Source of the DNA: Chloroflexota bacterium
Lineage (GTDB): Bacteria; Chloroflexota; UBA11872
Length of the DNA: 42,500 nucleotides
NCBI GenBank assembly: GCA_026708035.1
Contig: JAPOVQ010000034.1
Location: 1 to 42,500 of the forward strand
Direction of reading: 5' to 3'
This document shows, in pieces, positions 1-42,500 of the stretch. Position 1 is the first letter of the stretch. The number at the start of each line of letters is the position of its first letter. Made by a program: the position numbers and the translations under genes. The notes under the pieces are model-generated. The model was not told the DNA's origin and did not search any database. It worked only from the letters and a program-made list of their open reading frames with translations.

Positions 1-1
1 G

Positions 2-76
2 CGGCTGTTAGACAGCCACAACCTGAACATTGACGTCGTGGACGGCGGCCGCGTCATCAGCCAGGCCAAAAAGTAA
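2..76 (+). CDS. C-terminal end of an unidentified protein (partial)
   Basis: An open frame enters from the left edge and stops with TAA at 74-76. The last 24 residues read as ordinary protein, ending VVDGGRVISQAKK. The gene's start lies outside the window, so no family can be assigned. The neighbouring downstream gene is on the same strand but is preceded by its own promoter-like sequence. Confidence 0.4.
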   Translation, partial: RLLDSHNLNIDVVDGGRVISQAKK

Positions 77-141
77 CCGAGCACCAACCGCCCGCTCTTT
101 CCGCTCCGCCGCTGACCTGAGCGTGCTTTCCCTAACCCCGG

Positions 142-171
142 TTGCGTGTGCTCGATATCGCGTGCTATGTT
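142..171 (+). promoter_or_regulatory. possible sigma-70 type promoter
   Basis: TTGCGT at 142-147 and TATGTT at 166-171 are separated by 18 bases. They sit about 40 bases before the start codon at 212. The match is imperfect and the call rests on pattern and position only. Confidence 0.3.
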
Positions 172-211
172 CGGGGTTAGTAGGAGAGTTCACAGAAAGG
201 GCGGCTAGATT

Positions 212-475
212 ATGTATTTCACCGTCCTGAGGCGCCTGAACATAGCGGCCATCTTGGCAGGGGCCATTCTGGCCTTGAGCTTCGCTTTGACCTTCGGACT
301 GGGAGCGGTTTCGGCTGATTCGCGTTGCGACCAACACTACGATCACTCACACGGGATGTGGTGGTGGTATCGGGTGGACGCCTACTCGAGTCATGGGAAT
401 GGGGTCGGTCCTTACGGCTACTACACCCACTGGGCCGATCACGAGAACTCGTCTAAGGATTGGTGCGACTCGTAG
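212..475 (+). CDS. small exported His/Trp-rich protein, function unknown
   Basis: The protein has 87 residues. An N-terminal basic stretch (RRLN) is followed by a hydrophobic segment at about 10-33 and a small-residue cleavage region (GAVSADS), which suggests a signal peptide. The mature part is only about 50 residues. It contains two cysteines (CDQHYDHSHG near its start and DWC at the end), a WWW run and several His and Tyr residues, so metal binding or a disulfide is possible. AAAGGG about 10 bases before the ATG at 212 can serve as ribosome binding site. No family recognised. It is followed by a long hairpin (511-548) and then another His-rich exported protein. Confidence 0.55.
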   Translation: MYFTVLRRLNIAAILAGAILALSFALTFGLGAVSADSRCDQHYDHSHGMWWWYRVDAYSSHGNGVGPYGYYTHWADHENSSKDWCDS

Positions 476-510
476 TTCACGTGGTCCCTAGACCGCCAAG
501 CTCATCAGCG

Positions 511-548
511 CAGGCGAGCGCCCGGAAGTTCTGTCGGGCGCTCGCCTG
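511..548 (+). terminator. 14-bp perfect hairpin, likely terminator/attenuator
   Basis: The arm at 511-524 (CAGGCGAGCGCCCG) pairs perfectly with 535-548 around a 10-base loop. It begins 35 bases after the stop of the preceding small gene. A T-rich stretch follows about 10-25 bases downstream rather than immediately. It also lies just before the most likely start of the next lipoprotein gene, so it may act as an attenuator. Confidence 0.5.
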
Positions 549-552
549 TGGT

Positions 553-921
553 ATGGCGTTTGTGATTTTTCTTTTGGCTGGGTGTTCCTCTCAATCTGGT
601 CATGGTCACGACCATACGCACGACAACGTAGACCACCAAGCGAATCTCGCTTACCTCGAAGCAAACTATCCGACCCGAGAGCAGATGCTGCGGGTACGGG
701 CGTGCGTGACCACCAGGACTGGGTACGAGTACCTTGAGCTACCGGCTGACTTTGGCCCGAAGTACCTCTATAAGAAGAAGCCCACGCCGACCGCAGATCG
801 TGAAGAAGCGCCGGCCGAAGTGGATGCCGCATACACTAATTGCATCTTTGACCTTGGCCTTGAAGACCGGTTTTTTCCGCCGTGGGACCACGAAGCGCTG
901 CGTCGAGCAAATAGCAACTGA
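553..921 (+). CDS. His-rich lipoprotein, function unknown
   Basis: From the ATG at 553 the protein begins MAFVIFLLAGCSS, a hydrophobic leader ending in a lipobox (LAGC), so it should be lipidated and held at the outer face of the membrane. Directly after the lipidated cysteine comes a His/Asp-rich stretch (HGHDHTHDNVDH) typical of metal-binding tethers. The remaining ~95 residues contain two cysteines (RACVTTR and TNCIFDL) and match no family I recognise. The frame is open back to ATG 460 and GTG 481. Those longer starts would add the basic n-region ARKFCRALACG but would run through the hairpin at 511-548. The gene is followed after 14 bases by an ABC ATPase, so it may be part of that transport system. 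Confidence 0.6.
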   Translation: MAFVIFLLAGCSSQSGHGHDHTHDNVDHQANLAYLEANYPTREQMLRVRACVTTRTGYEYLELPADFGPKYLYKKKPTPTADREEAPAEVDAAYTNCIFDLGLEDRFFPPWDHEALRRANSN

Positions 922-935
922 GCGACAGCCTTGAG

Positions 936-1640
936 ATGGAACCGATCAGCATGCAGACACTAACGTCATCACGAACCGCCCTTTTGGGCCGAGGGCTATG
1001 TCACAGCTTTGGTGCTCGGCGCGTTCTGCGTGGGGCCGATCTAGATCTCCACCGGGGGGAAATGCTTGCTGTCGTGGGAGTCAGCGGATCGGGAAAGTCG
1101 ACGCTCCTCTACGCTCTGGCCGGCTTGCGGCGACCGCAGGAAGGCGTAGTCACATGGGGAGAGCACGCCAACATCTGGGGTCTGAAAGAACCGGATATCA
1201 CGCTGGTCCGCCGGGCGACCTGCGGGTTCGTCTTTCAGTTTCCGGCCTTTCTGGACGACCTGACGGTTGCCGCCAACGTGGCGATTCCGCTAGTCGTATC
1301 GGGAACGAAGACGCGTGAGGCGCGTGTGCAGGCGTGTGCCTGGCTCGACCGATTCGGCCTCGGCCCGTTGACCGGAAAGTACCCGTCAACGCTTTCGTCC
1401 GGAGAGTTGCAGCGTGCGTCGATCGCCCGAGCCTTGACGATGCACCCTAGAATCGTCTGTTGCGACGAGCCGACCGGCGCGCTGGACGAAAAAAACTCCG
1501 GGTCGGTCGTCGCCGAATTGCGACGGATCGCCGAGGAGTTTGATGTTGGCGTATTGATTGTCACCCATGACCCTGCGGTGTCGGCCGCGTCTGATCGCGT
1601 GCTTCGCCTAGAGCGGGGACGCCTGATCGGCCAGGGCTAA
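936..1640 (+). CDS. ABC transporter ATP-binding protein (LolD/MacB/FtsE type)
   Basis: A 234-residue nucleotide-binding subunit. It has a Walker A motif GVSGSGKST (about residues 48-56), a Q-loop near FVFQFPAF, an ABC signature LSSGELQRASIARAL, Walker B IVCCDEPTGALD and the H-loop THD. The length and the 'EPTGALD' Walker B are typical of the LolD/MacB/FtsE branch, which works with FtsX-fold permeases. Exactly such a permease follows 11 bases downstream. ATG 936 is used; ATG 951 is an alternative that removes five residues. The likely role is mechanotransmission or lipoprotein/peptide extrusion rather than import. The two exported proteins just upstream could be partners, though only by position. 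Confidence 0.9.
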   Translation: MEPISMQTLTSSRTALLGRGLCHSFGARRVLRGADLDLHRGEMLAVVGVSGSGKSTLLYALAGLRRPQEGVVTWGEHANIWGLKEPDITLVRRATCGFVFQFPAFLDDLTVAANVAIPLVVSGTKTREARVQACAWLDRFGLGPLTGKYPSTLSSGELQRASIARALTMHPRIVCCDEPTGALDEKNSGSVVAELRRIAEEFDVGVLIVTHDPAVSAASDRVLRLERGRLIGQG

Positions 1641-1651
1641 GCCGCCTACAG

Positions 1652-3850
1652 TTGATCATTAGCTGCCTCTGGCCCCGCTCCCGCCGGATGCTCCTGGTCT
1701 GGATTCCGCTGGTCGTGGTGGGTGTTCTTGCCAGCGCCGGGCTGTCGCTGGCCCTTGGGTTTCGTTCCGGCCTGCATACTCAGCACGACGCTGTCATAAC
1801 CAGGGATGGTCCGCCTGGATTGCCACCCAGAGTCCAGCCGACCGATGGGCCGCTCCGGACATCCAAGCTGGTCGCCACGGGTTACGGGCCGTTGGCAATG
1901 ACTGTCTTCGCGGGCGAAACGGGACAGCCGCTGAACCTCCCCGGCATCCCCCGGGTCGAGCCGCCTGGGACCGTGCTGGCCTCACCGGCGGTGCTTGCCC
2001 AGTCTCAGGATGACTGGACGGGTGAATTGGGCGCCTGGCTGGGCGACCGGAATGTACAGGAACTTTCCGGCGCGGCGCTGGCTCATCCCCGCGAAATGGT
2101 GATCGTGGAGTTCGTCGATGCAGTTCTCCCGGAGCTCGCCTCCAGGTTCCACCCGGTTCGCGCCGGACGCGGCTCAACAGGTGAACCGCCGCTTGACACC
2201 AGCTTTGTTGCGCTTGGGCTGCTCGTCCTGGTACTCCCGTCGGTCGCGTTGGCCAGAGCCGGTGCCGCCGTGCATCTCAACGCTAGGGCGCGGCGCTATG
2301 GACTGTTGCGGGTTCTAGGCGCGCCGCCACGGCAGTTGGCCATCGCCATTGCCGCCGACATGGGGGTTCCGCTAATTGTCGGCGGGATTGCAGGCTCGGT
2401 CGCGCACGCGGTCGCGATGTCGTCGCTGGATTCGTTCACGCTGGCCGGCAGTTCGTACTGGGCAAACGACCTGCGCCTTCCCATTTTGCTGGGCCTTGCG
2501 GTCCCGCTGGCCACCGTCGTGGTCGGGCTGGGAAGCGTCGCGCGAATGGTCCAGCGCGCCAGCCGTGATCCAGTCGCGACGCTGCGCAGGGAACGTCCCC
2601 GCGTTTCCTACTTGTCCTACCTGTCGGCGGCTGGCGCGTTGGCTGGTCCCACGGCCATCTTCGCATCCGCCAAACTGGACGCGGGCCTGTCACCCTGGTT
2701 GATTACCGGCGGGTTGCTGCTAAGCATAATTGGCCTTGAAGGATGGTCCCGGCTGGGGGTGACGTTTGCGGGTCGGGCGCTCGCCAGCCGGACACGGGCG
2801 CAGATTGCGGGATCGCGAATGTCACGCTCGGGCTCCGACGCCTTGCTCGGCGTATCCGCCACCGCAGTGGCAGTCCTCCTGGTGGTGTTTATGGTGTCAG
2901 CGAACTTTCAGGGCACTCCAAAGCCGGTAGGCAACTTCGATGTATTCGTTAACCTTCCAAACCTTACGTCGCCTGACTCGATCGTCCGCAGCGTGGACGG
3001 AATCGACGGCGTTACCCGAACAGTGGCGGCGGGACGGATTCCCGTCGACATCAACGGAAAAGAAACATCGCTATATACGCTGACGTGTGACGATGTACCC
3101 GGGTCGGTTGCGCTCGACGCGACTTGCGATGCTGGGAGCGTCTACCTGGCGTCCGAGGCCGATGCAGCCAGCGTAACGGTGACGAATCGTTATCCGGAGA
3201 CCGATGCGTCGATTCCCGGCATCTACCCGGTGGGAGGGCGCGTCAGGGGTTCCTGGGTTCCTAGTAACGGAGCCGTGTTGATCGTTGACCAGCTGCTGCG
3301 ACCACTCATACCGGACCACACCGTCCTCCTTGTTTCAACGGACGGCGCTTCGGAATCCTTGCGACACGTCATGCAGGGCCTGCAAGACTTGCCCGACGAG
3401 TTGTATGCAACCACACATGCCGCTCTGGTATCCGGTATCAACATAGAAACCTTGATCGCCAATCCTTTCCTGCTGGTCATAGCGTCCACTGCGTCCGGGA
3501 TGGCGGCGGTGGCGCTGCTCTATGCCGTGGTCTTGCTCTTTCGTCAGCGCCAAGCGGAGTTCCAAATGCTTCGCTGTCTAGGCGCCACTCGGAGGTTGCT
3601 GGCTATCGACATTGGCTTGCTCTTCGCGCTGCCGCTGCTGCTTGCCTTTGGCGTATCCATCCTATTGGGCTTGATTCTGTCTGCTACCTACAACATCAGC
3701 TTCGACGTCCAATCTCCCCCTGGAAACGCATCGTTTACATCCATACTGGTCACGGTGCTGGCTATTGGAAGCGTTGCGACTGCTCTGGTTGCGGGCAAAG
3801 CAAGCCGCACGCCGCCCTTGGCGTCGGATCCAGACGCGGCAGCCGGCTAA
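1652..3850 (+). CDS. FtsX-like ABC transporter permease
   Basis: A 732-residue membrane protein. TM1 lies near residues 14-36. An extracytoplasmic domain follows (about 37-175), then a first FtsX block of three TM segments with the coupling motif 'ARRYGLLRVLGAPPRQ', a middle region with further TM segments, a second large periplasmic domain (about 425-600) and a C-terminal FtsX block with 'RQRQAEFQMLRCLGATRR'. The duplicated FtsX domain gives the 10-TM topology known from LolE/BceB/YknZ-like exporters. The TTG at 1652 is the first start; ATG 1688 (residue 13) is an alternative. The last 89 bases overlap the convergent creatininase gene. It forms a two-gene unit with the preceding ATPase. Confidence 0.85.
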   Translation: MIISCLWPRSRRMLLVWIPLVVVGVLASAGLSLALGFRSGLHTQHDAVITRDGPPGLPPRVQPTDGPLRTSKLVATGYGPLAMTVFAGETGQPLNLPGIPRVEPPGTVLASPAVLAQSQDDWTGELGAWLGDRNVQELSGAALAHPREMVIVEFVDAVLPELASRFHPVRAGRGSTGEPPLDTSFVALGLLVLVLPSVALARAGAAVHLNARARRYGLLRVLGAPPRQLAIAIAADMGVPLIVGGIAGSVAHAVAMSSLDSFTLAGSSYWANDLRLPILLGLAVPLATVVVGLGSVARMVQRASRDPVATLRRERPRVSYLSYLSAAGALAGPTAIFASAKLDAGLSPWLITGGLLLSIIGLEGWSRLGVTFAGRALASRTRAQIAGSRMSRSGSDALLGVSATAVAVLLVVFMVSANFQGTPKPVGNFDVFVNLPNLTSPDSIVRSVDGIDGVTRTVAAGRIPVDINGKETSLYTLTCDDVPGSVALDATCDAGSVYLASEADAASVTVTNRYPETDASIPGIYPVGGRVRGSWVPSNGAVLIVDQLLRPLIPDHTVLLVSTDGASESLRHVMQGLQDLPDELYATTHAALVSGINIETLIANPFLLVIASTASGMAAVALLYAVVLLFRQRQAEFQMLRCLGATRRLLAIDIGLLFALPLLLAFGVSILLGLILSATYNISFDVQSPPGNASFTSILVTVLAIGSVATALVAGKASRTPPLASDPDAAAG

Positions 3851-4697
3851 CGACCATCGGCGTGCCGGCTCTCGCTCGCCGTCCCGCGGCGCATTTCGGT
3901 CGAATCTGAGGGCCTATGCCCTCCGAGATGGAGTTCAAGAGAGCGATGGTGCGGATCAGTCTGGCCGTCATCTCCACGGCAATCTCGTAGTACTGCCGCC
4001 CCAACTCCGCCGTGGCGGCCCGTGCGTCGTCACTCAACCCGGTGATTCGGGCGCCTGGAAACGACATGTACACTACGTCCGCCACGTTGACGGACCTGCC
4101 CATCGTCGACATCCTCAGTTTCGGCCAGCCCGAGCTGCGTGGATCGTCCCGGTCCGCGTGCTCGATCGGCAGCAGCTCGTCCAGCACCAGTTCCGGATGC
4201 AGGTGCAGCATCACCGATGTTTCAAAGTTGCCCCCATGACCGGGTGCGTGCACCGGCCGGCTCGCCTCAACCGCCTCCAGTCGCCGCCGCGCGATGTCCC
4301 AATAGGCGCCGGCCGCCACGCGAACGTCCGGGTGCTCCAGCACAAAATCTCGCGCCGCCTGCTGGATCAGCTGGATATTGCCGCCGTGCCCGTTCAGGAT
4401 CAGGATGCGGCGGTAGCCCGAAAGCACCAGGCTCTCCAGCAGTTCCAGCAGAACCAGGCTGAACGTGCTGTTCCGCAGCGTCAGCACCCCCGGAAACGGC
4501 CGGTGATGATCGGAACTGCCGAAATGCAGCGGCGGGCTCACCAGCACGTCCAGATCGCCGACCGCCTCCGCCGCCCCGCGCGCCACCGCCATGCAGCACA
4601 TCGTGTCCAGGCCGATCGGGTTGTGGGGGCCGTGCTGCTCGATCGCTGCCGTCGGCATGATCGCCGCGGCATTGGGCGCGCGCGCCAACTTCATCAC
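3762..4697 (-). CDS. creatininase-family amidohydrolase
   Basis: The creatininase fold is clear: AAIEQHGPHNPIGLD carries the metal ligands E20, H22 and D31; LNGHGGN carries H104; and APGHGGNFETS carries H154 and E159. Family members hydrolyse cyclic or linear amides (creatinine, 3-dehydro compounds, mycofactocin precursors); the substrate here is unknown. Translation begins at GTG 4697 or ATG 4694. The usual family N-terminus (MAYTALERLNRDEV) is present just upstream, from ATG 4728, in another frame, so a one-base indel near 4690 probably shortens the gene or is a sequence error. The last ~55 residues are Arg/Pro-rich, unlike the family, and run 89 bases into the convergent permease gene; an ancestral stop may have been lost. 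Confidence 0.8.
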   Translation of the reverse strand: MMKLARAPNAAAIMPTAAIEQHGPHNPIGLDTMCCMAVARGAAEAVGDLDVLVSPPLHFGSSDHHRPFPGVLTLRNSTFSLVLLELLESLVLSGYRRILILNGHGGNIQLIQQAARDFVLEHPDVRVAAGAYWDIARRRLEAVEASRPVHAPGHGGNFETSVMLHLHPELVLDELLPIEHADRDDPRSSGWPKLRMSTMGRSVNVADVVYMSFPGARITGLSDDARAATAELGRQYYEIAVEMTARLIRTIALLNSISEGIGPQIRPKCAAGRRARAGTPMVVSRLPRLDPTPRAACGLLCPQPEQSQRFQ

Positions 4698-4943
4698 GGT
4701 TCAATCGTTCCAGCGCCGTGTAGGCCATCGAGAGCCCTCGAAGCGTCCAGTCGGCGAATCGTGCCCCGCCGCGCATTCGCTGGCAAGGCCATCCGGTCGC
4801 GGGTCGAAGCAGTGTCCGCAACGCCGCCGAGAGTCACCGGCGTCGCCTGCGGCCTAGCTCCCGGCCGGCGCCCTAACCGCGACTTCCGTTGTCGCTTCCT
4901 CATCTGTAAGTAGCGCCTGGCGAGCATCCGCAGCAATCGGAAA

Positions 4944-4976
4944 CGAGCGCCCCCGGGTTTGGCCCGGGGGCGCTCG
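4944..4976. terminator. 14-bp perfect GC hairpin
   Basis: CGAGCGCCCCCGGG (4944-4957) pairs perfectly with 4963-4976 across a 5-base loop. In the leftward direction it is followed by TTT, in the rightward direction by no T-run. It separates the creatininase gene from the relic region to its right. Confidence 0.4.
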
Positions 4977-5025
4977 GCGTTGTCTGCGCTGTAGGGGTTC
5001 CTGCGAAGGCGCTGCAACGGCAAAG

Positions 5026-5214
5026 TTGAGGTCATCAGCGCCACGCGGTTTGCGGTCCTCGCGTGCGCATGGCAAGTCCACGACGCCGGCGATGGCGGCG
5101 GGCCTGGCGGACAAGCCGTGGACGCTGGCAGACGTGGTGCACTTGATCGAGGACCGCGAAGACAGCGCCGAGGACGTGGCGAAGCGTCGGAAAGATCGCC
5201 GCAAGTCAAAGTAG
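5026..5214 (+). pseudogene. transposase C-terminal remnant
   Basis: The frame carries TTPAMAAGLADKPWTLADVV followed by a Lys/Arg-rich tail. This resembles the extreme C-terminus of IS1-like DDE transposases, where the pattern 'TPAMAAG...W....V' follows the catalytic core. The catalytic domain is absent: only about 45 residues are recognisable and no start or terminal repeats were seen. The assignment is from memory of the motif and is tentative. It lies directly before a second degraded gene. Confidence 0.4.
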
Positions 5215-5235
5215 GACACTACCTGGGGTTGCGCC

Positions 5236-5668
5236 ATGAACAAGGACCTTGGCCGACACTCTAGAATCCCCGTCGCGCTCGTGGACGACCGAGAAACTTG
5301 GGAGGCTTACCGGCAACTGAACAGGTCAAAGGTGCGCGACTCGGGCCAGCGCACCCTAGCCGACATCGTGTCCGTGGTGCGCTACGCCATAGGCGGCGCA
5401 GACGAGTTCGTCCCTTCGCCGACGGTGTGCGTGAGCGGTTCCAGGGCTGGATGGCCCTGCAGGAGACTGCCGGATGCGCGTTGACAGAGGAACAGGTGCG
5501 GTGGCTGGAGGCCATGCGGGACCACATCACGGGCAGCGTTAGCATGGAGATGGGCGACTTCTATACGCCCCGTTCAACCAGCAGGGCGGCCTGGGCAAGG
5601 CGTATGAGCTGTTCGGAGATGAACTGGGCACACTGCTCGAGGAGCTGAACGGGGCTCTGGTGGGGTAG
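5236..5668 (+). pseudogene. degraded type I restriction HsdR C-terminus
   Basis: Three frames in succession reconstruct the C-terminal domain of an EcoKI-like HsdR. Frame one gives RTLADIVSVVRYAIGGADEF; frame two gives VRERFQGWMALQ, then LTEEQVRWLEAMRDHI; frame three gives QQGGLGKAYELFGDELGTLL, ending at TAG 5666-5668. At least two frameshifts interrupt it and everything N-terminal to this domain is missing. The domain differs from the C-terminus of the intact HsdR encoded at 16139-19273, so it comes from another type I system that once occupied the locus. Confidence 0.7.
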
Positions 5669-5697
5669 CGCTGGGCCACACAGGAAAGGAAGAGGAT

Positions 5698-5907
5698 ATG
5701 ACGACCATACCGGAGATTCAGCAAGCCATTATGAGCCTGTCCGAGGCCGACTACACGAAGTTGTGTCGCTGGGTATTGGACCAAGACTGGGAGCGATGGG
5801 AGCGGGAGTTCGACGAGGACGTGAAGTCCGGCAAGCTGGACGTCTTGGCGGCCGAGGCGTTGGAGGCCAAGGCCAGAGGCGAACTCAAGGACCTGCAGGA
5901 CCATTAG
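5698..5907 (+). CDS. antitoxin of a RelE-type toxin-antitoxin pair
   Basis: A 69-residue acidic protein. The start MTTIPEIQQAIMSLSEADY and the segment DWERWEREFDEDVKSGKLD, followed by a Lys/Glu-rich tail ending in 'ELKDLQDH', match the small antitoxins paired with RelE/ParE toxins of the next gene's kind. A strong ribosome binding site (GGAAGAGG) lies before ATG 5698. Its stop is immediately followed by the toxin start, so the two are translationally coupled. It probably neutralises the toxin and represses the operon. Confidence 0.75.
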   Translation: MTTIPEIQQAIMSLSEADYTKLCRWVLDQDWERWEREFDEDVKSGKLDVLAAEALEAKARGELKDLQDH

Positions 5908-6162
5908 GTGCACAGGACGGCTCCACATTTCTGGCGGCGCTTCCAAGAGTTGCCTGCACCGGTGCAACAGACGGCAAGACGAAACTTTGAGCTCCTGCAA
6001 GCCAATCCCAGACATCCTTCGTTGCGGTTCAGGAATGTTGGGCGCTATTGGTCTGCCCGGGTGGGCGCTGCGTACCGAGCGGTGGCTATTCAGGACCGCG
6101 GAGACTTCGTTTGGTTTTGGATCGGTCGACACGACGAGTACCTGAGGGTCCTTGGCCGGTAG
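5908..6162 (+). CDS. RelE/ParE-family toxin
   Basis: An 84-residue basic protein starting at GTG 5908 with no gap after the antitoxin stop. It reads FWRRFQELPAPVQQTARRNF, then LLQANPRHPSLRF, and ends with WSARVGAAYRAVA and FVWFWIGRHDEY. This is the usual order of the RelE fold in YoeB/HigB-like toxins: helical N-terminus, the 'NPRHPSL' turn, a beta core with the conserved Arg in 'YRA', and a C-terminal His/Tyr. Members cleave mRNA at the ribosome. Which subfamily this belongs to, and whether it is active, cannot be read from sequence alone. Confidence 0.8.
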   Translation: MHRTAPHFWRRFQELPAPVQQTARRNFELLQANPRHPSLRFRNVGRYWSARVGAAYRAVAIQDRGDFVWFWIGRHDEYLRVLGR

Positions 6163-6208
6163 GGGCAATCATGAGCGTACCTTCAACCAGAGAATCGGAT
6201 TGACAGAT

Positions 6209-6913
6209 ATGGAATTAGGTCAAATCCTAATCATAGTATTCACCGGAGTTGTCGCTGGGGCCACAGTCTTCTACGCGATCCTGACTTGGCGGCTCGTCTC
6301 AGAAACACGAAAGCTGCGGGAAGTTCAAACTGAACCAAGAATAAGCATACGAGTAGAAACAGATCACACCGGTCATCCTGGGTATGAGCTTGTAATAGAG
6401 AACAATGGTCATGGCGCGGCAAAGAACGTGCAAATTGAATTTGATGGGGACCCGAGCTATTTCCGCAGCGGTTGGATGCACGGTCACCCACCGGTGATTG
6501 ACGAGCTACCCATTATCAAGAACGGCCTAGATTATCTGGAGCCTAACCAAGCGTACAGGTTTCCCCTAGGAACGGTGTCCTCTGACGAATATGAGCGTGC
6601 CACTGAAACACCCTGGACTTTCCGAACACAGTACGAGAGTTTATATGGCAAGCGTAGAACTGATACCTACATTGTGGATTTCTCTCAATTTAGGGGGACA
6701 TTCTTCGAATCCAACCACTTGAAAGAAATAGCCGACCATTTGAGCGCCGTGAGGCAAGACTTCCACAGATTGACGGAAGGATACGCAAGAGTTCAGACCG
6801 TCACGCAAAGCAGAGATGAATATGAGCAGCGGCGCAAGGAATGGCAGAAGGCCCAAGAGGTTCAAGGCAAAAATGCCAGTGAAATGCCCATCTCCGACAA
6901 TGACGAAGAGTGA
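6209..6913 (+). CDS. membrane-anchored protein of unknown function
   Basis: From ATG 6209 the protein has 234 residues. It starts with one TM helix (IIVFTGVVAGATVFYAIL), followed by a polar region with beta-type alternation (about 40-180; PRISIRV...YELVIENNG) and a charged helical C-terminus. A TTG at 6152 overlapping the toxin stop would add 19 residues, but ATG 6209 sits directly before the TM segment. The gene is clearly AT-richer than its neighbours, which suggests horizontal acquisition. I do not recognise a family; the layout (N-terminal anchor, cytosolic beta domain, coiled tail) recurs in genes of defence islands, but no function can be claimed. Confidence 0.6.
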   Translation: MELGQILIIVFTGVVAGATVFYAILTWRLVSETRKLREVQTEPRISIRVETDHTGHPGYELVIENNGHGAAKNVQIEFDGDPSYFRSGWMHGHPPVIDELPIIKNGLDYLEPNQAYRFPLGTVSSDEYERATETPWTFRTQYESLYGKRRTDTYIVDFSQFRGTFFESNHLKEIADHLSAVRQDFHRLTEGYARVQTVTQSRDEYEQRRKEWQKAQEVQGKNASEMPISDNDEE

Positions 6914-7111
6914 TTGAGATGGTCATCGGAAGCCTGCCGGATGGCTGGGAATCTGCCGCGTTGGAAGACTCTTGCTTGGTCATTCAAGGTCAGTAACAGC
7001 GATATTCAGAAGAAGCAGTATGGCAACGGGTCCAAGGACAGCCCGCAGGTGTCGAAGGGTTCCACGTGGTGCTGCTAGGCGGCTGATCAGTTGTCCGAGG
7101 AGCTGGCGCGA

Positions 7112-7145
7112 CCGGGCCGCTGGGGTTGGCCGCCCAGCGGCCCGG
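7112..7145 (+). terminator. 13-bp perfect GC hairpin
   Basis: CCGGGCCGCTGGG (7112-7124) pairs perfectly with 7133-7145 around an 8-base loop. No T-run follows. It lies between the membrane-anchored gene ending at 6913 and the next start at 7172, so it is a candidate terminator or leader structure. Confidence 0.4.
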
Positions 7146-7171
7146 GGTGCGCCCACGAAAGTGAAAGAGGC

Positions 7172-7753
7172 ATGAGACCAGGAGATCGCAGGTTGCGCGT
7201 TCTCGTCCCGCTGACCGCCGTCGTGATCGCCGGAGCCCTATCTGTGACAGCGGCTATCGCCGTGCTCGACTACCGCCGAGCCGCCGAATGGAACACCTTC
7301 ATCTCGAACGCCATGCGTGCGGACGTGTCCGGACGTATGGTGACCTCGGAGATTGTTCGGGACGTACCAGTCCATGGATCGGAGCCGACGTCGGACGCCC
7401 CACAGGAGTTCCTCTATGTCAACGGCGTCGGCTCAGAGCCGACGATCCCCATCAGCCTGGTGTCCGAGGGGTTGTGGCTTGTAAGGATTCGCTTCGCGGA
7501 CGACGAGCCGCCGGACGTTGACACCATCCCGAACGTGATCCTCACCAGCGTCGGCGGTTCCGGCGGCGTCAGGTGGTCGAGAGACTGGTGGAATCGCATC
7601 TACGTTACGGGAGACAGGGATTGGGCGCAGGTCCTGGGCGAGCGGATGGCCGTATTCACACCCGGTGAGGTCGTGGTCCATATCTCGGACCTTCCGGACG
7701 ACGTCGCTTGGTGGGTGGAGTTTGAACGGCTTGGCGAGCTCAAGCAACCGTAG
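7172..7753 (+). CDS. single-pass membrane protein, function unknown
   Basis: ATG 7172 follows a good ribosome binding site (GAAAGAGG). The 193-residue product has a basic N-terminus (RPGDRRLR), one TM helix (about 11-33, VLVPLTAVVIAGALSVTAAI) and an extracytoplasmic domain of about 150 residues rich in Asp, Val and Trp. No catalytic motif or family is recognisable. The frame extends upstream to a TTG at 7091, but that extension lies across the hairpin at 7112-7145 and lacks a ribosome binding site. Confidence 0.55.
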   Translation: MRPGDRRLRVLVPLTAVVIAGALSVTAAIAVLDYRRAAEWNTFISNAMRADVSGRMVTSEIVRDVPVHGSEPTSDAPQEFLYVNGVGSEPTIPISLVSEGLWLVRIRFADDEPPDVDTIPNVILTSVGGSGGVRWSRDWWNRIYVTGDRDWAQVLGERMAVFTPGEVVVHISDLPDDVAWWVEFERLGELKQP

Positions 7754-9160
7754 GCACGTCCGGTCCTCGTCCATCGCACCACTCGAAGGTCCCGCTGTTC
7801 GCCCGCGGGAGACGATGCACCGTTGCCTCCGCACGCCCATCGCTGGCGTGAGGGCCAATCCATTGGTCCTACCAGCCAGTGGGATTCACGTGAATCCGGT
7901 AGCTATCGATTCAGAACCCGCAATCCCCACGTTGCAGCCGGGCGCGGTTGGCCCTTCAGCTGTCGTAGACCCAAAGGCTGGCGCCACCCGCCTCCCTGGT
8001 GCCGGTCATTGGACTTCGGGGTGCGTGCGAGCAGGCTCGGCCACTGGAGGACCTCGACACCGAGCGGCGGTCGATGCCTGCGCCACACCCGGCTCGCTCA
8101 TTCGTGCCAGGCGCGCGTGAAGCACCGGCGCGTCGTGGGGTGAAGGGTGTCGCTGACCGGCGGCGCTCCGAAATCAAGGTGCGAGATCGGCGGGCCTTGC
8201 ACAGCCGTCGACTCCAGGCCGCGATGTGGTGCTCGGGTGTGTCCTTCGGCTCGAAGTCGTGTCCCACTCAATATGACGGCTTCGCAGGTCCTTGGGCCTC
8301 GTTGATGATTCGGGGCATGTATACAGGCCCTCCCTCCGGGGTATGCGCGTTCCAGCGGGCTACGTGATGTCCTGGGGGCGTACAGAGATTGGAGGGGAGT
8401 TGCAGAAGTGCACGTGAGTCGTGGGCCAGGTGGTATCAGGTGGCAACCGAAAGGCGTGCCAGCAGTTTGCTGCAGTGGAGTAAGCATGTGGGCATAAGGC
8501 CCGGTTGCAAGACGGAGGACACGTCATTCTCTATAGGAGGGGCATGTTTGCATAAGGTGTGCGCAGAGGTTTCGAGCAACGACCTCGGCGAAAACGACAC
8601 GTTTGCCTGGGGAGCAAAGGCCGACGGGACGTGGCAGGCACTGGTTACGGCAGGGGTGGCGCATGATGGACGGGTGCCACCGCAGCTCACGGTGCTGTGC
8701 CACGCCCTGGTGTCAGAGCGGGAACCGCCGGGAATCGCGAGGGTATTGAGCATCAATCCTAGGACGCGAGCCTTGGGCAGGCGCCGCGACGGCTGCCGCC
8801 CGGCGGCGGGATCGCAACGAGGCCTTGGAGCAGCGCCTAGCGGAACCTCTGGTTGGCGTTGACGGACGCCCCTCGGCGGCTATCGTTGGGCTGCATGCAA
8901 GGAGCTGTGGGTTCGGAGCTTTCGGGAGGCAGCCAACGATGGCTCAAAGCAACCGCCCGCCGCCGACCGACGCGTGGAGGTGCGGGGACAGCGCGGAGAC
9001 GACCGTCGGTTGCTGCTGACTGTCGGGCCGCGACAAGGGTGCCGAGGCTACGGTGATCTCGGTGGAATGTGGCGGCGTGCCTCGCCCCCTGGCGTCGCAT
9101 GGCTACGGACTGGTTGGCAGAGCTGCACGGCGCGAGGCGGAGCGATGGCGGACTGCAGGC
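7754..9160. other. 1.4-kb stretch without a supportable gene
   Basis: Frames in this interval are short, Arg/Ser/Pro-rich, and overlap one another on both strands without ribosome binding sites. I recognise no protein motif, tRNA, long inverted repeat or intron domain in it. A frame at 8541-8760 (+), including the stretch NDTFAWGAKADGTWQALV, has the most protein-like composition but has no start or homologue I know. The interval may be decayed sequence bordering the restriction operon. Confidence 0.4.
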
Positions 9161-9177
9161 AAAGGAGGCATAGCCCA

Positions 9178-10788
9178 ATGACGACGGCACGACGAAGACG
9201 CAGAAGCGCCCAGCCCGAGTCGAGTGACGCCGGCGGCGCGATGGACCACCGGTCCGAGTTGTGGCGCATGGCCGACGCCCTGCGCGGCAGCATGGACGCC
9301 GCCGAGTACAAGCACGTCGTCCTCGGCCTCATCTTTCTCAAGTACATCTCCGACGCCTTCGAGGAGCGCCACGCCGTGGTGCTCGCCGAGTGGGGTGAGG
9401 AAGCCGCCGAGGACGAGGACGAGTACATCGCCGAGAACATCTTCTGGGTGCCGCCTGAGGCGCGCTGGTCCGTCCTGCAAGCCCAGGCGCACCAGCCCAG
9501 CATCGGCACGGTCGTCGACGACGCGATGGTCGCCATCGAACAGGACAACCCAGCCCTCAAGGACGTGCTGCCCAAGGACTACGCCCGCCCCGCGCTCGAC
9601 AAGACCCGCCTCGGCCAGGTGATCGACATGGTCAGCAACGTCAAGGTCGGCGGTGCCCAGGCCCGCGCCACCGACGTGCTCGGCAGTGTCTACGAATACT
9701 TCCTGGAGCAGTTCGCGCTGGCCGAGGGCCGCAAGGGCGGCGAGTTCTACACCCCGCGTTCCGTCGTCAGGCTGCTCGTCGAAATGCTCCAGCCCTACGA
9801 AGGCCGCGTCTACGACCCCTGCTGCGGCTCCTCGGGAATGTTCGTGCAGTCGGTAGAGTTTATCGACGCCCACGCCAGCGGCAACGGCAACGGCGGACGG
9901 GCATCGTCGAGAATCTCGATCTACGGCCAGGAGTCCAACTACACCACCTGGCGCATGGCCCGCATGAACTTGGCCATCCGGGGCATCGAAGGCCAGATCG
10001 CCCACGGCGACAGCTTCCACAACGACCGCCACCCCGACCTGCGGGCCGACTACATCCTCGCCAATCCTCCCTTCAACGTGTCGGACTGGGGCGGGGAGCG
10101 GATGCGGGACGACCCGCGGTGGACGTACGGCATACCGCCACTGCGCAACGCCAACTTCGCCTGGGTGCAACACTTCCTGCACCACTTGGCGCCCCGAGGC
10201 ATCGCAGGCTTCGTCCTAGCCAACGGCTCCATGTCGTCCAATCAGTCGGGCGAAGGGCAGATCCGCCAGAACGTGATCGAGGCTCGCCTGGTGGACTGTA
10301 TCGTCGCTCTGCCGGGCCAGCTATTCCGCTCCACCCAGATTCCTGCCTGTCTCTGGTTCCTTCGCCAGGGCCGCGGCGGGGCGCACGGACCTGGCAGGGA
10401 TGAGACGCTGTTCATCGACGCCCGCAATCTGGGCCACATGGTGGATCGCACGCGCCGCGACCTATCGGAAGAAGATATCGCCCGCGTTGCCGACACCTAC
10501 CACGCTTGGCGCGGCAGCGGGGGAGAGGGCGAGTACGCCGATGTCCCCGGCTTCTGCAAGAGTGCGGCGCTGGATGAGATTCGCCGGCACGGTCATGTCC
10601 TGACACCCGGCCGCTACGTCGGTGCCGAGCCGCAACCGGACGACGGCGAGCCCTTTGAGGATACGATGGCCCGGCTCACCAAGCAGTGGCGCGAACAGCA
10701 GGCGGAGGCCGCGAGACTCGACTCGGCCATTGAGGAGAACTTGGCACGGCTGGGGTTTGGTGCGAGCCAGGAGGGCAACGGCTTATGA
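9178..10788 (+). CDS. hsdM: type I restriction-modification methyltransferase subunit HsdM
   Basis: The start is ATG 9178, nine bases after a strong AAAGGAGG; the frame is open further upstream but without protein-like sequence. The 536-residue enzyme has the N-terminal HsdM helical domain ([19 protein letters not shown]), the linker [19 protein letters not shown]-adenosylmethionine motif [11 protein letters not shown] (D213) and the catalytic N6-adenine motif NPPF (N296). The C-terminal helical tail ([12 protein letters not shown]) contacts HsdS in this family. Two HsdM with one HsdS methylate adenines at a bipartite site to protect host DNA. It heads the composite operon ending with hsdR at 19273. 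Confidence 0.95.
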
Positions 10789-10912
10789 GACCTACAGTCG
10801 TCTTCGACTCGTCACCTCCTAACTGCATCGCCAATGTGCACGGCCTTCCTGACTGTGCGGCCACGGTGAATTTCGCAACCCAGAGGCAACTTCAGCCGCT
10901 GGAGGGAAATAC

Positions 10913-11092
10913 ATGACGGTCGGTGAACTCATACGCCTGCGGGCGATCTACCCGTCTGGCATACCGGTGGTGGCGGACGGCTACGGTGTGTCGCCAGGGC
11001 AGATATCCTCAGTGAAGATGGCCTTGAACTCGGCTAAACACCGATGGGATGAGCGACACAGCGAACCGAACAGCCCGACGAGAAACGGCTAG
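10913..11092 (+). CDS. 59-residue protein, possible helix-turn-helix
   Basis: ATG 10913 follows GGAGGG (10901-10906) at good spacing and the frame runs to TAG 11090-11092. The sequence reads MTVGELIRLRAIYPSG, then VVADGYGVSPGQISSVKMAL. The stretch 'YGVSPGQISSVK' has the shape of a helix-turn-helix recognition unit as in small XRE-like or intron-encoded HTH segments (e.g. YGVSxxxISxIK). It could be a tiny regulator of the downstream hepT-mntA-hsdS unit, or a fragment. A further 43-codon frame (10785-10916) overlaps the hsdM stop and the start of this one but has no protein-like character. Confidence 0.45.
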   Translation: MTVGELIRLRAIYPSGIPVVADGYGVSPGQISSVKMALNSAKHRWDERHSEPNSPTRNG

Positions 11093-11199
11093 GCAGCACT
11101 GACGTGGTCGAAGCGCTGGTCTTGCGGCGTGTGTCGAATTTGGACGGATTGGAGTCAGTCGTGAGCGGGCATGCATAGTCGTGGAAGAGGAGCCGTGCC

Positions 11200-11296
11200 A
11201 ACCACGGCTGTCAGATGGCGGGAGCATCGCGCCGAGGCCCATCGGTTGGACGCAGCGATTGGGGATAACCTGACGCAGTCGGGGCTTGGGATATGA
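11200..11296 (+). pseudogene. relic C-terminus of a second hsdM
   Basis: The frame ending at TGA 11294-11296 reads WREHRAEAHRLDAAIGDNL, closely parallel to the HsdM tail [19 protein letters not shown] encoded near 10690, including the Gly-rich end just before the stop. Only about 30 codons remain and there is no start. It lies directly upstream of hepT, where an hsdM stop would be expected if hepT originally followed hsdM. It therefore looks like the scar of a recombination between two related hsd operons. Confidence 0.7.
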
Positions 11297-11306
11297 GGGA
11301 TACCTG

Positions 11307-11738
11307 ATGAAGCTGGATTTGACACCGCTGGAAAATGCGGTGACGCAATTGGAAGATTCGCTCGTTCAGTACGAGTCCAACATAGTACGGCAGTATCCGA
11401 CGATCCAAAACCAAATGAGGGCCGGGGCTATCCAGGCATTTGAATTCACCTACGAACTCAGCGTCAAGATGATACGGCGCTACTTGGAACAGATTTCGGC
11501 CAATCCTGAGGAGGTAGATCAGCTGGACTTTCGGAACTTGCTCAGAATGGCGAGGCAACAGGGGTTGTTGCATTCCGAACCAGACGCTTGGATGCGGTAT
11601 CGCGCTGATCGTGGCGCCACCAGCCATGCCTACAACGAGGCGAGGGCCGAGAGGGTCTTTCAAGGCATCTCGGAGTTTCTGCGGGAGGCCCGTTATTTGC
11701 TCAAGGAATTGCAGGAAAAGAATGAACGCCTCGACTAG
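11307..11738 (+). CDS. hepT: HepT-like HEPN toxin (nucleotidyltransferase substrate-binding family)
   Basis: A 143-residue all-helical protein beginning MKLDLTPLENAV, with FEFTYELSVKMIRRYL and a C-terminal long helix. It carries RGATSHAY (R102, H107, Y109), an exact RX4HXY HEPN motif. In characterised HepT proteins the Arg/His form the RNase site and the Tyr is AMPylated by the partner MntA. The family is the HI0074/TIGR01987 type usually encoded next to an MNT nucleotidyltransferase. Here the partner domain starts 17 bases before the hepT stop (ATG 11722) and is fused to HsdS. ATG 11307 follows GAGGGA, while the frame is also open from a TTG at 11286. Location inside an hsd operon is unusual. 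Confidence 0.85.
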   Translation: MKLDLTPLENAVTQLEDSLVQYESNIVRQYPTIQNQMRAGAIQAFEFTYELSVKMIRRYLEQISANPEEVDQLDFRNLLRMARQQGLLHSEPDAWMRYRADRGATSHAYNEARAERVFQGISEFLREARYLLKELQEKNERLD

Positions 11739-13290
11739 CCCGGTGGACATCAGGATCGACCATCTTGAAGCCGTGCAATGCATCCTCCGCAAGCATCTGC
11801 CGGCGGGTGTCAAGGTCTCGGTGTTCGGCAGCCGCGCCAACTGGACCTCGAAGCACTCTTCAGACCTCGATCTGGCAGTGCAAGGCACCGCCGCGATCGA
11901 CCATGAAACTATGGCTAGGCTGGAGATAGCCTTCGAAGAGTCTGACCTGCCATATACCGTCGATGTAGTTGACCTGAACCGTATTGGAGAGTCCTTCAGG
12001 CAGATCGTCGAGTCGCAAAGAACTCTTCTTCCCATGTACGCAGATGGCAACAAGCCGATGCCGACGACTGGTTGGCACGAGGTTACGCTTGGGAACTTCG
12101 CACCTTTCGCCTATGGAAAGGGTCTCCGATCGGACGACCGAATCTCGTCAGGAGATGTACCGGTCATAGGATCAAATGGAATAATCGGTTATCACGATAA
12201 GCCACTGATTGATGGGCCAACTATCGTCATAGGAAGAAAGGGGACTGTCGGTGCTGTTTACTATTCCCCTGTTCCCTGTTGGCCGATAGACACGACCTTT
12301 TACATCACAGGTGCCGACTCTGGCCTTTTGCGGTTCAGATACTACGTTCTCAAGTCACTACCTCTTCAGGAAATGAACGCCGACAGCGCAGTTCCGGGAC
12401 TCAACCGCAATGACGCACACGCTTGTCTGGTGCGAGTGCCTGTTGAATCGGAACAACGCGCCATCGCCCACGTGCTGGGCACGCTGGACGACAAGATCGA
12501 GCTGAACCGGTGCATGAGCCAGACGCTGGAGGAGATGGCGCGGGCGCTCTTCAAGTCCTGGTTCGTGGACTTCGACCCCGTCCGCGCCAAGGTCGCTCTC
12601 AAGCAGTATGCCCTAGCGAATCACGCCGACCCTAACGCAGTGCCGAGCGGGAACGGCGCCGCGCCCGGAGGCGAGTGGACCGTCGAACGCGCCCGCGCCT
12701 ACCTGGACGCCATGGACCCGCAGATCGCCGACCTCTTCCCCGACCGGCTGGTGCCCTCGGAGCTTGGGGAGATGCCGGAGGGGTGGGAAGTGAAGGCGCT
12801 GGGGGAGCTTGTCGAACTTGCCTACGGTAAGGCTCTGCGAGCAGCCGACCGAAAGGACGGCACCGTTCCCGTGTATGGCTCGAACGGACAAGTCGGCTGG
12901 CACGATGAGAAGCTTGTAGTGGGGCCAGGCATCGTTGTCGGGAGGAAAGGCAACCCCGGTGTCGTAACGTGGGCGCATGGCGACTTCTACCCAATCGACA
13001 CGACCTTCTACGTGGTCCCAAGGAATGCCAATTTCGGGGTACACTTCCTTTTCTTTGCCCTTTCCATCCAAGACCTTCCGTCTGTTGCGGCAGATTCGGC
13101 GGTGCCGGGACTGAATCGAAAACTGGCATATATGAACATGCAGCTATTGCCTAACACACCACTCGTAGCCGAATTCAATGACTACGCGCGCGATATCTTC
13201 TCTCGCCGTCATCGTCTGCAATCGGAGTCCCGTTACCTTGCAGCCCAGCGGGACGCGCTCCTGCCGGAGCTAATGTCAGGGCTGAGGTGA
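11722..13290 (+). CDS. hsdS: MntA-type nucleotidyltransferase fused to type I specificity subunit HsdS
   Basis: A 522-residue fusion starting at ATG 11722 after AGGAAAAG. Residues 1-110 are a minimal nucleotidyltransferase: VFGSRANW (G36, S37), SSDLDLAV (D48, D50; spacing GSX10DXD) and VDVVDL (third carboxylate D81), all intact. Residues from about 113 (MPTTGWHEVTLG, where a free-standing HsdS would begin) form TRD1. The first conserved helical region follows (LDDKIELNRCMSQTLEEMA, then KSWFVDFDPVRAK), then TRD2 from about 351 (MPEGWEVKALGELVELAYGK) and the closing helices (AAQRDALLPELMSGL). HsdS chooses the DNA site and bridges HsdM and HsdR; MntA AMPylates HepT to silence it. ATG 12058 could give a separate HsdS but has no clear ribosome binding site. 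TRD1 DNA is AT-richer than the rest. Confidence 0.85.
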   Translation: MNASTSPVDIRIDHLEAVQCILRKHLPAGVKVSVFGSRANWTSKHSSDLDLAVQGTAAIDHETMARLEIAFEESDLPYTVDVVDLNRIGESFRQIVESQRTLLPMYADGNKPMPTTGWHEVTLGNFAPFAYGKGLRSDDRISSGDVPVIGSNGIIGYHDKPLIDGPTIVIGRKGTVGAVYYSPVPCWPIDTTFYITGADSGLLRFRYYVLKSLPLQEMNADSAVPGLNRNDAHACLVRVPVESEQRAIAHVLGTLDDKIELNRCMSQTLEEMARALFKSWFVDFDPVRAKVALKQYALANHADPNAVPSGNGAAPGGEWTVERARAYLDAMDPQIADLFPDRLVPSELGEMPEGWEVKALGELVELAYGKALRAADRKDGTVPVYGSNGQVGWHDEKLVVGPGIVVGRKGNPGVVTWAHGDFYPIDTTFYVVPRNANFGVHFLFFALSIQDLPSVAADSAVPGLNRKLAYMNMQLLPNTPLVAEFNDYARDIFSRRHRLQSESRYLAAQRDALLPELMSGLR

Positions 13291-13294
13291 GGAA

Positions 13295-14368
13295 ATGTCC
13301 GAACAGGAGAATGACGCTTTGAACATCAATTTGAATTCTCGAGCTGTCGAAAAGCTGATCGACTATACGGCGAGTGGCATCGGCAGCACAGCTAGCTTCG
13401 TCTTTTCTCGCATGATGGCGCGACGTGACGCCGAAGCGAAGCTCATCGCTGCTGAGGGTGAAGCAAAAGCGAAGATTGCCGAAGCCAAAACTCAAGCAGA
13501 CACCATGCGGATCATCTCGAAAGCGCAGGCCGACGCCCGTTCAACGATTATTTCCTCTGAAGCTGTTGTTGGTGGTGAAGTGACATTTGGCGATCTGGTC
13601 GAGCAGCGAATTCAATTCCAAGAGCAAAAACGACAATCCAACATTGAATCGGTCGTACAACAGGCAGCTTTGGAGCTAGAAGATAAGGAAGTCCAAGACG
13701 ACGAAGTCGATCACGACTGGACAGCGCGATTCTTCAACGATGTTCAAGATGTATCCTCTGAAGAAATGCAGCAGATTTGGGCCAAAGTCCTTGCAGGCGA
13801 AGTAGAGAGATCTGGGAGCACATCCATCAAGACTATCGGAATTCTCAAAAATCTAGATAAGGGAACTGCCGATCTATTTCGGAAGCTTTGCTCCATCTGT
13901 GTATCGATCAGCCCAGATGGAGGTATTATCATGGATGCCAGAATCCCTGCGCTAGGTGGTGATGCGGGAACCAACGCGCTGCAAAAGTACGGGCTTAGTT
14001 TTGACAACCTGAACGTGCTCAACGAACATGATCTTATAATCTCCGATTACAACTCCTCGTATGACTACAAGATGAGTGTGGGCATCCCTTTGCCCGGTCA
14101 AGCGCCACCCTTGTGGCTGAGATTCCCATTTAGATTTCAGGGACGATCGTGGGTCTTGGTGCCAATAAAACAACGATGGGTAGACAAAGAATTCAGGCTG
14201 TCAGGAGTCGCTCTTGCTCAATCTGGTAGAGAGCTTTCACGCGTCGTGGAAATACAGCCTATGAAAGAATACCTCGAAGACTTCAAGAAATTCCTTGGCC
14301 AAAATGACTTGAACATGGCTGAATCAGGGATTCATTTACCACACCAATTCCAAGTACCGCCGGAGTGA
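13295..14368 (+). CDS. DUF2806-domain protein in the hsd operon
   Basis: A 357-residue protein beginning four bases after the hsdS stop, with GAGGTGAGGA as ribosome binding site. An N-terminal segment (about 15-50) is followed by an Ala/Glu/Lys-rich helix (about 46-80, AEAKLIAAEGEAKAKIAEAK) that should form a coiled coil. Then come a charged linker and WTARFFNDVQDVSSEEMQQI followed by AKVLAGEVERSGS, which is the hallmark of DUF2806. The C-terminal half is beta-rich. DUF2806 proteins are found with restriction-modification and other defence genes, but their activity is unknown to me. The gene is AT-richer than hsdM and hsdR, consistent with acquisition as a cargo gene. Confidence 0.7.
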   Translation: MSEQENDALNINLNSRAVEKLIDYTASGIGSTASFVFSRMMARRDAEAKLIAAEGEAKAKIAEAKTQADTMRIISKAQADARSTIISSEAVVGGEVTFGDLVEQRIQFQEQKRQSNIESVVQQAALELEDKEVQDDEVDHDWTARFFNDVQDVSSEEMQQIWAKVLAGEVERSGSTSIKTIGILKNLDKGTADLFRKLCSICVSISPDGGIIMDARIPALGGDAGTNALQKYGLSFDNLNVLNEHDLIISDYNSSYDYKMSVGIPLPGQAPPLWLRFPFRFQGRSWVLVPIKQRWVDKEFRLSGVALAQSGRELSRVVEIQPMKEYLEDFKKFLGQNDLNMAESGIHLPHQFQVPPE

Positions 14369-14374
14369 AAGAGG

Positions 14375-14890
14375 GTGCCTACCACCATCCTCGCCGAATC
14401 TGGCGCGGAAGACGCCGCGCTCGGCTGGCTAACCGATTTCGGCTGCCAAACTGCTTACGGCCCCGTCATTGCACCTAATGCGCCAGGGGCCGAACGCGCG
14501 GACTACGGTGACGTGGTGCTCGAGCGCCGGCTGCGGGATGCACACGCGGCGTTGAAGCCCGCCCTGCTAGCGGATGCGCTGGACGACGCCTTCCGCAAGC
14601 TTACGCGGCCCGAGGGCTCGTCTCTGGAAGCGCGCATTCGAGGCTTCCACCGGATGCTCGTGAACGGCGTTGAGATCGAGTACCGGAACGCCGAGGTCCG
14701 GGTGGTCGGGGGACAGGATTAAGTCGTGGACCGCGAGAAACCAAACAACAACGACTGGCTGGCGGTAAACCAATTCAGCGTCACCGAGAACCGAAACGCC
14801 CGCCGGCCGGACGTGGTGCTGTTCGTCAACGGCCTGCCGCTGGGCGTGATCGAGCCGCTGTCGCGGCATATTTCGGGAAGGTTACGATAG
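14375..14890 (+). pseudogene. truncated hsdR copy (N-terminal part)
   Basis: From GTG 14375 the frame encodes a close relative of the first ~160 residues of the intact HsdR at 16139: shared blocks include [28 protein letters not shown] and RMLVNGVE. An in-frame TAA at 14720-14722 stops it. The same reading frame then continues without length change ([20 protein letters not shown], then [11 protein letters not shown]) until homology ends abruptly at 14854, just before the PD-(D/E)XK lysine. The stretch 14746-14854 is nearly identical at DNA level to 16504-16612. It is not expected to be functional; a 115-residue N-terminal fragment could still be made. Confidence 0.85.
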
Positions 14891-14894
14891 CGCC

Positions 14895-16028
14895 ATGGCA
14901 GCAACCCAATACCACCTTGGCATGTTCCCTCCTCGGAATCTGGACTGGGCCCGGTTAGTGCCTGAGATCGGGCGAGCGCACTCTGCGGTGGCGGCATATG
15001 GGGCGATGCTCGAAAGCATGCCCAACACTGGTGTCCTCATTTCTCCGCTTGCGACCCAAGAGGCCGTTTACTCAAACTGCATTGAGGGCACGGAAACAAC
15101 CCTTACTGAGGTTCTGACCTTCGAGGCCGATGAAGACCAACCCGTCGATGATCCAGCCAAGCGACACGACGTCTACGAGGTCGTGAACTACAGGATCGCC
15201 CTCGCTGCTGCCAACCGCCAGATCGAACACATACCTTTATCGTTGAGGCTCATTCGCAACGCTCACCGCATTCTGATGAGAGGCGTCAGGGGGCGGGACA
15301 AAGCCCCGGGCGAATACCGCCGCATACCCAACAGCGTTTGGATTGGACCTCCTGGTTCGACCATCGAGAGCGCCGACTTCGTGCCCTGCCCTGTGGAGCA
15401 TCTGGCGGGCGCCATGGATGCATGGGAAGGGTTCATTCACTCGGATGAGCCCGACCCGCTGGTGCAGCTGGCAATCGTTCATGCCGAATTCGAGTCAATC
15501 CACCCCTTCCTGGATGGAAACGGACGGATAGGCCGGTTGATCGTTCCGCTATATATGGTTGCGAAGGGCCTCTTGGAGGCGCCGCACTTCTATATCAGCG
15601 GCTTTCTCGATCAACACCGCGACGAGTACTACGAGCGGCTGCGAGCAGTGTCCCGCGATGATGACTGGACTGGCTGGTCCGGGTTCTTCCTGAAGGCCGT
15701 TGAAGAACAGGCCAATACCAATCTGGCCCGGGCCAGGAGCATCTTGGCACTCTACGACGAGTTGAAGGAATGGGTGGTTGACGAGACCCATTCCCAGTAC
15801 GCCGTTCGAGCTCTCGACTGGATCTTCGGAAAGCCGATTTTCCGTTCATCCGATTTCGTGCGGAACTCCGGGATTCCCGCACCCACGGCGTCCCGGATAC
15901 TACGAGTACTGCGCGACGGCGATATGTTGACCGTATTGCGTGAAGCTCGTGGGAGGCGGCCGGCGATGCTGGCCTTTTCCAGGCTCCTCCGCGTGGCGGA
16001 AGGCGGCGCGGCGGTTGCGTCTCACTGA
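14895..16028 (+). CDS. Fic-domain AMP-transferase, class II
   Basis: A 377-residue protein with the complete Fic motif HPFLDGNGRIGR (H203 to R214) and an N-terminal inhibitory helix motif SNCIEG (S60-E64-G65), the (S/T)xxxE(G/N) signature of class II auto-inhibited Fic enzymes. The C-terminal ~90 residues resemble a winged helix (PIFRSSDFVRNSGIPAPTAS, then ILRVLRDGDML). Such proteins transfer AMP from ATP to hydroxyl groups of targets when inhibition is relieved. The gene starts 40 bases after homology to hsdR breaks off and ends 110 bases before the intact hsdR. Fic genes are known passengers of type I restriction operons; the target is unknown. Confidence 0.92.
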   Translation: MAATQYHLGMFPPRNLDWARLVPEIGRAHSAVAAYGAMLESMPNTGVLISPLATQEAVYSNCIEGTETTLTEVLTFEADEDQPVDDPAKRHDVYEVVNYRIALAAANRQIEHIPLSLRLIRNAHRILMRGVRGRDKAPGEYRRIPNSVWIGPPGSTIESADFVPCPVEHLAGAMDAWEGFIHSDEPDPLVQLAIVHAEFESIHPFLDGNGRIGRLIVPLYMVAKGLLEAPHFYISGFLDQHRDEYYERLRAVSRDDDWTGWSGFFLKAVEEQANTNLARARSILALYDELKEWVVDETHSQYAVRALDWIFGKPIFRSSDFVRNSGIPAPTASRILRVLRDGDMLTVLREARGRRPAMLAFSRLLRVAEGGAAVASH

Positions 16029-16068
16029 TTGAAGACAATGGGTTTTGTGACTCATGTTGGGCCTATGG

Positions 16069-16110
16069 TGATGCACAACAGCGCTTGTGGTGAGCTCGTG
16101 ATGCACAACG
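16069..16110 (+). repeat. 12-bp direct repeat before hsdR
   Basis: GTGATGCACAAC occurs at 16069-16080 and again at 16099-16110, with start points exactly 30 bases (about three helical turns) apart, in the short gap between fic and hsdR. The same-face spacing suits a pair of operator half-sites. No protein is known to bind it. Confidence 0.45.
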
Positions 16111-16138
16111 AGAATCCCGGCGAACGACGCACAGGCCC

Positions 16139-19273
<3,135 letters not shown>

Positions 19274-19370
19274 GAGGGGCGACCCTCCAACGCCTACCTA
19301 AAGGACCAGCCTGAACCTCAACAGAAGGTTCATAATTGTGGCCAGCTTGCTAGGAGTAATGAGACCAGCG

Positions 19371-20207
19371 CTACGTGAGGCGCACCCACTCGATCTCATA
19401 GTCGTCTGCGCTGACCCATTTCTCGTCGGCAACCCAGACTTGATCAATATCTTTTGGCCATTGGCTGGACACAACTATTGTCTTGATCTCTTCGTCGGTC
19501 GGGCCAAACTCAGGGTCGCCAAAGAACTGGACCAAAAGCAACCTCAGGCAGTCGGAATAGTCGGAAAATTTCTCAGCCGCAGCTGATGCCTGCCTTCCAA
19601 ACTCCTCTCGGAAGCCATCGTTCGCCGACTCTCGTTTCCGACGAAACGCAGCCGGATCGTGGTGGTCAGTGCTTCCACAAATCATGACTCCTATGCCGCG
19701 CGTTGGGGTAGTTTCATCTCTCTCCGACTCATGCACAGCACGAAAGTTCCAGGGAATTGGCGAAGATTTACCGATGCCACCGAATGATCTCGCTTCGTCA
19801 GCATGTGATGCAATGTCGCTGGCGATAGTCCTTGCTATGGCTGCAATATCCCGGTCTCTTTTGCCGTGGAGGGACACTTCTTGGACTGACAGCTGATACA
19901 GCAAATCCGTGAAATCATCTCCGTGTGACCGCAAGGCCTCCAACAAATACTCCGACAGGTTGTGCTCGTTCCTATGATTGGCGAGGTGTTTTCCTGGCGG
20001 CCATACAATCGATTTGCGCTCGATGACTATAGAGGGTTCACCTTGAGCCTCTAGCAACACTTCCGGCGCCGGTCGGTCCCGTATCTCCACATCCAGGCAC
20101 TGTGATCGAAAGTACGATGTGCCGTGCTGCTCGTTGTACGCGACTACGAAGGGTGCGAGTTCTCGCCACTCGCAAGGCCCAGCGGGAGGTAGGCACGTGA
20201 AGAGCAT
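19371..20207 (-). CDS. uncharacterised protein, possible PD-(D/E)XK nuclease
   Basis: A 278-residue soluble protein on the opposite strand to the hsd operon. The N-terminal third contains RPAPEVLLEAQGEPSIVIER followed by KS, which is a plausible PE...ExK catalytic arrangement of the PD-(D/E)XK fold: an acidic residue, then about 15 residues, then a hydrophobic strand with E-x-K. The rest is mixed helical with a conserved-looking VMICGSTDHHDP. Composition is close to AT-neutral, unlike hsdR. It starts at ATG 20207. I do not recognise a named family; the nuclease reading is an inference from the strand-motif alone. Its position between an hsd operon and CRISPR repeats is typical for defence cargo. 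Confidence 0.55.
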   Translation of the reverse strand: MLFTCLPPAGPCEWRELAPFVVAYNEQHGTSYFRSQCLDVEIRDRPAPEVLLEAQGEPSIVIERKSIVWPPGKHLANHRNEHNLSEYLLEALRSHGDDFTDLLYQLSVQEVSLHGKRDRDIAAIARTIASDIASHADEARSFGGIGKSSPIPWNFRAVHESERDETTPTRGIGVMICGSTDHHDPAAFRRKRESANDGFREEFGRQASAAAEKFSDYSDCLRLLLVQFFGDPEFGPTDEEIKTIVVSSQWPKDIDQVWVADEKWVSADDYEIEWVRLT

Positions 20208-21207
20208 CGTTCACTTCATGAATCCGAGCTCCTTGAATCAAACGATGCTATCACCCGTCGCTAGATCTCGGGACGAGGAAAGGCCAGGCGGGCGGTTGGG
20301 TGTCGTTCCAGAGCCGGCAGCTCCAGCCTGGCGGCGGGCCCGTCGCCTTTCGGTCCACGCCCACCGATGGCCGCTGGGCGATCCGCGTTCTGACCGACGA
20401 TCTGGGAACGTTGGACCTGCGAGAGCCAGCCGAAGTGTCCACCATGTCCCCGAACGCCTGTCCACGATGTGCCAAGTCTGGACAGGACCCAGCACCGTGG
20501 GAGCGCGAGGGAGCTTCGCCGCCTGTGGGAAGCCAGCGAGGGTCGTCAAGCCTCCGCGGTAGTCCGACCGGCCCAGGCCGCGGATGCCGCATCCAACGTC
20601 TGCGGCACAGCGCCACGGGACGCTCGGCCCGTTCGGGATTCGCCTGCCGGCCGAGTCCATGTGACGCCGCAGGGTTGGTGGCACGGGCGTTCGCCCGCTT
20701 GGACACGCCGTAGTTTTCGGTCTGCGTGTCAACGATCGGCTGCCGCCCCGCCTTCGGCGTCTTCGGCGGCGCCCGGCCCGTCACGTCCGGGTCGGCGTGT
20801 ACTCCACCACCAGCCGCACCCCCGATCATTTCAGGTGGGACCCCGCCGGGGGCCATTGACCAAGAAGGCTAGAGTCGAAAGTCCCGCGGCCAACCGGCGC
20901 GTGATTGGCGTCGCGATCACTTCCGACTCCGTTCAGTTGTCGGCCGGCACCGGTTGCCAGCCCGCGACCGTGGCCACGGCCGTGCCGTCCACGTCGACGG
21001 TGAAGCTGTACGCCGCCGCAGGTACCGTGACGGATGGCGCGCGTAACGCCACCGCGAACCGCACATCCGTCACCGCCGCTGGCACGTTGATGTTGCCCAC
21101 CGGAAAGCCCACCCGTAGGGCGACGTTGTCGGACAGGTCGACTCACGTCGCCTCGCCGTCGGGGGCAGCCTCGTCCAGGCACGCGGACTGCCCGACGGTA
21201 ACGTGAT
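20208..21207. other. 1-kb interval without a convincing gene
   Basis: Overlapping frames on both strands are long only because stops are rare at this GC content. One minus-strand frame (20936-21142, from just after an in-frame TGA) reads like a beta-rich domain (LRVGFPVGNINVPAAV, then YSFTVDVDGTAVATVAGW) but has no ATG. Another minus-strand run (from ATG 20829) has low-complexity N-terminal residues and no known motif. It may be decayed phage or plasmid-derived DNA next to the CRISPR array. Confidence 0.35.
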
Positions 21208-21417
21208 GTGATCCCCACGCGCGTAGGGGGTGAACTCGGGAAGTTAGACGTGTCGACGGGGTCATGCGGTGATCCCCACGCGCGTAGGGGGTGAACGGAT
21301 CGCGGGCAACAGCGACGCCAACGCCGCAGTGATCCCCACGCGCGTAGGGGGTGAACTTGCCGACGTCCGGCAGCGCCAGGGCCAGCCAGGTGATCCCCAC
21401 GCGCGTAGGGGGTGAAC
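21208..21417 (+). CRISPR. CRISPR array, four repeats, I-E-like
   Basis: Four identical 28-base repeats lie at 21208-21235, 21269-21296, 21329-21356 and 21390-21417. They begin GTGATCCCC, end GGGGGTGAAC and have the core ACGCGCGTA. Three unique spacers of 33, 32 and 33 bases lie between them. The 60-61-base period, the GTG...CCCC...GGGG...GAAC pattern and the spacer length are those of type I-E repeats, with the handle end (GTGAAC) on the right, so transcription should run rightward. No AT-rich leader and no cas gene are present nearby. Several frames here with the string YARGDH are artefacts of translating the repeat. Confidence 0.92.
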
Positions 21418-21701
21418 CCCAGGCGCGTCCCCAGACCGCGGTCTTACGCGCTCACCCTGATGCCCCAACAATGGCGGAGTGCAATGCCGCTTGCGGTGCT
21501 CGGTACGGGCTGCTCAGGTTAATGGCGGGGCGCTGACACTGCTGATGCTTCCAGGCCGGGTGATCCGGTCAAACGGTGCCCAGACGGGCTACGCAAGTTC
21601 GGGAATCAGAAAGCGGCGCTGCGTCGGTGGCCACAGTTGCTGCACGCGGACGCGACCGACGGACTGCGAAACCCGCACGACTGGCAAGCCCATCTAGAGA
21701 C

Positions 21702-22698
21702 TCAACGAGATGGCGGTGGGACGAAGAGTCGCTTGCTCTCCCAGTTCAGGCGCACTCTCGAACTCGCCGAACTCAAGGATCCGCACATGCCGCAATTCAG
21801 CTCCTTGCGCGCGCTCGGTGCTAGTGATCGGGTGTTCGACGGCGTCGGCTGTTCGTCGGTCACGGTATCTGAGAACCGAGCGGCGACCTGTGCTTCCTGT
21901 GCCGAGGTGATGCGGCGGATGGCGCGACCTGCCGCCAAGCCTACGGGGATATGGAATGCGCCTGCCGTGATGCTTAGTAGCCCCGCCCCTGCATATCGAG
22001 CGTTGAGCTCGTGCCCCCACGCCCGGTATGCGTCATCCCTGGTCAGGTGCTCAAAGGTCGACGGCGAGCCTGCTCGAGCAATCAAGGCTTTGGTGTCCGT
22101 GCATGGCCATCCACAGTCGAACGCCGAGATCGAGGCCACCTGGGTGACCAACGCGAGTAAGCCCAAGCACAGAGCATCGCCGGGCGATACCACCCATGCG
22201 TGCCGCCGTATGGTGGGTCGACCATCGGCGCCTGCCGCGACCCATAGCCGTCGAAGCATAAGATGACGTGGCAACGAATCCAGCACCTGCCAAGACGATC
22301 GCCGGCACTGCCCGACTCCACCCAGTGCCGAAGCTCAGCGCCAGCAACAAGATCAATGTGGAACCTGCGGAACTTCCGAGGGCACGAAGAACCGCACGTT
22401 CGGGTGAAATGCTGACGTCTGAACCGAGCGCGAGCGCATTTGCAAATGCGCGGCCCAGCCAAGCCGCAAAAGCCGAGTTTACCGAGAGCATCGCGAGTAC
22501 ACTGGCGACGAGAAAGACTTCGCCCCAAATCTCAGCGACGACGCCTGTGATCACCCAGACTGGATCGTGCGCCACCCGTCGCGGATCCACAGGCGTGAGG
22601 AAATACGTTAGGCGTCCAAGGGCCGCTGCCGCCGCCAAGAGCAGAGCGCCTTGTGCGATAAGCGCTACGGCTGAGATCAGGAACGCGGTCCGAAGCAA
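21702..22698 (-). pseudogene. membrane protein interrupted by a frameshift
   Basis: Reading leftward, the frame from TTG 22698 encodes hydrophobic segments (FLISAVALIAQGALLLAAAA; ITGVVAEIWGEVFLVASVLA; GSTLILLLALSFGTGW; VPAIVLAGAGFVATSS) and then turns Arg-rich near 22290. At that point a second frame (from 22286) takes over with further membrane-like segments (GDALCLGLLALVTQVASISA; YAGAGLLSITAGAFHIPVGL) and stops at 21702. Together they look like one multi-pass protein of about 320 residues broken by a single indel near 22270-22290. The frame is open a little above 22698, so the true start is unclear. No family recognised. Confidence 0.45.
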
Positions 22699-23003
22699 CG
22701 CGCGTGCCGCCCGGGCGACTTCGGCAGTAGAGCGATGAGTTCCACGCTCCGGCGTGCGGAACAGGGTTGTTAACTCGGCGAGCGTGCTCGACGCTAAGGT
22801 GCGAGCCCCCCAAGCCTCGCACAGTCAATGGCTCGTGTGGTCAGCCGCAGTGGCGACGCGATGCATGTTAGCCGGCAGACCGACGATATTGAGCGCGCTA
22901 CGGGTTGCGAAAATGCACATGGCGTTCATGGGTCAACCATCGCACTTAAGCGTAGCAGTTTACCGACTAATTGAGCGTTTGTGGACCAGGATGCCTGCGG
23001 TCG

Positions 23004-23363
23004 CTAGCCCTCCAGGCAGCGGGCATACAGCCAGGAAAGGCCCATCCCGAGCCAAGCGTCCACCAGCAAGCCGCCCATGCCCACCCCCGGATCTGCTTCC
23101 GGCAGGATGGGGGCGTCGTAGACAACACAGACGGAGTAGCTGCCGCTCCCCACGGTCGCTGGGTGCCGCGAGAAGGCATGCAGTGCGACGAACCAGATGA
23201 CAGCCGCGACATCGCCGGTCAGCAGAACGTAGCGCCAGAGCCGATGCAGCGGGCGGCCGTATCTGGATACCTTGGGCAGCAGGCAGACGCCGCCTGGCGT
23301 ATCCATGTGTGAGCTGCGGGCGGAGATACTGCGCTTGAAGGATTCCCGGCCCCCGCAGTTCAC
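23004..23363 (-). CDS. small membrane protein, unknown
   Basis: The 119-residue frame starts at GTG 23363, with ATG 23306 as an alternative 19 residues in. Two hydrophobic segments (YVLLTGDVAAVIWFVALHAF and GGLLVDAWLGMGLSWLYARC) flank a polar loop, suggesting a two-TM protein. The N-terminus is basic (MDTPGGVCLLPKVSRYGRPL from the alternative start). There is no recognisable family and only a weak ribosome binding site. It could be a decayed gene in the region between the two CRISPR arrays. Confidence 0.4.
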   Translation of the reverse strand: MNCGGRESFKRSISARSSHMDTPGGVCLLPKVSRYGRPLHRLWRYVLLTGDVAAVIWFVALHAFSRHPATVGSGSYSVCVVYDAPILPEADPGVGMGGLLVDAWLGMGLSWLYARCLEG

Positions 23364-23588
23364 TTGATCCCCAAAGGGTCGCGGTCATAGCCGCCCCGTT
23401 TGCAGAAGTCGCGGGCGTCGGCGACTTGGCGCGCCGTGCGCTCAACGAGGGGGCGCGCGTACGCGGCGGCCTTCACGGAGCTCAACCGGGACAATGTCCA
23501 GACGTAAAGGGCCGGGAACCAGGCGGCTTATACCTGGGCGCCCAAGGCAATGCTCCAAAATGATCAGGGCCGGCGGCGCACCTCGTCT

Positions 23589-23676
23589 GTGATCCCCACG
23601 CGCGTAGGGGTGAACCACCTGCTCATCGGCGGGGCCGCCCTCGTGTTTGGTGATCCCCACGCGCGTAGGGGTGAAC
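23589..23676 (+). CRISPR. second CRISPR fragment, two repeats
   Basis: Two repeats at 23589-23615 and 23650-23676 match the repeats of the array at 21208-21417 except that the G-run has four instead of five bases, giving 27 bases. One 34-base spacer lies between them, again with a 61-base period. The orientation is the same. It ends about 60 bases before a tRNA-Ile gene. The repeats probably belong to the same CRISPR family; the shorter G-run suggests an independently evolving array or a split one. Confidence 0.85.
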
Positions 23677-23734
23677 CCTTTCCCTATAGGTTCAGAACGA
23701 TCCTCAGCGTAAAGGTTCTTGATTTTGTCCAGCT

Positions 23735-23811
23735 TGGTGGGCCCTCGTGGATTCGAACCACGGACCTCGCCCTTATCAGAGGCGCGCTCTAACCGACTGA
23801 GCTAAGAGCCC
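23735..23811 (-). tRNA. tRNA-Ile (GAT)
   Basis: Read leftward from 23811 the gene starts GGGCTCTTAGCTCAG, has anticodon GAT (23775-23777 on the complementary strand), a TTCGAAT T-loop and an acceptor stem whose seven pairs all form (one G-U). The CCA end is encoded (23735-23737). It stands alone on this strand, outside any rRNA operon. Frames translating as WIRTTDLAL are artefacts of this gene. Confidence 0.95.
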
Positions 23812-23859
23812 GGAGCCCTGGGGATGGTATCAGAGCCCCGCACCGATCCGGCGCTACCC

Positions 23860-23865
23860 TAGAAT
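23860..23865 (+). promoter_or_regulatory. possible -10 element of tRNA-Ala
   Basis: TAGAAT at 23860-23865 ends eight bases before the tRNA-Ala gene. No convincing -35 hexamer is seen 17 bases upstream. The 62-base gap must hold promoters for both divergent tRNA genes. Confidence 0.3.
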
Positions 23866-23873
23866 CTGGCAAT

Positions 23874-23946
23874 GGGGATGTAGCTCAATTGGTAGAGCAC
23901 TGCCTTTGCAAGGCAGGGGTTAGGGGTTCAAGTCCCCTCATCTCCA
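23874..23946 (+). tRNA. tRNA-Ala (TGC)
   Basis: The cloverleaf is complete: acceptor GGGGATG pairs with CATCTCC including the G3-U70 wobble that identifies tRNA-Ala, the D-arm is GCTC/GAGC, the anticodon TGC is at 23907-23909 and the T-loop is TTCAAGT. CCA is not encoded (CCC follows the discriminator A), unlike the tRNA-Ile beside it. It is transcribed divergently from that gene. Confidence 0.95.
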
Positions 23947-24073
23947 CCCAAGACTGGCGGCGTCGGCCGGCGCGGTGCATGCCCAGGGATCGGCTGGAGC
24001 ACCTGTCGCGATCGCGCCGCGCCCAGCTTGCGGAGCGTCTAGTCGTCGACGGCGAGCATGCCGCGCGTCGGCA

Positions 24074-24694
24074 TCAACACCGGCCGAAGCCCATCCACGC
24101 TGGCAGGCAGCCTTCCGTCGCGACCGTCGAAAGGATGGTGACCTCTTCCTCCGCGGCCTCGATCTTGTCCAACGTCGCCCACGACACCGCATGGTTTTCC
24201 CTGACATGGCCGAAGATCGTGTATTCGTGCGGCGCCTCGGCGCTTCCGGCCAGATCGCCAAGGATGAAGAAGAACCGCGATCCGTTGGAGTTCGGCGTCC
24301 CGTCGTTGGCCAGCGCAATCAGTCCCCGCGCGTAGGGTCGCTGCGGTGGCTCGATCTCGAAGGTGTAGCCCGCGTTGCCGGTGCCCGTGCCCGTCGCGTC
24401 GCCCGATTCGGCGAGCAGGCCGGGGACTACCCGATGAAACGCGAGGCCGTCGTAGTAGCCCTCGTTGATCAGGAAGATGAAACTGTTGACCGCCAGCAGT
24501 GCTTCCTGCGGCAACATCACGAAGCGGATGCGCCCGACGCTGGTGGTGAAGGTGACGCTATAGCCCCGCTGATCTTCAACCTCCATCGGCGGGTAGGCGT
24601 CGTAGACCGGAGGCCCTTCCGGCTCCGACTCGCCGCAGGCGGCCACGACGATGAGCACGAGGGCAGCTAGCCCAAGGATTGTCACTCGCCGCAT
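24074..24694 (-). CDS. cyclophilin-type peptidyl-prolyl isomerase lipoprotein, copy 1
   Basis: 206 residues. A basic start (MRRVTILGLAALVLIVVAAC) leads to a lipobox cysteine, then the tether GESEPEGPPVYDAYPP and a cyclophilin domain: FHRVVPGLLAESGDATGTGTG, then NDGTPNSNGSRFFFILG and EYTIFGH. It should be a membrane-anchored foldase acting outside the cytoplasm. It is the most divergent of the five in its first half (MEVEDQRGYSV; MLPQEALLAVNSFIFLINEG) and at the C-terminus (AWMGFGRC). It is the last gene of the array in transcription order. Confidence 0.9.
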   Translation of the reverse strand: MRRVTILGLAALVLIVVAACGESEPEGPPVYDAYPPMEVEDQRGYSVTFTTSVGRIRFVMLPQEALLAVNSFIFLINEGYYDGLAFHRVVPGLLAESGDATGTGTGNAGYTFEIEPPQRPYARGLIALANDGTPNSNGSRFFFILGDLAGSAEAPHEYTIFGHVRENHAVSWATLDKIEAAEEEVTILSTVATEGCLPAWMGFGRC

Positions 24695-24731
24695 TGCGCT
24701 CGTCTCCCCGTCAGGCCCTGGATCCGCCTAA

Positions 24732-24744
24732 CATTCTGCCGCAC
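24732..24744 (-). promoter_or_regulatory. conserved upstream motif, cyclophilin copy 1
   Basis: CATTCTGCCGCAC on the plus strand, 38 bases above the start of copy 1. It is shared with all four sister genes and preceded on the gene side by the conserved CCTGGATCCGCCTAA. Confidence 0.55.
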
Positions 24745-24797
24745 CCGCCATGGAGTCTGCTAGACCGAACGCGCCCCTCATGTGGTTCCAGAACCCG

Positions 24798-25418
24798 TCA
24801 CGAGCACTGGTAGGGACCGCCGCTCGGCAGGCAGCCCTCCGTCGCCTTCAGCGACAAGATGGTGACCTCTTCTTGCGCCGCCTCGATCTTCTCGAGCGTG
24901 GCCACCGACGGCGCGTGATTCGGCTTCAGATGGCCAAAGACCGTGTACTCATGCGGCGCCTCGGCGCTTCCCGCCAGGTCGCCCAGGATGAAGAAGAACC
25001 GCGATCCGTTGGAGTTCGGCGTCCCGTCGTTGGCCATGGCGATGGCGCCGCGTTCATAGGGCCACTGCGTGGACTCCACCTCGAAGGTATAGCCCGGGTT
25101 GCCGGTGCCCGTTCCGGTGGCGTCGCCGGTCTCGGCGAGCACGCCCGGGACCACCCGGTGAAACGCGACGCCGTCGTAGTAGCCGCTATTGGCTAGAAAA
25201 ATGAAGCTATTGACCGCCAGCGGCGCCTCTTCCGGAAGCAGGGTGAAGGTGAGGCGCCCGACGCTGGTGGTGAAGGTGATGCTGTAGGACCGCAGCGGAT
25301 CAATCTCCATTGCTGGGTAGGCGTCGAAGACCGGCGGCCCTTCCGGCTCCGACTCGCCGCACGCCGCCACCACGACGACGATCAACGAAACTAGACCGAC
25401 CACTACCGCTCGCCGCAT
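24798..25418 (-). CDS. cyclophilin-type isomerase lipoprotein, copy 2
   Basis: The start at ATG 25418 is chosen because MRRAVVVGLVSLIVVVVAAC is the leader shared by the paralogues; the open frame continues to 25514 without such sequence. The mature tether GESEPEGPPVFDAYPAMEID and the domain (YYDGVAFHRVVPGVLAETGD; SNGSRFFFILGDLAGS) follow the same plan. The C-terminus reads EGCLPSGGPYQCS, nearly the same as copy 3, so copies 2 and 3 look like the youngest duplication. Confidence 0.9.
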   Translation of the reverse strand: MRRAVVVGLVSLIVVVVAACGESEPEGPPVFDAYPAMEIDPLRSYSITFTTSVGRLTFTLLPEEAPLAVNSFIFLANSGYYDGVAFHRVVPGVLAETGDATGTGTGNPGYTFEVESTQWPYERGAIAMANDGTPNSNGSRFFFILGDLAGSAEAPHEYTVFGHLKPNHAPSVATLEKIEAAQEEVTILSLKATEGCLPSGGPYQCS

Positions 25419-25454
25419 GGCGCCTTTTCCCCGCCGGCCCCTGGGTCCGCCAGA

Positions 25455-25467
25455 CATTCTGCCGCAC
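25455..25467 (-). promoter_or_regulatory. conserved upstream motif, cyclophilin copy 2
   Basis: CATTCTGCCGCAC (plus strand) 37 bases above the start of copy 2. Similarity with copies 1 and 3 extends beyond it (GCCATGG, then GCTAGACCGA), so the promoter region was duplicated with the gene. Confidence 0.55.
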
Positions 25468-25520
25468 GTGCCATGGGACCTGCTAGACCGAGCGCGACCC
25501 CCGTGCGAGTCCAAGACCCG

Positions 25521-26141
25521 TCATGAGCACTGGAAGGGACCGCCGCTCGGCAGGCAGCCCTCCGTCGCCTTCACGGACACGATGATGACCTCTTCCTGCG
25601 CCGCCTCGATCTTGTCGAGCGTGGCCACCGACGGCGCGTGATCCGGCTTCAGATGGCCGAAGACGGTGTACGCGTGCGGCGCCTCGGCGCTTCCCGCGAG
25701 GTCGCCCAGGATGAAGAAGAACCGCGATCCGTTGGAGTTCGGCGTCCCATCGTTGGCCAGGGCGATGCCGCCGCGTTCGTAGGCTCGCTGCGTAGACTCC
25801 ACCTCGAAGGTGTAGCCCGGATTGCCGGTGCCCGTTCCGGTGGCGTCGCCCGTCTCGGCGAGCACGCCGGGGACTACCCGATGAAACGCGACGCCGTCGT
25901 AGTAGCCCTCGTTGGCGAGGAAAATGAAGCTGTTGACCGCCAGCGGCGCCTCCTCGGGAAGCAGCTGGAAGGTGAGGCGTCCGAGATTTGTCGTGAAGAT
26001 GACGCTGTAGGACCGGCGCAGATCAATTTCCATCGATGGGTAGGCATCGAAGACCGGAGGACCTTCTGGCTCCGACTCGCCGCACGCAGCAATGACAACC
26101 AAAATGAGGGAAGCAATCCCGACTGCTACCACTCGTCGCAT
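25521..26141 (-). CDS. cyclophilin-type isomerase lipoprotein, copy 3
   Basis: ATG 26141 begins MRRVVAVGIASLILVVIAAC, followed by the GESEPEGPP tether. The domain carries YYDGVAFHRVVPGVLAETGD and SNGSRFFFILGDLAGS. It differs from copy 2 mainly around RRSYSVIFTTNLGRLTFQLL and by HAYTVFGHLKPDH. The frame is open to 26318, but the leader fixes the start. The unit length from copy 2 is 723 bases, compared with about 827 for the next two steps. Confidence 0.9.
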   Translation of the reverse strand: MRRVVAVGIASLILVVIAACGESEPEGPPVFDAYPSMEIDLRRSYSVIFTTNLGRLTFQLLPEEAPLAVNSFIFLANEGYYDGVAFHRVVPGVLAETGDATGTGTGNPGYTFEVESTQRAYERGGIALANDGTPNSNGSRFFFILGDLAGSAEAPHAYTVFGHLKPDHAPSVATLDKIEAAQEEVIIVSVKATEGCLPSGGPFQCS

Positions 26142-26178
26142 GGCGTTCTTCTTCCCCTCGGACCCTGGATTCGCCAAG

Positions 26179-26190
26179 CATTCTGCCGCA
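26179..26190 (-). promoter_or_regulatory. conserved upstream motif, cyclophilin copy 3
   Basis: CATTCTGCCGCA (plus strand; the next base is T instead of C) 38 bases above the start of copy 3. Confidence 0.55.
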
Positions 26191-26349
26191 TGTGACATGG
26201 GACCCACTAGGCCGAGCGCAACCGCCGCCCGAGTCAGCAATCCATCATTCTCAGCCGCCCGGCCCATCGGATCGACTCGCCGGCGCCACGCGCCCATTCG
26301 GATAGCGCCTGCGCCCATGAAGCGAGCTGCGCGCTGGCCGAAGTCGGCC

Positions 26350-26970
26350 CTAGCATGCCCCGTAGTTGCCCCGGCTCGGCAGACATCCCTCGGTGACCTG
26401 CAGCGACCGGATGATGACCTCTTCCTGGGCGGCCTCGATCTTGTCGAGCGTCGCTACGGACGGGGGGTGATTCGGCTTCAGATGGCCGAAGACCGTGTAC
26501 TCGTGCGGCGCGTCGGCGCTTCCGGCGAGATCGCCGAGGATGAAGAAGAACCGTGAGCCGTTGGAGTTCGGCGTCCCGTCGTTGGCCAGGGCGATGCCAC
26601 CGCGTTCATAGGGCCGCTGCGACGGCTCCACCTCGAAGGTGTAGCCCGGGTTGCCGGTGCCCGTGCCCGTCGCGTCGCCGGTTTCGGCAAGCACTCCCGG
26701 AACGATGCGATGAAACGGCACGCCGTCGAAGTAACCCTCCCTTGCCAAGAAAACGAAGCTGTTGACCGCCAGCGGCGCCTCTTCCGGAAGCAGCTGGAAG
26801 GTGAGGCGTCCGACGCTGGTGGTGAAGACAACGCTGTAGGACCGGAGCGGATCAATCCCCGTCGGTGGGTAGGCCTCATAGATCGGCGGCCCTTCCGGCT
26901 CCGCCTCGCCGCACGCCGTCACGACGAAGAGCATTAGGGCCGCCAGCCCAAGGAGTGTCACTCGCCGCAT
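26350..26970 (-). CDS. cyclophilin-type isomerase lipoprotein, copy 4
   Basis: ATG 26970 gives MRRVTLLGLAALMLFVVTAC and the tether GEAEPEGPPIYEAYPPTGID. The active-site strand reads FDGVPFHRIVPGVLAETGD, with Phe for the second Tyr of the usual YYDG; SNGSRFFFILGDLAGSADAP and EYTVFGHLKPNHPPS follow. The C-terminus is EGCLPSRGNYGAC. All five copies keep a Cys in EGC and one near the last residues, a possible disulfide in the exported domain. Confidence 0.9.
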   Translation of the reverse strand: MRRVTLLGLAALMLFVVTACGEAEPEGPPIYEAYPPTGIDPLRSYSVVFTTSVGRLTFQLLPEEAPLAVNSFVFLAREGYFDGVPFHRIVPGVLAETGDATGTGTGNPGYTFEVEPSQRPYERGGIALANDGTPNSNGSRFFFILGDLAGSADAPHEYTVFGHLKPNHPPSVATLDKIEAAQEEVIIRSLQVTEGCLPSRGNYGAC

Positions 26971-27005
26971 CCTGCGCTCTCTCGTCAGCCCCTGGGTCCG
27001 CCTAC

Positions 27006-27018
27006 CATTCTGCCGCAC
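27006..27018 (-). promoter_or_regulatory. conserved upstream motif, cyclophilin copy 4
   Basis: CATTCTGCCGCAC (plus strand) 36 bases above the start of copy 4, with the preceding CCCTGGGTCCGCCTAC also conserved. Confidence 0.55.
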
Positions 27019-27175
27019 CTGACAGGGGCATGGTGAACGTACCGCATCCGCCATGCGGGTCGAGGACCCGTCGTCCGCGGTCGCCCGGCCCATCGGCTCC
27101 GCTCACCAGCGCCGCGCACCGCATTGGATGGTGCGTGCGCCCACGAAGCGAGCTAGACGCCGCCCCCAATCGGTC

Positions 27176-27796
27176 CTAGCACGGGCCGTAGCCACCCCAG
27201 CTCGGCAGGCAGCCTTCCGTGGCCTTCAGCGACAGGATCGTGACTTCTTCCTGGGCGGCTTCGATCTTGTCGAGCGTGGCCAAGGACGGCGCGTGGTCTT
27301 CCTTGTAGTGGCCGAAGACCGTGTACTCATGCGGCGCGTCCGAACTTCCCGCAAGGTCGCCGAGGATGAAGAAAAAGCGCGATCCATTTGAATTCGGCGT
27401 GCCGTCATTGGCCAAGGCAATGCCTCCGCGCTCGTACGGCCGCTGCGGCGGCTCCACCTCGAAGGTGTAGCCCGCGTTGCCGGAGCCCGTGCCCGTGGCG
27501 TCGCCGGTTTCGGCCAGCACCCCGGGGACCACCCGATGAAACGCCACGCCGTCGTAGTAGCCACTGTTGGCGAGGAAAATAAAGCTGTTGACCGCCAGCG
27601 GCGCCTCTTCGGGATTCAGGACGAAGCTGATGCGTCCGACGCTGGTGGTGAAGGTGACGCTATAGGGCCGCAGCGGATCAATCTCCATCGCAGGATAGGC
27701 GTCGTATACCGGGGGCCCTTCCGGCTCCTCCTCGCCGCACGCCGCCGCCACGATCAGTAACAGGGCCGCCAGCCCGACCAGCATCGCTTGCCGCAT
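27176..27796 (-). CDS. cyclophilin-type isomerase lipoprotein, copy 5
   Basis: ATG 27796 follows GGGGAGAAG and gives MRQAMLVGLAALLLIVAAAC with the more acidic tether GEEEPEGPPVYDAYPAMEID. The domain has SVGRISFVLNPEEAPLAVNS, YYDGVAFHRVVPGVLAETGD and GDLAGSSDAPHEYTVFGHYK. It is the first gene of the array in transcription order and lies 94 bases downstream of the potassium-channel gene end. The C-terminus is EGCLPSWGGYGPC. Confidence 0.9.
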   Translation of the reverse strand: MRQAMLVGLAALLLIVAAACGEEEPEGPPVYDAYPAMEIDPLRPYSVTFTTSVGRISFVLNPEEAPLAVNSFIFLANSGYYDGVAFHRVVPGVLAETGDATGTGSGNAGYTFEVEPPQRPYERGGIALANDGTPNSNGSRFFFILGDLAGSSDAPHEYTVFGHYKEDHAPSLATLDKIEAAQEEVTILSLKATEGCLPSWGGYGPC

Positions 27797-27833
27797 CACG
27801 ATCTTCTCCCCGACCGCATGACGTTCTGGCAAC

Positions 27834-27846
27834 CATTCTGCCGCAC
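27834..27846 (-). promoter_or_regulatory. conserved upstream motif, cyclophilin copy 5
   Basis: CATTCTGCCGCAC (plus strand) 38 bases above the start of copy 5. Flanking sequence is otherwise different from the other copies, so the 13-base core is the constrained part. Confidence 0.55.
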
Positions 27847-27890
27847 GCGCGAGCGGGGCTTCCACCAAACGCGTCACGAGTCGATGAGTC

Positions 27891-29009
27891 CTAGATCGAG
27901 CTGGTGCGCTGTTTGGAGGGTACGGGCGGCGCGTCGACCAGCCCGTGACGCTCGACAAGGCGCTGCAGCCCTTCAGGGACGCCCACGACCACGAATACAT
28001 CGCCGGCCTCGAGCACACGGTCCGTCGCCGGCGCCATCTCCGTGCGTCCCCGCCGGACAAGGGCCAACATCGATACCCCAAACTCCTGGAGCGACAACCC
28101 ATTCACCGTTTCGCCAATCAGCCCGGATCCTCCCGGAACGGTCATTTCGCGGATGTCCAGGCCGGGCGAGTGGGGATCGAGCAGCTGGTCGAGCACATCC
28201 CGCACGTTCGGCCGCCGGACGAAGTCAACCATGCTCAGCGCGCCCTCGATCGGCGGTGAAAACACGCGCCGGGCGCCGGCCGATTGCAACCGCCGGACCG
28301 CCTCGTCCGATGCGGCGCGCGCGATGACCGGCACGTTCGGGGCCAGCATGCGAGCTGCCAGCACCGCGTATACGTTTTCGGCGTCGTCGTCGGTGGCGAC
28401 GATGAAGGCGGCGGCGCGCTCGATGCCTGCCTCGGTGAGCCCCGCATCCGATGACGCGCGATCGGCAATGCTCACCAGACCGTCATCCGATGCCTTCTTG
28501 ACCTGCGCCGGGTCGATGTCGATCACCACGACGTCGCAGCCGTCGTTGCGCAACTCTTGGGCGATGCGCGCGCCGACGCGGCCATACGACCCGACGATGT
28601 AGTGACCCTGCATGTGCGAAAGGAGCCTCGCGCGGCGGCGGCGCGCAAAGTGTGCACCCAGGTGGCCTTCGGCGAGGTAGTCGATATAGTTCGCCGCCGT
28701 CCAGGCGAGTGTACCGACGCCGGCCACGATCAACAGCGACGTAAACACACGCCCTGCCGTGGACAACGTGTGCACCTCCGCGAAGCCCACGGTGCTGATG
28801 GTGATGACGACCATGTAGAGGGCGTCCACCGGAGCCATCCCCTCGATCACGACGAATCCGACCACCCCAACGGCGGAAACCGCGACCAAAAAGAGGAAGC
28901 CGGGAATCAGTCGGCGCCGCCAGTAGAACTGGGCAATGCTGGCGGCCTTGCCGGATGGCCGAGACGGGACGAATCGCCCAGCGCCCAGTCGAGTCTCCCT
29001 GTGTTTCAT
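27891..29009 (-). CDS. two-TM potassium channel with RCK (TrkA-N/TrkA-C) domain
   Basis: A 372-residue protein. TM1 (about 36-54, PGFLFLVAVSAVGVVGFVVI) and a pore loop TISTVGFAEV are followed by TM2 (about 86-107). Then comes an RCK domain with the dinucleotide-binding glycines in HYIVGSYGRVGARI, the acidic VVIDIDP strand end and ATDDDAENVYAV, and a TrkA-C domain (about 290-358). The layout is that of MthK/Kch-like ligand-gated potassium channels. The filter reads TVGF where the canonical sequence is TVGYG, so selectivity could differ. It starts at ATG 29009. Confidence 0.9.
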   Translation of the reverse strand: MKHRETRLGAGRFVPSRPSGKAASIAQFYWRRRLIPGFLFLVAVSAVGVVGFVVIEGMAPVDALYMVVITISTVGFAEVHTLSTAGRVFTSLLIVAGVGTLAWTAANYIDYLAEGHLGAHFARRRRARLLSHMQGHYIVGSYGRVGARIAQELRNDGCDVVVIDIDPAQVKKASDDGLVSIADRASSDAGLTEAGIERAAAFIVATDDDAENVYAVLAARMLAPNVPVIARAASDEAVRRLQSAGARRVFSPPIEGALSMVDFVRRPNVRDVLDQLLDPHSPGLDIREMTVPGGSGLIGETVNGLSLQEFGVSMLALVRRGRTEMAPATDRVLEAGDVFVVVGVPEGLQRLVERHGLVDAPPVPSKQRTSSI

Positions 29010-29235
29010 CTGGCGGAAATTTCGGGCTCAGCGGCTGTGCGTATCTTGCAACGGCCCCTGCCGTCCGTCACACCGTTGACGCGACGCCATAGCGGTGGAC
29101 CTCGGCGGGCGAAATAGCGCCGCCGCCCGCAACCAGGCATCATCCGGCCGTGCAATCGGCCCGCCCGAGCGGCTTCCGGCACGCGCCGCCGAGCCGCGCA
29201 AGTCGCGGCGGGCGCAGGCCGAGCTTGGAGGGACC

Positions 29236-30861
29236 TTGAGCCAGCTCGACGCCACGCAACTCATCATTGGCGACACGCCGCAGTACTTCTTCGACGACGG
29301 CCTGATCGAGGAGGTGCAACACGTCACGCGCCGCCTCCATCGGCCGGTCGGCGTGGACGGCAGCCCCTTCATCCAGCGCGACCGGCCTTGGGAGCACGTG
29401 CCCTACTTCTCCAGCGTGGATTGGAGTCTGTGGCGAGACCCGGAGTCGCAGCGCCTCCACTGCACCTACACCGATCTCAACGTGGACCGCGAGCGACTGG
29501 CGCGCAAGGGCGGCGCCTTCATCGACTGGGCCAACGGCCGCCTGCGGGTCTGCTATGCCTACTCCGACGACGGCTTCGAGTGGGTCAAACCCCCGCTCGG
29601 CCTGGTGCACGAAAGCGGCCACGACACCAATATCATCCTGGGCAGCGAGGCCTACGGGAGCGTGTGGGGACTCTCCGTCTTCGACGACCCGCTCGAACAC
29701 GATCCCAGCCGGCGCTACAAGGGCTTCCACGTGATGGTGCCGCCGGGGTATGCCGTGGCCAGCGACGAGCCGGGTGCGCATGTCCGCGTGGGCTATTCGC
29801 CGGACGGCATTCGCTGGACGGTAGGCGACGACCGCCCCACGGTCGGTCGGACCGGCTCCCGCATCGGAGACTCGGCTCAGCCCGCATTCGATCCCGGCAC
29901 CGGCACCTATCTGCTCTTTACCCGGCATCCCTGGATGAGCCTGGCGCCGCGCTCCCGTCCGCTTCACGCCACCGAGTTGGGCGGCCATCCGACCTGGGAC
30001 GCGTCCGCCGGTGCGCCGAATCGCCGCGGGCGCCGCCGCATCTACCTCTCCGAGAGCCGCGACTACCTCCACTGGAGCGAGCCGCGGCTGATCCTGGCGC
30101 CCGATCCGCTGCTCGACAACATCGACGACTCGTTCTACAGCATGAGCGCCATGTGGCTTGGGGGTCAGTGGATCGGTTTCGTCCAGGTGTTCCACATGGT
30201 TGAAAACACGCTCGACGTGCAGCTGGTGCACAGCCGCGATGGACGCCATTGGCAGCGGCTCTTCCCCGGGCAAGCCTGGCTGCCTCTCGGACCGCCGGGT
30301 TCGTGGAACCAGTTCTACACCAGCCTTCCCCGGTTTCCCGACGTCGACGGTCCGGAGTGGCTGGTGTTCCATGGAGGGTCCAAATCCCATCACGACTGGT
30401 GGATTCACGGCCAGGAAGAGGGCCTGGACGCCCCGGAGGCATGGGACATGAATCTGGTGGGATTCGGCCTCGGTCTGGCGAAGCTGAGGAAGTTCGGCTT
30501 CGTGTCGCTCGACGCCGACCGCATGCGCGAGGGCATGATCCTGACGCAGCCGTGGGTCGCGCCGGGCCAACGACTGGTGATCAACGCCGCCTGTGGCCCC
30601 GAGGGCTACATCAAGGTCGAGGCGCTGGACGTGCACGATCGCGTCCTCGCCGGCTGTAGCCGCGACGACTGCGATGTCTTTACCGGCGACGCCATCGCGC
30701 ACACCGTGACGTGGCGCGGCGACCCGCGCCTCCCGGTCGACATCCCCTCATTGGGCGGCGAGGTGTATACCCACCGACTGCCGCACCGCCGGCTGCGCTT
30801 CATCCTGCGCGACGCGCAGCTCTACTCGTTCCGGATCGAAACGTCCGCTAGCACGGCGTAG
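29236..30861 (+). CDS. beta-propeller protein of glycoside-hydrolase type
   Basis: The region from residue SQLDATQLIIGDTPQYFFDD onward is well-formed. Repeated blades carry DGFEW, DGIRW, YLHW and DGRHW turns (SDDGFEWVKPP, SPDGIRWTVGD, SESRDYLHWSEP, SRDGRHWQRL), as in GH32/GH43-like five-bladed propellers; the last ~110 residues form a beta sandwich. The catalytic acids are not certain. Substrate is unknown. TTG 29236 follows GGAGGG, though only three bases away; the frame is open to GTG 29095, but the extra 47 residues are Arg/Ala-rich. It converges on proX, with a strong terminator between. Confidence 0.7.
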   Translation: MSQLDATQLIIGDTPQYFFDDGLIEEVQHVTRRLHRPVGVDGSPFIQRDRPWEHVPYFSSVDWSLWRDPESQRLHCTYTDLNVDRERLARKGGAFIDWANGRLRVCYAYSDDGFEWVKPPLGLVHESGHDTNIILGSEAYGSVWGLSVFDDPLEHDPSRRYKGFHVMVPPGYAVASDEPGAHVRVGYSPDGIRWTVGDDRPTVGRTGSRIGDSAQPAFDPGTGTYLLFTRHPWMSLAPRSRPLHATELGGHPTWDASAGAPNRRGRRRIYLSESRDYLHWSEPRLILAPDPLLDNIDDSFYSMSAMWLGGQWIGFVQVFHMVENTLDVQLVHSRDGRHWQRLFPGQAWLPLGPPGSWNQFYTSLPRFPDVDGPEWLVFHGGSKSHHDWWIHGQEEGLDAPEAWDMNLVGFGLGLAKLRKFGFVSLDADRMREGMILTQPWVAPGQRLVINAACGPEGYIKVEALDVHDRVLAGCSRDDCDVFTGDAIAHTVTWRGDPRLPVDIPSLGGEVYTHRLPHRRLRFILRDAQLYSFRIETSASTA

Positions 30862-30894
30862 CGACGGCCGCGGAGCAGACTCCGCGGCCGTCGC
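30861..30894. terminator. 15-bp perfect bidirectional terminator hairpin
   Basis: GCGACGGCCGCGGAG (30861-30875) pairs perfectly with 30880-30894 around a 4-base loop. It sits between the convergent propeller gene and proX, starting at the last base of the former's stop codon. No T-run follows on either side. Confidence 0.65.
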
Positions 30895-30924
30895 CTCTGC
30901 GCCATTGCGGCGCCTAGTTTCGGG

Positions 30925-31956
30925 CTATTCCGTCGGCCAGCCGTCCGGAATCTCGTCGGCGTCAAGGGCGGCTTGAATGGCCTCGGCGGCCTCTGGAGTC
31001 ACCCACGCGCCCCAGATGTCGGGGTTGCTCTTTAGCCACCAGATCGCGGCGTCATTTGTGCCGGCGTCGGGATTGTCGAGCACCCACTGGGCGATCGGCT
31101 TGTAGACCTCGATGTTGAGGTCCCAGGCCCGCAGCATCTGGACGACTTCAGGTGCGGTGGTGAGCAAGTCGGGATGCACCGCGATGAGGATGGTCGCGTC
31201 CTCAAATCCGCATGCCTTCGAGGTCGCCCAACACTCGTCGCTGTAGGCCGGCTCCTCGAGACGAACCACGTCCAGCACCAGGGCCGGCTCGTTGGTGCCC
31301 CACTGGTACCCAAGCCAAGGTTCGCCCTTCTCGTACGCGCCATACAGATCGGCGTTCAGCGCGGCGCCGTCACCGGGGTTGATGACTTCCACGTGATCGG
31401 TGAGACCGTAGGCCTCGATCTGGGCCGCCACGTTCTCTTCACAAGCCCAGCCAATGACGCAGGAGACGAGCCGCGCCTTGCCGCCGCTAGCCGCCGTCGC
31501 GAATATTTGCTTGAACTGCTCGTCTTTCAGGTCCTCGACGTTGTCAAGCTCGGGATATTGCTCTTGGAGGTAGGCCGGAATCACAAATCCGGACTGCCAG
31601 TCGTTGCCGAGGCTCTTGCCGACGGAGACCACCTCGCCGTTGGCAATCGCGTCGTCCCAAGCCTCCTGTTGGTTGGGCAGCCAAATCTCGAGCGTGATGT
31701 GGCTGTCGCCGCGCCGCAGGCCCTGGAATAGCGGGAGAGTGCTACCGAAGACCACGTCCGTGGGGTAGCCGTAGCCCTTCTCGACGATGTATTGGGCGAT
31801 GCGGTTCTGCAACTGAGCGCTATCCCAGTTCAGATCGCTAAAGACCAGTGTCGGCGGGGGGGCTTCGGCTTCCTGCTCGGATTCCCCGCAAGCAGTGACG
31901 CCCATGACGGCGAGCACCGCAAGAATAAGCGCGAGTCGCATGTACCGAGTCAGCAT
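30925..31956 (-). CDS. proX: glycine betaine/proline ABC transporter substrate-binding lipoprotein
   Basis: ATG 31956 follows GGGAGG and gives MLTRYMRLALILAVLAVMGV ending in a TAC lipobox. The 343-residue protein has the OpuAC/ProX pattern: VFSDLNWDSAQLQNRIAQYI, LEIWLPNQQEAW, VINPGDGAALNADLYGAYEK and WLGYQWGTNEPAL, with Trp residues able to form a quaternary-ammonium cage. The C-terminal region (WWLKSNPDIWGAWVTPEAA) is typical of the family. It delivers betaine-like solutes to ProW for osmoprotection. It is the last gene of the leftward proV-proW-proX unit; the 205-base gap after proW may allow separate expression. Confidence 0.9.
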   Translation of the reverse strand: MLTRYMRLALILAVLAVMGVTACGESEQEAEAPPPTLVFSDLNWDSAQLQNRIAQYIVEKGYGYPTDVVFGSTLPLFQGLRRGDSHITLEIWLPNQQEAWDDAIANGEVVSVGKSLGNDWQSGFVIPAYLQEQYPELDNVEDLKDEQFKQIFATAASGGKARLVSCVIGWACEENVAAQIEAYGLTDHVEVINPGDGAALNADLYGAYEKGEPWLGYQWGTNEPALVLDVVRLEEPAYSDECWATSKACGFEDATILIAVHPDLLTTAPEVVQMLRAWDLNIEVYKPIAQWVLDNPDAGTNDAAIWWLKSNPDIWGAWVTPEAAEAIQAALDADEIPDGWPTE

Positions 31957-32161
31957 GATTGACGCCTCCCCCAACTTCTGGTCGGAACAAAGTCGCCTTA
32001 GCACCTTAGCTCGCGGCGCGACACGGCGCGAACGCCGGCGACGTGGGCAGACCGGGTGTGTGACAGCCGCGCCACGATGATGGTCCAAAAGCCTTGTCAT
32101 CTTCCCGGATCGCTCACGCAAGAAGCGTCCACGGGCAGGGCGAGAAGCACGACCGCGGCGA

Positions 32162-33262
32162 CTAACCGGCGCGGCGAATCTCATGCCGGCCGCGGGACAC
32201 GGCCTGGGTGAATCGGTCGAAGATGATGGCCAGGAAAACGATCGCCAGCCCCGCAATGAGCCCGTTGCCGGGCTGGTTCTTCTGCAGGGCGCGAAGCACG
32301 TTGTCGCCGAGTCCGCCGGCGGCCACCATGCTGGCGATGGTGACCATTCCCAAGGCCATCAGGGTGGTTTGGTTCACGCCGGCCATGATGGTGGGCAAAG
32401 CCATGGGAATCTGCACTTTCGCCAGAATCTGCCGCGGGGACGCACCGAACGAGCGAACGGCCTCAATGGTCTCGGGCGACACTTGGCGAATCCCCAAATT
32501 GGTGAGTCGAATCAAGGGGGGAACCGCGTAGATGATGGTGGCGAAGATGCCGGCCGGTTTCCCCAAGCCGAAAAACAGGATGCCCGGCAGCAGGTAGACG
32601 AAGCTGGGCATGGTCTGCATGGCGTCAAGGATCGGCCGCAAGAGGTTGTCGGCGACACGGCTGCGCGACGCCAGCACGCCCACCGGCAGGCCGATGAACA
32701 CTGCCACCGCCACCGCCACGATCATCAGCGCCACGGTGTCGATGGTGTTCTCCCAGAGGTCCATGAAGCCGATGAAGAGCAGCGCCAGCACGGTGAAGCC
32801 GAGCAGACGCCAGCGCCCGATCGCGAAGGACAGCAGCGCCAGACCCAGAATGACCGCGGGCCACGGCAGCCAGCTCAGCGCATCCTCGATGCGCACCAGG
32901 GCCACGTCGACGGCGGAGCTCAGGCTGTCGAAGAGCCAACCGGCCTCCTTATTGAGCCAGTCCACCGCGTCGTCAATGGCCCTGCCGGAGACTTCCCGAA
33001 CCGTTCGGTCCAGCGTGGTCTCGCCGCCGGACGACGTGGCGACGCTGGACTGTGACAGGGTGGTGGGAAACTCCATTTGCGAGCCCCAAACGACCAGGCA
33101 GACAAACAGGGCGATGACGACGACCGCGGCTCCGGCAAGCCAACGGCCATAGCCCGGCAGCGCCGGAATCCGGCCGGCGAATCTCCGGGCTGGGTCGCCA
33201 AACTGGCGAATGAGCCTGACTCTGGGTGGGACGTTTGGCGACTCGGCGTTTGGTTGAGCCAT
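32162..33262 (-). CDS. proW: glycine betaine/proline ABC transporter permease
   Basis: 366 residues. TM1 lies near 41-60 (GAAVVVIALFVCLVVWGSQ). An extended periplasmic/amphipathic segment (about 61-130) follows, then the binding-protein-dependent permease domain with about six TM helices. The EAA loop AVRSFGASPRQILAKVQIPM, followed by ALPTIMAG, contacts the ATPase. The architecture (long N-terminal region before the core) matches ProW/OpuAB. It begins 10 bases after the end of proV and ends 205 bases before proX. Confidence 0.9.
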   Translation of the reverse strand: MAQPNAESPNVPPRVRLIRQFGDPARRFAGRIPALPGYGRWLAGAAVVVIALFVCLVVWGSQMEFPTTLSQSSVATSSGGETTLDRTVREVSGRAIDDAVDWLNKEAGWLFDSLSSAVDVALVRIEDALSWLPWPAVILGLALLSFAIGRWRLLGFTVLALLFIGFMDLWENTIDTVALMIVAVAVAVFIGLPVGVLASRSRVADNLLRPILDAMQTMPSFVYLLPGILFFGLGKPAGIFATIIYAVPPLIRLTNLGIRQVSPETIEAVRSFGASPRQILAKVQIPMALPTIMAGVNQTTLMALGMVTIASMVAAGGLGDNVLRALQKNQPGNGLIAGLAIVFLAIIFDRFTQAVSRGRHEIRRAG

Positions 33263-33272
33263 GTGAGTCTCT

Positions 33273-34466
33273 CTAGCCAGCTTGCGCCACGGCCTCTAGC
33301 AACACGGCCCGGCGAATCTCGCCCAGCAGGCTGCCATTTTCGCTCACGACGGCCACCGCGTGCTCGGTCTGGGCGGCGATGGGGACCACGTCGGCAAGAT
33401 ACGCCTCGGGAGACGTCGTCTCGGCCTGATCGACCGGCGCCCCATGGAGCGATCTGACGCCCTGGGCGGCTAGCTCCGTTGCCTGATCCCGGGTGAGGAC
33501 ACCGCGCAGGGTGAACGATCGACTAATCAGGAAAACGGCGTCGAGCTTGTGCTGCTGCATGGCGTGCAGCGCCGCGCGGGGCCCCTGCCGCTCGTAGATC
33601 ACCACGTCGGGCTCGCCCATGATCGCCCGAGCCTGCACCACTTTGGCCCGCGAGACGTCTTGCACAAAGTCGGTCACGTAGTCATCGCTGGGCAGGGTGA
33701 CAATTTCCTCCGGCGAACCCTGCTGCACGATCTGACCGTCGCGCATGATGGCGACGCGGTCCCCCAGCTTGAGGGCCTCGTCGAGGTCGTGGGTGATGAA
33801 CACGATGGTCTTTTGCAGTTCCGTCTGCAGCGAGACGAGCTCGTCCTGCATTTCGCGGCGAATCAGGGGATCGAGGCCGCTGAACGGCTCGTCCATCAGG
33901 AGCACGTCGGGATCGACAGCCAACGCCCTGGCTAGGCCGATTCGCTGCTGCATGCCGCCGCTCATTTCGTGGGGACGGTAGTTCTCCCACCCCTTGAGTC
34001 CGACCGTTTCAATGGTCTCGGTCGCCATCCGGTATCGGGTTGGCTTGTCGACGCCGCGTATTTCGAGACCGACGGCCACGTTGTCGATGACGCTGCGGTG
34101 CGGGAGCAGGCCATAGTGCTGAAAGACCATCGCAATCTTCCGCCGGCGGAACTCGATGAGCTGGGCCTGGGAATAGGTGAGGATGTCCTCTCCATCAAAG
34201 TGGACCTGCCCTCTAGTGGCCCTGATGAGCCGGATGAGGCAGCGCACCAGCGTCGACTTGCCGCTGCCGGAAAGCCCCATAACCACGAAGACCGTGCCCT
34301 TCTCCACCGAGAACGACACGTCGCGCAGTCCGGTAACCAAGCCCAGCTCATCCTGAAGCTCGGCGCGGCTCTTGGAGGCATGCTCGGGCTGAAATACCCG
34401 CTCCGGTCGCGGGCCAAAGACTTTCCAAAGGCCGTCCACGACGATTTGAGCATCTTGCGAAGGCAT
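33273..34466 (-). CDS. proV: glycine betaine/proline ABC transporter ATPase with CBS domains
   Basis: 397 residues from ATG 34466, which fits the family N-terminus ([17 protein letters not shown]). Walker A is GLSGSGKST, signature [15 protein letters not shown], Walker [13 protein letters not shown] and H-loop ITHD. The C-terminal ~120 residues form a CBS pair ([33 protein letters not shown]) that in OpuA/ProV senses ionic strength or cyclic dinucleotides. ATG 34544 is an alternative start adding 26 residues. It is the first gene of the importer unit and imports compatible solutes. Confidence 0.92.
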
Positions 34467-34710
34467 GGAGCCGAAGGCCTTCCACCGTGGTGGGTCCGCC
34501 GCGCTTCCAGCAGGCGTCTCATCAAGTCGAATGCCACGGATCATGCATCTTCGCACGCGAATAGTCTTGACGCGTCGCGCGGCTGCGCCGGCGACACATG
34601 CGCACCAAATACGCGGAAATGGTCTCGGTGCTGGACGCAGCAGTTGGAATCTGAAGTCGATGCTCAGATGATATGGTTCAGCCATACGCCTGTGCGATTG
34701 CCGACTCGCA

Positions 34711-34947
34711 ATGAAGACCACCCTTAATCTGAACGACCGCGTGCTGCAACAGGCCAAGCGGCGGGCGGCGCGGGACGGGATAACGCTTACTCGCTTCGTA
34801 GAGGATGCCCTGCGCGCGCGGCTGGCCGGAGCGAAGGGCAGCAAGCCGCCCTTCCGGCTGCGACTTGTAACGGTGACCGGGCACGCGCCACCTAACGTCG
34901 ATATTGCCGATCGCGATGCCCTCTACGACGTAATCGACCGCGCTTGA
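34711..34947 (+). CDS. VapB-type antitoxin
   Basis: A 78-residue protein whose start [20 protein letters not shown] and [14 protein letters not shown] form a ribbon-helix-helix DNA-binding unit. The acidic tail ([15 protein letters not shown]) would block the toxin. Its TGA overlaps the toxin's start codon (TTGA). Antitoxins of this kind repress their own promoter. Confidence 0.8.
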
Positions 34948-35372
34948 TTGCAGTTGATACCAATGTGCTGATCTACGCCCATCGCGGCGAGGCCTCATTG
35001 CATAACGAGGCGGCATCGAGGCTCGTCGCGCTGGCTCAAGGGCCCGAGCGTTGGGGCCTGCCAGTCTTCTGCGTCGCAGAATTCATGCGCGTCGTGACCC
35101 ATCGTCGCGTGTTCAATCCGCCGTCTTCCGTTTCCGAAGCAGCTACATTTGTCACCAACGTTGCAGCCGCTCCGAGCTGCGAACTCGTCCGGCCGGGGCC
35201 AGGATTCCTCGATTTGCTCGTGGAAACAGCACGGCAGGCCAATGCGCACGGCAACCTGATTTTTGACGCCCAGATCGCTGCGTTGTGCCTAGAGCACGGT
35301 ATCGACACCGTGCTAACGGACGACCGCGATTTCAGACGATTTGAGCCGCTGCGCGTGCAGGCTTTGAGCTAG
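34944..35372 (+). CDS. VapC-type PIN-domain toxin
   Basis: 142 residues from TTG 34944. The PIN acidic residues are in place: [12 protein letters not shown] (first Asp), VAEFMRVV (Glu), NLIFDAQIAAL (Asp) and LTDDRDFRRF (Asp). Such toxins are Mg-dependent RNases that cut tRNA or rRNA. It is coupled to the antitoxin by a four-base overlap and is followed after 35 bases by a sialidase-like gene, which is probably unrelated. Confidence 0.88.
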   Translation: MIAVDTNVLIYAHRGEASLHNEAASRLVALAQGPERWGLPVFCVAEFMRVVTHRRVFNPPSSVSEAATFVTNVAAAPSCELVRPGPGFLDLLVETARQANAHGNLIFDAQIAALCLEHGIDTVLTDDRDFRRFEPLRVQALS

Positions 35373-35407
35373 CTGTTAGTAACCGCGCCGCGCTTGAAAC
35401 ACGTCCG

Positions 35408-36478
35408 ATGACGCCCGGCGATCCCGACCTTCCCGCGGATGCGCCGATCGTGGTTCGAGACGCGCGCAAGCTGCTTGCCACCCAGGAGCCGCACACTCAC
35501 CACATGGCCAGCCTGGCGCGGTTGCCGGGCGGCCGCCTCGTGCTGAGCTTTAGCCGCGTCCCGAGCACCCGCCGGCTCAACAACGGCGTGCTGATGGTCA
35601 CGCGCTCCGACGACAACGGTGCGACGTGGACCACTCCCGAGGCGGTCTACACGAATTCGGGATGGGACTGCCTCAATATGGGCGGACTCATGCCGTTCGG
35701 CGGCGAGCGCCTGCTGCTCGCCCTCGGCCGGCTGCAGATCGATCCGACCCTGGCGGGCGACGAGCCGTGCACCGGCTGGTATATGGCGACACGGTCATCG
35801 GCTGACCGCGGCGAAACCTGGTCGCCGGTAGGCCCCGAAGTTCGCCTGTTTCCAGGATGGACGGAGCTCTACGGCGCCAGCAACCCGCATCGAGTGGCCG
35901 ACGGCCGGCACATGCTCGCCGCCATCGGCACGACCGGGCGCGATGCCGGCTGGCGCGCCGGCGTCACCTTCACCGATGACCTCGGCGCCACGTTTTCCCC
36001 ACCGGTAGTCGTCGCCGAGCACCCGAAGCTTGGATTCGGCGACATGGACATCGTGCGGCTGGCCGATGGCCGGTTCCTCGCCGTGGCGCGGGTATTCGGC
36101 GGTCGTCCCAGCGTGTTCGCGCGCTCCGCCGACGACGGTCGGACCTGGAGCGATCCGCGCCCGACCGACTTCGCCGGCGCCAACATCAAGCTGCACCGGC
36201 TCCGATCCGGCGCGGTGCTTTGCGCCTATCGCGACGAATGCGGCAATCGATCGGGCGTGGCGTGCAGCGTCAGCGAGGACGCCGGCGAATCGTGGCGGCG
36301 CCTGGGATGGCTGGCCGCACCCGGCGGCGGGCCGCCGCCTCTTGCGGACGGCGTGCGCTGCGGATATCCCGACATTGCAACCTCTGGCGGCCGGGAGCTC
36401 GTCGGCGTCCTGCATCCCACGGCCGACGCCACGGGCTGCGTCGATATCCGCTGGCTGCGCCTCGAAGACCGAACCTAA
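35408..36478 (+). CDS. sialidase/neuraminidase-like BNR-repeat protein
   Basis: A 356-residue six-bladed propeller candidate with five Asp-box turns (SxDxGxTW): RSDDNGATWTTP, SSADRGETWSPV, TDDLGATFSPP, SADDGRTWSDP and SEDAGESWRRL. There is no signal peptide, so it is probably cytoplasmic. The Arg triad of true sialidases cannot be assigned by eye, and many members of this family act on other sugars or are lyase-like. It converges on the neighbouring TIM-barrel glycosidase gene with a six-base gap. Confidence 0.75.
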   Translation: MTPGDPDLPADAPIVVRDARKLLATQEPHTHHMASLARLPGGRLVLSFSRVPSTRRLNNGVLMVTRSDDNGATWTTPEAVYTNSGWDCLNMGGLMPFGGERLLLALGRLQIDPTLAGDEPCTGWYMATRSSADRGETWSPVGPEVRLFPGWTELYGASNPHRVADGRHMLAAIGTTGRDAGWRAGVTFTDDLGATFSPPVVVAEHPKLGFGDMDIVRLADGRFLAVARVFGGRPSVFARSADDGRTWSDPRPTDFAGANIKLHRLRSGAVLCAYRDECGNRSGVACSVSEDAGESWRRLGWLAAPGGGPPPLADGVRCGYPDIATSGGRELVGVLHPTADATGCVDIRWLRLEDRT

Positions 36479-36484
36479 CGCGGC

Positions 36485-38269
36485 CTACCCGGGCGTCTGG
36501 TAGCTCAGGTCCCAGTCGCCCAGGAGATTGAGCTTGTGGGTCGGCGTGACCAGCTCCGCCTCACCAGCCGCCCGCCAGGCGGCAATCTCCTCGCGATGCC
36601 CCAGGCGCCGCAGCGACGACCACATGTCCTGGTAGTTTGCGCGGCCCGCGGGACCGGCGCAGTCCCAGAAGAACAGGTGCGGCACGCCCGCCCCATACAG
36701 ACCATCGGCGCGGCGTCGAAACTCCTCAGGCGACAAATGGCGCGGCATGATGTTCGGTGCAACCGTGCAGGGCGTGCCCTCGGTCAGGTCCAGCAGCCAC
36801 GCGGCATCATTCGGGTCCGTCCACGCCTGCAGCGAGCTGTCCATACCCAACTCCGACGAGTAGGGAATCAGCGTGTCGACCAGGCCCTCGGCCACCCAGG
36901 CGCGCAGGTCCATTGCGATCTGCAGATTCTCCTGCTCGGTGGCGCCAACCACGGCAGAAACCTGGATTCGGCTCGACCGGCCCTGTTTCGCCGCCTCCTC
37001 ATCCATCGCCTCCCGGACCTCGCGCATGAACTGGGTCAGCGTTTGCGCCCGGTAACGCAGCCAGGTGGGATCGTCCGGCGGCATCAGTCGTGGGAAGCCC
37101 CCATGCGTTCGGGTAAATCCCTCGACGATCGGGCGCTCATACTCAACCAGCGGCGGCCGGCGGTTGTACAGCAGGCAAACGCCGTCGATGGGGTGCTGCG
37201 CCACCTCCCGCAACAGCTCCACGGCGTGGGCGCGAACCTCGGGGAAGCTGTAGGCCATGCGCGGCGTGCGTACGCCGTTCCGGTCCTCGCCCCGCCACTC
37301 GGGATGACGCTTGTAGATGCCGTCGCCGTGGTCGAAGTGGTCATGCGGCGGCGGAAAGTGGAATCCGGCCACCCGCCAGCTGGCATGGAACTCCATGCCG
37401 ATCTCATGGCAGTAGTCCAGGGCAACGCGAAACGGGTCAATTCCCTGCGCGGCAAAGGCCCGCCAGCTCTCCGCGTGTAGGCGGTCGCCCACGCGGTCGA
37501 AGTCGTCGAGCCCGTCGAACGTGCTGCGGCGTCCGACGTTGGTGAGGTTGTACATCAGGTCGCCCTGGCCGCATTCCCAATACATGCGCGAGAAGTCGGT
37601 ATCGCGGTAGGGCTCCAGCTCGCGTCGAACCTCATCCGCCGTCGTCATGCGCCACAACCAGTGGGGTCCGTGCGCGTCCTGGTGCGCAAAGAGCGTTCGG
37701 TTCCGAGCGTCCGCCCGATCGGCGCGCGTCGCTTCGACCTCGGCCTCGGTGAGCGGAACGAGCTTGATATAGGCGACCCGCGCGTGCCGGCAACGCACCG
37801 CGCCGATGCCGTCGCCCGGCGCCTCCTGCCAGGCAACCTGGCCGATGTGGAGGTCCTGATCGGTGAGATTCGCGACCTTCCAGAACATCTCAACGAGCGC
37901 CCGATCGTGTACGCCGGCTAATGCGGCGTCGGCGGAGTTGAGCATCGTCTCGACCGCGTCATCGCTGAGCCGCACCAGCACCGCGTGGCCGTCGCTCTCG
38001 CCGGGACGGGACGGCATGACGCCGATGGACACCGCGTGCCAGCCCTGCGCGTCCAGCGGATAGCGCACCGCCGGAGCGGCCGTGTTCGGCCCGGCCATCA
38101 GCATCGTGCCTGAGAGATCGTCGGTCGCGTAGGCCATCGCGCGCCAGCGGCGATGCTGTGGGTCTGTCCCCAGCGCCTCCGCGGGCTCACACCGGTCCAG
38201 ATCGGTGCGAAAGATCGCCGGGTTGGTGAAACCCCGATCGGCAAAGTTGTCAACGGTTGTCTGCGCCAC
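36485..38269 (-). CDS. TIM-barrel glycosidase-like protein
   Basis: 594 residues from GTG 38269, which follows GAGGCGAGG; the open frame reaches a TTG at 38326. The N-terminal ~200 residues are a beta-rich domain. The rest looks like a GH10-like hypothetical-glycosidase barrel: DPFRVALDYCHEIGMEFHAS, then ending VAGFHFPPP, RNGVRTPRMAYSFPEVRAHA, HPIDGVCLLYNRRPPLVEYE, and a C-terminal strand LFFWDCAGPAGRANYQ. Substrate is unknown. It shares the region with three propeller enzymes, suggesting joint action on a sulfated or acidic polysaccharide. Confidence 0.65.
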   Translation of the reverse strand: MAQTTVDNFADRGFTNPAIFRTDLDRCEPAEALGTDPQHRRWRAMAYATDDLSGTMLMAGPNTAAPAVRYPLDAQGWHAVSIGVMPSRPGESDGHAVLVRLSDDAVETMLNSADAALAGVHDRALVEMFWKVANLTDQDLHIGQVAWQEAPGDGIGAVRCRHARVAYIKLVPLTEAEVEATRADRADARNRTLFAHQDAHGPHWLWRMTTADEVRRELEPYRDTDFSRMYWECGQGDLMYNLTNVGRRSTFDGLDDFDRVGDRLHAESWRAFAAQGIDPFRVALDYCHEIGMEFHASWRVAGFHFPPPHDHFDHGDGIYKRHPEWRGEDRNGVRTPRMAYSFPEVRAHAVELLREVAQHPIDGVCLLYNRRPPLVEYERPIVEGFTRTHGGFPRLMPPDDPTWLRYRAQTLTQFMREVREAMDEEAAKQGRSSRIQVSAVVGATEQENLQIAMDLRAWVAEGLVDTLIPYSSELGMDSSLQAWTDPNDAAWLLDLTEGTPCTVAPNIMPRHLSPEEFRRRADGLYGAGVPHLFFWDCAGPAGRANYQDMWSSLRRLGHREEIAAWRAAGEAELVTPTHKLNLLGDWDLSYQTPG

Positions 38270-38382
38270 TGGTTCCTCGCCTCTTCCGGCCGTGTTGGTC
38301 CGAGGACACGCCGCCGTGGCCGGCAATGTACAGAACTAGCCGCCAAGCCCGCATGGCCTCGGGGGCTAGGGTGCCGCTCCGC

Positions 38383-39318
38383 TCACGCGGCCCGGATGCC
38401 GGCTGCGGTGGCAACAACTGGAATTGGGTCGGAAATGCACCGCGCGCCGTCGACGGCGGCCGTGCCAAGCATGACCCATTGCCCCCGCCATCGGATGAAG
38501 CGGCTGGCGTAGGGCTGCACCGGCGCGTCCGGTGGCAGCACCTCGCCCGTGCCATGGATGCGAAACGGTCCCAGCGGCGACTCGCCGACCATCGAGAAGT
38601 CGGCGCTCCGAAAGGGATGCCCGGGATGTCGACGCCTGAACCATGGGACGATGCGGTCGGGCGACGTGCAAAACAATAGGTAGTACCGCCCGTCGATGCG
38701 GTACACCTGCGGAACCTCGATCTCGGTGGCGATGGGGTCCACGTCCAAAGGCGGCTCCACCTGCCACGTGCGCATATTCCGGCTGGTCGCCAACCCGATC
38801 GTGCCCCGGCGGTTTCGGTCCGGGTGCTTGCTCCGGGCGCACACGAGCTGATACAGGCGGCCTTCGACTGGGAAGATAAACGGATCACGCCATTGACCGT
38901 ACGCCCGGTGAACGGGGCCGAGGCGCTCGTAGAGCCCGGGATCTCGCTCATTGACCGGATTGCTCTCGCATTTGGCCCAGCTATACAAGTCGTCCGACAC
39001 GGCCAGCCCCACGCGATGCACTTTGCGCGTGGGCGGGTTTTCGCCCCGGCGCAAGGCGCTATAGGCCATCCAGTAGCGCCCCTTCCAGGCCAGAACGGAG
39101 CCGGTGGAGAGAGTTTGACTGTCCCAAGACTCGCCGGGGCCGCGCTCCAGGGCGAAACCGAGGAAATCCCAGTGCACCAGGTCGCGGCTGACCGCGTGGC
39201 CGATATCCCAGTTCCAGGAAGGGCGCGGCTCCGGCGAGGTACAGAAAAAGCAGTGCGCCACTCCGTCGCCAACGACGAACCAGGAGTCGCCAATGGTGAA
39301 GCCGGGCAGGCTAAACAT
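38383..39318 (-). CDS. GH32/GH43-like five-bladed beta-propeller glycosidase
   Basis: 311 residues starting MFSLPGFTIGDSWFVVGDG, without signal peptide. Characteristic stretches are IGHAVSRDLVHWDFLGFALE, SWDSQTLSTGSVL, the RDP motif in YGQWRDPFIF, TSRNMRTWQ, and IEVPQVYRIDGRYYLLF, which takes the place of the ECP acid-base motif. These resemble GH32 (fructan) and GH43 enzymes. The first-strand nucleophile Asp (WMNDPNG in GH32) is not obvious, so catalytic type is uncertain. It lies 113 bases upstream of the TIM-barrel gene on the same strand. Confidence 0.75.
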   Translation of the reverse strand: MFSLPGFTIGDSWFVVGDGVAHCFFCTSPEPRPSWNWDIGHAVSRDLVHWDFLGFALERGPGESWDSQTLSTGSVLAWKGRYWMAYSALRRGENPPTRKVHRVGLAVSDDLYSWAKCESNPVNERDPGLYERLGPVHRAYGQWRDPFIFPVEGRLYQLVCARSKHPDRNRRGTIGLATSRNMRTWQVEPPLDVDPIATEIEVPQVYRIDGRYYLLFCTSPDRIVPWFRRRHPGHPFRSADFSMVGESPLGPFRIHGTGEVLPPDAPVQPYASRFIRWRGQWVMLGTAAVDGARCISDPIPVVATAAGIRAA

Positions 39319-39356
39319 GCCGCCCGTTTAACACCGACCATCCCGACACCCGCGCC

Positions 39357-39788
39357 TCACCTATCCGCGGCACCGCTCCACAGATAGAAGCCGGTGTTCC
39401 CAACCACCCAGGTGAAGACCACGTCCACCCACGGGAAATGGCTGATGTGGGACTGTGCCGCCAGCCCGGTCTCGTTCTCCGGCCAGAAGGTCCACAGCCA
39501 GCCCCAGTAGAACAGGATGACCAGGGCGATCGAGCCGTAGAGCACCGCGGTGGCGGACAGGTACTCGCGAGTGACCGGGTCAGTGCCGCTGCCGGCCACG
39601 GCCCGCCTTCGCACCACGCTCACCGCCAGCGCAATCGGCACCGCCACCGCCATGAACCAGTTGACGACCTGCCACACCGGATAGGTCGGGCCGCCGTCGT
39701 GGTAGACCGGCGTGAGGATGAGGTTCAGCCCGACGACAAACGCGATCGCCACGAGCGCAACCGCCACCAGCCGCTTCACCATGTCCAT
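39357..39788 (-). CDS. four-TM membrane protein, unknown
   Basis: 143 residues from ATG 39788, which follows AGGAAGGAAG. TM segments at about 6-26, 40-60, 78-102 and 122-139 alternate with short loops; the sequence begins MDMVKRLVAVALVAIAFVVG and has WQVVNWFMAVAVPIAL and LYGSIALVILFYWGWLW. No known family. The upstream frame to 39860 is Arg-rich and lacks a start signal. Confidence 0.65.
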   Translation of the reverse strand: MDMVKRLVAVALVAIAFVVGLNLILTPVYHDGGPTYPVWQVVNWFMAVAVPIALAVSVVRRRAVAGSGTDPVTREYLSATAVLYGSIALVILFYWGWLWTFWPENETGLAAQSHISHFPWVDVVFTWVVGNTGFYLWSGAADR

Positions 39789-39914
39789 GAAAACGCTTCC
39801 TTCCTGGCGGCTCCTGCGCCTGCCAAGAGCCCACCGCCTGCTCCGCACCGCGCGGCGCAATTTTAGGTCCAGTGCTCGCTCGGCCGCGCCCTCGCACGCG
39901 TTCGGCGCGACGAC

Positions 39915-40811
39915 CTAGGTCGACGAGAGGCTCCGCAGATACGCCTGACGCTTCGCGAGCGCATCGAACGCCGTCGTGCCGGGGGTGTCTTTGTCCGACG
40001 CCAGCATCGCTGTCGGGTCGCCGCGAATGAGCTCCCGCGCCACCCGGATGATCTCTGCCGCCGGCATCGCCAGGCACCGCGCACCGCCGATTCGAGTTGC
40101 CCGCTGGATGCCCCGCAGGTGCGGCTCGATTGCGGGAAAGCCTGACGACGAACCGCCAACGTTGCGCACTGCTGTCCAGCCGCGCGGATCGTCGGCGACG
40201 CGCGCGAAGCTCGTGAAGCCGCCACGGTGCTCGAAGTTCTCCGCTACGTGAATCGTCGTGTTTGATTCATGCCCCACGCCGAGCAGAAGGATCCACGCGC
40301 CCTGCTCCGCCGCGGTCTCGAGGACGGCGAGCGGGTGGTCGGCGGTGCCGTGGGCCAGGATCGCTGGTGCGCGGGGCCCAACACCGGAAAAACTGCAAAT
40401 TGGCGCTGGGCTCCGAATTGCGTCTGGCTCGGCAGCCAGCGCCGCCGCGATGGCGCCCATGCTGCGATTGATCGGGCTATCCGCGCGCTGAACCGGCGTG
40501 CCGCGCACGGCCTCGTGGAACTCCTCCCACGTCGCGGACGGAGTGTGTGCGTTGAACGGGATGTGGGGCTCCGGCGGCGACGGCAACCGGGCCACGTAGG
40601 TGAATGCGGGCGCGATGACCGTGGGAACCACCGAGCGCACCGCGGCAACCACCGTATCGGCGCCACCCGCCACCCAGCCAAACGCGCTCAGCGACGAGTG
40701 GACCACGGCAGTCTCGACGCCGGCCAGTCCCAACGCGCGCAGGCCATCGACGATGTCGTCGAGGATCACGACCGGCCGGGAGTCGTCGACGGCGTCTGGC
40801 TCGTCCCTCAC
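39915..40811 (-). CDS. AAC(3)-family aminoglycoside/amide N-acetyltransferase
   Basis: 298 residues. AVVHSSLSAFGWVAGGADTV corresponds to the family's N-terminal VHSSL...GG..TV motif; VIAPAFTYVARLP and WILLLGVGHESNTTIHVAE correspond to the later LLLG...NT.IH..E block that holds the catalytic His region. Family members acetylate the 3-amino group of aminoglycosides using acetyl-CoA, but many chromosomal homologues have other or unknown substrates. The residues between (FNAHTPSATWEEFHEAVRGT; INRSMGAIAAALAA) also match. It is not obviously part of an operon. Confidence 0.85.
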   Translation of the reverse strand: MRDEPDAVDDSRPVVILDDIVDGLRALGLAGVETAVVHSSLSAFGWVAGGADTVVAAVRSVVPTVIAPAFTYVARLPSPPEPHIPFNAHTPSATWEEFHEAVRGTPVQRADSPINRSMGAIAAALAAEPDAIRSPAPICSFSGVGPRAPAILAHGTADHPLAVLETAAEQGAWILLLGVGHESNTTIHVAENFEHRGGFTSFARVADDPRGWTAVRNVGGSSSGFPAIEPHLRGIQRATRIGGARCLAMPAAEIIRVARELIRGDPTAMLASDKDTPGTTAFDALAKRQAYLRSLSST

Positions 40812-41151
40812 AGTGGTGCGCGCCGGTTGGAGGCAGGATTCGATCGTTGCAGCCTGCCGACGCGCTGTCTATTGGCGTCGTCGTACGGACGCCAGCGCGA
40901 GCCCCTGCCGGATGTGGGTGTAGCCTCGCTGGGCAGCCCGACCTATCCGTCTCCACCCAAGTGCAATGACGCCCGTCACCATTCGACGCGATCCGGAGCC
41001 GTCGCTGGACGACTAAGGCACAGTCCCGATTTCCTTCACCACGACCTCCATCCTGCGGATCGAGTGGCGGAAGAGCGGCCTCGAAGGCATCCGAATCACC
41101 GAAGTTCCCATCGATCCACCGCTGGCCAGGGACTTCGACGAAGGGGAGCCG

Positions 41152-41553
41152 GTGTCGCGCTGGCAGCAGTTCGGCGATATTTCCCACTGGGGATTCTTCG
41201 CCGCCCATGACGCCGGGCGGCGGGTTGGCGGCGCCGTGGTGGCGCACCGCTCGCCGGCGGTGCGCATGCTTGAGGGACGGACGGACCTTGCCGTCTTGTG
41301 GGATATCCGCGTCGCCCCGTCACATCGAAGGCACGGCGTCGGGAGCCGGCTGCTCCAGGCCGCGGCGCGCTTTGCCTGGGACCAGGGCTGCACCGTGCTG
41401 AAAGTGGAGTCGCAGAGCACCAACCCCGCCGCGTGCCGCTTCTACGCCAAGCACGGATTCAAGCTGGGCGGCGTCCGGCAAGGGGCGTACGCCGATTTGC
41501 CGGACGAGATTCAGCTGCTTTGGTACTTGCCGGCGCCGAACCGTCCCGGCTAA
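41152..41553 (+). CDS. GNAT-family acetyltransferase
   Basis: The GNAT core is clear: VLWDIRVAPSHRRHGVGSRL is motif A with the acetyl-CoA-binding R-x-x-G-x-G loop, and RFYAKHGFKLGGV is motif B. GTG 41152 is the first standard start, but the same frame upstream to about 41030 also encodes family-like residues (IRITEVPIDPPLARDF) and has no ATG, GTG or TTG. A TAA at 41014-41016 ends the frame further upstream. The true start may be a rare codon (CTG 41053), or the N-terminus was damaged. Acceptor substrate unknown. Confidence 0.75.
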   Translation: MSRWQQFGDISHWGFFAAHDAGRRVGGAVVAHRSPAVRMLEGRTDLAVLWDIRVAPSHRRHGVGSRLLQAAARFAWDQGCTVLKVESQSTNPAACRFYAKHGFKLGGVRQGAYADLPDEIQLLWYLPAPNRPG

Positions 41554-41983
41554 CCGGGCCATCGCCCGGCCTCGCCAGCCACAGCGACGCACGACCAACC
41601 GTTCAGAAGTAAGCGACCGAATCTCGGCAGACGCGGGCCTCTTCGAGGCGCGCCACCACAGAGTCCAATCATTATGTCAACCACAACGTGCCTCAACCTG
41701 CCGCGTCGCCATAATTAGGAGCCGAAGAAAACGCCCGAACGTGTATAAAAACCCCTGCGCGGCTCGAGTCTTGAACGGAGCCGGCCGAGCCGCTCGTCGG
41801 GCGCCGAGAGAATCGTGGCAATCCCAGAATCCCATTGACGGCGCCACTGGCCGCGCGTATCCTTGCGTTTCTGGGCGCAAGCTATGCCTTGCGTCACTGT
41901 GCCTCGGGCGCCGACGGGCGGCGCGCGAGCGAACCTTGACAACTGAAGAGCACGCAAAGCTGCAGTTTTGCCGGTCTAACGAT
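41554..41983 (+). other. intergenic region and leader upstream of 23S rRNA
   Basis: A weak hairpin (CCGGGC/GCCCGG at 41554-41569) follows the GNAT gene. No coding region is supported in the rest. The second half holds a promoter-like sequence at 41835-41863 and, at 41936-41951, TTGACAACTGAAGAGC, which resembles the segment often found shortly before 23S genes in rRNA operon spacers. No 16S or tRNA sequence is present. Confidence 0.5.
41835..41863 (+). promoter_or_regulatory. probable promoter of the 23S rRNA gene
   Basis: TTGACG (41835-41840) and TATCCT (41858-41863) are separated by exactly 17 bases, close to the sigma-70 consensus, about 120 bases before the mature 23S start. This is what an rRNA gene without an upstream 16S would need. 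Confidence 0.5.
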
Positions 41984-42500
41984 TACTAAGCTACGAAGGG
42001 CGCTCGGCGGATGCCTTGGCGCCAAGGGCCGACGAAGGGCGTAGCAGGCTGCGATAAGCCACGGGGAGCCGCGAGCAGGCGCTGATCCGTGGATTCCCGA
42101 ATGGGGAAACCCGGCGGGGGTAATACCTCGCCACGATGCGTTGAAGGCCTTCGGGCCGTAGTAGCCGCATCGAGGGCACCGGGGGAACTGAAACCTCTAA
42201 GTACCCCGAGGAAGCAAAATCAAACGAGATTCCCGTAGTAGTGGCGAGCGAAACGGGAACAGTCCAAATCCGGTCGGTGTGATAGGCCCACGCCGTTGCC
42301 GACCGGGCGTTGTAGGAGCCGGAGCCGCTCGTGGGAGCGGCACCCAGTTACCAAATCGTCCGTTAGCCGAAGGGGCTGGAACGCCCCACCAAAGACGGTG
42401 AGAGTCCGGTAGGCGAAAACGGAACGATCTGGGCCGGATTTCCTGAGTACCACGGGACACGTGAAACCCTGTGGGAACCTGGGAGGACCACCTTCCAAGA
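41984..42500 (+). rRNA. 23S ribosomal RNA, 5' part
   Basis: Conserved 23S blocks run in order: GGATGCC (42009), GATAAGCCACGG, CCCGAATGGGGAAACCC, GGGGGAACTGAAACCTCTAA, GTACCCCGAGGAA, GTAGTGGCGAGCGAA and GGTGAGAGTCCGGTAGGCGA. Alignment with the E. coli 5' end places the start near 41984. It covers only about the first sixth of the molecule and runs off the window. Confidence 0.96.

Follow-up and report, generated by a model that had tools for sequence, protein, structure and literature searches.

A predicted HepT/MntA module inside a type I restriction-modification operon, with the antitoxin domain fused to the specificity subunit HsdS

Results

A type I R-M operon encodes HepT and an MNT-HsdS fusion

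The window (the whole stretch of DNA analyzed, 42,500 nucleotides) is part of a 102-kb contig from a 3.46-Mb, 96%-complete assembly, and its kin were found by similarity search to be Chloroflexota metagenome assemblies. A type I restriction-modification (R-M) operon is located at positions 9241-19273, with all genes on the forward strand. The operon opens with hsdM (9241-10788; 515 aa with HsdM_N and N6_Mtase domains; the mechanical open reading frame starts at 8974) and closes with hsdR (16139-19273; 1044 aa with HSDR_N, SWI2/SNF2 and T1RH-like_C domains). Between these two genes lie hepT (11307-11738), an mntA::hsdS fusion (11722-13290), a DUF2806/TIGR03899 accessory gene (13295-14368), a 115-aa duplicate of the HsdR N-terminus (14375-14722) and a gene for a Fic/SoFic-like protein adenylyltransferase (14895-16028). 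HsdM, a two-TRD HsdS and HsdR are encoded together, a gene content that places the operon in type I, and no HsdS gene other than the fusion was found in the genome. A DUF2806 gene and an HsdR N-terminal fragment likewise stand ahead of full hsdR in a Truepera locus (L053). Fic is predicted to be a second AMP-transferring enzyme of the window operon, and Fic genes are also present in loci L091, L105 and L121.

The hepT product is a predicted HEPN RNase toxin of the HI0074/PF08780 family, 143 aa in length, in which a lone HEPN domain makes up the whole protein and no ABC-ATPase is fused to the nuclease. The exact RX4HXY motif claimed in an earlier, sequence-only reading of this DNA was found at R102-GATS-H107-A-Y109. 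Family membership was supported by matches to PF08780 (E=2.8e-32), NCBIfam TIGR01987 (81.9 bits, cut-off 55.8) and the sequence of PDB 1jog (HI0074; E=9.8e-25). The HepT model superposed on 1jog with TM 0.88-0.92 and also matched the AMPylated HEPN toxin 8xdj. Among 51 aligned HepT homologues, H107 and Y109 were invariant and R102 was retained in at least 90%. By analogy to HepT/MntA biochemistry, HepT would be a latent HEPN RNase with the toxicity of its relatives.

The next gene starts at ATG 11722, preceded by an AGGA Shine-Dalgarno match, and overlaps the end of hepT (11738) by 17 bases. From this ATG a single open reading frame of 522 aa runs to the stop codon at 13288-13290. Its N-terminal part (11722-12036, residues 1-105) is a minimal nucleotidyltransferase (MNT) domain similar to HI0073/MntA, followed by a linker (12037-12066, residues ~106-115) that is of low confidence, varies among homologues and includes an internal ATG at 12058, and by a complete two-TRD HsdS (12067-13287) recognized by profile and structure matches. 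In fusion residues, the HsdS is composed of TRD1 (119-240), a conserved helix (242-282), TRD2 (343-476) and another conserved helix (479-518).

The MNT domain was matched by Polbeta/NTP_transf_2 at residues 29-100 (Polbeta E=1.9e-11 when residues 1-105 were scanned alone) and by the sequence of HI0073 (PDB 1no5; E=2.6e-13). The GSX10DXD motif and third Asp of the sequence-only reading are present as G36, S37, D48 and D50, and D81. The modeled domain matched HI0073 and MNT antitoxins (1no5, TM 0.86; 8xeo, 0.83; 7bxo, 0.62). Against the NCBIfam MntA equivalog NF047752 it scored 35 bits, under the cut-off of 60, and it is closer to HI0073. Methylase_S matches covered residues 117-270 and the second half of the fusion. 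Similarity to HsdS starts at residue 116-117, which corresponds to positions 2-4 of HsdS profiles; thus, the whole of HsdS follows the MNT part, joined on at its usual first residues, as had been proposed. An AlphaFold2 model of the fusion built with 51 homologues had a pLDDT of 90.8, dropping below 50 at residues 110-114, and the modeled chain matched the HsdS crystal structures 1ydx, 1yf2, EcoKI and EcoR124I. The model suggests that the MNT and HsdS parts are joined by a flexible linker.

The fusion is widespread in bacteria

The sequence-only reading had suggested a database search for single MNT-Methylase_S polypeptides with an upstream HEPN gene. A species scan combined with profile searches of further genomes yielded 77 distinct fused MNT-HsdS sequences spanning at least 16 named phyla, a count that may be inflated by binning errors in metagenome assemblies. 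That the fusion is widespread, recurrent and sometimes reversed had not been recognized in the earlier reading. The species scan, in which each bacterial or archaeal species (GTDB) was represented by a single genome, gave 320 fused-type MNT relatives, with 80 loci kept, most of them in the order hsdM-hepT-mntA::hsdS-(accessory)-hsdR. The seed of the collection scan, WT[AS]K, favors W-type MNT; many of the collected loci are metagenome-assembled, and some stops in them may be errors. The complete Zymomonas mobilis plasmid pZMOB01 carries hsdM-hepT-mntA::hsdS-hsdR, with hsdM at 30878-32470 and mntA::hsdS at 389-1972, the latter annotated as 'restriction endonuclease subunit S'.

The fusion was detected in 5 of 301 sampled genomes of the phylum of the window and 6 of 41 of its class, in 16 of 85 Poribacteria (the phylum of L075), 6 of 369 from the class of a Comamonas genome, and 2 of 296 Bacteroidota (the phylum of L110). 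A phage-borne origin was considered, and no matches were found in IMG/VR contigs or phage records. The first ~115 positions of the PADLOC profile PDLC03138 ('Specificity_I') match the MNT domain; this profile holds the same MNT and HsdS layout but is labeled as a specificity subunit alone.

MNT and HsdS are most likely made as one polypeptide

The frame at 11722-13290 contains neither a stop nor a frameshift, including at the MNT-HsdS junction, and a second, separate assembly (G157, locus L024) has this frame open as well, there over 617 codons. A local sequencing error is thus excluded, and an assembly or frameshift artefact was ruled out by this second frame, by the complete plasmid and by dozens of genomes. 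We also considered the internal ATG at 12058 (residue 113), which has no Shine-Dalgarno match, as the true HsdS start. Linkers across the family range from 0 to 44 residues; 56 of the 77 lack an in-frame ATG, 15 lack any start codon, and an ATG with a Shine-Dalgarno match of at least 4 bases was present in only 4. Separate translation of HsdS is thus not the general design, and the start at 12058 is disfavored as such, yet possible for the window gene.

These results bear on the reading that the fusion is a chance read-through with no functional consequence, HsdS being translated separately from ATG 12058. Unfused hepT-mntA-hsdS neighbors are known, and the former HsdS start methionine (MAGEWR) is still found in some linkers. 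By contrast, the fusion recurs across phyla with at least two independent origins, the ATG is missing from most linkers, and that of the window stands without a ribosome-binding match. We regard a chance read-through as very improbable.

Toxin and antitoxin halves are conserved and co-inherited

A hepT gene was adjacent in 73 of the 77 fusions, directly upstream and typically with a short overlap. The MNT catalytic motif was intact in 75 of the fusions, as was RX4HXY in 68 of the 73 neighboring HepTs. In 51 aligned fusions, G36, S37, W41, D48 and D50 were invariant whereas the TRDs varied freely, which argues that the fusion is not a product of chance. The position of W41 in GSRxxW (11842-11844 in the window) was aromatic (Trp/Phe) in 76 of 77 fused MNTs and Gly in 48 of 66 unfused ones, and the Trp enrichment was re-checked with unseeded profile searches. 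When 85 Poribacteria genomes were searched from the HepT side, all 15 with this HepT type carried the fusion, and one fusion-bearing genome was without HepT. Evolutionary distances correlated for HepT and MNT with r=0.64 (0.58 after removal of the HsdM signal), compared to 0.24 (0.17) for MNT and TRD1. To judge from these comparisons, both toxin-antitoxin halves are under constraint.

Exceptions were found on either side of the pair. L194 (G259) has no HepT; its slot is taken by an ApeA-like HEPN Abi gene, and the fused MNT has lost its first catalytic Asp. At 3653-7240 of this locus the catalytic D of the fused MNT is changed to A, and the open reading frames in the HepT slot are ApeA_NTD1 and DUF4145-like, with an RX4H motif. 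A Schlafen AlbA_2 gene fills the HepT slot of the fused locus L058 (7725-9005), as does an Abi_2 gene in L062 (614-1594). The HepT-less fusions L058 and L087 keep an intact MNT motif; there the MNT could serve a different function, or the loss of HepT could be recent. A mutated MNT stands beside an intact HepT motif in L069, both motifs are kept in L089 although its HsdS is truncated, and the R, H or Y of RX4HXY is substituted in a small number of HepTs. In L026 (11583-13786), the HepT of the fused pair has Asp in place of the Tyr of RX4HXY; this locus also carries a standalone hepT-mntA pair upstream of hsdM.

Loci with damaged R-M subunits were compared. The fusion and adjacent HepT were intact at eight loci where hsdR, hsdM or both were broken. 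In G157, hsdM and hsdR have one in-frame stop each, next to an intact hepT and fusion. By contrast, of four loci with truncated HsdS, one lacked HepT, one had H changed to R in HepT, one had D changed to G in the MNT, and one was intact. This comparison (eight versus four loci) is post hoc, small and based on metagenome-assembled genomes, and it is suggestive of a pair that is kept when hsdR or hsdM is broken and mostly damaged when HsdS is truncated. The eight intact pairs are consistent with retention of the antitoxin as restriction decays.

The fusion arose repeatedly and was sometimes undone

Unfused hepT-mntA-hsdS arrangements were found in L195, L197 and L121, and these look like precursors of the fusion. 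L197 (9033-17998) has two tandem HepT-linked R-M modules, one with mntA-hsdS fused and one unfused. From its placement among MNT sequences, L038 belongs to a distinct MNT subfamily whose other members are unfused; the fusion thus appears to have arisen at least twice, with L038/L194 as an independent fusion within that other subfamily. The MNT tree was built from 97 columns with many forks unresolved, and its starred branches force at least 8 state changes (parsimony 19), which would require repeated gains or losses of the fusion, with some fusions undone. The standalone MntA of L094 and L096 (MNT open reading frames at 8899-9336) ends in '...VMAGEREET', resembling the fused HsdS start MAGEWR, and this tail probably derives from an HsdS fusion that has since been lost. 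The region ~11700-12500 (MNT and TRD1) is 98-99% identical between the window and G157, and the flanks are mostly 83-93% identical and lower downstream; in this recombination tract MNT and TRD1 have thus moved together.

Discussion

We find the locus best explained as a type I R-M operon with a built-in HepT/MntA module, in which silencing of HepT depends on HsdS (probability of about 0.6). This explanation builds on the gene structure, single frame, motifs, folds, recurrence and co-inheritance described above. The adenylylation chemistry of S. oneidensis HepT/MntA, in which MNT blocks the HepT RNase (PMC7641770), serves as the model. By this analogy, the MNT on the N-terminus of HsdS would AMPylate Tyr109 of RX4HXY and thereby switch off a toxic HepT. 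With antitoxin and specificity subunit on one chain with a flexible tether, we infer that HepT would be silenced only while HsdS is made and retained, and that silencing would thus follow HsdS stability. The trigger would be loss of the operon, or HsdS that is not expressed or is degraded, leaving newly made HepT unmodified and arresting growth. The restriction system would in this way be held in the genome, and a second line of defense would be available when the complex is disabled or broken down by a phage; the guard and addiction functions share the same release step. A flexible linker of such variable length speaks against tight allosteric coupling and for coupling through dosage, stability or location. 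The sequence-only reading had tied the antitoxin to the HsdS/M/R complex and proposed that HepT could be freed when this complex is lost or inhibited. Physical coupling to HsdS stands, and across phyla, but the extension to the whole complex is less likely, as HepT control seems, from broken hsdR genes beside intact hepT and fusion, not to need all of R, M and S. The broader proposal is that of a covalently wired guard: type I R-M systems of this kind would form a far-spread class that evolved more than once, with HsdS as the antitoxin of an RNase and with abortive infection automatically triggered by phage attack on the restriction enzyme or by HsdS loss. It is offered tentatively, at somewhat less than even odds.

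Other functions can be envisaged for the same gene arrangement. The assembled R-M complex could hold HepT off as a strict guard, with a phage anti-restriction protein stopping the attached MNT and so freeing HepT for abortive infection. The precedent is PrrC, a HEPN RNase within a type I operon that is released by T4 Stp (PMC12707154, PMC3874165, PMC3710099); moreover, the fusion implies that each M2S1 or R2M2S1 complex contains a single MNT, and at some fused loci ApeA-like, Abi_2 and Schlafen AlbA_2 genes stand in the place of HepT. However, a flexible linker of variable length provides no obvious allosteric path, hepT and the fusion are intact where hsdR is broken, and, AMPylation being a covalent change, modified HepT would not be reactivated simply by the binding of an anti-restriction protein; only newly made HepT could escape. 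A guard of this strict kind therefore seems unlikely. Doubtful, too, is a pure anti-loss module whose only effect is to hinder loss or replacement of the R-M operon, with no phage sensing. Retention of HepT and the fusion in loci with broken hsdR or hsdM, the occurrence on plasmid pZMOB01 and the co-inheritance of HepT and MNT all agree with addiction, but the fusions are mainly chromosomal, and an ordinary unfused pair, which is frequent in these taxa, would already be addictive, so that fusion suggests something more. It is less probable still that HepT is mainly a partner of MNT-HsdS whose binding or AMPylation state slows or restricts the formation of active restriction enzyme, for example when the system becomes established in a new host. 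HepT6:MntA2 hetero-oligomers (PMC7641770) would bring HsdS chains together and hepT sits between hsdM and hsdS; yet H107, Y109 and R102 of the HEPN catalytic site are conserved, which would be needless in a pure scaffold.

The module proposed here, with HepT silencing dependent on HsdS, resembles several known systems. As in the HepT/MntA (type VII) toxin-antitoxin systems, including Haemophilus HI0074/HI0073, a HEPN protein with RX4HXY is encoded beside an MNT with GSX10DXD, and the folds correspond (1jog, 1no5, 8xeo, 7bxo). The known antitoxins are free proteins of less than 150 aa (PMC7641770), whereas the window MNT forms the N-terminal part of the HsdS chain; unfused MNTs also have mostly Gly at GSRxxW, where the fused ones are aromatic. 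PrrC/EcoprrI, like the window, has a HEPN-fold RNase inside a type I hsd operon, and in both the R-M enzyme is proposed to keep the RNase latent. In PrrC, an anticodon nuclease, the HEPN part is joined to an ABC-ATPase and silencing comes from the complex, whereas the window HepT is separate and its predicted silencer is fused to HsdS. The N-terminus of HsdS likewise tolerates partners in M~S enzymes and in an engineered EcoKI M-S fusion (PMC3510504, PMC3874165), but there the partner is a methyltransferase and here it is a predicted adenylyltransferase antitoxin.

Already known are HEPN toxins in R-M operons and the PrrC/EcoprrI guard (PMC3710099, PMC12707154, PMC3874165), as is the HepT/MntA chemistry (PMC7641770). 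Anantharaman et al. 2013 (PMC3710099) viewed HEPN toxins in R-M operons as multi-pronged defense and surveyed HEPN fusions to nucleases, helicases and ATPases; an MNT-HsdS fusion was not found in the text of that paper. Neither was a description found in the open-access PMC literature. The MNT-HsdS architecture is thus real, widespread and, apparently, undescribed.

PrrC/EcoprrI is the well-studied wiring of an RNase to a type I system, and MNT-HsdS represents a second, chemically different and far-spread wiring. Since defense-finding tools label MNT-HsdS as a plain specificity subunit, its antitoxin is hidden. With the coupling covalent, whether toxins in restriction operons are coupled or mere neighbors becomes simple to test. 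The fusion suggests how addiction to a restriction system, or its guarding, could be achieved with no additional sensor.

Follow-up and report, generated by a model that had tools for sequence, protein, structure and literature searches.

A genus-specific tandem family of predicted lipoprotein cyclophilins with a common promoter-like element and an altered proline pocket

A window of 42,500 nucleotides from a Chloroflexota genome contains five adjacent minus-strand cyclophilin genes, which we interpret, with somewhat better than even confidence, as an ancient genus-specific tandem family of lipid-anchored, pocket-altered cyclophilins, each with its own core promoter and with the copies dividing labour among themselves. 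The initial annotation had described five adjacent products of exactly 206 residues with the same lipobox, and the five open reading frames bear this out. The features that carry the argument are listed below in order of transcription.

27834-27845, minus strand: promoter-like core TGCGGCAGAATG of array gene 1 (motif search)
27176-27796, minus strand: array gene 1 (transcribed first), lipoprotein cyclophilin; 206-residue open reading frame; PF00160, E 3e-26; tail SWGGYGPC
26971-27175, minus strand: long intergenic stretch, 205 bases; about 100 extra bases in common with 26142-26349 (alignment)
27006-27017, minus strand: promoter-like core of array gene 2 (motif search)
26350-26970, minus strand: array gene 2; 206 residues; PF00160, E 5e-26; tail SRGNYGAC
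26142-26349, minus strand: long intergenic stretch, 208 bases (alignment)
26179-26190, minus strand: promoter-like core of array gene 3 (motif search)
25521-26141, minus strand: array gene 3; 206 residues; PF00160, E 3e-27; tail SGGPFQCS
25419-25520, minus strand: short intergenic stretch, 102 bases (alignment)
25455-25466, minus strand: promoter-like core of array gene 4 (motif search)
24798-25418, minus strand: array gene 4; 206 residues; PF00160, E 2e-28; tail SGGPYQCS; predicted cyclophilin barrel
24695-24797, minus strand: short intergenic stretch, 103 bases (alignment)
24732-24743, minus strand: promoter-like core of array gene 5 (motif search)
24074-24694, minus strand: array gene 5 (last); 206 residues; PF00160, E 7e-25; tail AWMGFGRC
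27891-29009, minus strand: TrkA-N-like potassium channel protein (named from sequence), upstream neighbour; adjoins the array in four of six genomes
23735-23950: tRNA-Ile (minus strand) and tRNA-Ala (plus strand), downstream neighbours; adjoin the array in four of six genomes

The array proteins score 89-100 bits against PF00160 (curated cut-off, 21.7), and the product of gene 4 is predicted to fold as a cyclophilin barrel (mean pLDDT 78, some core parts >90) that matches known cyclophilins at Z ~18-20. Every array copy begins with MR and a hydrophobic stretch leading to a predicted AAC/TAC/AGC-type lipobox, and in all five proteins this box ends at Cys20 of a signal peptide and is followed by GExEPEGPP, so that the mature proteins would be anchored on the outer side of the membrane. 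The copies share 73-87% protein identity at pairwise dN/dS values of 0.19-0.37, and all five genes are therefore maintained. Start-to-start distances of 724, 723, 829 and 826 bases confirm the spacing of about 724 and about 827 bases reported earlier, and both values follow from the two intergenic types, one of which has ~100 additional bases.

Copy number sets the genus apart. This genome encodes eleven cyclophilins, each with a signal peptide and lipobox by eye, and PF00160 proteins number 10-12 in each of the six genus genomes, against 0-3 per genome in the remainder of the class (35 genomes) and 0-1 elsewhere in the order; the family has expanded from about one to about eleven copies within a single bacterial genus. 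The suggestion that the arrangement is unusual for cyclophilins holds in this sense of copy number. The named relatives are Chloroflexota metagenome-assembled genomes, and a bacterium of this genus is probably a sponge symbiont; the bin prefixes COS3 and RHO3, going by the names, would match Coscinoderma and Rhopaloeides, the sponges of PMC8163846. A search for cyclophilins in sponge Chloroflexota in the literature library consulted returned no relevant paper.

The array lies in the same place in all six genus genomes, with four to six copies in each, and a glycosidase-like gene adjoins it in every one. The window does come from a 36-contig draft genome, so the multiple copies might be thought an assembly artefact of a metagenome bin, but we give this virtually no credence because the copies differ by 12-23% in nucleotides and six separately assembled genomes, which contradict it, carry the same array at the same position. 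Two other features of the window are recorded here as observations. At 23589-23677, beside tRNA-Ile, a 28-base sequence, GTGATCCCCACGCGCGTAGGGGTGAACC, occurs in two exact copies with 33 bases between them and forms a minimal CRISPR-like array, type I-E-like by eye, of which no counterpart turned up at this position in the other five genus genomes; and 8974-19273 holds Type I restriction-modification genes (methylase, specificity subunit and large helicase-like subunit) among which lies a gene for a Fic-like protein, all named from sequence.

Across the genus, the 28 intact array copies have only five C-terminal tails, constant between species and different between copies; since orthologs were grouped by tail, the absence of variation within a group is partly circular, but the existence of only five tails is not. 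Three of the five resulting classes (SWGGYGPC, SRGNYGAC, SGGPFQCS, SGGPYQCS and AWMGFGRC) are supported clades in the protein tree. An ortholog of array gene 1 was found in all six genomes, SGGPYQCS is absent from G003 and G004, and in G001 and G002 classes 2 and 3 have exchanged places. Same-genome paralogs are no closer to one another than paralogs from different genomes (identities by region 0.749/0.752, 0.789/0.789, 0.858/0.856 and so on), which gives no sign of concerted evolution among the array copies of the six genomes; the copies therefore predate the genus and have not been homogenised. The same ortholog and paralog identities speak against gene conversion within the array and against a recent date for the stepwise duplications that the unit spacing had been taken to imply. 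One extra array copy, G005_5 (G005:C14:12024-12611), has a frameshifted C-terminus and a mutated motif and is apparently decaying; it is the only array copy with a broken C-terminus. Elsewhere in the genome read here, two further lipoprotein cyclophilin genes lie in tandem at G000:C14:101185-102571, with an ordinary pocket and their own C-terminal cysteine pair; this gene pair may have been homogenised, since its members are near-identical here although such a pair exists in all six genomes.

Each array gene is preceded by the same element. The 12-mer noted upstream of every array start was confirmed at 24732, 25455, 26179, 27006 and 27834; CATTCTGCCGCA on the plus strand reads TGCGGCAGAATG in gene sense, and 35-37 bases intervene before the ATG in all five cases. 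The exact 12-mer occurs five times in the 3.46-Mb genome, always at the array, with 18 further sites at one mismatch and eight sites for the pattern read backwards. Its description as private to the array thus stands for the exact 12-mer but not for the core GCGGCARAAT, which also precedes the dispersed paralogs C28:5213 and C14:121306, lying ~48 bases above these genes and their orthologs in all six genomes. Of the 29 array copies of the genus, all but two have the core beginning 43-52 bases upstream of the start codon, and copies G001_1 (TACGGCAGAATG) and G005_5 (TGCCGCAGAATG) have one mismatch in it. GCAGAATG is 100% identical among array copies, while the flanks of different paralogs are 38-61% identical and six adjacent bases 84%; TGCGG ahead of CAGAAT is nearly constant too. 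The array is accordingly a clean example of a promoter-like core that has stayed identical through old duplications while its surroundings drifted, and the earlier proposal of a separate promoter for each copy is supported in the form of a separate, conserved promoter-like element at each.

We take the element to be an atypical -10 core because TAGAAT, which CAGAAT resembles, lies at -13 to -29 upstream of five of 30 tRNA genes in this genome and GGCTAGAAT lies upstream of the C27 cyclophilin gene. The genome's -10 usage was judged from those 30 tRNA promoters, none of which has CAGAAT or CAAAAT. Sigma-70-type promoters pair the -10 with a -35 hexamer at a spacing of 16-18 bases; a scan for their consensus detected nothing here, and the array copies have no clear -35 that all of them share. 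With moderate confidence, TGCGGCAGAATG would contain a -10 hexamer in which C at the first base makes CAGAAT weak, and a single core promoter design, with the -10 within GCGGCAGAATG, would be repeated before each array gene and drive its transcription.

The principal rival to a -10 core is that the 12-mer is the operator of a dedicated transcription factor, with the cyclophilins as a small regulon. The element does exceed a usual -10 in length and constancy, and its near-constant TGCGG would suit such a site, but we consider this unlikely because the element has no internal symmetry and few other conserved targets. The genome-wide search that the initial annotation proposed for a regulon mark found only one cyclophilin clade in all six genomes, together with efp in two; non-cyclophilin matches to GCGGCARAATR in the six genomes were mostly inside genes, and the sole plausible other promoter was that of efp. 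This gene, for elongation factor P (named from sequence; G000:C34:65850), has GCGGCAAAATG 42 bases above its ATG, as it does in G001, and this match is absent from the remaining genus genomes. EF-P is also concerned with proline-rich proteins.

An alternative interpretation of the repetition is that the genes form a single operon read from the promoter of gene 1 and that the other elements were merely inherited through duplication. The genes share one strand with gaps of 102-208 bases, and no terminator was found between array copies, where a terminator scan did not rise above shuffled sequence. We regard this as distinctly improbable, however, because the element is identical and at near-constant distance despite drifted surroundings, and also stands before dispersed single copies; read-through may come on top of internal promoters. 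Since the promoter cores are identical, they favour parallel expression, with labour divided by protein sequence, over differential control of the copies, an earlier suggestion that the sameness of the core in all copies of six genomes does not support. Separate but equal promoters would yield all copies in parallel, and dosage is a possible role for their number.

The clade that carries the promoter-like core is also the clade with a changed proline pocket. Alignment to solved cyclophilins shows that the array proteins keep CypA R55 (the catalytic arginine, R88 here) and F113 (F142), but F60 is replaced by V or L93, M61 mostly by L94 (F in some copies), Q63 by E96 and Q111 by R140; at H126 most copies have Y, the residue found in E. 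coli PpiB. The canonical combination of R55, F60, M61, Q63 and F113 is thus incomplete in every array protein. The changed pocket is common to the array and to the C28 and C14:121306 copies (seven genes in this genome), and the pocket-altered proteins form one clade with support of 100/98; the C14 pair, C30 and C27 keep an ordinary pocket. Between paralogs, residues 86-142 are the most constrained (pN/pS 0.13) and the last nine the least (0.74), which places the altered pocket under constraint. Relatives in the class have at most three cyclophilins, and this genus has about eleven, of which seven in the genome read here are pocket-altered and under purifying selection, making the genus a natural test case for the capabilities of a cyclophilin that lacks the standard pocket.

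It is doubtful that the changed pocket supports fast isomerase activity, because R, F, M and Q are all present in the bacterial cyclophilins tabulated in PMC13162259, and three of these residues are replaced here. It may still be catalytic, since activity is compatible with some pocket changes, as in S. pyogenes PpiA (PMC11853100). Another view is that the array proteins are ordinary isomerases with full activity, and that their amplification serves only the dosage of envelope folding. The fold, the catalytic Arg and Phe113 are kept and the promoter cores are identical; nevertheless, we think this somewhat unlikely because no member of the clade retains F60, M61 or Q63, in contrast to the bacterial cyclophilins that PMC13162259 tabulates, and because four canonical-pocket copies are already present in the same genome.

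On the reading that we prefer, of pocket-altered copies dividing labour, the clade would have kept fold and catalytic arginine while its other proline-pocket residues were replaced alike, and its members would bind proline-containing stretches of exported proteins, mainly as chaperones or as slow isomerases. Paralog-specific C-terminal cysteine loops and residues 20-85 would set the copies apart, presumably by client. All intact array copies have one Cys within GCLP and another that is either the last residue or the one preceding it, and their only other cysteine is the lipid-bearing one; a similar C-terminal pair occurs in the C28 and C14:121306 copies. In an exported protein the tail pair likely closes a disulfide loop, in a part of the protein where the structure model has low confidence. 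We entertain more tentatively, and with considerable doubt, a surface panel of non-catalytic or re-tuned cyclophilins, expressed in parallel, whose short C-terminal loops, probably closed by a disulfide and fixed copy by copy across species, would provide separate specificities towards the bacterium's own exports or the sponge host.

Among known cyclophilins, spliceosomal CWC27 and PPIL2, which have changed active sites, share the fold and are among the best profile and structural scores; unlike the array they are eukaryotic and intracellular, and at the positions of V and E in the array CWC27 retains F and Q. Some spliceosomal members with such altered sites act as binding modules and show little activity. 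Nearer relatives are the single cyclophilins of order-mates (for example G018, G020 and G012), which resemble the array in lipobox and cyclophilin domain but are present in one copy and lack the C-terminal cysteine pair; those read are lipoproteins with an ordinary pocket, and GCGGCARAAT was not found above them in the stretches scanned. The C27 copy of this genome clusters in the tree with lipoprotein cyclophilins of the sister genus. The best Foldseek matches are surface cyclophilin structures of S. pyogenes and S. pneumoniae (7l6y and 7l6z). Streptococcal SlrA/PpiA and lactococcal PpiA are lipid-anchored extracytoplasmic cyclophilins, as the array proteins are by sequence, and have a role in exported-protein folding (PMC11853100; PMC3307742). 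That type has an ordinary F/M/Q pocket and demonstrated PPIase activity (PMC11853100), whereas the array has the anchor sequence without the F/M/Q pocket and differs in its five copies, V/L-L-E pocket and C-terminal cysteine loop. The array is a lineage-specific twist on a known kind of protein rather than a new system.
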